Position numbers and translations under genes: made by a program
Part shown: in pieces, positions 1-64,000 of the stretch
Numbering within the stretch: the first letter of the stretch is position 1
Layout of the letters: every line of letters begins with the position of its first letter
Notes under the pieces: model-generated
The model's database searches: none
What the model saw: the letters and a program-made list of their open reading frames with translations, nothing else
What the model was told of the DNA's origin: nothing
Source: Tachypleus tridentatus
Taxonomy: Eukaryota > Arthropoda > Merostomata > Xiphosura > Limulidae
Assembly (NCBI RefSeq): GCF_004210375.1
Contig: NC_134830.1
Location: forward strand, 65,574,326-65,638,325
Length of the DNA: 64,000 nucleotides
Direction: 5' to 3'

Positions 1-88
1 ACAGTAACGTTAAGAAATATATTAATCACTATCAATTCTCAACATTGATTTCTGATATTGTATGTTATGAAATTACTAGGAAAAAGAC

Positions 89-232
89 TTGGTAAAAAAG
101 TAGCCCAAGAGATGGCGGTGGGTGGTAATGACTAGCTGCCTTCCCTCTAGCCTTACACTGCTAAATTAGGGACGGCTGGCACAGATAGCTCTCGAGTAGT
201 TTTGTGCAAAATTCCAAAACAAACAAACAAAC
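89..232 (+). repeat. tRNA-derived SINE, family 1, head-truncated
   Basis: The body (GCCCAAGAG, GACTAGCTGCCTTCCCTCT, TTAGGGACGGCTGGCACAGA) and CAAA-repeat tail match the full element at 31,286-31,552. The tRNA-like head is missing. It lies just left of the unit A border. Confidence 0.85.
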
Positions 233-235
233 AGG

Positions 236-3200
236 AACTTCACATGACGTTACTGAGATAAACAGCATGTAGATTAAGTTATAGTTCCACTTGTAAAAGA
301 ATGTTGTAATATTACATGAGAATACTTCCGTAATGGTGGGGTAAAACGGTTCACTATTAGAACCAAAAAGTAACAATGAATTCAGTTTTAATAGTTTTAT
401 GTTGAGTTAAGAAGATATGATATTTCTGTAATACAACTAATATAGGTATCTAAGTAAATATGTTGTGATGAAGCACTTAATAATTTTGAAATTAATTTTT
501 CTACAACATCAGTTTATGTAACTCTCAACCTTAGTTTTTAAGTGAAGAGAATTTAGTTCTATTTTGTAAACTATTTCTGAATATCGCATTAGAAACTGTC
601 ATTCATTGATTCAAGAAGAGAAAGCTGCATGTTTCTGTTTAATTTTGAAAAATTTATATTATCTTTCATAAATATTCGTAGAAAGGAATCTACAGCTCAG
701 AGAATGACGAAACAGATTTGCTGTTCAAAACTTTGTTACTTGGAAGAGTTAACTTAAGTTTCGCGGTGAAAATGAACAAACTACTTAACTGTAAAAATAT
801 GCAGTGAATAATGGACAAACCTGCTTTATTTGGTTTTTATCTTTCAAGATATGTTAAATTCTCAAGGCTTCATACTTTTAACATAAACTCGCCTGATGCC
901 ACCTGTCTTGTAAACTTGTCTATAACATCTCTTGACGTGACATGAGAAAGGTCTTTTGTAAATTAGAAACATTTTATAAGAAATTGCATTTAGAAAACAA
1001 CATATTGATTACTATTTATTTGGAAATCCAATAAGAGATATCAATTAATATAAAAATGTAGATATAAATACCCAGTAAGAGTTTTATATTTACATGTGAC
1101 AGAACATAACTGTGTTGTGGAAGGTAGACTCAGGATAATAACAGTGGTAATACCTATACTTCAAACAGACCAGACGCATGTGCATATCAGCTGTCTCAAG
1201 AATATGGGAAGAAGTGGAAACGACAACGTTACAGTGCCACGCACAAGAGTCGATTATTTCATAGTTCCGTCAAGTGACACCAGAGGGTACGTTGGTTTTA
1301 CAATTATCAATAATGAAAGGTTATTCTCACGATTACTGTTTCACTTTAGGAGTAAAATATTAAAATCTCCAATTAATTTAACAACTTTAAAAATGTTTAT
1401 AATATATTTAACTACATATGTGTAACAAATGCACAGTGTTTCTGTAGGCAGATAGTGATCGACTGGCCTATAGTATTTCACTTTATTTACACACAGTATA
1501 CATTTTACCCACACTTGGCGAGTAAAAAACGGATTTTTTAATTATATATTTAACTTGTGCGACACACATTTTGTATTTCCTTTACTTTTGAAACACCTAT
1601 TACAAATTCATTTCGTTTGTATAGACATTATACAAATATTTCATGTACAGCTTTAGACACTGATTTTTTTGAAAACTTTAAGAAATATATGCAAATAGTT
1701 ATGTTTAACTGTTTTTTTTTTTACATTTCTGGAGATATTTCACAATGTTTTTCCTAGAGATTGTTTTTGTTCGATAAGTAACACTCTTATCATTTAGAAA
1801 AACAAATATTCATTACAGATATCTATATTTTTAAAATATTTATTTTAAGACATTTTTGCTATCAAAATAATGACATACTGATTTACCTCATCCTCGTATG
1901 GCTCACAGGCGAACTACCTACATTCTGATAATACATAGATACCTTCTGGTGCCACTCTTAAACTATAATTTCATCGTCTTTACTCCTTCCCTGAGACAGC
2001 TACGCAATATGGCAATTGAAATATACAAGGGTAACTACTGAGACCCATATATTGGAAAAAAGCTCTGTAACAAAAATATAAATCTCAGCTAGCTTCAAAG
2101 AGATTTATTAAATATATGCTATCCCTGAACTGAGAATCAGGAAATGTAGTTTTCCAAACTGCATATGATCTGAGTAAAATAACAAATTTGTTACGTTTTT
2201 CAAAAGCTACATAAATGTTTGATATTTCAATGGTTTTAAGCTTTCATTGTCTTTAGTAAATATACGGCAAAAGCTACATTTATTTATTCTTTACGAAGTT
2301 CTTGACTGTTTATTTCGTGGAATTCACACAAGTTTGATGCAGCATCGTTTCATAATTTTCATATTTTATTTTATCATTAATTTTTATGATACGATTAAGC
2401 CATTAAGTGTCGTGAGAAGCCTGTGAATACTTTTTAATATTAGAATACACTGTCAAAGTGTAAAGCCATTGATAAAATTTAGGTAGTTATTTTAGATCTT
2501 GTATCCAGCAATTCAGAGAAGTTAAATTAGTTTATAATAACCGCAAAGTTGATATGTTCCTCAAATAGATTTTATGCGGTACTGCCAAAAAGAGAAATAT
2601 TAATTAGGCACATAATTTTATATTGGAAATTATACACCACTGCACAAATTCACAAATGTATATTTCAAATAACCAAGCTAAGAAAATAAACAAAACTTTA
2701 TATTTTTTCTTGCCTTTATGAATAAAAGCCCATAGAAAATAATATCAGAGCACGTGTAGCATATGTTGAATCCAATTTGTTAGTGGTTTTATTTGTATAT
2801 CTAAAAATCTAAAATTACATTTTTATATAATGGTTGGATCGCTCTTTTGGAGAGTATCTGTAGTTATGATAAGTTTGCGTTTACTCTGTAAAAATAAACT
2901 TATCTCTATTGTTGAATCAATCTTGTGACACCAGGACAGCGTTCACATTCTGAAGTTAAAAATAAAATCAAACTAAATACCGTGCTAAAATAAGGTATGG
3001 TGGAGTTTCAATAAAATGCATATACTTTTATTGAAGTATTTTCGTTATTTTTGGTAAATTCCCATTCGTTGTTTTAAACCTGTGAAAGGCTAAAGCAGTA
3101 GTTTAAGAATATCGATATATATCATTAACTATTTGAAAGGGTAGTTTTATGTTTTTTAAATTTTAAATGAAACAGACGAATTAATCTGTTTTATTCTGGT

Positions 3201-4305
3201 ATAGCTTAACTTTTCTTTCCTTTGCATACGTCTCCTAAAAATCTATTACTTGTGATTCTTGGTTTACTTCTCTGTTTATAAATTGTACTTTAGGATATCT
3301 AAAATACACATCCCTAACATCGTTTTGTAGTCTGTCATCATATCCAGTAGCAGACTGAATGAAACTGAATTTCGATGAATTCATCTTTATTACTGATTAT
3401 TAATTAGTGGACTCTGCTTTCGCAATTTATTACAAACTGACCAAGTACCTGACAACTTATATAAAATCAGTTTTTATTTGTTGAAAAAGGAAGTTCAGTT
3501 CTATTGTCTATTCTTACTGTACCATAAACTTCGGTCAGAAATTTCCACAGCGGTACAAGTATGCGTAAACTTCAGTTTTATCCCTAATGTATAATTTACA
3601 ACGAAAATAAGATTGCTTAGAATAATGCGGTCACACTTGTTACGACTTGTCAACTGTTTATGACGTTATGTTATAGTTATTATTTCCAAGCCAAAGAGGT
3701 GCCAGTTCCTGAAAACATTTGCTTACACAAAGTGTCGTATTGAACACTGCTGTTGTTTTTGTAGGCGCCGGAACAGTATAGTAATGCATAACACGTACGT
3801 GATTATTATCTTGTTTCTACCATGTGATATTAAGAACCACATTAATATACAATGAAAAGAAATACAAAACTCACATATTTTCCTATTCCTTACACATTCA
3901 CTGCTGAGTTGGAAAGCTTACGTTGCAAGTAGGTTTTGATACAAATCTTTAATTATTGTGTTTTGAATTTTTAGTTCTTATTCTTTACAACTTGTGAAAA
4001 GATGTGTTCTTTTTCGCTATTGTATGAATTCTCCATATCAAATCTAACTATGTATATGACGTATATTTATGTTCCCTACTATAACATAAGTGACTACCTC
4101 ATTTGATTAACGATGCAGTAATTCCAGCATAACATTATTTTGCTATGAACATTTATTGCTTATATCACAAACTATTATATATTATATGGTTAAATTTAAA
4201 CTAAAATAATTATTTCCTGCAAACGTTAACACATTAATCAGCTTTTGAGATTAATTTACATTGTCATTTTGACTGGGATGAATATTTGGCTTCGTCGTTT
4301 TCCAA
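236..4305. other. 5' flank and probable long first intron of copy A; no gene seen
   Basis: Non-coding, homologous to 48,790-53,201. Open frames here are not conserved between units. It holds the candidate promoter at about 1,028-1,095. Nothing else recognisable. Confidence 0.6.
1028..1095 (+). promoter_or_regulatory. Candidate core promoter of unit A (CCAAT + TATA), conserved in B and C
   Basis: CCAAT at 1028-1032 and TATAAATA at 1063-1070. The same pair occurs in unit B (30,366-30,370 and 30,401-30,408) and, with TATCAATA, in unit C (49,355-49,359 and 49,390-49,397). The spacing fits a TATA promoter starting near 1,095, about 3.2 kb before the coding ATG, with a non-coding first exon to follow. 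Conservation may merely reflect duplication; no transcript data. Confidence 0.25.
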
Positions 4306-5124
4306 ATGATGACGTCATTTTCCGTGTCAGCAACATATGAAACTGTATCGAAATATTCTAAAATCGGCTATTCTTCTCCGGGACCAGTAAAGGAAGTGAC
4401 AATTCCTTCAGCAACTTATGAGAACAATCGTAACCTATTGGTTATGGAATCCAAAACTTCTGAAAGAAATGTTAAAACAACTAACATATTGAAACTTTCC
4501 TCTTATACTAATTGTGAAAATTCAGAAAGTTTGTATGATCCAGATGAAAACTATTTGCCTGATCAATCACAATAATCTCCTTTAATAAGCCATGATCTTG
4601 GAAAAAAAAAAAAGCGCTGGATTACGAAACTTCAGGCTCTAATTTTATCCCAGATATGTTTCGCTTTCACCTGTCAAGCCAGTTCTGACGCTCGTGTTTT
4701 CTCCTTCTTTCCTAAAGAGGTACTTGTGTTTGTTTGTTTTTTTCATTTCTACTTAAATTGATAAAGGTAAAGTAAACAATTCAGACAACTAAATAAAAAA
4801 CAAAAATGTCGCACATGATTAAAAACAAACTAGGATATAAACTAGAAATAAGGTGAAATGTAACAGAGAAAGTGAAGAATGTGGAGAAATATATTCTACA
4901 CAGCAGTAATGGCAAGCTATAAATTATATTTAACCTCTAACAGTAAACCTCAAGTGCGCGATAAAAGTATAACTAAAAATAAATAGCAATTACAATAGTT
5001 CATGTGAATATGAGTATTCAAAAACACTTGCATGATAAATTTCGTATTTCAGCGTTATAAGTCCGTGAACTTGCTGCTCTCATACCATAAAACAATATTG
5101 TTTGTTAGATTGTTGTTGTTGTTG

Positions 5125-5300
5125 TTTATTATTTTTGCGCAAATCTAAACGAAAGCTATCGAAGCTAGCCGTCCGTAATTTAATAATGTAAGACAAGAGG
5201 GAAGACAAATAATTATCACCACCCAGAACCATCTTTTGGGCGCCTTTCTTTTCCAGCTAATAGTGAAATGACCAATCATTTGGTCATAACAGGCCATTGA
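5125..5300 (-). repeat. Old SINE, family 1, in intron 1 of copy A (shared by A, B, C)
   Basis: A degraded family 1 body, read from its tail side: TTTTGCGCAAATCTAAACG, GCTAGCCGTCCGTAATTTA, GGCCATTGAGAC. Counterparts lie at the same intron position at 31,850-32,010 and 54,003-54,182, so insertion predates the duplications. Confidence 0.75.
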
Positions 5301-6394
5301 GACAAAAGGAAGGAACAATAATTAAACAATACAAAGAAAATAGATGACCACAACTTGGGTGTTTAAAATGATACGATAAAATGATGCAATAACTGTCACG
5401 AACTTGTATAAAAATAATATTGAAACGTAAAACGTCCTTATCATCAATTAATACTGTAAGATGAATTGCCTAAAATAGCCGTTATTAACTATTAATTATA
5501 AACTAAAAGTATGACAGAAATTCAACATTGTATGCTGTCACATCTTGTCTACGATTTTTGTTTTTGATTTTTTGTTTGAATGAACATTTAAACATAATCC
5601 CAAATGAGTCGATGTTGCTGTATACCATTCTCGTCATTTTAACAACTTAACAATAGAGTTGTGTAAATACGTACACGGTTGTTTTATATTTTAAACATAT
5701 TCCTTCTTTGTAATTTTCATTGTTGAAATCTGAAACATCTCATTTTTGTGGAAATTTCAATTGTTTCATTTATTGCTTTGCTATAAAACTACTTCCTAGT
5801 TATTAAATTAATAATTTTTGTGTTTGTTTCTGAGATCTGGGTTTTGATAATAACAAAATTCGTTTCATTTTCAGGCAGAGAGAAAAAAATGACGTCAACA
5901 CAGTACGGACATCTTTACGGAGCGCCTTCTTTGATTAAAATATTACTTTCTGCAATTATTTTCAAAACGTAAAGTACTATTTAAGTAATAGAAGGTGAAT
6001 TAAATGTTTAAAATTATTTTCATTTGTTATTCCAAAGCTCATGGAATTCGATGGTAAACTACGTTTCATAGCTACAACAAATACCATTTGCAGGCTTTCA
6101 GTAATAGTAGATCTGATAAGGGTAATTTTTCAGTAACAGTGTATGGAATGATATCAAACATTTCTTAAGAGAAAAATTATCAAAGTAAAAGTTCAATTAT
6201 TTTACTTCTATAAAACTTATTAAAACTTAACAACACGATTTCACGGATGTAATCAACAAATCACATGATAGCCAAAGCCGCTATGATGTGTTTCGTAATA
6301 TAATTTATTTCGGTTAACTGTCCGATTAATTATATAAAGTTTGTTAGTATGTTATTATTTTAAATAACCGAAACTCTGAATATCAATTTAGAAT

Positions 6395-7080
6395 GTTTAT
6401 GGTACTTGTAAAAAGATTTCCTTTTTCAATAGAAATATATTTTTTTATTCAAAGGTAAAATTGACAATATAATTTATAATAACGATTATTTCTGATAGTT
6501 ATTACAAATGGTTGTTTACAAAAAATAATTTTAGACAACAATGATTCTTATATCCAGTATAGAACTGAATATTCTATCAATAATTAATCCTGGTTCAAAT
6601 TGTCCAAATTAATTATGAGTTGATAGTGTCGCATCTCGCAAAAGCTAGCCAGCACGGTTGATCTAACGCCGCTCATCAGCTGATTTTTACTTACGAGATA
6701 TTTAATGCCCTCGTAGAAGTAATAACATTCGACGTAATTAACAGAATATGAGCAGTTTGAAAGGCTCTAAATCTATAAACCGTCATGTTTTAGTTCTGCA
6801 GTTGTGAACCACAATTGTTAGTTACGAGACCAAAAGAGTACTGACTGTTTCTGTCCACTACCACTACGTCAACTGTTTCTCGGCTAACTGCTTTTATAGG
6901 AATCACACGATTTTGTAGGAATTTTAAGAATGTTCTAGCGCGTTATCTTAAAACAAATAATTTTGATTCTTACTCTCAAGAATATTCTAAAAAGATCGGA
7001 AACATGAGGAACTTGCTCAACACACAGTCAGGAATATACGTCGTCTCCAAGAAAGTAAACTGTACTGAAACAAGTGTAAG
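6395..7080. repeat. Dispersed unclassified repeat R, intron 2 of copy A
   Basis: About 0.4-0.7 kb of sequence typified by ATAATTTATAATAACG, TCTTATATCCAGTATAGAAC and, near its right end, CTCAAGAAT followed by ACACACAGTCAGGAATATAC. It recurs in intron 2 of B and C and at three sites that are not at corresponding positions (37,565; 43,035; 16,505), which shows a mobile element. I saw no coding frame, inverted ends or tRNA-like box; a MITE, SINE or solo terminal repeat are all possible. Confidence 0.55.
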
Positions 7081-10000
7081 TATTTTCTAATGCTCTCTTC
7101 TTCTTGAACATTCTCATGAGAAAACAACAAATTATTTCTATGCAGAAAAACCGTCTTCCCACCGCGATTCAACGAGAAATATTTCTTTATATCCTTATAT
7201 TATCATTTAACAGCCGATTATTATTTTGCACCGATCCTCTACATTCTTTAGATTTATTTCCCTCTTTTATTGATAATTTGTTTATAAAGTGTAAAAATGA
7301 AACTATATGATATTTCTTTCTTCTTATTTTGAATTATTTTACGTGTTTTTGAGGCACGTAATTAATATGATAGGTGTAATTTATCTATCGTTTTTGTTTC
7401 TTTTCGCTTTCGAAACAATACGTTCATTTCTTTATTCCCATAAAACCATTGTAATTTTTTTCTTTTCTTTTCTAACGTGATTTAACTCTAATGTCGGACA
7501 TTCAGCTAAAATGGCTTCATAATTTTGAAGTAAATCTCCAGTATTTTTTACCTGGTGGTTTATATTTTTAAGTAACTATGGTAAAATACATCACAGGTGA
7601 ACGTTACGTCATGGACTACAAAGATACTGTGGAACTTAAAATTTGATTTTATACAGTTTAACACATTCATTTAGTAAATTAAATAATTCCTATTAATTGG
7701 TTATAGAATTGAGGATTTCTAACTGTGTGGATATTAGGCTACATGTTTTCATGAAGTAAACAAATAATATTAAGTTGTTAGTGGTGAATTTCAAACAGTA
7801 CCAATGAAATAGAGAATGTTCCTGACAGGATGATTACTTTCTGATGAATGGATTTATCAGCCAGCTGTCTTTTGTGCAGAAATGTATATAAACTGGTAGT
7901 TTTCAAACTTTTTCAATATACTATTCTATGATAAGAGTTTACCATTTTGAGTTTCTTATATTATTCTCTAACAACACTTTTTGATTTATATTGCGAAAAT
8001 TTTAAAAATTGCATGCTAATGTCACTTACCCAGCTGCACTCTAACGCTGAAAAGATGCACAGCTGTTATTCTAAATTATTAGATCTAGTCAGTTAGGTGC
8101 CTTTGAGCCATTGTCTTTTTTATATCACTACTTTATTATTTTCATTATTCGATTCGTTGAATGGTTTATTGACGCTTCATCTATGAACAGTCGTTTTTCA
8201 CAGAAAATTTTCTGTCACATAATTGATGTATAAATGGTTACAAATGGTTAATCACCATCTATGTAAATGTTTCTTTTTAGCTAAAAGTATTTTTTTTAAT
8301 TTGTAGGTATGAAAGATCTCACCAAAATTTTTATTAATATCGGGATTATGTTTAAGCGGTTGTGCTACGATTTTTCTAGAGTAAGTTTATTTTTCACTTT
8401 TTCTTTTATCAAAATAACAGGGAAGATAAATATAAAAGAAGAACAACTTTTATTAACCACACATATTTTTTCAGTCGTTGAATTTCGCGATGAAAATATA
8501 AATAAGCAGTCCATGTACCATCTATGATCATTATAAAACTCAGTGGATGGAATGTATCACAATTGTACTTTGACTTCATTCAGCCTTTAGTACGTAGGGT
8601 GATGACACCAAACATTTGTTGTTTGCATAAAGAGAATAAAAGTATATGTAACATATCTTTAAACTGAGCTGATAAATACGAATTTGGTTCTTCGGCTATG
8701 TTAGTTTACAATAAGACTACTATTACGTGAACATATGGTTAGAGTCTATGTGACAATTACACCTAGCTATTGTAAGAAGTTTTACCAATTACAGGATCGT
8801 AGCTCAAATGTTAGAAATGGCTGTTTTTGTTAATTGCTTTCAGTTTACTCTTTCAATTAAAAATTAATGAAAAATAAAAGCCCACCACGTAGTTTTACAC
8901 GAATATTCTGCAAAATAACAAGGAATCACCTACATCATTCATATAGTGATGCAACTCCTACTTTTTCAAAATTTACCTTTTATAGTTAAAACAGCAGAGT
9001 ATTATACCAACGTAATCAAATGTTTCTTTTTTAATTTTCAGCTTTACAACTAAGTTACATAAAGTAATATGTCTAACTTGATGTTTTTGTTTCTATCATA
9101 ACACCTCAATCCACTCTAATGCAAAAGTTTTAGTAACTAATTAAAAATACTTTTTAGGGTATGAATTTTTGTATCTGGCCACTGTGGAAAATAATCATTA
9201 ATATTTTATGGGAAACATTCAAAGTTATCAGATTAAATAGCTTTAAAATAAGAAACAAACAAGCATAATAAAACATAATTTTCGAGAACATTTTTCATCT
9301 CAGATACATTACTCTGCAAATTTCAACCATTTGGAAAAAGTTAGTAATTGAGCAATAAAAATGTTATTTTTCGATCAAATGTTTAAGTAAGAATATAGTG
9401 GAAGAAAAATTGTTTTAAACCATATAAAATTTCATAAAAAAATGAAAAATAAGTATACAATAATAACTTAACAATATATGAGCATTATGCAGATACCAAT
9501 TCGTCTGACACTGCTGCTGCTATGTACAGGTTTTGTTATTACTCATGCGAGGAACGTTCGTGCGGGTTCGTGCTAGGCTTACATGCAAAATATACTTTTA
9601 TAATCCATAATTTACTCCTATATTTCAGCACTCTAATAAAGACTCCACCTGGACTTACATTTATTGGATTATCATTTATGGGAAGGATTGTTCAGGCTAT
9701 TGGATCAGTACCTCTGTTTACTCTGGGCTATGTCTTCATTGCCAACGAATTTACTGAATATCGTTCAACAGCTCTGGTGATAATAATTTCTTTTTAGAAT
9801 CTCAAATCTACAATATTACTGTAAATACCATATAATCTATGATTAACTGATAGTTTAAAAAATATAGCCTCATTAGTGGTATGAAAATCTATTATTTGAG
9901 ATTTTATTTGATAAATTCTAATTAAATTGATTTTTGAGAAAACTAATAGAAAAATATCAAGATGATGTCGGTTAATAATAAGTGATAGCTTCGAAGTAAT

Positions 10001-10104
10001 ATTTCTGTTCACAAACTAAAGTATTTTAATTTTTAATTTTTAATACAATTTACACTTCATTTGGACTTCAGTAAAACTAATTTTTCTATTGATATTGGCA
10101 TGAA

Positions 10105-10210
10105 ACCCATGCGAACAGCGGTATGTCTGTGTACTTATAACGCTACACTTCGTAATTCGAAATCCGTTTTTAGAAAGCACACAAACAATATATTGTAGCT
10201 TTGTGCAAAG
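10105..10210 (+). repeat. Old SINE, family 3, intron 4 of copy A
   Basis: Degraded tRNA-like head and body (GCGGTATGTCTGTGTACTTA, AATTCGAAATCCGTTTTTAG, TTGTAGCTTTGTGC). Counterpart at 58,890-58,990, so it was present before the duplication. Confidence 0.5.
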
Positions 10211-11380
10211 CGTACAAAAAACATATTTCATATACGCAACACTTTAAAACTTGGATATCAAAAACAATTTCCCATTCTTATATACCCAACAAATCCTCAA
10301 TCCGAAACAGAGAAAACGTGTAAAATAAATATTTTTAAAAATTAATAAAATTGAAAACTATAGCCTGAATTTATTTTGCACAAGTGAAAATTGCCAACCA
10401 TTTGTAATAACACATAGTCTACTGTAGTAACGATGAATCAGCTATACAGCCACTGTTCAAATGAGTTTTAGTGTAATACATGTATAAGAGACCCGAAGTT
10501 GTTTTGATACAAAATATTTTGCTAATCTCTTTCGCCACAAAAAACACCCACTTACAAATGTGAAACCATAGAAAACAATTTCGTAATTGTCACTGAAACA
10601 ATTATAACATTTGTTTTCTCTTTTATCTCGCCTTGATTAAGTGATAAATGAGAGGGAAGGAATCTTATCAAAATCGCGCTGATGAATCTAAAAAATTTTG
10701 TTTGCCATCAAAAATTGGGAAATAGATGAAAATAAGAGCATTTTCGGATTAAAAAAAATTTGATCTCGCGACACGTAGACCATGTATCATATGTTTCTAC
10801 TAACATTGGAAGCTGCTGCATTAGTGTGTTTCTTCTACTGGGGATAATATTTTTTTTATTTTTGTTTGTTTTAAAACAGCGATAGAATTTAATGACTTGA
10901 GTTTTCCTTGATTTACACAAAGATGTTACTTAGTCAAAAGAAGTCTAAACTTTGTTTGTATGCAACCAAGGTGATGTGACCAAATTACCGCTTGATTACC
11001 TTTTTGTGATACATAAGTGTACGCGAGTTTCTTGAAAAGTAAGTCGCCAGACATCTGCCTGTAAATTGTTCTGATGACGTTTTGGAATATTGTTTCGTTT
11101 ACTTTTAGTGATCAGCGCTCTGTTTTTGTGGTTGGGTACGTTTTGAACGTCGGTGATATCTTGATATATTTCGAAATAGATTATAAGAATGCTATTTTTC
11201 CATCAGTTCAACGTGGAGTTTAATATGATTATTGGTCTGCAATGGAGGCGTTTTGTGAACGAGGTTTCAATTTTGTTATGCCTGTGACGACAGTAGTTTT
11301 GCAGTACGTGGTAAAGTATTCAGTTTAAAGTGCAAAATTACATAACTCTGTAAAATATGATATATATTTGTCTTGCTTGG

Positions 11381-11517
11381 TATGTTTTGAATTTCGCGTA
11401 AAGTTAAACAAGGGTTATCTGTGTTAGCATTCTCTAATTTAGGAGTGTAACACAAGAGGGGTGGCAGCTCGTCATCATCACCTACCGAGAACTTTTGGAC
11501 TACTCTTTTGCTTGGTT
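11381..11517 (-). repeat. SINE, family 1, partial, abutting a second SINE
   Basis: Tail-side half of a family 1 body: GAATTTCGCGTAAAGTTAAA, then GGGGTGGCAGCTCGTCATCA. It runs straight into another SINE at 11,518, apparently one inserted into the other. Confidence 0.75.
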
Positions 11518-11792
11518 TGTTTTGTTTTTGAATTTCGCACAAAGCTACTCGAGAACTATCCGTGCTAGCCGTCCCTAATATAGCAGTGTAAGATTACAGG
11601 GAAGTCAGCTAGTCATTATTACCCATTCGCAACTCTTGGGATACTACTTTACCAACGAATAGTGGGATTGATCAATACTTTATAACATCTCCACGCCTGA
11701 AAATTCGAGCATGTTTGGTGTGACGGGAATTCGCTCCCGTGAACCTCCGACTACGAGTATAATGCCTTAACCACATGGTCATGCCGGTTCAT
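11518..11792 (-). repeat. SINE, family 1, near full length
   Basis: Body and tRNA-like head ending CATGGTCATGCCGGTTCA. The same insertion is present in unit C in inverted orientation (59,753-59,950), so it predates the inversion. Confidence 0.85.
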
Positions 11793-14700
11793 ATTTCTCT
11801 GGAAAGTTTGATTTTATTTATTTCGTTATCAAGTCTTTAAGCGATGCTTAAAGACACTCATTGATATGAATATTATGTCCGTGTATTGGCAAACGTATCT
11901 TACAATATATGTCAAGGCAAGTCATGGTCGCAAATATGATCCGAAGATTACGAGTAAAAGAAGTTAAGTTACCCTGCATTTGTGACTCTTTTAAACTGTA
12001 AATTTGGATTTTTTTACTTGTAAGACAATTTTCGCACATGAGGTCTTTCTTCAAGTTTTGAAATGTGATTTTACGTTTAAACACAGATTATTTTCCTTTC
12101 TATCTAAATTATTACTGGTCAAGAATTGAAATGAAGCCTAGGTCATTCCATTAATTGAACTTTACACCATCATAAATGTATTTTTCAACCGATATTTGTA
12201 TTTAACAAGTTTCAAACAATGACAGAAAATTATTCTCTGTGTTACTTAATAAAGTTATTAAAAGTATAAATTATAAAACGGCAAAACATAGTAGAGAAAA
12301 GTGTCCAAAGATTCAAACACATTCAAATCAAACTTTTTTAGTCATTACAAATGTGATACATATGAGTTCATGCTTCGAGAATGTCTACTGTTGACACCTG
12401 AAATGCAGAAGAAATCGAATGCACATTTATTAAATAACATGTTCTTGAATAGCAGCAGAATGGTTAACAAAGTGATTTATAACATAAATGATAAAATGAT
12501 AAAACTTACAAAAATATTGTATTAATAAGTACAAATAAACTTGTTAATTTATTTACAATAATAGTTATTCTGGTTTTCAGGTTAAAGGTTTTATGCTACT
12601 ATTTTTCTTCATTGGAGGGATTCTCTTGTGTTTATCTGCAATCATGTTCTTCTTGTTACCAGACACAGGTGATATGATATAAATTTTATTATAATTAACT
12701 CAACCTGTGTTAAAATTCTATGCTATGATATTTTAATTTATGGTTGTTAGACTAATTTAATACATAAATCGGTTTTCAAAATAACTGTAATCGTATTTAT
12801 TGGTTGCTTAGAACCACTTTCGTTTGATTAAAAATATTTTAAAATTTTCAGTCATTAATATGTTATTTCTTAATATTTTGTTTGTAATATAGTCAGTTAC
12901 ACTTGATTATTCTCCTTTTTTGCCTCTTATGTTTAATCAAAATATGCTACCCAAGAAAACAAGGGTGAAGTTTTGAAGATTATTCTTAACCGATCTTTTA
13001 TTGTGGAAATGATAAATACCTTAACAGGCTTCATTATCGTGGGCTTAAATGAGGCGACCTTGGAGCCTCACATCAGACAGGTACATTAAATTCAGTTGTT
13101 TTTTGTGTTCCATGAATTCCTTTGAAAACATCAAGCAGTCAAGTCGTATTAGAAAATTGGTTTACATTATCATCAGTTAGATTTTATTTTTTCTATCGCA
13201 ATTTTAAATTTTCCAATGACGTAGCAAGTAAATTAATGATTATTTGAACTAATCGCTTCGTTAGTCAAAATAGCTATACACTAACTACTCGTTTGTTTGT
13301 TTTTCTTGCGAAAAGTTACACATTAAGCTACTTGCGATAGTCTACCGAAGATATTCGAGCCTGGAATTTCTTTACTATTTTGAATTTAAGTATAAAAGTA
13401 AAAACAAAATGGTCCAGTCTATTTAATTTCAACTCTCGAACTATTTGGAATTTGTAAACTTGTTTTCAACATTTATTAATAAAAAAGGAGATCTAACTAT
13501 TCACAAAATATATTTTGATGGCAAATGTTTTAAGGGATTTAGATCGATATATATACATACATTTCTATATTAATGTCCACCATTGTACTATCAAAATAAA
13601 ATATAAACATTTAATATATTTATACTCGGATAAATATGGAAAATAAATTGAACAATCAAATCCAGTTACAATTCTATGACTCAAGAAATCAAATTGTATA
13701 TTATTGAATATGAGTTTTATCATTTTCTGAAGCATTGTGTGATTACTTCGTGCAGTTTGGTCTGGCACCAACGGTTGTTGGACTTATATTTATTGTGTCT
13801 GGTGGAATGTATTCGATTGGATCTCTTGTCAGGGGAAAAATTTATCACAAAACTGTGAGTATACAGATTCAATTGATTAATATTTGTCTTTTATAAAGAT
13901 GGATTATTATACTTAAATTAAAAAGTAACCACGATGTTTAAATAAAAAGCCAACAACATTTCAATTACGATAAATATTCATATTCATTGCTTATAAAACA
14001 AATTTACAAACAGACATCCAATCAAAATAAAAGTACAATTTGCAATAAACCTGAATTAAATAGGCATGCTCTGAGCTCATTTTATTGTTTTTCAGCTACA
14101 TTCTTGCTTTCCAATCTATATAAACAACAATATTTGCATAACGAGTTTATTATTAATTTGACCCGCACCTTTCCTTCCTCCAAAAATGTAAGTTTTATCT
14201 CATATTATACACTATGTGTTTTTATATCTCGGATTGTTTTCTTGTATTTCCAAACTTATTTTTTCTCTAGGTAGACAAGGAAACAATTTAGAGTTTAGAT
14301 ATTCTACTACAAGAAAATTTCGTTCTCTTCGGTTTTTCATACTTTTCGCATCATAAAACAAAAGTTATTATCTGCTATTGTTCTTGTTAGTTCATCATAA
14401 CTAACTGCAAGCTAACGATCATAATGGAGCCACATCTAATACGATAAATTATGTAATTAGAAACAGTTTAGTACGTTAAGATCAACTTATAGTGGTAGGC
14501 GTATTTACTTTAACTAACTATATTTATCTACGTATTACTATTACATACACAGTAGCAACTCATTGCTATTCCAGGTTAATACTCTCGCATCAGGCTAAGA
14601 ATATTAAGGAATTAAATGACAATAATTTAGTTATGGTTAAGTTAAAATGTGACACTCCAACGTACATTTACCTATATTTAATATTATTAGTCTACTTTGA

Positions 14701-15030
14701 TAATTTTAAATCAATAAACTAAAATACCTTAAAATTGATTTTCATGTTTTAATTATATTTCGAAAATTTCTAATTCTGAAAAAAAAATATCTTTAACATT
14801 TTAATGGCGTGACTGCTAAAATTTATGTTCTTCACATTAAACTCGAAAATTTAATTTCTTTCAAAGTTTTATAAGTATGACATTAACTTATAACAAGAAT
14901 GACATTTCTATATAAATAAAATCTTACTGTGTGAATAAAAATATTTCAAATCATAACATATGCGTTCTACTATCATATACGGGGTATTTTATTCTTTCGA
15001 ATTTCTCTCTCGTTGTTATCGGAGGGGTAA

Positions 15031-15090
15031 ATTTCCTTATACAATTATAATTTAATAATAATTTCCTTATACAATTATAATTTAATAATA
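15031..15090. repeat. Perfect 30 bp tandem duplication
   Basis: Two adjacent identical 30 bp units beginning ATTTCCTTATACAATTATAA, in intron 9 of copy A. A recent slippage event. Confidence 0.95.
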
Positions 15091-15925
15091 ATCATACAAA
15101 TAAGTACATCGACATAATTTTAAACTGAAATCATTTATGTATTAAGGTGTTTTCTGTTATATGACCAATGTTATTTATAAAATTAAAAATACTTAATAAA
15201 TATGGGCTATAAATTAAGAAATCAGCAGTTTTTTATTCAATTAAATCTATTGCTATAAAAGCTGTAAAGGATAATAAAATATACTTTATCGGTAAGTGAA
15301 CTCAAAAAGAAAACATTTTTGAGATTTGTTTTTAGGGCGTTTGATTTTATACTCCAAGAATGTGAATCACATAGATAATAATATCCTGGTCAGTCTCTCA
15401 GGGTTAACATACCATGTGTGCAAAATTTCTTTGTTAGTATGTTCTTTACTTTTGAACCTATTGCAGTAACATACATCTAATCACTTTCTCTTATTATTAT
15501 CGACAACACATATAGCATAAAGATATTTTGGTGGCAGTAAAATAGCTGAGTAGAATGATTTTGAACACTTAGTATTGTTTGTTTATTCGTCTTTGAAGAG
15601 ATGACAACAATCGTTTAAGACTTGACACTGAGAATTACTATGATAAGGAAAAAAATATAGCAACAACATGAATTCCTTCTCTGTTTGGAAGAGAAGTCCT
15701 CCTTGTGTATTTCAACATTGTCAAAACTCCAGAAACCATTTTTTTCATCCATTACATGTTAGCTTAAGTGTAAGTGTCCATAATTTGCATCGATATTGCT
15801 GAAGGAAATATAGGTATATATGAAGTCTCAAGCAAAGAATCTGCTCTTGAAACAATCAAAACATGCGTAGCAAATTTTATGGCCATAACAAATTTGATAA
15901 TTCGAAAAAAATAAGTTCCGTTTAG

Positions 15926-16193
15926 TTTCTTTTGAATTTTGCGCAAAGCTACTCAAGGGCTATCTGCGCTGGCCGTCGCTATTTTAGCAGTGTAACACTA
16001 GGAGAAAGTAGCTATTCATCACCACACACCACCAACTCTTGGACTACCCTTTTACCACGAATAGTGATATTCACCGTCACATAATAGCGCCCCCAAGGCT
16101 GAAAGCGCGAGCATGTTTGGTGTGACGGAAATTCGAACCCGCTACCCTCGAATTACGAGGCGAGTGCATGAACCCCCTGGCCATCTGGGCCAA
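15926..16193 (-). repeat. SINE, family 1, near full length, intron 9 of copy A
   Basis: TTTTGCGCAAAGCTACTCAA at the tail side, then the body and a tRNA-like head with B-box complement GAAATTCGAACCCGC. Confidence 0.88.
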
Positions 16194-16504
16194 TGTCAGT
16201 TTAAACAGAAATATCACTAAGAACTGGCACAAGTGACCAGTGCCCTAATTATATTTAACAATGCCCCTAATACGCCGTTGGTATCTTTAAAAAATAATGA
16301 TTTAAAACTGTGATCGATATTATACTGAAACACTGAAATTTTCCCAAAGTTCTGGAACAAATCGGAAAAACGTTTGGTAAATCTTAATAGAATTATCACT
16401 TGGTTTTCCATGTGGCTATTTAAGTTCGCTTAACATACTATATAGCTTGTTTCACCTAACCAATATTCAACAATATTCGAAGATACGCTAGTGCTTTCAT
16501 GAAA

Positions 16505-16610
16505 CACATTGTGTTCATACTTACTCTCAAAAATCTTCTACACATTTAGAGAATTGGCAGGACTTCAATACACTTTTACCAATATACATTAGATGCATAA
16601 ACTGAAACAA
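16505..16610. repeat. Repeat R fragment in intron 9 of copy A
   Basis: CTCAAAAATCTTCTACACAT followed by ATTGGCAGGACTTCAATACA matches the right end of repeat R at about 43,670. Confidence 0.4.
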
Positions 16611-17944
16611 ACGTAGTTATTAAAATCAATGTTTAACAGTAAATCTGTTACCGATAAAAAATTAGATCAAGTGCAAAGGAAAAAAATTATTTTTCTCCCT
16701 GCTTTACAATAATTTTTTTTCAAATATATTCATTCTAACAAAAAATCATTTAATACTTAATAATATTTGCTCAAGTTCTTCTTGGAATCGTAGCTGGAGG
16801 AAAAATAATCATGGGATTCAACTATACCTCGAGATCAACAGTGTAAGATTTATATACTTAAAATATTAAATACAAGTAAAAACTAATTTATGAAATTAAT
16901 GCTGTTAAAGAATAAGTACGAATAAAATAAGTGAAATATGTAACAGAAGAGTGAGGATCTTCCTTGTTTCGCTTTGGAACATTCATCAGTATATATTAAG
17001 GCTTCTGTCTGACAAATGAATTAAAAATATAATGTAAGTAGCAAGTACTTATAATTTAGCAGCCTTCACTACAAAACTGAAGGTTCTTTTTTCTTATTGC
17101 GAAGCCTTTTGTTTTATATAACCTATAAATTTTTGTGAAATCTCTTCAGCTAAAATAGAATTACTTGTTTTATTGGAATTACTAAAGTTATAGATTCTAT
17201 TTTTGGTCTGAATGATTACCACCTATTATCCATTAATTTATGTTAAATCGAAACTCTATTTTACTCCTTTTTTCCAGATCTCGCGGATTCTTAGATGACG
17301 TCACTACTTTAACAATTGTATCTGGTCTCTTTAACAGTACATTTTGTTTTGGGTAAGTTTTGTTACAAATAATAAATATAACTAAGTTTTCCAATTTAAA
17401 TCATCCGTTTCTTCTCTTCGAATTCAGTGCATGAAAGTATAATGTATGTTATTTTCTTTATCTAGCTATTTTATTGGACCATCTCTAGGGGAGGGAATGG
17501 GTTATGAAAATGGATCAATGGTTCTGCTGGGAATTGAATTGGCTGCAGTAAGGTTACCTGTTTCTTTCAGCAAGAAATAAGTCAATTTGTACAGGTTACC
17601 GTTAAAGATGTATAAAGCAAACTTAGAAATCACTGTATGTTTCATAATATTTCACAAAGAATAGTGAAAGGACATAATTTTTCGAATTATATATTCATTA
17701 CTGAATTTCTGAATACTCTAATTCAAAAATAATTCATCAGGAAGTAAATAACTGTTTCATTTTCTATATATGTAACAAGTAAGACGTTTTATAATAGTTT
17801 CCATCTCTATCTATTATTGTTTAGATGGCGATAACTGTCCTACATGTACTGTGGAAAAAAACTTGCGAAAGTTGTCAAAGAAATGCAAGAATTGTAACTC
17901 ATTACGTGAGAAGGTTCTTCAGTGGTACGATTATCTGTATGTAA

Positions 17945-18964
17945 GAAACCAATGTTTAACTTGTATTATCATGTTGTTTGTTGCTAAAATGTAACATTAA
18001 GTCTTCTCACACGTTCAGTTACATGTCTACGATGTATTGAGACAGGAATTATTTCATATTCTGTTATAAAGTAATGCACTCTTTAATGTAGATACACTGT
18101 CCTAACGATATTTCTATAAATGCTTTTTTACTTACGCTTCTCCATACTATAGATATACACAGTGTTCTTGTTGGACTTAAAATTCCTCTGTAACAGGTGC
18201 CTCTGACTCTTTTGCTCTAAATTCAACGATAAACGAAGAACATGCACTCCACTTGCTAACAAATTAATATATATATTTGGAACAAGTAAACGAATGTACA
18301 TCAAATTATTTACACTATAGAGATAACAGAGATATTACAACCAGTATATGATTCTCTTCTTGTCACAGTCCGTTTAAGTTTATACAATTTCTTTAAACTT
18401 TACGTTGATAAGGCTCACTTCCTTTCCACATTTCTGTGGTACTTGTATTCTTTTTTTAATTGACTTAAAATTGCAATGCAAGTTACCACAGTAAAACAGT
18501 GGTCTTTCAGTAACCCTTTGGTTTCCTTTCTTCAAAATACCATTTGTTCTTTTTCCAAAGGTGTACCACTTATGCTGATTAAAGTACATTAAAACTACGC
18601 TTTGACGAAAAAGTTTCTTCCTTTTCTACTCTTTGTATTACTCTGACATATTAAACGTTAACCTTATGATAATCTTTGGAATCACTTCTATCGTACACTA
18701 CTTCACGCCAAACGTTTCATTGGCCGTGGTTTTAACATCTTTGCTCATGTCTTTTTTCTGTGTACTGTTTTGCGTTCACCTTATACTATGTATATATTCT
18801 TCGCTTTAGTCTCGACATTGGTGAGTAGCAAAACAACTTTCACTGATCCATACAGTATCTAAACCAAGTAATAATTCCTACAGTCTCTTATATTATGAGA
18901 ATAATACATTTACCCGAGTCCCAAACAAGCCGAGATCAGATAACCTTGTGAGTAACACAAATTA
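17945..18964. other. 3' flank of copy A; no gene seen
   Basis: Non-coding, homologous to 37,860-38,915 in unit B. Probably 3' untranslated and intergenic sequence; no clear poly(A) signal could be assigned. Confidence 0.5.
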
Positions 18965-19104
18965 TAGTGATAAAATGAAATATGAAAAATATGAAAAAAA
19001 ATTCATCTACTACTGGAAATGTCTTTGTTAGATTGTGCTATGATAAAATAAAGCTAAATAATACCATCAAGAATCCGTCAGATTGCGAATTATTGTTTTG
19101 TATT

Positions 19105-19302
19105 TCTTTTTTTTTTTTGAATTTCGCACAAAGTTACTCGAGAGTTATCTCTGCTAGCCGTCCCTAATTTAGTGGTGTAAGACTAGAGGGAAGGCAGCTA
19201 GACATCACCACCCGTCGTTAACTCTTAAGTTACTCTTTTACCAACGAATAGTGGTATTAACCGTCACATTATAGCGCCCCCACGGCTGAAAGGGCGAGCA
19301 TG
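19105..19302 (-). repeat. SINE, family 1, head-truncated
   Basis: T-run, GAATTTCGCACAAAGTTACT, a complete body, ending at GGGCGAGCATGA. The tRNA-like head is missing. Confidence 0.88.
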
Positions 19303-20754
19303 AAAGAACACTGCCGAATGAAATTAGTACATATCCTCTACTAAAATTAGAATGTTCGAAGTTATAATCAGCAAAGGTTTGAATATTTTTCAAATTACGA
19401 ATATATATAATGTACAAATATGAAATCCTAAAATGGCGGTGAATTATTGTTTGATAATACTTGAAGGGAAGTTTCTTTATTGTTCTATTGTATCTAAAAA
19501 TTACCCCAACGTTCCAATAAACCAAAGTGAGACTGAAATTTTATTGTTTATTCATTAAACATTTTATTGTACTCTGATACTTGTAAAAATATATTGTGTA
19601 CTATACAATGCTTGTTTTAAATGTTTATCAGTTTCAACCATATTAATTTTCCATAAAATATCAGAGATATGGCTTATTGTATATTTAACTTTATGTACTA
19701 ACTGTAGTTTAGACGAACAATTTAAATATGTAAAATAATTTGGAAATTTCCTTAAATTGAGATATTAAGCATTTAAGCATAGAAAATCTTTTTAACTAAT
19801 GAAAATTAATAAAATATGTAACTCTTGAAAATCGATTAAACTAATAATATAAAATATCAGTAAGTTAAATTTTATAATATAATTTATGTTCTGGTCTCAA
19901 TTTTGTACATATCTTACATATATATTTCAAGTGAATTTAATATATAAAGCACTGGAACTAAAATGTTTAAAATAAAATCTACTTTAATATGAGGCGTAAA
20001 TGTCTTTATCTTTTTTTTTATGTTTTACTTTATCGTTGGACATTTTATTAAAGAAGTAAAACAACTCCACCATATTTTTTTATTTAAGCCATAATTAACT
20101 TTCTTCATTTCACGTACTCGTTAAGATATTTCTTCTCTATTACAGCTGTTTTCTTAATGATTACAGGTGAAATACTTTTCTATAAACATAAGTACTAATA
20201 ACACATAATTGTCATTTCAGTTTGTGATAATTTAATACTATATAAAATAAACCAGGGTTCTTATGTTTTCAGAACCATTTATTTTTATACTGAATTGTAT
20301 GCGCATTGGCAAAGTATCACTGTGGTGACACGTGATGTCAACCAGACACCGTATCATTGGTCTTTGGATGTAATCACATTAAATATATGTGTATCCAAAT
20401 GATGTTTGATTGTTTTGTAATGATTTAGCTTTTGCTTACGGTATCTCTTTCGGTTTCATTGTATTTATTTTAATTTACTTATATATATATATATCGGAAA
20501 AAAAGTTTATTTTTCTTCTTGTAACTTCAGAAATAAAATTAATAAAGAACTTGCGAAAGCAATTACCATTGTCGTAGATGAGCATTGTAGTGTATTTTTA
20601 TTTAACACCGAATTTAGCACCTTATTAGACTGTAAACAAAATTTCTCGTGGTTAATATTTAAAGACTGTCCGTCTAAAGTGAAGAAAGCTTCATTTACAA
20701 ATATTACGTTAAATGCTATTATTTGACATGGCGCTCAGTTTGGGAGCATTCATA

Positions 20755-20850
20755 ACTAGAAATCGGGTTTAGATACCTGTGGTTAGCACAAACAATGCAC
20801 CCCATGATGTAGTTTCTGATAACATATAACTAAACAAACGAAAAAAAAAC
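20755..20850 (+). repeat. Possible SINE, family 3
   Basis: GGTTTAGATACCTGTGGTTA, then GTTTCTGATAACATATAACT and a CAAA tail, resembling family 3 in outline. Weak. Confidence 0.35.
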
Positions 20851-21389
20851 CATACTAAAAATTTATCCGTGTTTTAAGGCTAATTGCACTTCTTCAGATA
20901 AATTCACTTTTTAATTGTAAAATAGAATAAACCACTTTTCATTCCTCACACTTGAAAATGTGAACCATTTCAATTTATGTTGTTTCGGCACCTCAATTTT
21001 TTTTAAGTTTCTCCAGACTATCTGTTCATACAATGTAATCTCTGGGTGCCACTTTTACCACAAAAACAGGCATTCGAATCCATATAGGAGAAATGAGTGA
21101 GTACCTTTATAATCCTAGTCTTCCTGCACGTACTTCAGAATGATACCATTATACTAAACATTCGTCTAAAACTTACATAACAGCTAGGAAGTGACATGTG
21201 CAGTTTTATTACATGCAAAATTAAAACTGCTGGATTACGTTGTTCGTTCATCTACTCATGATTCAGCTTCAAACCACTACAGAATTAAGGAATATATATA
21301 ATACTAGTTCATCTGTTGATGATTTAATTTCAAACCACAATCGTGTGAGCATAGTTTTGTTGCTGTGGTTATTTGGTTTTGTAATATGT

Positions 21390-22330
21390 TGAGTGTTTTG
21401 TTTCACTCAGGCTCACAGAATGTATAATCCAGTATGGGTGATTTTTCTGTGCATTTCTGTTTTTAATGTTGTATCGTTTCTAGTTATCTTGAGGTTAAAA
21501 AGACTGGTTGGTTCTTAGATTTCATATTCACAAATGAACTTAATGTTGGGGTGTATTGAGTTAACATGGTTGAAAAACAAAGTCTGTGTTCTGTAGATAT
21601 GAATTCAGCAATTGTATAATCAACATTTCTGTACGGATATTGTAGTGAATGGGTAGAGCTAAATTAAACTCTTGTGATTTAATCTGCGTCATATAAATGT
21701 TGGCTAAAACTGGTGACACGGGATTCCCCATACTTAGGTCATTTATTTGCAGGTAGTTTTGGTTATTGAACATAGGTAGTTTTGGTTGAAGTGAAATCTA
21801 TCGACGATGCTAATTGGTTGCTGGGGAAGAGTATCAATGGGTTGGGATTTTGGATATTAATTTCTAAAGCTATCTATATACACAGCTATCTCTGAAAAAG
21901 GAGCTACCTGATGCTACATATAGAAAAAATGCCAACAATATATATTTACCGAGATTATTGTTAAATAATTCATTGGTCGACATTATAGGTCGTAAAGTAC
22001 AATTGGGTTTATCAATTTTGTATAATTGTGGTGTGCGTGAGTCGGTTTCTCGAAGGTAAGAATAAAGATTTTCTCACTTGTGTTGTTTTTAATTTGTTGA
22101 AGTATTTTGTTTTATTGGGTTTCATGTGTTTTTGTTAGAGTTGTGTTTATAAGTTTGAATTTATTTGTATCTGATAAGATGATGTTCATTTTTTGAATGT
22201 ATTCTTTTGTGTTCATTATAACAAAAACATAGCTTTGTTCTGCTTCAAAAATTTTGATGTTGTTGACTTGTTTCAAGTTCTTTATATAATTAATTTCTTT
22301 TCTTGTGATGTCTTTTATGGTGTGCAGCTG
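21390..22330 (-). mobile_element. Penelope-like retroelement, reverse transcriptase fragment (decayed)
   Basis: On the minus strand, successive pieces match Penelope-like elements: a conserved N-terminal stretch (VIMNTKEYIQKMN...ILSDTNKFKLIN, about 22,255-22,150), the RT core (LSMGNPVSPVLANIYM, about 21,735-21,690) and a later CTEKSPILDYT-like piece near 21,440. Frames are interrupted several times, so it is a fossil. No endonuclease domain was recognised. Penelope-like elements belong to neither the LTR nor the ordinary LINE groups. Confidence 0.78.
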
Positions 22331-22709
22331 TGAATCAGGCGTTTATTCAAAACACATCAAATAAATCAAACTAATTATTGCGTGTGATATATATGAAACG
22401 TGTATTTCAAAAAATAACAATTTCGTGTCCAAATGTTTTATTATAAGTATTGTATTAAATAATTAAATTAAATTATAATTGTATTAAAATGATGATTTAT
22501 TTTTGTTCTACTTAGTTAATTAAAAATGTTAATCATATAAATATTATGAAGTAAAATATACCTTATGTTTTCACTCTTTCATGCATTTAAAGTGTAGCAT
22601 GCAATCAATCTGATCTGGTCTACGTTGACCTTATCTTATACTATTCAGAATTATATCGTTTTACTCTCCCTTATATGTCTGAACTTTCTCACTAGAGGTG
22701 TCACTAAAG

Positions 22710-25700
22710 AATTCTTTACATTTCTTTTAATTAGTTCTATCGATGCCAAGTAGAAATTGAGAAATACCTCAGAAAATTTCTCTCCCATACTTGCTAATGC
22801 GCTGGGTGGATGACGAGAGTTGCAAGAGCACTCTGGATATCTGATCCTATGTGAGTAAGTATATATTGTTTGGTTCTCTTAGACTGGTTCACTCCCTCAT
22901 TTTTATTCATTCTGAAGTTGTTGTTTTCATATGGAGTTCTTGCTAGGTCAGTTTCCCCACATATACAAAAGGATGAACTATGCTAAAAAATATAGAAATA
23001 ACTAAATGACCAACGGCGAAGCATTTCTGTGTTGTAGCCCAAAATTAGATATCCCAGTTAATTTGAACATATGTGTAAGAATACGTTGTTAAATCTAATT
23101 AACGCTGGCCATGAACAGAGTCTAAGGACTCACAACGATAAAATCAGGGGCTTTATTCCCCTCGGTGGGCTCACCAAATAGTCCCATGAGGTTTTGCTAT
23201 AAGAAAACAAACACATACACACTATACTAAAAATTCCTAAAAGTCACAGATAAACCGATAAAATAGACTTACTTTTGTTTATTTTATTATTTTAATACAA
23301 TGTCTTATTGTATCGTTTTATTATTTAAAAAGTAATTAAAATATATATAAAGATAAAAAATAAACTGTAATTAGTATTGAAAGATTTTTAGTGCTGGTGA
23401 AAACAATCTCACTACTAAAACCTGTAGTGTTGAGGATATTGTTACAGTTAACAGTGAGATTATATCGGCGTAGCGTTTCTAATGGACTTACTAGCTTAAA
23501 CTTCAGGTAAACTAATTTTGTCCTGGTTTTAAACAATGAAATTAAACTGTAGACCATCTAGTTAACAACCTATAATATTAAAATATAAAATATCGCAAGT
23601 TTGTTCTATCTGTTATTAATGTGATATTCTTTAAGAAATATGATGCTGCAGACACAATTTTCAATTTAACTGAGAGAGAATGTATAAACTCAATTTAAAC
23701 AACGCAAGTTCATCAGCAATCACATATATTAAAGAAATAACTTGGTCATAAGTTTAATCTAAAAATATTTAAATCGTAGCAAAGTTTGTTCATAAACGAT
23801 CTTCGCAGTTTGCTTTCCATCTACCAACAAATAAAGATTTTGAAGCAGTCCAAATCGTGAACACACAATATCTCACTGACCATGTGGAAAACATGGTTCT
23901 TTGAGAAAGAAACAAACAACTTTAACTCTGAATCCCTTAAAAATATTCTACATTGTTTAATGTGTCAACCTTTCAAGATTGTTTGAGGTTTATTTCATAA
24001 GCTGGGAGTAAATAACCAATACACTTCAGAAAATACAAATTGATTTAAGTTCAATTTCCCCTTCTTTCGACATTCTCCATATCTCATAATGTTCACATGT
24101 AAATTTTACTTCATATTACCACAATTGTCTCAGAAGAAAAGGGGAGCAAACAAACACATTTCATCTTTCTATATTCTTAAGAATATTTTGTTAGATTTAT
24201 ATCCAACTTCTGAATAGCAATCAGTCCCATGCTGCACAAACTTGCTTTAATAATTTAAAAACAGGAAAAAGTAAAAAGGATAAAATGTTATTCGGTTAAA
24301 GAGAAGAATTTAGTATAAATACGGGAATATTTTTCTGAGACCAAATATTCTCTTTTCGATTTCAAATCTATCGTTATTTTAGAACGAAAAAGCACAAGTT
24401 ATATTTATTTCCTTGTTTTATGGTCGTTACGAGGTCGGTTAAATTGACAAACCCTTTCTTGTTGGGGTAGAGAAACTATAACAGACAAAATATGATGTTT
24501 TATTAATGACAAACGTTTGAAATGTATCTCCGAAGTTTTAGAGATCAGACAGGTAAACACTTGAGATTTTTAGGTGCAGAGTATTTGTTAATCATAACGT
24601 GAAAATAGTTTCACACTTGGACATTAAAGAAAACATCCTCGATATTTAATCTTTAATAAAAATACTTCATTAAAATATCTGATAATGTGTACGGAAAAAT
24701 TGTAACCTAAATTTTATGAAATTTGCATATAAGTATTTGCATGAAAAAATTTTTGTATAAATACTTAGCTCATGAACATTAGAAATTGGCTTCATTAATC
24801 TCTATATTCGATTCGCTTTGAGCTTCTACAAAGAAGCGCTACATTTGGATTACACTTATTTGACTTCATATCATCACGCAAGAAGAGTACTGATTTTTGT
24901 TTAGTTTTTGTACTTGTCGTAGAGTTTAGATATATTACTTTAAATGCTTTACGATTTGCTCTGATTCTAGAAAAGTGAAGTAACTTTCTGGACTATTTTG
25001 TTGCGGATCACATTTTCATTCAATGGTATATTTTGAGGCAGCTTTTGGACTTTTGTTTAAAATGACTGGTATAATTGGACAGAGAATTGCTATAATGTCT
25101 TTTCGTTTCAAGGTGACACGCAGAAGGTTAAATGATTCTTTCAGTTTATTACTAAACACATATTCAGCTTTAGTCTCATGTCATCATGTATGGAGTTTTC
25201 TAATTTATTATTAATCTCATAGCCACAAACCAGTTGCATAAAGTAGTTAATGGACAAATAAACACCTTAGTCACATCTTTTTAGAAAAAGTAACATTTAT
25301 TTAGTACTTCACCTGAAATGGATTTATAATGTTCTGGTAATAAAAAGAACGAAAATATACTATAATTGGTATGTGCACGTGACGTTAGTAATTGAAACGC
25401 AGTACTATTACTTTTTTAATGGTTTATATATTTCAGGAAGAACATGAATTCAGAGTTTTAGCTTTATTAAAATTAGTATAAGCTTCTAACAATTTCATAA
25501 TATGTTCTGGCTAGCAACATTATTAAGTGTTGTGTCTAACAACGGATTGTGTCATCTTTTCCTGAATAACAACCATGAATGCACAGAATACAAAAAGAAT
25601 TGAGATCCCAGATTGTGGTAGCAAAGGAGATATCAGGAGTTTCCTTAAATCAAATCATGCTTGCACAACTTAGGCATGGCGAATGGAAATATTGTTGTCT

Positions 25701-27150
25701 TCAAAGTAGCTGTCCTCATAAGAGTACATATAAAACAGTGGTATTTATAGTAGTTAATCATACATTATGCTGATGTATGCTGTATCATTTATTCTGCCTT
25801 CTAGAGGGACGAGAAGTCTATGGTATATCAGAAAAAGATTCCTCAAATCATAAATCCACCACTATAGGCTTGAACGTATTGGACAACACAAGAGGGGTGG
25901 GTTATTTTTGTGGGTACTTTCTAAACTATCTTCTTCTACGTTTGTCTGAACAAAAGAGTAAAGAGTACCACATTATTTACTTTATTAGTCTTTATTTGTC
26001 CAATGTCTACACTTTTACACTATTCAAGACATTTCAGCTTGTTGATAATTCAATAGTTTTCTTATTCTAATAGTGTTTTTATTGAAATGTTTTTCGCAAG
26101 GTGAGATTTGAGATTGTTGTGGAATGGTCTGTACTGAACGTCTATTAGTTTCGTTTTGTTTCATGGCAGCTGATATTTTATCCAATTAATTTCATTGTTG
26201 GTAGATTTGAATAACCGATTTCTTAGAGCAGCTGGTAGGCTGAAACTGTCTTTTGTACTATACGACCTAATTTAGTTTTTATCTATCGACTTTCAACATT
26301 GTTAATTTTTTTTATGAAGTTATTAATTTTTGAGTAATCTTTTATCTTCTCCGATGTATAATAATACATCACTTACTCTAAAACCACAAACAACTTTCTA
26401 TAGGATTTAAAGGTATTCAAAAAGTGTGTAAGTCATAACTGCCGTTAAGTCTTCGTTTGAGACCAGCTGTTCATATTCTTCGGTTCAGTGGAAATTTTTA
26501 TGGTCCTGTTCATTGAACAAACGATGTCAGAAAATAATTTGATAAGATCCTAAAAGACCAGATATAATATATCCAAAACTTCTCGTGTTCTTTTTGATGA
26601 TTCTTAAAATTGTCAATCTGGGTAGCTTTATATAACTGAAATGTGTACGTTTTAAACATATGGTATGTTCATAAAATGTGTCTTACTAAGGTTTTTGGTT
26701 AATTAATATTTAATTTATATTCCTACGCGACTTCTAATGTTAACTGACATCAATCATACGACTATATTACATAAGCAATTCTTATTCTCTTCTACATTTA
26801 GTCATTTTTATCGATTATCGAAAAAAAACATTCTGATAATATTCTGAGCTAACTTCAAGTTAGAAGAGCGATTATGAAATTGCACGTTTATCATGTGACA
26901 TTTTTTTATGTTGACTTTATTTTCTGGTGAACAATTTGTGATTGGTGGAAAGAAGGCTCTTGATTAGCATATTTGATACGCTCAAGATTGAAGGTTATCC
27001 TTGAACATTATCTCACCTCTGGTTTACCATGATGTCGTTCATACTGTGCTATAAATTTAACTAGCAGTTTATTTGTTATTGATTATTTTCTCTTTATTGG
27101 TACGACTAAGTATATGATATATTACATACATAAACCCCAAATAAACATAT
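22710..27150. other. Unit A 3' region; no gene seen
   Basis: 22,715-24,190 matches 38,920-40,580 of unit B; 26,360-26,730 matches 48,400-48,740. Between them only short unconserved frames are present. Apart from the family 2 SINE nothing is recognised. Confidence 0.5.
23105..23224 (+). repeat. SINE, family 2, 3' of copy A
   Basis: GGCTTTATTCCCCTCGGTGG, TTGCTATAAGAAAACAAACA and a CA-rich tail. Counterpart with the same flank (ACTAAAAATTCCTAA) at 39,488-39,608, so it predates the A/B duplication. Confidence 0.75.
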
Positions 27151-27153
27151 CAA

Positions 27154-27747
27154 TTTTCGTAGATGCGAGCACATGTGCAAAAATTGGAACACAAAAGTAC
27201 AGTTGCTTATTTTGATAAATGCGAGCATGTTTATTATGGTAAAAGCGCACACAGTTCCTTGAATTGGTACGTGTTGATTTTGGCCATTGCGCGCGTAGGT
27301 CTCGATTTCCATAGATGCACTTGCATGAGAGTTTATTGGTATATACGAGTACAGGTGCACACATTTCTGCAAGCGCACAAAAGTGTTGGTTTCCGTAGAT
27401 GCATGGGTATGTACATAAATTGGTACAAGCGCAAGCAGATGCTTATTTTTGGTGCATGCGCGCGCTGTGCGTACATTGGTATATGCGTGAGCAGGTGTTT
27501 ATATTGGTGCAACAGCAGGCATTTCCTTAAATTGGTAGGTATTCATTTTCGTAGGTGCTTGCGCAGGTCCAAAAATTGGTAAATGCGTGGGCAGGTCTTG
27601 ATTCTCGAAGATGCTCGCGCACACAGAAATTACAACACACACTCGCAGGTGCTTATTTTAGTACATGAGCACTCATATCCGTAAATTGGTACATGCGCTC
27701 ACAGGTGTTAATTTTACTAAATGTGCATACGCGTGTAAATTGGAACA
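27154..27747. repeat. Decayed minisatellite, left arm
   Basis: Tandem units of about 54 bp made of two related halves near 27 bp, typified by AAATTGGTACATGCGC, ACAGGTGTTAATTTT and GTAGATGCGCGC. Units have diverged strongly. GC content is well above the surroundings because of GCGC/CACA runs. The array continues beyond the mariner at 28,656. It sits between units A and B and is absent at the B/C junction. Confidence 0.75.
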
Positions 27748-27749
27748 TA

Positions 27750-28653
27750 CGAGGGCTGTTCAAAAAATACGCGGACTGTTTGAATTGCGCGGCTCCAGTT
27801 GGTTCCAGGGAAATCCGCTTGATGTCGCTAGGTTTGCACAGACCAGCTGATTACGACGCCATTTTCCAATTACAGATATCTTCATTTGTATATTAGCTAC
27901 GCGATTTTAAGTGAAGTGCGATTTTTTCGTTTGGCGTATTTCAGAATGAATGACCTGAAGGAGCAACGACTTGCTGTGAAATTTTGTGTTAAAGTTGGAA
28001 AATCTGCGACTGAAACTTTTGCTATGCTTAACACGGCTTACGGTGATGTTGCTATGAAGCGTACGGCATGTTTCAAGTAACATGAACGTTTTAAAGATGG
28101 TCGACAGTCCATTGAAGATGATGAGCGTCCTGACGTCATTCCACGTCAACTGATCACCCACACGTCGACAAAATCAACACACTGGTACGGGCAAATCGAC
28201 GTCTGACTGTCAGGGAGCTTGCTGAAAAGTGTGGGATATCAGTTGGATCTTGTTACGAGATTTTGACCGAAAAATTGAAGATGCACCGCGTTGCTGCGAC
28301 ATTTGTGCCTCAGAACTCGTGAGTTTTTGGCCAAACACTCGATCACTCTTCTTCCCCACCCCCTATTCACCTGACCTTGCTCCTTGCGATTTTTTCTTGT
28401 TCCCCAAACTCAAAAGACCTTTGAAAGGAAGAAGATTTGAGACGATTCCAGATATTAAGGCAAATGCGACGAAGGAGCTGGAGGACATTATAAAAGAAGC
28501 GTACCAGAACTGTTTCAACAAGTGGAAACACCGTTGGGATAAATGTGTGCGTTGGGGAGGAGAGTACGTTGAAGGGGTCCCAGACCTGTAACTTCTAAAT
28601 AAAGTACATTTTGTTTTATGACGTCAGTCCGCGTATTTTTAGAACAGTCCTCG
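27750..28653 (+). mobile_element. Mariner-family DNA transposon, internally deleted (904 bp)
   Basis: Terminal inverted repeats of about 31 bp: the left end reads CGAGGGCTGTTCAAAAAATA, the right end is its near-perfect complement. Both ends abut TA (27,748 and 28,654), the mariner target duplication. The remains of one transposase gene start at ATG 27,946 (MNDLKEQRLAVKFCVKVGKS, helix-turn-helix region). Its 3' part carries YSPDLAPCDFFLFPKLK (third catalytic Asp) and ends at 28,591. A TAA replaces an expected Trp codon at 28,078-28,080, frames shift further on, and about 370 bp around 28,300 are missing including the first two catalytic Asp. Non-autonomous, but the ends look mobilisable in trans. 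Confidence 0.92.
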
Positions 28654-28655
28654 TA

Positions 28656-29005
28656 AGCGTGTCGTTACTTCTTTTGTTGAATGCGCGCGCAGGTACGAAA
28701 ACTGGTACATGCGTGTGCAGTTCAGTAAATTGGTGGGTGTTCATTTTGGTTAATGCGCGTTCAATTGTTCATTTTGGTAGATGGGTGTGTGGATGCGTAA
28801 ACTGTTGCATGCGCGCACATGTGCTTACGTTCGTAGATGCATACGCAGTTGTGTAATTTGGAATATGTGCGCACAGATGTTGATTTTAGTAGATGCGCCA
28901 ATTTGTTCAAAAATTGGAACATTCGCGTGCAAGTGTTTATTTAGATGGATGCGTGCGCCGGTGTGTATATTGGTTCATCTGCGCACTGGTAATAACTGTT
29001 ATCAA
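28656..29005. repeat. Decayed minisatellite, right arm
   Basis: Continuation of the 27,154-27,747 array: GAATGCGCGCGCAGGTACGA, GGTACATGCGTGTGCAG, TGTTGCATGCGCGCACATGT. The mariner between the arms is an insertion into the array. Confidence 0.75.
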
Positions 29006-29442
29006 TACAAGATACTTAGCATCAATTATTTGTTGTTTACAGCGGTAAATCCAACACGTTGTGCGAAAAATTTTAAGTGTTGTCATGAAATGCAATAAAA
29101 AGAGAAAAGTAATAAACAGATTATTAAATAATAAAAAGAAAATTTTATTTGCTAGTTACTTCGCATTTGTTTGGGAGCAAGATCCTGAAAATTATGAGAT
29201 ATCTAAAGACTTTTGAACGCCTTATAAAATATTTATTTTTGTCGTTAATATAATACTATTTTCAAAATAAACAATACAGTTAACTTATTCACTTTAATGT
29301 TTTCCTGACACCTTTATAATTAATAAATGTAGTTTTTAGTATAAACAATAAAAGGCATTAGGACAGAAAATACGTCAAAGATGAGTAAATTATAAATATT
29401 TCAAAAGTTGTTGATTCTAATTATTTCGTAAAGGTGGCGGAA

Positions 29443-29702
29443 CACTATGTTAACTGTTTTGGAATTTCGCACAAAGCTACTCGAGGGCTATCTGTGCTAG
29501 CCGTCCCTAATTTAGCAGTGTAAGACTAGAGGGAAGGCAGCTAGTCATCACCACCCACCGCCAACTCTTGGGCTACTCTTTTACCAACGAATAGTGGGAT
29601 TGACCGTCACATTATACACCCCCACGGCTGGGAGGGCGAGCATGTTTAGCGCGACGCGGGCGCGAACCCGCGACCCTCGGATTACGAGTACACTATGTTA
29701 AC
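29443..29702 (-). repeat. SINE, family 1, with 12 bp target site duplication
   Basis: Low-divergence element (29,455-29,690) bounded by perfect 12 bp repeats CACTATGTTAAC at 29,443-29,454 and 29,691-29,702. The 5' end of the tRNA-like head is missing. It stands just left of unit B and is probably a recent insertion. Confidence 0.92.
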
Positions 29703-30365
29703 AAATAATAATTAACCTTGTAATACAGTGTAGTCTTCACAGAACGTTATTGATATAAATAATAATACAACTTGGGAAAGTGACTTTTAAAATATGTTAA
29801 GAAGAAGCACAAAATGGTATTGAAATTTGTTTTTCTAAAACATTAACTCATTTAATTTCAGCTTTGGATTTTAAATGAAGAGGAATGTAGTTTTAATTTG
29901 TAAGCTATTTTTGAAAATAGCATTAGAAACTGTTTTTTATTAACTTAAAAATGGAAAGTTGCATTTTCGTTTCATTTCAATAAATTTGTATTAATCTCAA
30001 TAAATATTCGTGGGAAGGAATCTGCAGCTATGGGAATAACAAAACAGAGGGCGCTGTTTAAATCTTTGTCACTTGGAAGAGTTAACCTGAGTTTCACGGT
30101 GAAAATGAGCAAATAACTTATCCGTAATAATTAATATACAATGAATAATGTAGAAACCTGGTTTATTTGGTTCTTAACTTTCAAGATATGTTAGGTTCTT
30201 AAAAATTCATACTTTTAAAATAAACTCGCCTGATACCACACGTCTTGTAAACTTTTCTATAACACCTGTTGACATGACATAGGAATGGTCTTTTGTAAAC
30301 TAGAAATATAATTTTAGAAATCACATTCAGAGAACAAAATATTGATTACTGTTTTAATTGGAAAA

Positions 30366-30430
30366 CCAATAAGAGGTCTCATTTGTTTTAAAAATATAGA
30401 TATAAATACCCAGTAAGAATAATTATGGAA
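30366..30430 (+). promoter_or_regulatory. Candidate core promoter, unit B
   Basis: CCAAT (30,366) and TATAAATA (30,401), the counterpart of the unit A pair. Only about 490 bp separates it from the copy B ATG because the intervening sequence is deleted in this unit. Confidence 0.22.
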
Positions 30431-31274
30431 TGGGAAGGAACACATAACTCAAATATTTCCCTATTCGTTACACATTCACTGCTAAGTTGGGAAGCTGAGG
30501 TTGCAAGTATGTATTGATACAAATCTTTAGTTATTTTGTTTTGAATGTTCAATTCTTATTCTTTACACGTAGTGAAAATGTGTGATTTTTTTCGCTATTC
30601 TTTGAATTCTCTGTGTCTACTCTAGCGATGAATATAGCGTATGTCTATGTTTCTTACTACAGCTCAAGTGAAATCCTCACTCAGTTAATCATGCGGTAAT
30701 TCATAGCAAAACATTACTTTACTAAAAACATTAATTGCTTGTATCACAAACCATTATTTTAAATAAAATTACATTTAAACTGAAGCAATTATTTCTTATA
30801 AACGTTAACAAATGGATCACATATTGAGATTAATTTTGAAGTTAGGTTATCATTTTGACTGGAATGAATATTTGCTCTTTTTCGTTTTTCCAAAGACTTC
30901 TACTCTGTATTACTGTGAAATGGTGACGTCATTACCCATATCAGCAACAAATGAAACTGTATCGGAAGTTTTTAAAAGTTCTTCTCTCTTTCTACGAAAC
31001 AGAAAAAGCAAAAATTATACCTTCAGCAACTTGTGAGAACATGCTTAATCTATTGGAATACAACACTTCAGAAAGAAATGTTCAAACAACTTACATATTG
31101 TAACTTTCCTCTTATACTAATTATAAAAATTCAGATAGTTTATATCATCCGGATAAAAACTATTTGCCTGATCAATCACAATCATCTCCTTCAATAAGTT
31201 TTGCTCTTGGAAACAAAAACAGGCGAAGGATTACGAAACGTCAGGATGTAAATTTATACCAAAATAGTTTTGCT

Positions 31275-31563
31275 TTCACCTGTTAGGCCCGGCATGGCCA
31301 AGCGTGTTAAGGCGTGCGACTCGTAATCTGAGGGTCGCGGGTTCGCGCCAAACATGCTCGCCCTTTCAACCGTGGGGGCGTTATAATGTAACGGTCAATC
31401 CCACTATTCGTTGGTAAAAGAGTAACCGAAGAGTTGGCGATGGGTGGTTATGACTAGCTGCCTTCCCTCTAATCTAGTCTCGGGACGGCTAGCACAGATA
31501 GCCCTCGAGTAGCTTTGTGCGAAATTCCAAAACAAACAAACAAACAAACAAATTCACCTGTTA
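31275..31563 (+). repeat. Full-length SINE, family 1, inserted in coding exon 1 of copy B
   Basis: Complete element 31,286-31,552: tRNA-like head with A box (TGGCCAAGCGTGTTAAGG) and B box (GGGTTCGCGCC), about 200 bp body, (CAAA)n tail. An 11 bp perfect target duplication TTCACCTGTTA flanks it (31,275-31,285 and 31,553-31,563). The split exon is restored by comparison with copies A and C, which are uninterrupted here. Confidence 0.95.
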
Positions 31564-31849
31564 AGCCAGTTGTTACGCTTTTGTTTTCTCCTTCTTCTCT
31601 GAAGAGGTACTTGTTTTTTCATTTCTCTAATTAAAGTGATAAAAGTATAGTAAACGTTTAAAACAACTAAGCTATAAAAGAAAATGTCTCACATGATTAA
31701 AACAAACTAGGATACAAACTAGAAATAAGGTGAAATATAAGAGAAAAGGGAAGATAAAAACAAATTAAAATAGTAAATTTAAATAAGTGTGTTAAAAGAA
31801 ACATGAAAACACACCATAAAACAAAATGGTTTGTTGGATTGTTGTTCCT

Positions 31850-32010
31850 TTTTTTTATTTCGCGCAAAGCTAAACGAGAGCTATCTGAGCTCGCCGTACC
31901 AAATTTAGCAAAGTAAGACTAGAGAGAAGGCAGTTGATCATCACCAACTCTTGAGCTACTCTTTTTCCCAACGATTGGTAGGATTTACTAATTACTTGAT
32001 CATGCCAGGC
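31850..32010 (-). repeat. Old SINE, family 1, in intron 1 of copy B
   Basis: Counterpart of the SINEs at 5,125 and 54,003. It shares the same degraded head side ending CAGGCCATTGAGAC. Confidence 0.75.
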
Positions 32011-33129
32011 CATTGAGACAAAATGGCGAAAATATAAATGAACGATACAAGGAAAAAGAGACGACCACAGCTAGAATGCTTAAAATAACACGATGTCATT
32101 AAAAACAATAACAGTCACGTACTTGTACAAAGATAATATCAAAATCTAAAACGTCCTTCTCACTAATTAATACTGTAAGATAAATTATGTTTATCATTAA
32201 AATTTCCGTATAACTTAATTCTATTTAACTTACATTTATGATGGGCATCTATTCCTTATTGTGTTCGGATATTCGCGCAATTCTACACAAAGGTTATCTG
32301 CAGTAGCAGTCATCTTGTCTATGATATTTGTTTTTGCCTTGTTGTCTGAATAAACATTTAAACATATTCCCAAATCAGAAGATGCTCCTGTTTTCCTTCT
32401 TTTAACAAATTAACAATATTGCTGTGTAAATACGGAAACGTTTGTTTTATATTTTAAACTTATTCCTTCTCGTTTTGAATATTTCTTGGTGAAAACTAAA
32501 ACAGATAAATTTCAATTGTTTTATTTATTGTTAAACTATAAAATTATTACCAAGATATAAAAACACCACCGAGCTTGGTAGTTTGTGAGATTTGAGTTTT
32601 TTTTTAAATAGCCAAAAAACATTTCCTTTCCAGGCAGAGAAAAAACAGATAACAACAACACAGTATGGATTTCTTTATGAAGTGCATTCTTTGGTTATAC
32701 TTTTACTTTCTCCGGTTATTTTCAAAATGGTGAGTATCAATTAAATAATAAAAAGTAAATTAATTGTTTAAGATTATTATTTTTTGTTAATATAGAGCAC
32801 AAAGAGCTCGATCGTAGGCTAATTTTTATAGTTACAACATGTACCATTTGGAAGCTGTCAGTAATAATATAATTTCTCAGTAACGTTATCCACAATGACA
32901 TCAAACATTTTTACAGGAAAGAAAAATATTATTGAAGTAAATATTTATTTCCTTTAGATCTACAAAGTTTAGTAGATCTTAACAAAACAATCTCAAAAAT
33001 GCAAATCAACAAATCACATAATAGCTAAAGCCATTATGATGTGTTTTGTATTATAATTTAATTCGGATGAGTGTCCGATTTATTGTGTTACGTTTGTGAG
33101 CACGTTTTATTTCAAATAATCAAAAAGGT

Positions 33130-33690
33130 GAATTTCAATTCAGAAGTTAGTTAACTGTTAATATGTATGAAATTTATGGTACTTGAAACAAAATATTATT
33201 TTTAACACAAATATATTTTAATATACAAACACAAAATAGACAATATAATTTATAATAACGGTGATTACTAACAGTTATTACAAAATGATTGCTTACACAC
33301 AAGAATTTTAAAAACTTACAGACAATAATAATTCTTATATCCAGTATGGAACTGAATATATTATTGATGATCCTGGTTCACGATGATCAAATTAATTCTG
33401 AGTTGATACTGTCACACTTCGCTAAAGCTAGCCAACGCGATTGGCCTAACGCCGCTTATAAGTTGACTTTTACCGACGAGATATTTAATTTCTCCTTAGA
33501 AGTAATAACGTGAGAAGTAATTCACGGAAGTTAAACAGTTTGTTAGTTCGAAATCTATCAACCTTCCTGGATTTCGGGTTTTCGTGAAGCAAATATTATT
33601 GATCTTACACTCAAGAATCTCCTATACATTTCGAGAACGTGCGAGACTTGCACAATACACACTCCCAAAAGAGTAAACTATAAGCAAACA
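33130..33690. repeat. Repeat R, intron 2 of copy B
   Basis: Positional counterpart of 6,395-7,080. Contains ATAATTTATAATAACGG and TCTTATATCCAGTATGGAAC. Confidence 0.55.
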
Positions 33691-34084
33691 AGCGCAAATA
33701 TTAAAATAAACGTATAATTCGTTTTTCTGAAGGTTTGTTCTAATTGAACTTTCTCATGAGAAAAATAACACATTATTTTTATGCAGGCAAACTATCTCCA
33801 CACCGCGATTAAAAGAGAAATATTTCTTTGTGTCAATCTTTTATTATTTAACAGTCGTTTATTGTGACAAAAACATTGCACCCACCCCATATATTCCCTT
33901 ATTTTGAATTATTTTTAGGTAACTTTTAAGTCACGAAATAATTTCCTAGGTATCATTTATATTGTATTTTTTATTTTTTTTACGTGACAATGCGTACATT
34001 TCTTTATTCACATAAAATCACTGTATTTTTGTTGTTTAGTTTATAACACGATTTTCATCTCATTTACTTCTGTAAGTCTACAAA

Positions 34085-34190
34085 ATTACAACGCAAAATC
34101 AGTGGTTCGAATCCCATATGTGGACTCAGCAGATAGCACGCTGTGGATTTTCTATAAGCAAACACATACAAACACACAGACACATGAATT
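34085..34190 (+). repeat. SINE, family 2, in intron 2 of copy B
   Basis: GTGGTTCGAATCCCATATGT (B-box-like), ACTCAGCAGATAGCACGCTG and a CACACA tail. Not seen at this place in units A or C, so private to B. Confidence 0.72.
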
Positions 34191-35149
34191 TAATCACTAA
34201 TGTACTTCATTCACCTGAAATGACTTCATAATTTTGAAATAAATATCTAGTATTTTCACTTTGGTTGTGTTTATTTTTATAAGTAACTATAGTCAAGGGG
34301 CCTGGTTGTCAAATGCAGCACTAGTGAACGTTTTATCATAGAGTACAAAGGCACGGTGGAACCTAAATTTGTTTCAATAGAGCTCAACGCATTCAATCTT
34401 CTGTAGTAAATTAAATAATTCATATTAATTGGTTCTAGACTAACGAATTCAAACTTTCTGGTTATGAGCTAAAAATATTTTCATGAAGTAAACAAATAAT
34501 AATATGTTGTTCCTCCGAAATTTCGAAGAGTACCAATAAAATAGAAAACGTTCAGAACCGGACGATCATTTTCTCATAAATAGATCTTAGCTCAGCTATT
34601 TATTGTGGAAAAATGTGTATAAACTGGTGGTTCTCAAACTTTTCCAGTAGATTTTCCGATGATAAAAGTTTACCCTCATTAATTATTTCTGATATTTTTT
34701 AACAACACCTTTTGTTTCGCATTACGAAACATTTTAAACTTACATGTCGATTGCTCTTACCCAGGTGCACTCTGGCGCTGAGCAAATGCATAGCTTTTAT
34801 TCTAAACTATATATTCTAGAGAATTCGATACCTTTGAGAGATTTTTTGATATCACGAATTTATTGCTTTCATTATTTGATTGGGTGAATGACTTATTGAC
34901 GTCACATTTTCTATCAAATGTTTTATAACCATGTATTTAAATGTTTCTTTTAACAAAAAGAAACATTTATTCATTTGCAGGTTCCAAATATATCAACAAA
35001 ATGTTTTTAAACCTCGGGGGCGGGTGTTTAGGCGGTGGCGCTACGATATTTCTTAGGTAAGTTTATCTTTCACTTTTTCTTTTATCAGAATAACAATGAA
35101 GATAAATATAAAAAGAGGAACGACGTTTATTAACAAAACATATTATTTC

Positions 35150-35345
35150 GTTCGTCAAATTTCGCACAAAACTGCTCGAAGGTTATAGGGGGCAAACTAT
35201 AGAAATGGCTATTAGTCAATAATACTCTCTGCCAATTCAGTATTCCAACTAATAGTTGGACTGACCATTACATTACAGCGTTTTCCGCGACAACGAAACG
35301 ACGAGAATATTTGGTTACGCGGTTCGATCTTTATCTGTGAATCGC
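35150..35345 (-). repeat. Old SINE, family 1, intron 3 of copy B
   Basis: Badly decayed: AAATTTCGCACAAAACTGCT, CATTACAGCGTTTTCC, TTTGGTTACGCGGTTCGATC. Counterpart at 57,045-57,225; in unit A only GAATTTCGCG at about 8,480 remains. Confidence 0.65.
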
Positions 35346-37140
35346 GAAGGAAGATCCCGACTACCAGTTCAGAGCAACACTCAAAGAAACCTCATATTAA
35401 CAAAGTAATAAATGTCAAGAACATGAAAATCAGAGTTTAAAAATGGCACAATTTTAACATAGTTGATATCAGCAATTACCAATATAATGGTTATCTAAAT
35501 TGTATTACATCCGATACTGAATATGCAGATGAACACGTTCACGTACCATCCATGATCATTATGAAATTCCGTGGATGGAATGTATCGCAATTATATTTAA
35601 CGTTTAATACGTAGAGTGATGACACCAACCATGTGTTGCTTTAATAAATAGATTAAAGTATGTGCAATAAACATTCAAACTGAGCTGAAAAATTCTTATT
35701 CAGAATTTCTAAGATGGCGATATCAATATGCTTTAAATTAATATATACTTGAAACAAGTTTTCTAGCGTATTTAAATAGATTTGTTAGTATTACAGTATT
35801 ATTAAAATGTTTGAATTATAAATAACGTATGTTCATTTTGTTGAGTGGAAAGTTGGTATGTTTTATTAGTTACCACTAGAACGTTAAAGAAACTACCATC
35901 CAAATAGTATCAAACATCAATTCACCATTACTTTAGTATCTAATTCTTCAATATCACATTTCTTGTTTCACAATCGAATACACTAATTTTAGTCGATGAC
36001 GTGTGTTAACTTCATTCTTTGATATTACTTTCGATGACGAGAACTATCCGTTGTTTAACTGGAAACTTGTATTTTGTCATTTGTTGTTTTTGTATATTAA
36101 AATACATTACGACTTCCATATAGAGCAGACACACTTGTAGAACAGAAGTCCTACTAAAGTATTTAAACAGTGTCAATAAACTCCAGAAATCACACCACGC
36201 GTGGCACGTATTACAGTAATAAACTTGTGAATTCGAAAAGCATCAATTCGGTTTAAACTAAAATATCACTAGAAATTAGTACAAGTGACCGGTGTCCTGT
36301 TTATGTTTGACAATGTCCCTTAATCATATCTGGTATCATGAAAAAATCAGAATTTAAAACTATAATCAATATTTTCCCGAAACGTTAATAACGCCGAAAG
36401 TTCTGGAACACAGCAGAAGAACGTATGATATTATTAGTAGAATTATCAGTTTGTTTTCCGTTTGTAAATTCATTTTAAGTGTGGTACTATTTAAGTTCGC
36501 TTAACATACTGTATAGCTTATTTAACCTTATTAGCACAGTCCATTACATGATTTCTAGATTATTTCATTTTGTGTTTTGTAAAATGTTGAAATACCTACA
36601 TGTTTTAGGGAATCAGTGGGATCTATATCCCATAATCTTTTAAGTTTTACTTTAGGGTTTAAAATGTGTATATCATATTAAACCTAAGTATTTAGGCAAA
36701 CAAAGTAAAATAAATATATAATAATATTGACTATTTAAGTCAAAAGAGACACATTTATATTACCTTTTCTAATTAAATGAAAACAACATGAGGTGATGGC
36801 TTAATAAAAAAGCTGACACAGAAAATGTGAGTTTCTAAATTTTATGAGATTATAAAAAATTAGAGATTTGATATATTATATTCACTGATTCAGTGCTAAA
36901 TTTCAAATACTTAACATCTTAGAGTTCCCTCTAAATATTTAGCTGTTATTATATTCTCTAATATTTTTCGAGGGTTTTCAATAACTTTCTCTTCATTTAA
37001 ATATCTCTACATTATCCTTTTTTAATCTACAGAAAGTGTATATATTTATTACTCTAAATATAAGATGTGTTACTTATTATAATTTATCGAGGACAAGTCT
37101 GTATATTATCATGATACATCTACTACCTTTTTAGATTTCA

Positions 37141-37448
37141 TCATCATCATCTGCCACTCGATTCCTTCAAGGAGCATCGGGGCGCAATCACTGCGGTTTC
37201 TTGAACAGGTATTTAAGTGTTCTTAGCCCACTGCACCGAGCCGTCCCTAATTTAGTAGAGTAAGACTAGAGGGAAGGCAGCTAGTCATCACCACCCACCG
37301 CCAACTCTTGGGCTACTCTTGTACGAACGAATAGTGGGATTGACTGTCACATTATAACGCCCCCACGGCTGAGAGAGCAAGCATGTTTGGCGCGACTCGA
37401 GCACGAACCCGCGGCTCATTACGCCTTAACGGCTTGGCCATGCCGGGC
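37141..37448 (-). repeat. SINE with family 1 head and body but a different 3' module
   Basis: 37,232-37,448 is a family 1 head and body in minus orientation. Instead of the CAAA tail it continues into about 90 bp of other sequence (37,150-37,231) ending in a TCATCATCATC run. The whole is bounded by near-identical repeats CCTTTTTAGATTTCA (37,126) and CCTTTTAGATTTCA (37,448), so the foreign part moved with the SINE. Confidence 0.75.
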
Positions 37449-37564
37449 CTTTTAGATTTCAAGTAATCGAAAATTTTATATTTCTTTTAGAAGTTAATAA
37501 ACGTCAATGTTTATTGAAGTTGTCATACTTTCCAACAAAATTAATACATACAATATACTTCATT

Positions 37565-37750
37565 AACAAACATATATTTTAATATAGACAACAACAGTAC
37601 AGTTTATAATAACGGTCATTACAAAAAGTTACTACAAATAATTATTTAAAAAAACATGTTTACAAACTAACAAACAAATATCAGTGTTCCGGTTTCTTGA
37701 CGAACAAATCAATTTACTAATTTGTCGATACACTCATACACTTCACTTTT
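37565..37750. repeat. Repeat R fragment, 3' part of copy B
   Basis: AGTTTATAATAACGG and nearby sequence match repeat R. It stands directly before the degenerate exon 13, where unit A has no such sequence, so it is a separate insertion. Confidence 0.5.
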
Positions 37751-39487
37751 AAAGGCGATGTCTATCAGAAACACTACTGGGGAGAACACTTGTCTAGAGT
37801 TGTTAAAGAAAGGAAAGAATAGTAATTTATTACGTGAGACGGTTCTTCTCGTAGCCTGACTATCCATATATAAGTTTTGAATATTTAACTTGAGTTATAA
37901 TGCTTAATGTTGCTAAAGTGCAACATTGAACCTCCTTGAACGTTCAAATCCACGTTTGTGTACTACGTATGGCGACAGCGATTCTTCATATTCTATTATA
38001 AACTTTTAAAGTATTTTATGTAGGTACACTGTTGTAACAACATTCCAATTAAAGGCTTTTTATTAACTCACTCTTCTCAACAGTCCAAATATATACAATT
38101 TTCTCTTTGGGCCTAAAATTCTTCATCAGTAGGTGCTTTTGACTCTTTTGCAATAAATTCAACGATAAATGAACAGTATGCACTCACTTGCTAATAAATA
38201 TATATATTTGGAACAAGTTCAATGAATGTACAACAAATTAATTACACTATAGAGATAATGGATATAATAAACAAGACATGATTCTCTTCTTCTCACAGGC
38301 GTTTTTAAACTTATTCAATTCTTTAAAATTTCTGTTGATAAGCCTCACTACCTTTCCTCATTTCTGCGACACTAGTATTCTCTTCATAATTGAGTTGCAA
38401 ATGCAGTGCGAATTATCAAAGTAGTACAATGGTCTTTCAGCAATCTTTATTTTCCTTTCTTCAAAATGGCTATTGTTTTGCTAAAGTGAACTTATGCTGT
38501 TTAAATACATTAATACTACACTTTCAAGGAAAAAATCTCACTTTCCTACTCTTAGTGTTACTCTAACGTATTAAACGTTAAACTTATGATAATCGTTAGT
38601 TTCATCACTTCTGACGCAGTTTACTTCACGCCGATCGCTTTCTTTGTTTTGAATTTATTATATCTGCCGTTGTTTTCTTTATCTGGTGTTTTGCGCTCAT
38701 CTTATACTATTTACATATTTATTACTTAATCGTTTCTTCGATATAATCTCGGCATCGGTAAGTTACAAAAACGACTCTCACTAATCCATACTATATATAA
38801 ACTAATCAATAATTTCCCCACTGAACAGTCTCTTATATCATGATAATATTACATTTACCCGAGTGCCAAGAAATTAGATATTAGATAATCTTTTTTGTGA
38901 CACAAAAATACAAATGATTGATCTTCTAAATTTCTTTTAATTGGTTCTCTCGACGCAATTATCAAGTAAAAATTAACAAATGCCTCAGAAAGCCTTCTTT
39001 TTTATAATTACGAATGCGACAGATGGATGACGAGAGTTACAAGTTCATTCTGGGATATCTAATCCTGTTCGAGTAAGTATATATTGTTTGGTTCTCTCAG
39101 ACTGGTTCAATCCCTCGTTTAAATTTTCATCTATTGTGAAGTTGTTGTTTTCATATGGAATTATTTCTAGGTCAGTTTTCTCACATGTCAAAAAACGATG
39201 AGTTACGCTATAACACATAAAAATAACTAAATGAACAAAGACGATGTATTTCGGGGTTGTAGCCCAAAATCAGATATTCTAGTCTGTTTGAAGATGTATG
39301 TAACAATACGTTGTTAAAGTTAATTAACGCTGGCAACGAAGTTTTACGTATATTTATGTTGTCAACTTGAGTTCTATCAAAATCCTGTTCACTTCATTAC
39401 TTATCAATACTGATTTTACGTTCCTTACATCAAGTTTAACAAACCAACTCAAAACGCACAATTTTTACTAATTATAATGTACTAAAA

Positions 39488-39608
39488 TACCACGCTTGTA
39501 CAGCGATAAGTCTACGGATTTACAACGATAAAATAAGATTTTGATTCCACTCGGTGGGCTCATCAAATAGTCTGATGTGGCTTTACCATCAGAAACACAC
39601 ACACACAG
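39488..39608 (+). repeat. SINE, family 2, 3' of copy B
   Basis: GCGATAAGTCTACGGATTTA, CTCGGTGGGCTCATCAAATA and a CACACA tail. Counterpart of 23,105-23,224. Confidence 0.75.
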
Positions 39609-40676
39609 AATATACTAAAAATTCCTAAATGTCACAGATAAACGGATGGCATAAATTTATTTTTGTTTATTTTATTATTTTAATACAATGTCTTATGATA
39701 TCGTTTTATAATTTCTAAAGTAACAAAGATACATGTCAAGATAAAAGAAAATTTGTGATTAGTGTTTAAAGAATTTTAGTGTTGCTGAAAACAGTGTCAC
39801 TACTAAAACCTGTATTGTTGAAGGTATTGTTATAGTTAGCTGTGAGATTATATAGAAAATGCATTTCTAATTGACTTATTTCCTTAAAAGTTATATAAAC
39901 TAATCCTGTCATTTTTCAAACAGAGAAACTTAACTTTCGAATATCTAGTTTAACAGCTTATAATATTACAATATAAAATGTCGCAAGTTTATCCGTTTTG
40001 CTAATAATGCAATATTCTTAAAGAATATGATGTTGTATATACATTTATAACAAGTTGAAATAGTGTCAACAGATAGATAATTAAAACAACGCAAATTTAA
40101 GAGTAATCAAATATTTTAACATCAATGCTTGGTCATAAGCTTAACCTAAAAAAATTAAAATCAGAGTGCTTTTGTCCATAAACGATATTTCCAGTTTGCT
40201 TTCCATCTACCAACAAAATAAAATTATGAGGTGGTCCAATCCTTGAACACCCTACATCTCTCTGACCATAAAAAAAACATGATTCTTTGAGAAATAAACC
40301 AGCAACATTGACCTTGAATCACTTTAGAATTTTCAACATTGTCTAAAGTGTCCACCTGTCAAGATTTTCTGAGATTTATTTAATAGGCTAAGAGTAATTA
40401 ATCAAGGTGCTTTAGAAAATACAAATAGGGTTAAGTTCAATTTTTCCTCTTTGGACATTCTACATAGTTCATAGTTTTGCAGGCAAATTTTAGTTCAGAT
40501 TGGCCCAATTGGCTCAGAAGAGAGAGGGAACAAACAAACACATTTCATCTTCATATATTCATAATAATATTTTGTTAGATCCACAGTTTCTAATATTGGT
40601 ACCAATCACAATAAATCTGTAAGTGGAACATTCTTTCGCATTTACTTTTCTAAACCAAAAGACGCACCGTTTCATT

Positions 40677-40955
40677 TATTTGTTTGTATGTAATTTCGCG
40701 CAAAGCTACACGAAGACTACCTGCGCTCGACGTCCCTGACTTAGGAGTGACATATTAGAAGGAAGACAGGTAGTTATCAACACTAACCGCGAACTTTTGG
40801 GCTACTCTTTTAACAACGAATAGTGGGAAATTGGCTGTCACATGGAACACCTCCAGGGCTTAAACAGTGAGTATTTTTGACGAAACGGGGGATTTGTACC
40901 TGTAACTTTCACATTGGGAATTGATCGCCCTCACTACTTGGCCATGTCGAAACAA
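40677..40955 (-). repeat. SINE, family 1, near full length
   Basis: TAATTTCGCGCAAAGCTACA, GGCTACTCTTTTAACAACGA and a head ending ACTTGGCCATGTCG. Moderately diverged. Confidence 0.85.
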
Positions 40956-41803
40956 ACAGTTTTGTAGTGCTACCAGTAAGCGTCACGAGAGTATGCAGGA
41001 AATATTTGTCTCTGAAACAAATATATAAACTCTATGAGTTAGAAACCTTTTGAGATTTTGGCAGTATTAAGCGTAATTTCCCGTTTATTCTTATAGAATT
41101 TTAATAAATATTCCAACATACCTAATTTCCGAAAAAAAGGCTATCTTTGAGATCTGATTACAATATTTGAATATAATAATATTATAACCTTCTCCCAGAA
41201 AAACAAAACAATCGTCGAATTTATAAAACTGCGTGTCCAATAATGACTGAGCGATTAGGGCCAGTGCAAGTTCGCTACAATATAGCATTATCAATTGTAA
41301 GCCCAACGCTCAAGTCATTCTACCTTAATCAGGATCTGTGAGTGTCAGGGGCTGTCTAGAACTTTCTTTCTTCCACCTTTGATGTTGTTGTGGTCTGCTT
41401 AATTCCACACTATTAAAGATCAAAACATCATTTGAGTAATGGTTCTGTATTAACGTAAAGTCCCTGTCATAATAAATTATCCCTATCATGGCTAGTTACG
41501 TTTGTGTTGAACGTAGAAGATTTGCATTAGTATACACTTCGTTATATTTAGTGTGTTTCTTTCTAGTTAAGGACAAAACTTCAGAAAGGGTTATCAGTGC
41601 TCTGCTCGTCGATGGTATCGAAACCTGGTTCTTGTAGTTGTAAGTTCCCGGACATACCACATTATGGACATATATTCTAGTGTTTGTTCAAACGGTAATA
41701 TAGTTCCTACGCATTCTGATTACGAAGTTAGAACAGGGATTAATATACAAAACGTACGATGGTAATGAATTTGGGGTGTCTTGATTGAAAACCATATACA
41801 CTT

Positions 41804-41925
41804 AGCGTGTGTGTTTTCTTATAGCAAGGCCACATCGGGCTATCTGCTCAGCTCACCGAAAGGAATCAAACACCTGATTTTAGCGTAAATCCGTAGACTT
41901 ACCGCTGTACTAGCGGTGAGCACGC
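41804..41925 (-). repeat. SINE, family 2, minus orientation
   Basis: GTGTTTTCTTATAGCAAGGC, GGCTATCTGCTCAGCTCACC, AATCCGTAGACTTACCGCTG: the clearest copy of this family in the window. Confidence 0.78.
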
Positions 41926-42594
41926 TTAACGTCAATATCCTATTAATACATAGCGAGTACACGAAAAGCAGTTGGTGGATTGATATACTTTTAATACACA
42001 TTTATAATGGACAGGAACTGAGATTAATTTCAATTACATGTGACCTTGTGAATACACTAGTTCGTCTTGTGTCAGTTTTGTTTAAAGAAAGTAACCAATG
42101 AATTCAGGAGTTGGTTTGTTAGTGTTGCTATATATTAGCATAATTGTGCAGTAAAACTGAGCTTCTTGTGCATGAAACGGTAAATGCTTTACAGTGGAGT
42201 GAGTTTTATACAGTTTGTAATTTATGTTTAATTATGTGTAAGGTAATATAAACTTTGCCATCTAAACGTTTTGTATAGTTTTGGTATATTTTTGTATGTT
42301 TCTCAGTAAAGTGCGTGCCTTTGTTAGTTCCATTCTTTTAATATACTTAAATGTGTTTTCCACGTAGTTTCGAGGATGAAGCAAGGCCTATAAATGTTGC
42401 TGATATAGGGTCTGGGGTTCTTAATAGGTTAATCTCGGGTATATTAGATTTTGAGTACCCGTGTTTTTGTTACATTACATTTTATTCTCTTTTTTGGTAG
42501 TATTCAGTTATATCTTTAATCGTGGGCTATAAATTTGTGACTTCTATGGATGAAATCTAAAATCTCTTCTTTTTTTTTTCTAGTTGCCGCATCA

Positions 42595-42832
42595 TCTATG
42601 AATTTTAAAGTAAGACAGTAAGTGGCATATCATATGGTAAATAGTACGGGATTAATTGTCTTTCCCTTAGGTAGTAAATACTCTGAATAGGAGCCCTCTT
42701 CATTTACTCGACGTTTTCTGTGATCTAAACAGTTGGACAATGGGTAATAATTCCGCGCAATATTTCCATCTTTAACATCCGGGACCCTTCCGAAATCTTT
42801 CTCCAGATCGAGTAAGCAGACGACGTAAACCT
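42595..42832 (-). mobile_element. Possible LINE reverse transcriptase remnant
   Basis: One minus-strand frame reads CLLDLEKDFGRVP, then PKGKTINPVLFTI, a stop, and KFIDDAAT. These resemble the DLEKAFDRVP, QG...SPxLF and (Y/F)xDD motifs of non-LTR reverse transcriptases, but the spacing is too short, so a deletion would be needed. Tentative. Confidence 0.35.
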
Positions 42833-42859
42833 TTTATTATTAAGGCCCTTTGTTTTACC

Positions 42860-43022
42860 ATAGTTTTAAATTTTGCACAAATCTACACGTGGATTATCTG
42901 CGCTAGTGTTCCCTATTTTGCAATGTAAGACAAAGGAAACGGTAGCTTGTCACAACAACCACCACAAACTTTTGGGCTACTTTTTCACCTTCGAATAGTG
43001 GGATTATTACTATATCAAGCTA
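42860..43022 (-). repeat. SINE, family 1, head-truncated
   Basis: AAATTTTGCACAAATCTACA, GACAAAGGAAACGGTAGCTT, TCGAATAGTGGGATTATTAC. Followed directly by repeat R. Confidence 0.78.
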
Positions 43023-43034
43023 TTGAAAATTTGA

Positions 43035-43750
43035 ATTTAGAAGTTAATTAAATGTTAATATGAACTAAATGGCCAACAAGATTGTCACATGCAATTTCCT
43101 TTTTTAACAGAAATATATTGTAATACAACACACAAAAAACAATACAATTTATAATAACGGTAGTTACTGATAGTTATTACAAATGACGGCTAAAATACAA
43201 GAGTTTTACAAACTTACAAACAATATAGAGTCTTATATCCAGTCCAGAACTAAATATTTTATTGATGATCGAGGTTCCCGACGAACAAACTAAAGGTTAG
43301 TTGATATTGTTACACCTCGCTTATGCTAGCTCGTTCGATTGATCTCACACTGGTTAAAGATCAAATCTTACTGGGGAAGATATTTGTTGTACTCGTAGGA
43401 ATTATAACGTTCGAAGTAATTCACTGAAACTGAACGGTTTGTAATGTTTGATATCTGTAAATATTCCTGCTGCAATTCTGTAATTATATATTCCATGGCT
43501 TATAGCACATTGACTGTAGCTGTTTAACAGTGTTAATCTTCTCTCTTCGCATGTTTCTTTTATCAGAATCACCCGAGACTCTAGAACGCTCACCAAAGAT
43601 CGCTTGGCAACAATACCGTCAATCTCCAGTATTATATACACACCTTTAACATTGTTGATTCTTACGCTCAAAAATCTTCTACAGATTTCAGTAACTGGCA
43701 CGAATTGTTCAATACACAGCCAGAAATATACATCACATGAAAAAAAACAA
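43035..43750. repeat. Repeat R, longest dispersed copy (unit B 3' region)
   Basis: About 0.7 kb including both the ATAATTTATAATAACGG side and the CTCAAAAATCTTCTACAGAT side. A 120-codon minus-strand open frame (43,402-43,764) lies within it but is not conserved in the other copies. Confidence 0.55.
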
Positions 43751-44504
43751 CTATAATGAAGCAAGAGTAGGTACTAAAGTAACAGAAAAAGAAGAATCAG
43801 TTCTTAATCCAGTAATATTGTTGGAGGATAAGTTTATAGTTAGTTGACTTTTAGAGAACCAGTTTGCTATTCTGTGGTCTCATTGTTAGGTGCTAATTTT
43901 GTAAGCGAATATAATAAAAAAATATCAACTTGGTTTTCAGTAAAACTTATACGATTAAATTATAGTTCAATAGGTCTGAATAGACTATTTATAAGTTCTT
44001 AAACCAATAGAACCCTTTGATTATAAACTCGAAGCTCAGGAAAACTCTCAGGGGATAAGTTCATAATTATGTAAAACTGTTAAAAGATTAACTATAGTTC
44101 AGTGTAACTTTTAGGGTATAAGTAAGTAGTTTTGTTGAAATATTAAATGGAAATTCTCAAAGTGGAACCGTCACATGATATGTTTTTAGTTAAGTGGAAC
44201 GGTTACAGGATCGTTTCGAGATTTTATAAAATTATGAATAGGTTTATTACTGAATTATCATTACATTTGTTTGTAAATTAGTAGAACGATTAGCGGATCA
44301 ATTCCTCGTTCAATAAACACATTTTACATGCATCAGAATGAACTACTAGTTTTGACTGTCAATATGAAATGTTATAATGTTTTTTTTTTCAGACAACTTT
44401 TATATTCCTTTACTGGAGTAAAAATAGAAAAATTTAAACTCAGAGATTTAATTACGAGTTCAGAATTGTGGTGAAAGTGAAGCGTAGTTTTCGAAAAGTT
44501 TGAA

Positions 44505-44712
44505 ATGTTTGTTTTAGATTTTCGCGCAAAGCTACACGAGGACTATCTGCGCTAGCCGTCCCTATTAGCAATGTAACACTAGAGGGAAGACAGTTTGCGA
44601 TCGCCATCCACCGAGAACCTTGAGCTACTCTTTCACCAAAAAATAGCGGAATTTACCACCATATTATAACGACTCCATAGTGAACATGTTTGGAATGACT
44701 GAGATCCTTACC
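44505..44712 (-). repeat. SINE, family 1, partial head
   Basis: TTTTCGCGCAAAGCTACACG, CGCTAGCCGTCCCTATTAGC, GTTTGGAATGACTGAGATCC. Confidence 0.82.
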
Positions 44713-45807
44713 TAGACAATGGAATTACTTGTAATAATTAAGTATATTAAATCTTTGCAATCTTTCGGTCTTCAAACACACACAACCTTTTTATTTACGA
44801 ACTGTTGTGTCATTTATCTATTGAGTGTTTTGTACATACTATTGTGTGAAGCTTTTGGGGTTTTCTATTTTACAGTATTTTGTTTGGGTATGTATTTAAA
44901 GAAAAATAAATTTTGTATTTGCTTGATACTAGTTAAGATAGATTTAAATGGGTTTAAGCTGAGGTAGGTCAAATATTACTAATTACTTATAAAGACACTA
45001 CCTAGGTACACATTTATTCTTTTGCCAATTAAAAAATTGAAAAGTGGTCTACTGTAACAGACTTCGGTATCTTATTAATTAAATTTTGCTAATTAACTTA
45101 ATTAACTATCTATTAGAAACATAGCAACCTATGACAGAAGAGTTACTCCAAGCTGAGCATGTCCAGGAAGTTTACTAGAGTACGACCCGATTCATAAAAC
45201 TCGTCTTGGTACAACGTTCAGAGATACTGTATAAATTTGAATTATGTTAATCTGTGTAATGTTTTACCGTATTTCACTGTTTTCTATCATTTCAGTACTG
45301 CAATCTAAAGCACTGTTGTTTTTATGAATATTATTACACTTTTAAATGTGGTTATATACGAGTTATTCTTCACAATTCGTTTTCCTTTGCGGTTTCCCAG
45401 CGTTTCGTGAAGGAGAAAACACATTTGTAGTCCAGCAGATTTTAGGTGCGTTTTGTATACTGTGTATAGATTTATGCTTAGGAAATGTAAACCACAACCT
45501 TTCGTCTTTCAGCGTAAAGGAGAAGGATCTCCAGTTAGTATTTTCACCTATATTAAATATTTTGACGTCATGAACACACATTTTTCTGTCATAGCGCCTT
45601 TCAAATATAAGTAAGATTGTGACTATTAACCCATTCCGAATTTAGTCTAGAATTGATTTAAATTATCCAAAGAGCACAAAATTACCGAAGAGAGAATATT
45701 AGTGATAATTATGCATTCTGAAATGCAACTATCGCGTAAAATTATCCAGTTTACCCAATACGTATGCATGAAGCTACGTTTATTTTATAAAGACCATCAT
45801 CCATTTA

Positions 45808-46092
45808 TCAATTTCCATCAGAATCAATCACCACAAACTCATCATCCTCACATCTGCTGTCCTCGCTGTATTCAGTGTTAAATCCAAAAGCTCTCAAAGT
45901 ATTGGTTTTCTTGCAAAAAACGATATTTATATAGTTTATATCAAGCAACAACTCTCTTGGAACCACGTCATTGCATATATCCATATTCACGTCCCGTTTA
46001 ACAATACAGTTTGTTAGTGAAATGGTAATCTGTATAAATCTGCCAAGCAAATTCTGGACTGTTCTGTCTGCTTCGTGATCAAACTTCTTCAT
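45808..46092 (-). CDS. Hypothetical 94-residue minus-strand frame, possible terminal exon
   Basis: Not recognised. From ATG 46,092 it reads MKKFDHEADRTVQNLLGRFI and ends in an acidic tail EDDEFVVIDSDGN with a stop at 45,810-45,808. Composition is balanced and protein-like, unlike the Tyr/Phe/Ile-rich chance frames elsewhere. A TAA stands two codons before the ATG, so it either begins here or joins an upstream exon through an acceptor at about 46,094. It lies in a part of unit B that has no counterpart in unit A. Could still be chance. Confidence 0.3.
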   Translation of the reverse strand: MKKFDHEADRTVQNLLGRFIQITISLTNCIVKRDVNMDICNDVVPRELLLDINYINIVFCKKTNTLRAFGFNTEYSEDSRCEDDEFVVIDSDGN

Positions 46093-46642
46093 TCTTTACG
46101 ACTTTTCACAACATGTTAGTTTTATAACTTTAAGGAATTAATGAAACTGTCTCATTTGTGTTGTATGCATTTGTTGTTTCTGACAAATATAGAAAGGTGA
46201 TCTGTTTTTGATTTCACTAGTGTTTGGTTGGCCAACCATCTTAAAACTGTTTGGGTCCTAGATACTTCCAAAATATTCTGGTAAATGATAACACAAAACA
46301 CATTTTACCTCCATTTTTTTGTAATATCTTCGTTTATTTGATTCCCTGTTTTTTAAACAGTCCTCTTTCGACATTTCTGTTCTTGTGAAAGGTTTTCCGA
46401 TGTTTCTGGAAAGATTTTTATAGTTGATTCGAGTGAATCTTTGTGATTAATGCATGTTAAATCGATTTTGCTAATTCCATCAAGCTCTACGTCAGGTGTT
46501 ACAAACTAATTATTCTTCATTGAAAATTACATATCACTGAACCATTAATTTAGAACCTATTTATCAAAGAATAAAACCTGACTGATCAGTAGAGTCTTGA
46601 GGAGATAAATTTATTCTTGTTGTAGTCCTTTCGTGCTTACTT

Positions 46643-46695
46643 TATCTTGTACTTGTTGATCTGGTGACTCGAAGGCTAATCCTTTGTCTTCACTT
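46643..46695 (-). CDS. Possible short internal exon, minus strand
   Basis: Acceptor-like TTTTCTGTTTTTCAAG, then a frame reading EDKGLAFESPDQQVQDK, then donor GTAAGC. It could belong with the pieces at 45,808-46,092 and 47,109-47,217, but the phases do not all agree. Confidence 0.22.
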
Positions 46696-47108
46696 GAAAA
46701 ACAGAAAATAAGCATAAAAGGTTATGGGACAATATTAAACTTGTAGTACAACTAGCACAGAAAATGAAAGAATTTTGTAGCCCATTAATTTTCTTGGCAT
46801 TGGTTAAATAATGATCTACAATGACTAGAGTTCCTGGATACGAAGAATACGATATTTAGTGATGTTCTGAACAGTTGTAATACTGTAGCAAGTTACGGAT
46901 TTGAAATAAATATCTACTAAGTTCAGGCTGCAGAAAAAAATTCCCAATCCAGTTGCGAGAAAGAATCTGATATACACTATGAATACTCTTGATACAGATG
47001 TTTATGCTCATAATTTGCTTTTAATTTTCTTGTTTTAGGAGGGATGTTTTCAGTGTCAAGAGACATGTCTTCCCAGCAACTAATTTGTTTGTTATTCTAA
47101 GAAAACCC

Positions 47109-47217
47109 ATGTACTGATGAAGAATCTTCATTCTGCTTTTCTCCATTATCAGGTGGTTCTGATTTTTCTGGAGATCCTTGTGAATTATAAGAGGACGTCT
47201 TTTCGTCATTCGACTTT
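47109..47217 (-). CDS. Possible exon, hydrophilic, minus strand
   Basis: Starts after a good acceptor (TTTTCTTTTCACAG) and reads KSNDEKTSSYNSQGSPEKSE then PPDNGEKQNEDSSS, a disordered-type acidic stretch, before a weak donor. A SINE (47,268-47,516) lies just upstream and would be intronic. Protein not recognised. Confidence 0.25.
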
Positions 47218-47267
47218 CTGTGAAAAGAAAATAAGTAGTGATTTCTCCTGTCCCTTTGACGTTCACC

Positions 47268-47516
47268 CGACTGGTAATCCGAGGGTGGCGGGTTCGAATC
47301 CCGGTCGCACCAAACATGCTCGCCCTCCCAGCCGTGGGGTTGTTATAATGTGACGGTCAGTCCCACTATTCCTTGGTAAAAGAGTAGCCCAAGAGTTGGC
47401 TGTGGGTGGTGATGACTAGCTGCCTTCCATCTTGTCTTACACTGCCAAATTAGGGACAGCTGGTGCAGATAGCCCTCAAGTAACTTTGCGAGAAATTTAA
47501 AACAAACAAACAAACA
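47268..47516 (+). repeat. SINE, family 1, head nearly complete
   Basis: B box GGGTTCGAATCCCGGTCGCA, body, (CAAA)n tail. Low divergence. Confidence 0.9.
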
Positions 47517-49354
47517 AATCACCCAACCTCTGCATTTGGACACATATAAATAATTCTTCAGTAAAAGGTGCATATATTCTGTAACCTAAATATGTAAATG
47601 AGAACCCCAGTATTTTAAATAAATAAATAAAAGTAAAATATCAACAATACTCAAACGGTTATAATTAAAACGAGATTATATTTTATACAAAACACATAAA
47701 AAACTCAATAATATTCGGATATACTGATTCACATTAGTTTTTATTAACAAACACACCAAACAACATGCCTTTCTGTACCTCAAATGAAGGTGAAAAGGTT
47801 TTGTTACAAAATGTTATACTTAGAGTAGAAGTACGAATCTGTAACAATAAACAAAGTGCCTTTCAAATTTAAATGTATTATTGGTGTCTTAGCGCCGCAT
47901 ATCTTGTTACAAGATTTAAATATCTGTTACAGACTTTCTTAACAATATTTACGTGTCTCTTAACAAGAAATGTACGTTTATAAAAATAATTTTCAAAATA
48001 ATTTATCTGTATCTCAGCAAAAAGTCTAGTTCTTAAATTGTTAATATTATATATGTTTATTGAAATATTCTATACAGAATCGGGTTCCCTTTTAAAAAGA
48101 AATGTATGTTTGTAATAAAAAAGGATTCTGAACAATATCTAAATACCTCTTAAAAACATTTTCAACATGATCAACGTGTTTCTTAACAATATCTACATAC
48201 CTGTTAAAAAGATCCGTATCTCAGTCTAAAACAAAATCAACAAATTCACCTTTAAAATTGCATTATAGAGAAAAATTACTACTTGAAGAAGAAATACATG
48301 TCTGTTACAAAACAAAACAAAACTGTCAACACTTGATTCAAAGAGAATCAAGAAATCAAAGTTAAAGAAAAACTAAACAAACTTATTATAAACCAACTTC
48401 CAACTTTCTCTACGATTTCAAGATTTTCAAAAAAACTTGGAAGTCATAATTGCCGCCAAGTCTTTATTTTATATTAGCTGTTCATATTCTTCTGTTCAGT
48501 AACATTTTTTAGGGTTCTCAATTACACTGTTTACAGAACATATCATGACAAAAAAATAATTTGATAAAATCATGAAAGACCAGATATAATAAAACCAAAG
48601 CTTTTCGTGTTCTTATTATGAGTCTTAATACTGTCAAGCTGTAAAACTTTATATAACCAAAACATTTACGTTTTAAATATACAGTGTGATTATAAAATTT
48701 ATCTGACTAAGGTTTTGTTTATTTAATATTTAATTTATGTTCTCAATGAATTTCCATTTATCGAATTTTTATTGGTATATAAGAAAATAGTTTAACAGGA
48801 GGCACTTCATGATATTGAAATTAGTTTTTCTACAACATCAGTTTATTGAATTTTCAGCCTCAGTTTTTAAGTGAAGACGAATCTTGTTTTCTTTTGTAAC
48901 TATTTATGAAAATCGTATTAGAAACACTCTTTCATTGATTCAGGAATGGAAAGCTGCATGTTTCGGTTTATTTTGATAAATTTGTATTAATTTCGATAAA
49001 TAATCCTAGAAATCCATCTACAGCTCAGAGAATGACGAAACAAAAGGCGCTGATCAAAACTTTGTTACTTAGAAGAGATAACCAAGATTTTACAAAGAAA
49101 ATTAAACGAGTAATCCGTTGTAATATACAATAAATAATGAACAAACCTGGCTTATTTGGTTCTTAACTTTCAAGATATGTTAAGTTCTTAGCACTTCACA
49201 CATTTAAAATAAACTCGCCTAATGCCACACTCCTTGAAAACTTGTCTATAATACCTCTTGACATGACATAGGAAAGGTATTTCATAAACTAGAAATATTT
49301 TATTATACATTACATTTAGAGAACAACATATTGATCAATATTTTAATTGGAAAA

Positions 49355-49430
49355 CCAATAAAAGTTCTCATTAATTGTAAAAATATAGATATCAATACCA
49401 AATAAGAGAATTATTTACAGGTGACAGACA
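49355..49430 (+). promoter_or_regulatory. Candidate core promoter, unit C
   Basis: CCAAT at 49,355 and a TATA-like TATCAATA at 49,390, the counterpart of the other two units. This one would serve the only open gene copy, yet its TATA is the least canonical of the three. Confidence 0.22.
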
Positions 49431-49852
49431 TGACTGTGTTATGGAAGGTAGCATCAGGTTAACAACCGTTGTTATACCTATACTTCAGACACATCAGAAA
49501 CATCCTCTTATTAACTGTCTCAAGAATAGGGGAAGAAGTAGAAACGACAACGTTACAGTATTACACACAAGAGGACATTAATTCATGGTTCCGTCACGTG
49601 ACACCAGAGGGTACTACAGAATTTAAAATTATAAATAATGAAAAGTTTTTCTCGCGATTACTGTTTCACTTGGAGAGTAAAATAATAAAATATCCTATTT
49701 TAATTTAACAACTTTAAAATTTTATAATATATTTGACTACTTATGTCTAACAAATGCACACAGTGTTTGTGTAAGTAGATAGTGATCGACTAACCTATAG
49801 AATTTCACTTTATTTACCTTTACACAGCATACATTTTACACACACTTGCCGA

Positions 49853-50655
49853 GAGAAGGACTGATATTTCGTGATAACATCTCGAAATATCATGCAATAA
49901 TTTAATTTTTCATTTTACTTGTTTCTTCTTATACACAAGTTTCACCAGTATGGTTAAAATACATGGTTTTGCTATTCCTATACAAGTATAAGCATGAACT
50001 TTTATTGGATATAACAGTAAGTTAGTTTTGAAAAAAATATATATGTTCTCACCAACAAAGATAGACAGTGCTTCTATGGACTGACGGTGTTCTTGTTACA
50101 AAGTCTAAGTTTCTAAAAGCGGTTAGTCTTACTGTGCTCATTATGTGTGTTTTACAAAATTTGATGATATTTCTGTAAGAGGACGGTGTTACTATACTTC
50201 TGTATCACTGAATACAGACTTAAAATGTCTCAATTGATGCGTATATTTTTATATTTATTTTAATTGTATTACATGTGTTTTAGAAATATAGATTGCGTAA
50301 CTAACATTCAATAACGAATGATAAATTATTTTACTAAGGTTAACGCTGCTCACGTAGATGGTGTTTTTAAAAAACACATAGTTCAGTATGATGATGCGCT
50401 CTCGCATGGTATCTCAAGATATAATTAGGTCATTAACACTATAGTCTTGGATTAATACAAAGTTACAGTTACAACCGTTATTTTAATGAGACGACTATTA
50501 GAGTATAGTGTATAACATATGTCAGTTTTTCTCCTAAATACTGTATTAACTTATTCATTACTTGAACGAGGCGAACATTATAGCTTATATATATAGAAGG
50601 AGATAGTACAGTTATATGTATTTTGAAGTGTGAATTTAGTACTCATTTAATGTGC
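49853..50655. other. About 800 bp present in unit C but not in unit A
   Basis: At 1,525 unit A jumps from the sequence matching 49,850 to that matching 50,660. No recognisable element or inverted ends; either a deletion in A or an unclassified insertion in C. Confidence 0.5.
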
Positions 50656-51789
50656 TGATAATAGTTTTTTATTTGTATATTTAATTTATATAACACACGT
50701 CTTGTATTTCCTTACAATTTCTATCTGAAACCCTTATTAGTAATTCATTTCTCTAATTAATATATTATGTGGTATCTAATCGCCCTGAAAAGAATGTTTA
50801 TTTAAATATCTAGATAATATACAAATATTTCATTTTCAGCTTTTGTAATTGATTTGTTGTTGGTAAGTTTAAGAGATATGTGTAAATAGTTATGCTTAAC
50901 TATTATTTTTCTTACCTTGCTGTAGATATTTTACAGATCCCTCTCTATACCTTCAATTTGATCAGAAGGAAAATTAATCAGAATAGGTTCGATAAGTAAT
51001 GTTCTTATATTAGAAAAAACAAATGTTTAATACAATGTTGGAAATTTGAGAAATTTTAATTTTAAAACATTTTTCTATCAAAATGTTATCATACTGATTT
51101 ACCACGTCTTTTGTGGCTGAAAGGCGAACTCTCTACACTCTGATAATACATAGACATCTTCTGGTGCCACTATAAAAGTATAACATCAACGTCTCTACTC
51201 ATTTCCTGAGACAGCCACGCAATACGGCAACTCAAATGTGGGACTAACTACTGAGACCCATATATTGGAAAAAAGCTCTATAACAAAAATATAAATCTAA
51301 GCTAACATTTTATACGGTACTGTCACAAACACAAATATAAATTAAGCATATGACTTTATATTGGGGATTATACACCACTGTACAAATGTATATTTCAAAT
51401 AACCAAGTTAAGAAAATAAACAAAACTTTATATTTATTCTTGATTTTATAAATAAAAGCCAATAGAAAATGATATCAGATGATGTAAAGCATATGTTGCA
51501 TCCAATTTGTTAGTGGTTTTATTTGTATATTTAAAATATAATATTACATTTTTATATAATGGTTCACTCATTGTCTTGGAGAGTATCTAAAGCTACGATA
51601 AGTTTACGTTTACTCTGTAAAAATTAAGGAATCTCTATTGTTAAATCAAACTTGTGACACCAGGGGACCGTTCACATTTTGAAGTTAAAAGTAAAGTCAA
51701 ATTAAATACTGTTTTAAAAGAAGGTATGGTGGAGTTTAAATAAAATGAAGATACTTTTATTGAAGTTATTTTCTTTATTTATATTTTAT

Positions 51790-52020
51790 TATAGATTATT
51801 CTCAGCTGCGATTGGTATTGTGACTGCTCCTACAAATGACCAATTGAATAAAATCTATTGTATTATTACGTAACCACTCTATGTATTTAACATGTACAGA
51901 AAGCAACATTCTTCTTTTTTCGAATTGTAGGGCTGGTCTTCTAAATTGGCCTTATGAATCATTCGGACCAATCTTGAAGGAGAATCAGTGATTTTGGCGT
52001 GGAAAAGAGTAGAACTGGTG
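51790..52020. other. About 230 bp insertion private to unit C
   Basis: Interrupts the alignment with unit A at about 3,050. Contains GGGCTGGTCTTCTAAATTGG and GGAGAATCAGTGATTTTGGC; family not recognised. Confidence 0.45.
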
Positions 52021-53201
52021 AATTCTCATTCGTTGTTTTAAACATACAGAATACCAATATACTTCATTAAGTATTTTGAATTTTAATCTGTTTCATTATA
52101 GTATAATATTTTTTTTAACTATGCACGCGTCTTCTAAAAATATATCAGTTGTGATTCTTGATTTACTTGTCTGTTTACAAATTGTACTTTGGTATAATAA
52201 AAATACACATCCCTAGGATCATTTCATGATCTGTCATCATACCTACTAGCAGACTGAATGAAACAGAATAACAAATTGATCTTTATTATCGATTAGTGAT
52301 CAGTGGACGTTCCTTACTCAATTAACTACAGACTGGCTCACTAGCCGACAACTTATATAAAATCAGTTTTTATTTGTAGAAAAGGGAAATTCAGTCTTAT
52401 TCTCTTGTCTCACTGTACTATTAACGTAGGTCAGGGACGGCACTGCGAGAAATGTAAACGTAACTTTCACTTTTATCTCTAATGCACACTTTACAAAAAC
52501 AATGAAATCCCTTAGAATATTGCGCTTATATTTTGAAAAATTTTACTGTCTGTCAACTGTTTATGACGTTACGTCATAGTTATTATTTCCAAGCCAAATA
52601 TGTACTAGTTTCTAAGAGCAAATGCTCACTCAAAGTGTCACTTTGAACACAGCTGTTGTTTCTGTAGGCGCTTGCAAAACATGTACGTGATTATCATCTA
52701 CTTCGTTCCACATGATATTAAGAACCACATTAATATGCAATAAGAATAAGCACAGAACTCATATTTTCCTGTTCGTTACACATTCACTGCTACGTTGGGA
52801 AGCTTACGTTGCAAGTATACATAGTCACAAATCTTTAGTTATTGTGTTTTGAATTTTTAGTTCTTATTCTTTACAACTTGTCAAAAGATGTGTGCTTGTT
52901 TCGCTATTCTATGAATTCTCCGCATCCAATCTAACAATGTATATAACGTATATTTATGTTCCTTACTGTAGCTTAAGTGACTACCTCATTTCATTAACGA
53001 TGCAGTAATTCATAGCATAACATTATTTTACTAAAAACATTGATTGCGTGTATAACAAACTATTATATGTTTTTAGATGAAATTTAAACTAAAATAATTA
53101 TTACGTGCAAACGTTAACAAATTAATCACCTATTGAGATTAATTTTGCAGTTACGTTGTCATTTTGACTGGGATGAATATTTGACTTCTTCGTTTTTCCA
53201 A

Positions 53202-53609
53202 ATGATGACGTCATTTTCCGTGTCAGCAGCATATGAAACTGTATCGGAATATTCTGAAATCGGCTATTCATCTTCGGGACCAGAAAAGAAAGAAACTATT
53301 CCTTCAGCAACTTATGAGAACAAGCTTAACCCATTGGAATCGAATACTTCCGAAAGAAATGTTCAAAAAACTGACATACTGAAACTTAACTCTTATACTA
53401 ATTATGAAAATTCGGAAAGTTTGTATGATCAAGATGAAAACTATTTGTCTGATCAATCACAATCATCTCCTTTAATAAGCCACGATCTTGGAAACGAACG
53501 CAAGCGCTGGATTACGAAACGTCAGGCTCTAGTTTTCTCCCAAATCAGTTTCGCTTTCATCTGTCAAGCCAGTTGTGACGCTTTTGTTTTCTCTTTCTTC
53601 CCTAAAGAG
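53202..53609 (+). CDS. Copy C coding exon 1
   Basis: 136 codons, phase 0 at the end, donor GTACTT. It encodes the cytosolic N-terminus and TM1, ending FSFFPKE. The hydrophilic lead (about 95 residues) is longer than I recall for vertebrate SLC18B1. Confidence 0.82.
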
Positions 53610-56600
53610 GTACTTGTGTTTTTCTTCATTTCTAATTAAACTGATAGAGATAAAGTAAACAATTCAGACAACTAAATCAAAAACAAAAATGTCAAACATG
53701 ATGAAAACACAAAATAGGATAAAACTAGAAATAAGGTTATGTGTAACAGAAAAAGGGAAAAATGTGCAGAAATATATTATACACAGCAGTAATGACAAGC
53801 TACAAATTATATTTAACCTCTATTAGTAATTCTCAAGAATGCAATAAAAATGTAACTTAAGATAAATAGCAATTAGAATAGCTCGTGCAAATAATATTAT
53901 TCAAAAACACGATTTATTGCTTGACAAACCTGATATTTAAGCGTTATAAGTCCGTAAACTTTCACACCATAAAACAAAATGGTTTGTTAGATTGTTGTCG
54001 TTGTTGATTATTTTCGCGCAAATCTACACGAGATATATTAAAGCTAGCCGTCCCTAAATCAATAATATAAGACAAGATGGAAGGCAGATAATCATCACCA
54101 CCCACAACGAACTTTTGGACGTCTTTTTTCCCAATTAATAATGGGATTGACTCATCATTTGGTCATAGCAGGCCATTGAGACAAAAGGGAGGAAAGATAA
54201 CTGAACAATATAAGGAAAAGGGATGACACAGGTCGGGTGTTAAAATAATACGATGTCTTTAAATACAATAACTGTCACGTACTTGTATAAAGATAATATT
54301 GAAACGTAAAACGTTCTTGTCATCAATTAATACTGTAAGACAAATTATCTAAAATAGTCGTCATTAACTTCAATATAATAAATTAGAAGCATGACAGAAA
54401 ATCAGCATTGTATGCTGCTACATTTTGTCTACGATTTTTGGTTTTGCTTTTTTGTCTGAATACAAATTTAAACATAATCACAAATGAGACGATGCTGCTG
54501 AATACTATTCTCGTCCGTTTAACAACTTAACAATATTGTTGTGTAAATACGTATACGATTGTTTTTCATTTCAAACATATTCCTTCTTCTTTGTAACTTT
54601 TCTTAGTGAAATCTGAACATTTCATTTTTATGGAAATTTCAAATGTTTCCTTTATTGCCCTGCTGTAAAACTACCACTTAGTTATTAAATTAATGATTGG
54701 TGAGGTTGTTTCTGAGACCTGAGATTTGATAATATGCAAAAACGTTTCATTTTCAGGCAGAAAGAAAAAATGTAACGTCAACACAGTACGGACTTTTTTA
54801 CGGAGTGTCTTCTTTGATTAAATTTTTACTTTCTCCATTTATTTCCAAAATGGTAAGTACCATTTAAAGAATAGAAGGTAAATTAATTGTTTAAATTATT
54901 ATTTTTGTTACTGTAGAGCTCATCGAGTTAGATGGTAAACTAAGTTTTATAGCTGCAATAGATACCAATTGCAGACTGTCAGTAAAAGTAGACTAGATAA
55001 GGATAATTTTTCAATAACAGTGTATAGAAAGATATAAAACATTTTTTTACAAAAAGAGAAAAATATTAAAGTAAAAACTCAATTATTTTACTTCTGTAAA
55101 ATTTAGTGGATCTTAATAAAACAATTTCAAACATGTGATTTGTTTCATAATATAATTTATTTCGGATAAGTGTCCGATTGATTATGTTAAGTTTGTTAGA
55201 ATGTTATTACTTTAAATAACCGAAAATTTGAATATTCAATTTAGAAGTTAATTAACTGTTAATATCAATGAACTTTATGGTACTTGTAACAAGACAGTCT
55301 TTTTTAAAGAGAAATATATTTTATTATAGAAACACAAAATAGACAATATAATTTACAATAACGGTTAATATTAATAGTTATTACAAACTATTGTTTTCAA
55401 AGAATAATTTTACAAACTGACAGTCAATATCGATTCTTATATCCAGTATAGAACTGAATATTTTATCAATAATTAATCCTGGTTCACAATGTCCAAATTA
55501 ATTATGAGTTGATACTGTCGGATCTCGCAAAATTTAGCAGGCTCAGTTGTCTTTACGCCGCTCATCAGCTGATTTTTACTTGCGAGATATTTAATGTCCT
55601 CGTTGAAGTAACAACATTCTGATTAATTCACAGAAGTTGACCAGTTTACAAGCTCTATAACTGTGAATAACGGTCAATCCATAACTAGTTTTCTGATGGT
55701 CTCTTCTAGTTGAACATTCTCATGAAAAAAAAAAAAATTTATGCAGGAAAACCGTCTCCCAACTGCAATTCAACGAGAAAATTTTCTTTATATCCTTATA
55801 TTATTATTTAACAGTCGATTATTTAGACAAACATTTTGCACTTATCCTCTACGTTCTTTTGATTCATTTTCTTCTTTTAACTAAAATTTGTTTATCAAGT
55901 GTAAAAATGAAACTATATTACATTTCTTTCCCCTTATTTTGAATTACTTTTATGTACATTTTGAATCACATAATTAATTTGTTAGGTGTAATTTATCTTG
56001 TATCGTTTCTTTTTTTTCACTTTTGTAATAATACATTCATTTCTTTATTCCGATAAAGCCATAATAATTTTGTCGTTTAATTTATAACATGATTTAACAC
56101 TAATATAGTGTATTCACCTAAAATGATTTCATAATTTGAAGGAAATATCTAGTATTTTGCACCTAGTGTTGTTTATTTTTATAAGTAACTATGGTCAAAT
56201 ACATCATAGGTGAAGTTTCGTTATTGACATTATACAGTTCAACGAATTAATTCAGTAAATTAAATAATTTCTATCAATTGGTTACAGAATCACGGATTTC
56301 TAATTGTCTGGTTAATAAGCTGTATATTTTTATAAGGTAAACAAATAATGATAAGTTGTTAATAGTGAATTTCAAACAGAACCAGAAAAATAGGGAATGT
56401 TCCGTACCGGATGATTATTATCTCATCAATGGATTTTAACCCAACTATTTATTGGGCAGAACTGGCGGTTCTCAAATTTTTTCAAAAGATTATCAGATGA
56501 TAAAAGTTTACCTTCATGAGTTATTTGTGATATTTTCTTACAACACTCTTTGCTTCAAATTACTTAATGTTTTAAAATTGCACCCTAATAACACTTACCC

Positions 56601-59600
56601 AGATGCACTCTGACGCTGAGAAGATGCACAGCTGTTATTCTAAATTATCTGACATAGCCAATTTCGGTGCCGTGGAGTGATTGTTTTTTTATATCACTAC
56701 TTTATTACCTTCATTAATCGATTCGTCGAATGGTTTATTGACGCCGAATATAAGAACATTCGTTTATCACAGAGAATTTTCTATAACAAAATTGATGTAT
56801 AAATCGTTACAAATGGTTAAGCGCCATATATGTAAATGTTTCTTTTAACTAAAAGTATTTTTTTTAATTTGTAGGTATCAAAGATCTCACCAAAATATTT
56901 GTTAATCTCGGGGTTATGTTTAAGCGGTTGTGCTACGATTTTTCTTGGGTAAGTTAATTTTTCACTTTTTCTTTTATCAAAATAACAATGAAGATAAATA
57001 TAGAAAGAAGAACGACTTTTATTAACAAAACATAATTTTTCATTCCTTGAATTTCGCGAAAACTACTCCAGAATTATAGGTGACATAATAAAGAAAAACT
57101 ACCAGCCAATAATTCCCTCCGCCAGTTTTTTGTTTTCTTCCAATAATATTTGAATTGAAGATCACGTTACAGCGCCTCCTCTACCATCAGAAACGACGAT
57201 CATATTTTGTTACGTGGTTTCATCAGTTTTAGAAAATCCATATGGATACTTACCAACATGATAGTTATCTACCTTCTATTATATACGATTATGAAAATGA
57301 AAATGAACAGTTCACGTACCATCCATAATCATTATAAAACTCTGTGGATGGAATGTATCACAATTGGACTTTGAATTCATTAAGCGTCTAGTACTTAGGG
57401 TGATAACACAAACATCTGTTGTTTTCATAAAAAGAATAAAAATATATGCAACGTATCTTTAAACTGAGCTGATAAATACGAAATTGGTTCTACACACATG
57501 TTATTTTAAAAGGAGACTACTATTACATGAACATGTGGTTACAGTCCTCTTGACAATTACACTTAGCTATTGTGATCAGTTTTACCAACTACAGGATCGT
57601 AGCTCAAATGTTAGAAGTGGCTGTTTTAGTTAACTGCACTCTGTCTACTCTTTCAATTTAAAATTAATGACAGAGGTGACCCACCACGTAGTTTTACACG
57701 AAAATTCTACAAAACAACAAGAAATCGCCTACGTCATAGTTTAGTGCTGCAAATTCTGCTTCTCCAAAACTTACATTTCTTCTTTAAAACAGCGAAGTTT
57801 TATGCCAACGTAATTAAATGTTATTTTAATATTCAGCTTCCGAACTGCTGTACGTAAAGCAACATGTCTAACATGGTTTTTATTTTTATCATTTCGCCTC
57901 AATCCACTTGAATGCAAAAGGTTTCGTAATTAATTAGAAATGCTTTTTATGGTATGAATTTTTGTATCTGGCTACTGTGGTAAATAATCTTTAATATTTT
58001 ATGGGAAACATTCAAATGTATCAGATTAACTAGCTTTAAAATAAGAAAGAAACAAATATAATAAAGCATATAATTTTCGAGTACACATTCTCATGTTAGT
58101 TACTTTACTAAAATTTCAACCATTTGAAAAATGTTAGTAATTGAGCAATAAAAATGTTATTTTTCGTTCAAATGTCTAAGTAAGAAAATAGTGGAAGAAA
58201 AATTGTTTTAAACTATATAAAATTGTATAAAATAACGAAAAAAAATATAAAATAATAACTCAACAATATATGAGCGTCATGCTCTCACCAAACCGTCTAA
58301 CACTGCAACAAGCGAGATGTTTTGTCATTAGTTCTGCGAGGAAAGTTCGTACGGTTTCATGTTAGGGTTACATGCAAAATATATTTTATAATCCATAATT
58401 TACTACAACATTTCAGCACTCTAACAAAGACTCCACCTGGACTTACATTTCTTGGATTATCATTTATGGGAAGGATTGTTCAGGCTATTGGATCAGTATC
58501 TCTGTTTACTCTGGGCTATGTCTTCATTGCCAACGAATTTACTAAATATCGTTCAACAGCTCTGGTAAGAATAAGTTCTTTTTAGAATCTCAAATCAATT
58601 TTTCTAAATACCCTGTATTCTCTGAATAACTGCTAGTTTGAAAAATATAGCCTCAATAGTAGTATGAAAACTTATGATTTGAGATCTTATTTGTTTAAAT
58701 TCTAATTAAATTGATCTTTGAGAAAACTGATATAAAAATATCAAGACGATGTCGGTTAATAATAAGTGATAGCTTCGAAGTTACATTTCTGTTCACAAAC
58801 TAAAGTATTTTAATTTGTAATTTTTAATATATTTTACACTTCATTTGGAGTTTCGTAAAACTAATTTTTCTATTGATATTAACATGGAACCCACAAGTTT
58901 AGCGGTGTGTTTGTGTATTTATAACCCTACAATTCGTAATTCGATACCCGTTTTTAGAAAGCGTACGTAGACTCTTTTGTAGCTTTGTGCAAAACGTAGA
59001 AAAAACATGTTTCATATACACAACACTTTAAAACATTTATATCAAAAACAATTCACCCATTTTATATACCAAACAAATCCACAATACGAATGAGAGAATA
59101 CATGCAAAATAAATATTTTTTAAAAATTAATAAAATTGAAAACGATAGTGTGAATTTATTTCTTACTTTATTTTGCACAAATGAAAATTACCAACCAGTT
59201 GTAATAATGCATTTTATAATGTAGTAACGTTGAAACAGCTGTACGTTCACTATTCGAAAGTATTTTAGAATTATACATGTATAACACTCCTGAAGTTGTT
59301 TTCATAGAGAATATTTTGCTAATTTCTGCTGCTACAACAAAACAACCACTTTGAAATGTGAAACCATAGAAAACAATTCCGTGATCGTCACTGAGACAGT
59401 TATAACTTATTTGTTTTCTCATTGATGTTGCCTTCATTAAGTAACGGATGAGAGGGAAGGAATCTTATCAAAATTACGACGACGAATCTGAAGATATTGG
59501 ATGACATCAAAAATTGAGAAATAGCTGAAAATAAGAGAATTTTCGGTTTCAAAAATTGAACTCGCGACACGAAGGTTACGAGCCTAATGCCCTAACCATT

Positions 59601-62600
59601 AGACCCATGGCTTGACTCGACACATATTGTATGATAGGATTGTCTTGAACGTAATTGATATACATCTCAATGCGTATCTCATTATGATTAACAAGAGCAT
59701 CGCTTAAAGACTTAACGAACTTAATAAAAACAAACTTTCCAGACAAATATGAACCGGCATGGCCAGGTGGTTAAGGCATTCGACTCGTAATCAGAGGGTC
59801 GCGAGCACGAATCCCTGGCACACCAAAGGATGCTCGCTCTTTCAGCCGTAGAGGCGTTATAAAGTGATGGTCAATTCCACAATTCATTGGTAAAAGAGTA
59901 GTCCAAAAGTTAGCTGTGGATGGTGTTGACTACTGCCATTTATCTATATTCCTAAATTATTGAATATAGAACCATGTTTTACACATGTATAACACTCCTG
60001 AAGTTGTTTTCATAGAGAAAACAAGAAGTTTTTCTTTTTTCTTAACTTTGCTCAAAACTCAAATCAAACCATGCAAGACAAATATATATCATATTTAACT
60101 GAGTCACGTAATCAATCACTTAAAACTGGGTACTTTACCACGTACTGGAAAACCACTGTCGTCACAGACATAACAAAATTAAACCTCGTTCACATTGTAG
60201 ATCAATAAGCCTATTAAATTGCACGGAGAACTAATGGAGAAAATAACATACTTATATTTTATTTCAAAACATATCAAGATATCACCGACGTACAGAAGGT
60301 ACCCAACCACAAAAAAGAGCGTTGATCACTAAAAGTAAACGAAACAATATTCCAAAATCAGTGATATCGAGAAACCCACTTGTTGACAAATTTATATGTA
60401 AAAAACGGCTCGTTTGGGTTGAGAAAATATTTTACATAGAAGAGCGAACAACGTTTCGACCTTCTTCGGTCATCGTCAGTTTCACAAAGAAAGAGGTAAC
60501 TGACCGGAAGCTGACCACATGTTTGAAAGGGGTTGTGTAACGGTTCCAAAATGTTATCAAAACAATTTAAACTCAGATGTCTTGCGACTTAGTTTTCAAG
60601 CAACTCGCGTACACTCGTGTATCACAATAAGGTAATCAAGCGGTTATTTGGGACACATCATATTGGTTGAATACAAAAAAAGTTTAGACTTCTACCGACT
60701 AAGTAACATCTTTGTTATAAATCAAATAAAAACTGAAGTCATTACATTCTATTTCTCTTTGAAATAAGAAACAGAAACGAAAAATGTTTATTCTCAATAG
60801 AAGAAACACATTGATGCAGCAACTTCCAACATTAGCAGAAACACATGATTCATGTCGCACCCACCTAGCTCAGTTTTTTACATTTGTAATCATGAATATG
60901 TAGTATTTTAACCATCTATGTTTCTTCTTTCTCGTTTCAGACTCACAGCTTTAGACACTACCTGAATAGAGTATTCAGGGTTTAACTAATGAAATTGGGG
61001 TTTACTTGGGATATTCACGTCTTCCTCCCACATTAAATTTCTTTGTATAGGGTATACAGAACCCTACCAAAGAACACATATGTAAGAGTAAAAGAAATCT
61101 TAACTTAAGTTTAAAAGAAATTCGTAGCTAGAACTAATCCAAGAAAACATTGGAATATGAAATGCATAAGTAAGTTTTTTTTTTAACAATCTAAAACAAT
61201 TTTAAAAACGTAATATTTCCCTTTTAGTTATATTTCTGTTACTGACAGTCAAGAATCAAAAAAACGTAACCAAATTATGTATCATATTTGTATTTCTAAA
61301 GATATACAGTGTTAAAAGGGATGCTCATTTTAATGTCTTAACCTAAAACTACAACTGCAATAATATTGGTCTCACTATTAAAGGCCAGCAGTGAAATGTT
61401 ATTGGGTTTGGGTGTCACTCTTGGACCTGCTATTGGAGGCGCCCTCTATGAGGTAAATATGTTTCTAATACTACTTGTAAAAGAATTTAAGTTACTAAGC
61501 ATTTTCGATTTTCGTAAGCAGTAAATTTGAATGTCACTACTTGTAAGATAATTTTCGAACATCACGTTCTTTTTCGAGTTATAAAATGTGGTTTTAAAAT
61601 TGCACAGAGATCATTTTCCCCCTCTATCTAAATTATCACTAGTCAAAAATTGAAATGAAGCTCAGGTCAATCCATGAATTGAACTTTATACCATTATAAA
61701 TGTATTTATTCAACCGATACTTGTATTTAACAAGTTTAAAACAATGACATAAAATTATTCTTTATCGTATTTAATAAAGTTATTAATACTGTAAAGAATA
61801 AAACGGCAAAACATGGTAGAGAAAAGTATCCAAATCTTCCAACACTTTCACATCAATCTTTTTTAATCATTACATACATTACATATCAGTTCGTGCTTCG
61901 AGAATATGAACGGTTGACAATTGAAGTACAGAAGGAATCGAATGCATACTTACTAAATACCATGTTCTCGAGTAGCAGAAGAGTGATTAATAAAGTTATT
62001 AATAGCATAAAATAATAGAACTAAGAAAAATATTGTATGTATATGTACAAATAAACTAGTTAATTTATTTTCAATATTAGTTATTCTGGTTTTCAGGTTG
62101 GAGGTTATATGTTACCGTTTTTCCTCATTGGAGGGATTATCTTGTGTTTACCTGCAATCATGTTCTTCTTGTTACCAGACACAGGTGATATAAATTAAGC
62201 TTCGCTATCAACCTAAATTTTATTATAATTGACTCATTTATGTCACACTTCTCGGTTATGAGATTCTAAATTATGGTTGTTTGACTGAGTTAATGCAAAA
62301 GCAGGTTTATAAAGCAAACTTAATCATATTTATAAGCTGCTTAGAATCACTTTCATTTGATCGATAAGATTTAAAAATTCTCTGTTATCAATATGTTATT
62401 TCACAGTATTTTATTTACAACTTAGTCAGTTACACTAGATTTTATGTTATTCTTATGTTGGAACAGAATATGCTACTCAAGTCAACAAAGATAAAGTTTT
62501 AAAGATTTTTTTGAACCCGTCTTTTATTGTGGCAATGATAAATGTCTTAACAGCCTTCGTTATCCTGGGTTTTAATGACGCTGCCTTGGAGTCTCACGTC

Positions 62601-63654
62601 AGACAGGTACGTTAAATTCAGTTGTTTCTTTGTGTTCCATGCATTCCTTGGTATCGTAGTGGAAACATCATACTGAAAACGTCAAACATTCAAGGGCTAT
62701 TACAAAATTGGTTTACATTATCATCAATTAGATTTTATTTTTTCCATCGTAATTTTAATTTTCCACTGACGTAGAAAGTAAGTTAACTGTATATTGACTG
62801 CTCCTTTGTTTCTTTCTTTAACGAAAAGCGACATCCGATACGTCTACGGAAATGATTTGAGCCTGAAAAGTTTCTTTACTATTTTATATTTAAATATAAA
62901 AGTAAAAACGAAATGAGCACAGTTCTATTTAATTTCAACTCTCGATCTAGTTGCAATTTGTAAGCTTGTTTTGAACATTAATTGAGAAAAAAGGGGATCT
63001 AACTATTCACAAAATATTTTGATGACAAATGTTTTAAAAGATTTATATTGTTATATATATTTATGTATTACATTTTAAACATCTATAAAAGACTTAATAC
63101 CACTAGCGCACATCATTGTAATATCAAACTAAAATCAAACAGTATATTATTAAATACGAGTTTTATCATTTTCTGAATTATTGTATGTTTACTTCGTGCA
63201 GTTTGGTCTAGCACCATCGGTTGTTGGACTAATATATGTTGTTTCTGGTGGAATGTATTCAGTTGGAACTCTTGTCTGGGGATATATTTATGACAAAACT
63301 GTGAGTATATCAGATTCAATTGATTAATACAGTTATACTCATAAATCTCTTTTATAAAGATGGATTATTATACTTAAATTAAAAAGTAACCACTATGTTT
63401 AAATAAAAAGTCAAGAACATTTCAATTTCGATAAATGATTATACTCAGTTCTTATGAAACAAATTTACAAACTGACACTCCGATCAAAATAAAAGTGCAA
63501 TTTACAATAAACCTCCGATGAATTAAACACACATGCCCTGAGCTTATTTCATTGTTTTTCAGCTTCATTCTTGCTTTCCATTCTATATAAACAACAATAT
63601 TTGCATAACGAGTTTATTACTAATTGGACCTGCACCTTTTCTTCCTCTGAAAAT
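53202..63654 (+). CDS. SLC18B1-like MFS transporter, copy C (5' nine coding exons; 3' end outside window)
   Basis: Probable 12-TM major facilitator of the SLC18B1 / vesicular amine transporter group; members exchange protons for amines or polyamines across vesicle or plasma membranes. Nine exons with consistent phase give 404 codons plus two bases. Residues 1-95 are a hydrophilic, Ser/Glu-rich N-terminus. TM1 follows from about 108 and ends in the family-typical FFPKE at the e1/e2 border. TM2-TM5 lie in e2-e5. Motif C, the antiporter signature, is in e5 (LGPAIGGALYE, about 255-265), followed by TM6 (PFFLIGG) and LLPDT. e7-e9 cover TM7-TM10. Start: a double ATG at 53,202/53,205, chosen because copies A and B keep it; an upstream in-frame ATG at 53,133 is not conserved. 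About 113 residues are expected beyond the window. Substrate cannot be told from sequence. Family assignment is from motif memory, not a search. Confidence 0.82.
54003..54182 (-). repeat. Old SINE, family 1, in intron 1 of copy C
   Basis: Counterpart of the SINEs at 5,125 and 31,850, with the same flanks on both sides. Confidence 0.75.
54757..54852 (+). CDS. Copy C coding exon 2
   Basis: 32 codons, phase 0 on both sides, acceptor TTTTCAG, donor GTAAGT. It encodes the loop after TM1 and the start of TM2 (STQYGLFYGV, LLSPFISKM), matching the family pattern of a YG-x-FG segment followed by SP. Confidence 0.82.
55240..55650. repeat. Repeat R, intron 2 of copy C (right part lost)
   Basis: Positional counterpart of 6,395-7,080; the right third is missing. 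Contains TTCTTATATCCAGTATAGAA. Confidence 0.55.
56875..56948 (+). CDS. Copy C coding exon 3
   Basis: 74 bp: 24 codons plus two bases, acceptor TTTGTAG, donor GTAAGT. Encodes TM3 (LLISGLCLSGCATIFLG). The final GG joins the first base of exon 4 to make Gly. Confidence 0.82.
57045..57225 (-). repeat. Old SINE, family 1, intron 3 of copy C
   Basis: Counterpart of 35,150-35,345, equally decayed: CCTTGAATTTCGCGAAAACT, CACGTTACAGCGCCTCC. Confidence 0.62.
58417..58564 (+). CDS. Copy C coding exon 4
   Basis: 148 bp, acceptor ATTTCAG, donor GTAAGA. Encodes TM4 and adjoining loops (MGRIVQAIGS, TLGYVFIANEF). This is the best-conserved exon of the array: only 4 of 148 bases differ from copy A. Confidence 0.85.
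58890..58990 (+). repeat. Old SINE, family 3, intron 4 of copy C
   Basis: Counterpart of 10,105-10,210, with AATTCGATACCCGTTTTTAG closer to a tRNA B box. Confidence 0.5.
59275..59311. repeat. 37 bp direct repeat, source copy
   Basis: Identical over 37 bp to 59,983-60,019 (begins ACATGTATAACACTCCTGAA). Unit A has a diverged version at the corresponding place (about 10,478), so this copy is at the original site. Confidence 0.93.
59560..59612 (-). repeat. tRNA-like SINE head remnant at the inversion border
   Basis: Reverse complement reads GCCATGGGTCTAATGGTTAG, GGCATTAGGCTCGTAACCTT: a tRNA-like A-box region without a SINE body. It lies on the left border of the inverted segment. Confidence 0.5.
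59753..59950 (+). repeat. SINE, family 1, in the inverted segment of unit C
   Basis: Head CCGGCATGGCCAGGTGGTTA and body to about 59,950. The flank AACTTTCCAGACAAATATGA matches the flank of the 11,518-11,792 SINE. The tail side is replaced by other sequence including the 37 bp duplicate. Confidence 0.82.
59983..60019. repeat. 37 bp direct repeat, second copy inside the inverted segment
   Basis: Exact copy of 59,275-59,311. It stands where the tail side of the SINE would be expected. Unit A has no such sequence at the matching place, so it was added in unit C. Confidence 0.93.
60350..60551. mobile_element. 186 bp insertion with 8 bp target duplication, Penelope-related end sequence
   Basis: Insertion 60,358-60,543 flanked by TTCCAAAA (60,350-60,357 and 60,544-60,551). 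Unit A has a single TTCCAAAA at the matching point. The interior (AACGTTTCGACCTTCTTCGG, GTAACTGACCGGAAGCTGAC) resembles, from memory, end regions of Penelope-like elements. No coding capacity. Confidence 0.65.
61384..61452 (+). CDS. Copy C coding exon 5 (motif C)
   Basis: 23 codons, phase 0 on both sides, donor GTAAAT. Encodes GLGVTLGPAIGGALYE, the motif C antiporter signature in TM5. The acceptor is the AAAG at 61,380-61,383 with only a modest pyrimidine tract. This exon is missing from copies A and B, and lies just right of a segment inverted between units A and C. Confidence 0.8.
62097..62184 (+). CDS. Copy C coding exon 6
   Basis: 88 bp, acceptor TTTTCAG, donor GTGATA. Encodes TM6 (MLPFFLIGGIILCLPA) and the LLPDT that follows. 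Ends in phase 1; the next exon completes a Glu codon. Confidence 0.82.
62467..62606 (+). CDS. Copy C coding exon 7
   Basis: 140 bp, acceptor GAACAG, donor GTACGT. Encodes the central loop (YATQVNKDKVLKI) and TM7 (FIVAMINVLTAFVILGF), ending LESHVRQ. Copy A has LEPHIRQ at the same place. Confidence 0.82.
63202..63300 (+). CDS. Copy C coding exon 8
   Basis: 33 codons, phase 0, acceptor CGTGCAG, donor GTGAGT. Encodes TM8 (VVGLIYVVSGGMYSVGTLVW) and the loop YIYDKT. Confidence 0.82.
63563..63654 (+). CDS. Copy C coding exon 9 (last in window)
   Basis: 92 bp: 30 codons plus two bases, acceptor TTTTTCAG, donor GTAAGT. Encodes TM9 (ICITSLLLIGPAPFLPL). The next exon should lie beyond the window, as copy A's intron 9 is about 2.6 kb. 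Confidence 0.8.
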
Positions 63655-64000
63655 GTAAGTTTTATCTCATGTTATTCATTATTTCGGTAATGTATTTTTA
63701 TATCTCGTATTGTTTACTTGTATTTTCAAACTTATTTTTTCTCTAAAAAGAACAAGAAATACATTTAGCGATTTAGATATCTCTCTAATTCTAAGTTACA
63801 CTAACTCATTTTCTGTCGTTAAGTCACGTTCTTTATTATTTATAATCTTCTTCTGGGTCCATGGGGGAAGGAGAACACTAATAATACACTTTTTGTAATC
63901 AACTCTTTTTCAATCTGAAAACATAAATACACTTTTTATAACTTCCTTTTCAAAATCTGATTATTCATAAACTAATACTAACATTTAAAATTTTAAATCA

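Follow-up and report, generated by a model that had tools for sequence, protein, structure and literature searches.

This locus raises the question of how one transporter gene unit, unit A, came to lack an internal exon at the border of an inverted segment, and whether this rearrangement is what disabled it. The window, by which we mean the whole stretch of 64,000 nucleotides that was analysed (C6:65,574,326-65,638,325, C6 being the contig), lies within an array of SLC18B1-like MFS transporter genes. From a comparison of unit A with unit C, the original prediction had proposed that one complex event both inverted part of copy A and removed its functional core.

Unit C was modelled as eight exons with AG/GT borders, read from a start codon in exon 1 in a continuous frame of 373 codons. 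Its predicted product matched the Pfam domain MFS_1 (93.5 bits, against a curated cut-off of 33.4; E = 1.6e-26), and residues 77-372 aligned with solved SLC18B1 (E = 6e-33, 117.5 bits), the runner-up being VMAT2 (E = 2.4e-12, 49.7 bits) in a comparison that covered solved structures only. Judged among solved structures, the predicted product of unit C is SLC18B1-like and nearer to SLC18B1 than to VMAT/VAChT. SLC18B1 is an MFS-type transporter associated with polyamine transport. The exon that had been placed at 61,384-61,452 of unit C is real, being the fifth of eight exons in one frame; it carries the sequence ASSEMLLGLGVTLGPAIGGALYE, with LGPAIGG aligned to LGPPVGG of SLC18B1, and we take LGPAIGG to be MFS motif C, presumably located in transmembrane helix 5. 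The unit C features are:

53,205 to 53,609, plus strand: unit C exon 1 (coding part), eight-exon model
54,757 to 54,852, plus strand: unit C exon 2, GT donor intact, 96 nt, phase 0-0, eight-exon model
56,875 to 56,948, plus strand: unit C exon 3, eight-exon model
58,417 to 58,564, plus strand: unit C exon 4, eight-exon model
61,384 to 61,452, plus strand: unit C exon 5, MFS motif C (LGPAIGG), 69 nt, phase 0-0, bordered by AG and GT
62,097 to 62,184, plus strand: unit C exon 6, eight-exon model
62,467 to 62,606, plus strand: unit C exon 7, eight-exon model
63,202 to 63,300, plus strand: unit C exon 8, the last in the eight-exon model

A protein search of the 2.17-Gb genome (205 contigs) with the unit C exons revealed matches spanning ~64.93 to 65.85 Mb of C6, with weaker matches on C7 and C12. 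In contrast to SLC18B1 itself, the genes form here a large tandem array with several broken units, a comparison made on the eight-exon model, which omits any later exons. Among the matches listed, the literature on SLC18B1 in spiders and on SLC18B1 tandem duplication or family expansion held no title describing an array of this kind. The array contains two further A-type units, A2 (within C6:65,226,601-65,237,858) and A3 (within 65,521,101-65,532,278), both on the strand opposite to that of the window unit, which we also call A1. The strand of the units switches at about 65.56-65.58 Mb of C6: most matches from ~65.22 to 65.56 Mb are on the minus strand (A2, G, K, F, and A3), those from 65.578 Mb rightward are on the plus strand (A1, B, C, D, E, and others), and both strands are mixed left of ~65.22 Mb.

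Alignment of the window with itself, in both orientations, revealed inverted matches between units A and C with collinear flanks on both sides. On the left, A 8,490-10,778 is collinear with C 57,291-59,574, and on the right A 11,932-14,302 is collinear with C 61,455-63,780. Between these flanks, A 10,781-11,087 matches C 60,854-60,544 (83%, 307 bits), A 11,080-11,407 matches C 60,357-60,042 (84%, 345 bits), and A 11,631-11,927 matches C 59,911-59,605 (76%, 222 bits), all inverted; since their E-values are 9.9e-58 or lower, these are not chance matches. The inversion of about 1.2 kb that had been predicted is therefore present, with its limits at 10,781-11,927 rather than at 10,770-12,016:

10,781 to 11,927, minus strand: inverted intronic segment of unit A, between exons 4 and 6, 1,147 bp by self-alignment; this orientation in 3 of 12 segment-bearing units
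59,605 to 60,854, plus strand: unit C counterpart of the inverted segment, in the ancestral orientation, by self-alignment; this orientation in 9 of 12 segment-bearing units

The segment of unit D matches that of A over its full length (89%, with flanks at about 91%), and in local coordinates of D the layout of A corresponds to D up to 1884, followed by D 3013-1917 in reverse and by D from 3595 on. A dispersed repeat of ~240 bp occurs many times in the window and also on many contigs, its positions in the window including 11,507-11,787, 29,455-29,690, 47,268-47,518, 19,103-19,302, and 15,922-16,191; the segment as query returned 10,557 candidates at first look, and 40 of these were scored.

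At both edges of the inversion, sequence of unit C is absent from A, and each junction of A contains a few bases that match neither parent:

59,575 to 59,604, plus strand: unit C sequence absent from A at the left inversion edge, 30 bp (32 bp in D)
60,855 to 61,454, plus strand: unit C sequence absent from A at the right inversion edge, containing exon 5, 600 bp (about 581 bp in D)
10,779 to 10,780, no strand: left junction, 2 bp matching neither parent, between the left flank (to 10,778) and the inverted segment; identical in A2 and A3
11,928 to 11,931, no strand: right junction, about 4 bp matching neither parent, between the inverted segment and the right flank (from 11,932); identical in A2 and A3

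The predicted loss of roughly 660 bp beside the inversion thus exists, at a size of 600 bp, and is accompanied by the 30-bp loss on the left, which the prediction did not mention; inversion and loss do share a border, with only 2 and 4 bp between them. The right-hand deletion stops 2 bp beyond exon 5, within its GT donor. Exon 5 was sought elsewhere in unit A by short-word BLAST of DNA and by two genome-wide DNA searches, all of which a strongly diverged remnant could escape, and no copy was found. Unit C exon 5 with its flanks was located at 14 places genome-wide and D exon 5 at 11 places, in neither case in A or its two sister copies. The exon table revealed exons 1-4 and 6-8 to be present and exon 5 absent in each of A1, A2, and A3, and exon 5 to be kept in D and K with intact borders and frame.

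Which of the two arrangements is the altered one was judged from the other units of the array. We aligned the A segment, as query, with 13 gene-oriented units and counted only matches that start before position 730 of the segment, leaving out the dispersed repeat; 12 units match outside the repeat part and B matches only within it, and same-orientation matches of E and F within the repeat, beginning at 722 and 729, were left uncounted. The C orientation was found in nine of nine non-A units with the segment (C, D, E, F, G, H, I, J, and K, the last retaining only 84 bp of it) and the A orientation in A1, A2, and A3. Trees were built from two regions, one starting 550 bp upstream of exon 6 and ending at exon 8 (12 units) and the other from exon 1 to exon 2 (11 units). 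In both trees A1-A3 form one clade (100/100) nested in a clade of D, K, and A (100/100); how D and K branch with respect to A is less well supported (92/92 and 62/50). Since the orientations across units and the trees agree in this, the inversion is derived and arose on the A stem before A was copied. The earlier view that A, not C, is the altered copy is borne out by the orientation in the other units, and by sequence comparison we regard A as the derived form and the rearrangement as having preceded its copying.

Near-identical array units are prone to mis-assembly, which could in principle produce an apparent inversion. A-type junctions were found, however, at C6:65.228, 65.523, and 65.586 Mb, and the three units that carry both junctions are not replicas of one another, identity to A1 over about 4.8 kb being 98.3% for A2 and 97.2% for A3, or 1.7% and 2.8% difference from the window copy. 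An assembly error as the source of the inversion is unlikely on this ground, and we give an artefact hardly any credence.

The junctions themselves were inspected for traces of the repair that formed them. Inverted matches between the two breakpoint regions reach at most 13 bp in D and 12 bp in C, the longest ones lying away from the junctions, and recombination between inverted repeats (NAHR) was ruled out as a cause. No microhomology was seen at either junction; a 6-bp word, GCGACA, occurs on both sides near the left junction, not at it, and was not counted as such. Because junction microhomology and an inverted repeat over 13 bp are both absent, end joining fits better than repeat recombination, and the junctions look like products of end joining without homology, a mechanism that we infer from their appearance and for which template switching would be a possible substitute. 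A tRNA-like SINE at the left breakpoint was considered separately and dropped after a tRNA scan (no tRNA in 59,400-61,600), Rfam (no match in the window at gathering thresholds), and a genome search, in which the left-breakpoint sequence of C was found at 5 places, all inside the array (counts of common repeats being lower bounds).

Relative to C/D, unit A has an inverted piece with a loss on each side (30/32 bp left and 600/581 bp right), which is the layout of delINVdel variants known in human genomes, such as the CEP78 case (PMC6286558). In its intragenic inverted piece with a deletion on each side, unit A resembles that case. In that paper, microhomology of at least 3 bp is reported for 8 of 8 novel junctions in four individuals; unlike these, the junctions of unit A show no microhomology and have 2 and 4 bp of unmatched sequence.

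A single complex event may lie behind the inversion and the loss, as originally proposed, and the common border on which that proposal drew is real; a single event is not demonstrated by it, since an inversion followed by an overlapping deletion leaves a like border. In one two-step route, the stretch between the left break and the inner right break would first be cleanly inverted, and a deletion of ~613 bp over the new right junction (32 + 581 bp) would come second; in another, a larger clean inversion would come first and the deletion would span the left junction, and the resulting sequence is identical. The common border is no evidence for one event because one repair with trimming and both two-step routes all yield it. 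That the two changes occurred one after the other, both neutral in an already dead copy, is a reading whose chances we put a little short of even. It needs no coincidence of breakpoints, and deletions are known in other units of the array, K lacking part of exon 3 and all of exon 4, and B lacking exons 4-8; against it, none of the 12 segment-bearing units is an intermediate, and one event is simpler to state.

As to when unit A stopped working, its remaining exons carry several lesions beyond the missing exon 5:

4,309 to 4,719, plus strand: unit A exon 1, in-frame stop not seen in A2 and A3, exon comparison
5,875 to 5,969, plus strand: unit A exon 2, 1 bp short, donor TA for GT (TT in D and K), exon comparison
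8,307 to 8,380, plus strand: unit A exon 3, nonsense second codon common to A1-A3 and absent in D, exon comparison
9,629 to 9,776, plus strand: unit A exon 4, exon comparison
12,581 to 12,668, plus strand: unit A exon 6, exon comparison
12,941 to 13,080, plus strand: unit A exon 7, acceptor AA for AG in A1-A3, not in D, exon comparison
13,756 to 13,854, plus strand: unit A exon 8, exon comparison

Exon 1 is open in A2, whereas it carries a private stop in A1 and a private frameshift in A3. At the exon 2 donor position, C, E, F, G, B, and J read GT, D and K read TT, A1-A3 read TA, and I reads AT. Because loss of this donor is common to A and the unrearranged units D and K, it is probably older than the rearrangement, and this pattern suggests that the donor was probably lost by one G-to-T change in the ancestor of D, K, and A, before the inversion. 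Repeated loss is possible, since unit I lost its exon 2 donor separately, and gene conversion between units could also have spread the change. In D, K, and A a GT lies one base upstream of the lost donor, and its use would shift the frame; skipping of exon 2 would keep the frame and remove 32 residues. We infer that function was lost with this donor, and A was probably not working when it was rearranged.

These observations bear directly on the original prediction, whose claim that the functional core was removed from a working copy is not supported, given the exon 2 donor defect of the unrearranged units D and K; A has the exon 3 stop and the lost exon 7 acceptor as well, lesions that may have come before or after the inversion. 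Taken in full, with one complex event inverting the segment, removing exon 5, and killing a working copy, the prediction is in our judgment improbable: the loss abutting the inversion at both edges and the known delINVdel layout speak for it, but the donor loss is common to units that were never rearranged, and a clean inversion with a single ~613-bp deletion over either junction gives the identical sequence.

Defects were also seen in other units. In a comparison of nine units (C, E, F, G, D, K, and A1-A3), in which exon 3 of F was partly covered and exons 3 and 4 of K were partial or absent, C alone has all eight exons open and bordered by AG/GT. The exon 7 donor of D is GA, and D thus has altered exon 2 and exon 7 donors. 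E and G each have a one-base difference in the A-run of exon 2, and F has a frameshift in exon 1, a changed acceptor at exon 4, and a stop in exon 7. Unit K (C6:65,454,354-65,463,220) has a separate deletion from mid-exon 3 through exon 4 into the segment and retains exon 5. Unit B (about 30,900-35,100 of the window) matches exons 1-3 only, exons 4-8 not being found in C6:65,602,000-65,612,000.

Substitutions were counted by parsimony in A1, A2, A3, D, C, E, and G, leaving out K (no exon 4), F (exon 3 partly covered), and B, H, I, and J (more distant or truncated). On the A stem, changes fell on 26 of the 1,048 exon sites and on 90 of the 3,132 intron sites (Fisher p = 0.59). Gapped columns and codons were dropped, so that 24 of the 26 exon changes were classed, 17 as nonsynonymous and 7 as synonymous (pN/pS 0.73), and changes in the same codon were scored singly. 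Quantification of the other branches over the same sites gave exon 25/1,048 versus intron 91/3,132 for the D tip (p = 0.45; pN/pS 0.65), 54/1,048 versus 205/3,132 for the branch between the C/E/G and A/D groups (p = 0.12; pN/pS 0.67), and 15/1,048 versus 62/3,132 for changes private to one A copy (p = 0.29; pN/pS 0.60). Exon 4 had 0 A-stem changes in its 148 sites. On none of these branches did exons change detectably more slowly than introns. The A-stem rates fit neutral decay, in a test that is weak and says little on A specifically because the control branches are equally flat.

Could in-frame skipping still allow A-type units to make a transporter variant without transmembrane helix 5? Either of exons 2 and 5, being phase 0-0, could be skipped with the frame kept, there is a cryptic in-frame AG 15 nt downstream of the exon 7 acceptor that A has lost, and exon 1 of A2 is open, so that a shortened product could be compatible with the splice and exon lesions alone. 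The exon 3 nonsense codon argues against it, being present together with the exon 7 acceptor loss in A1, A2, and A3, as do the exon 1 stop (A1) or frameshift (A3) in two of the three copies and the lack of a constraint signal, on the weak rate test. Moreover, with one helix fewer the topology of the remaining helices of a membrane protein is inverted. Such a variant seems to us very improbable, and no working product would be expected from A.

Unit A keeps its introns and has disabling lesions, as in an unprocessed pseudogene. We hold with considerable confidence that it is one, within an SLC18B1-like array, and that it lost a splice donor, then underwent inversion with exon loss, and was then copied. 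On this account, the common ancestor of A, D, and K would first have lost the exon 2 donor, the greater age of that loss following from descent. On the A-only branch, about 1.1 kb between exons 4 and 6 then flipped, with losses of about 30 bp at one edge and of about 580-600 bp at the other, the latter including the 69-nt motif-C exon 5. Either a single repair would have rejoined two breaks, with trimming, or one deletion over a junction would have come after a clean inversion; the two-step reading is compatible with this account. The scarred unit was finally copied, and it now stands at three places in the array. The comparison of units establishes polarity, exon loss, and the later copying of A. 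We consider far-fetched the idea that the dead A-type unit spread to three places because it yields a useful non-coding product, such as a transcript with an effect on unit C.

Unprocessed pseudogenes of tandem arrays keep their introns and collect stops, frameshifts, splice-site losses, and exon losses in the duplicate. Unit A is like them in its retained introns, stops, splice-site loss, and exon loss, with a frameshift in A3, and unlike the usual case in that the broken unit itself is found at three places. A border common to an inversion and a deletion proves by itself neither one event nor the cause of inactivation. What the locus would represent is the ordinary decay of a spare gene copy, with a known type of rearrangement (delINVdel) in a decaying tandem duplicate, and we claim no wider consequence. 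It is a well polarised case of decay in a transporter array, leading from splice-site loss through intragenic inversion with exon loss to copying of the broken unit.
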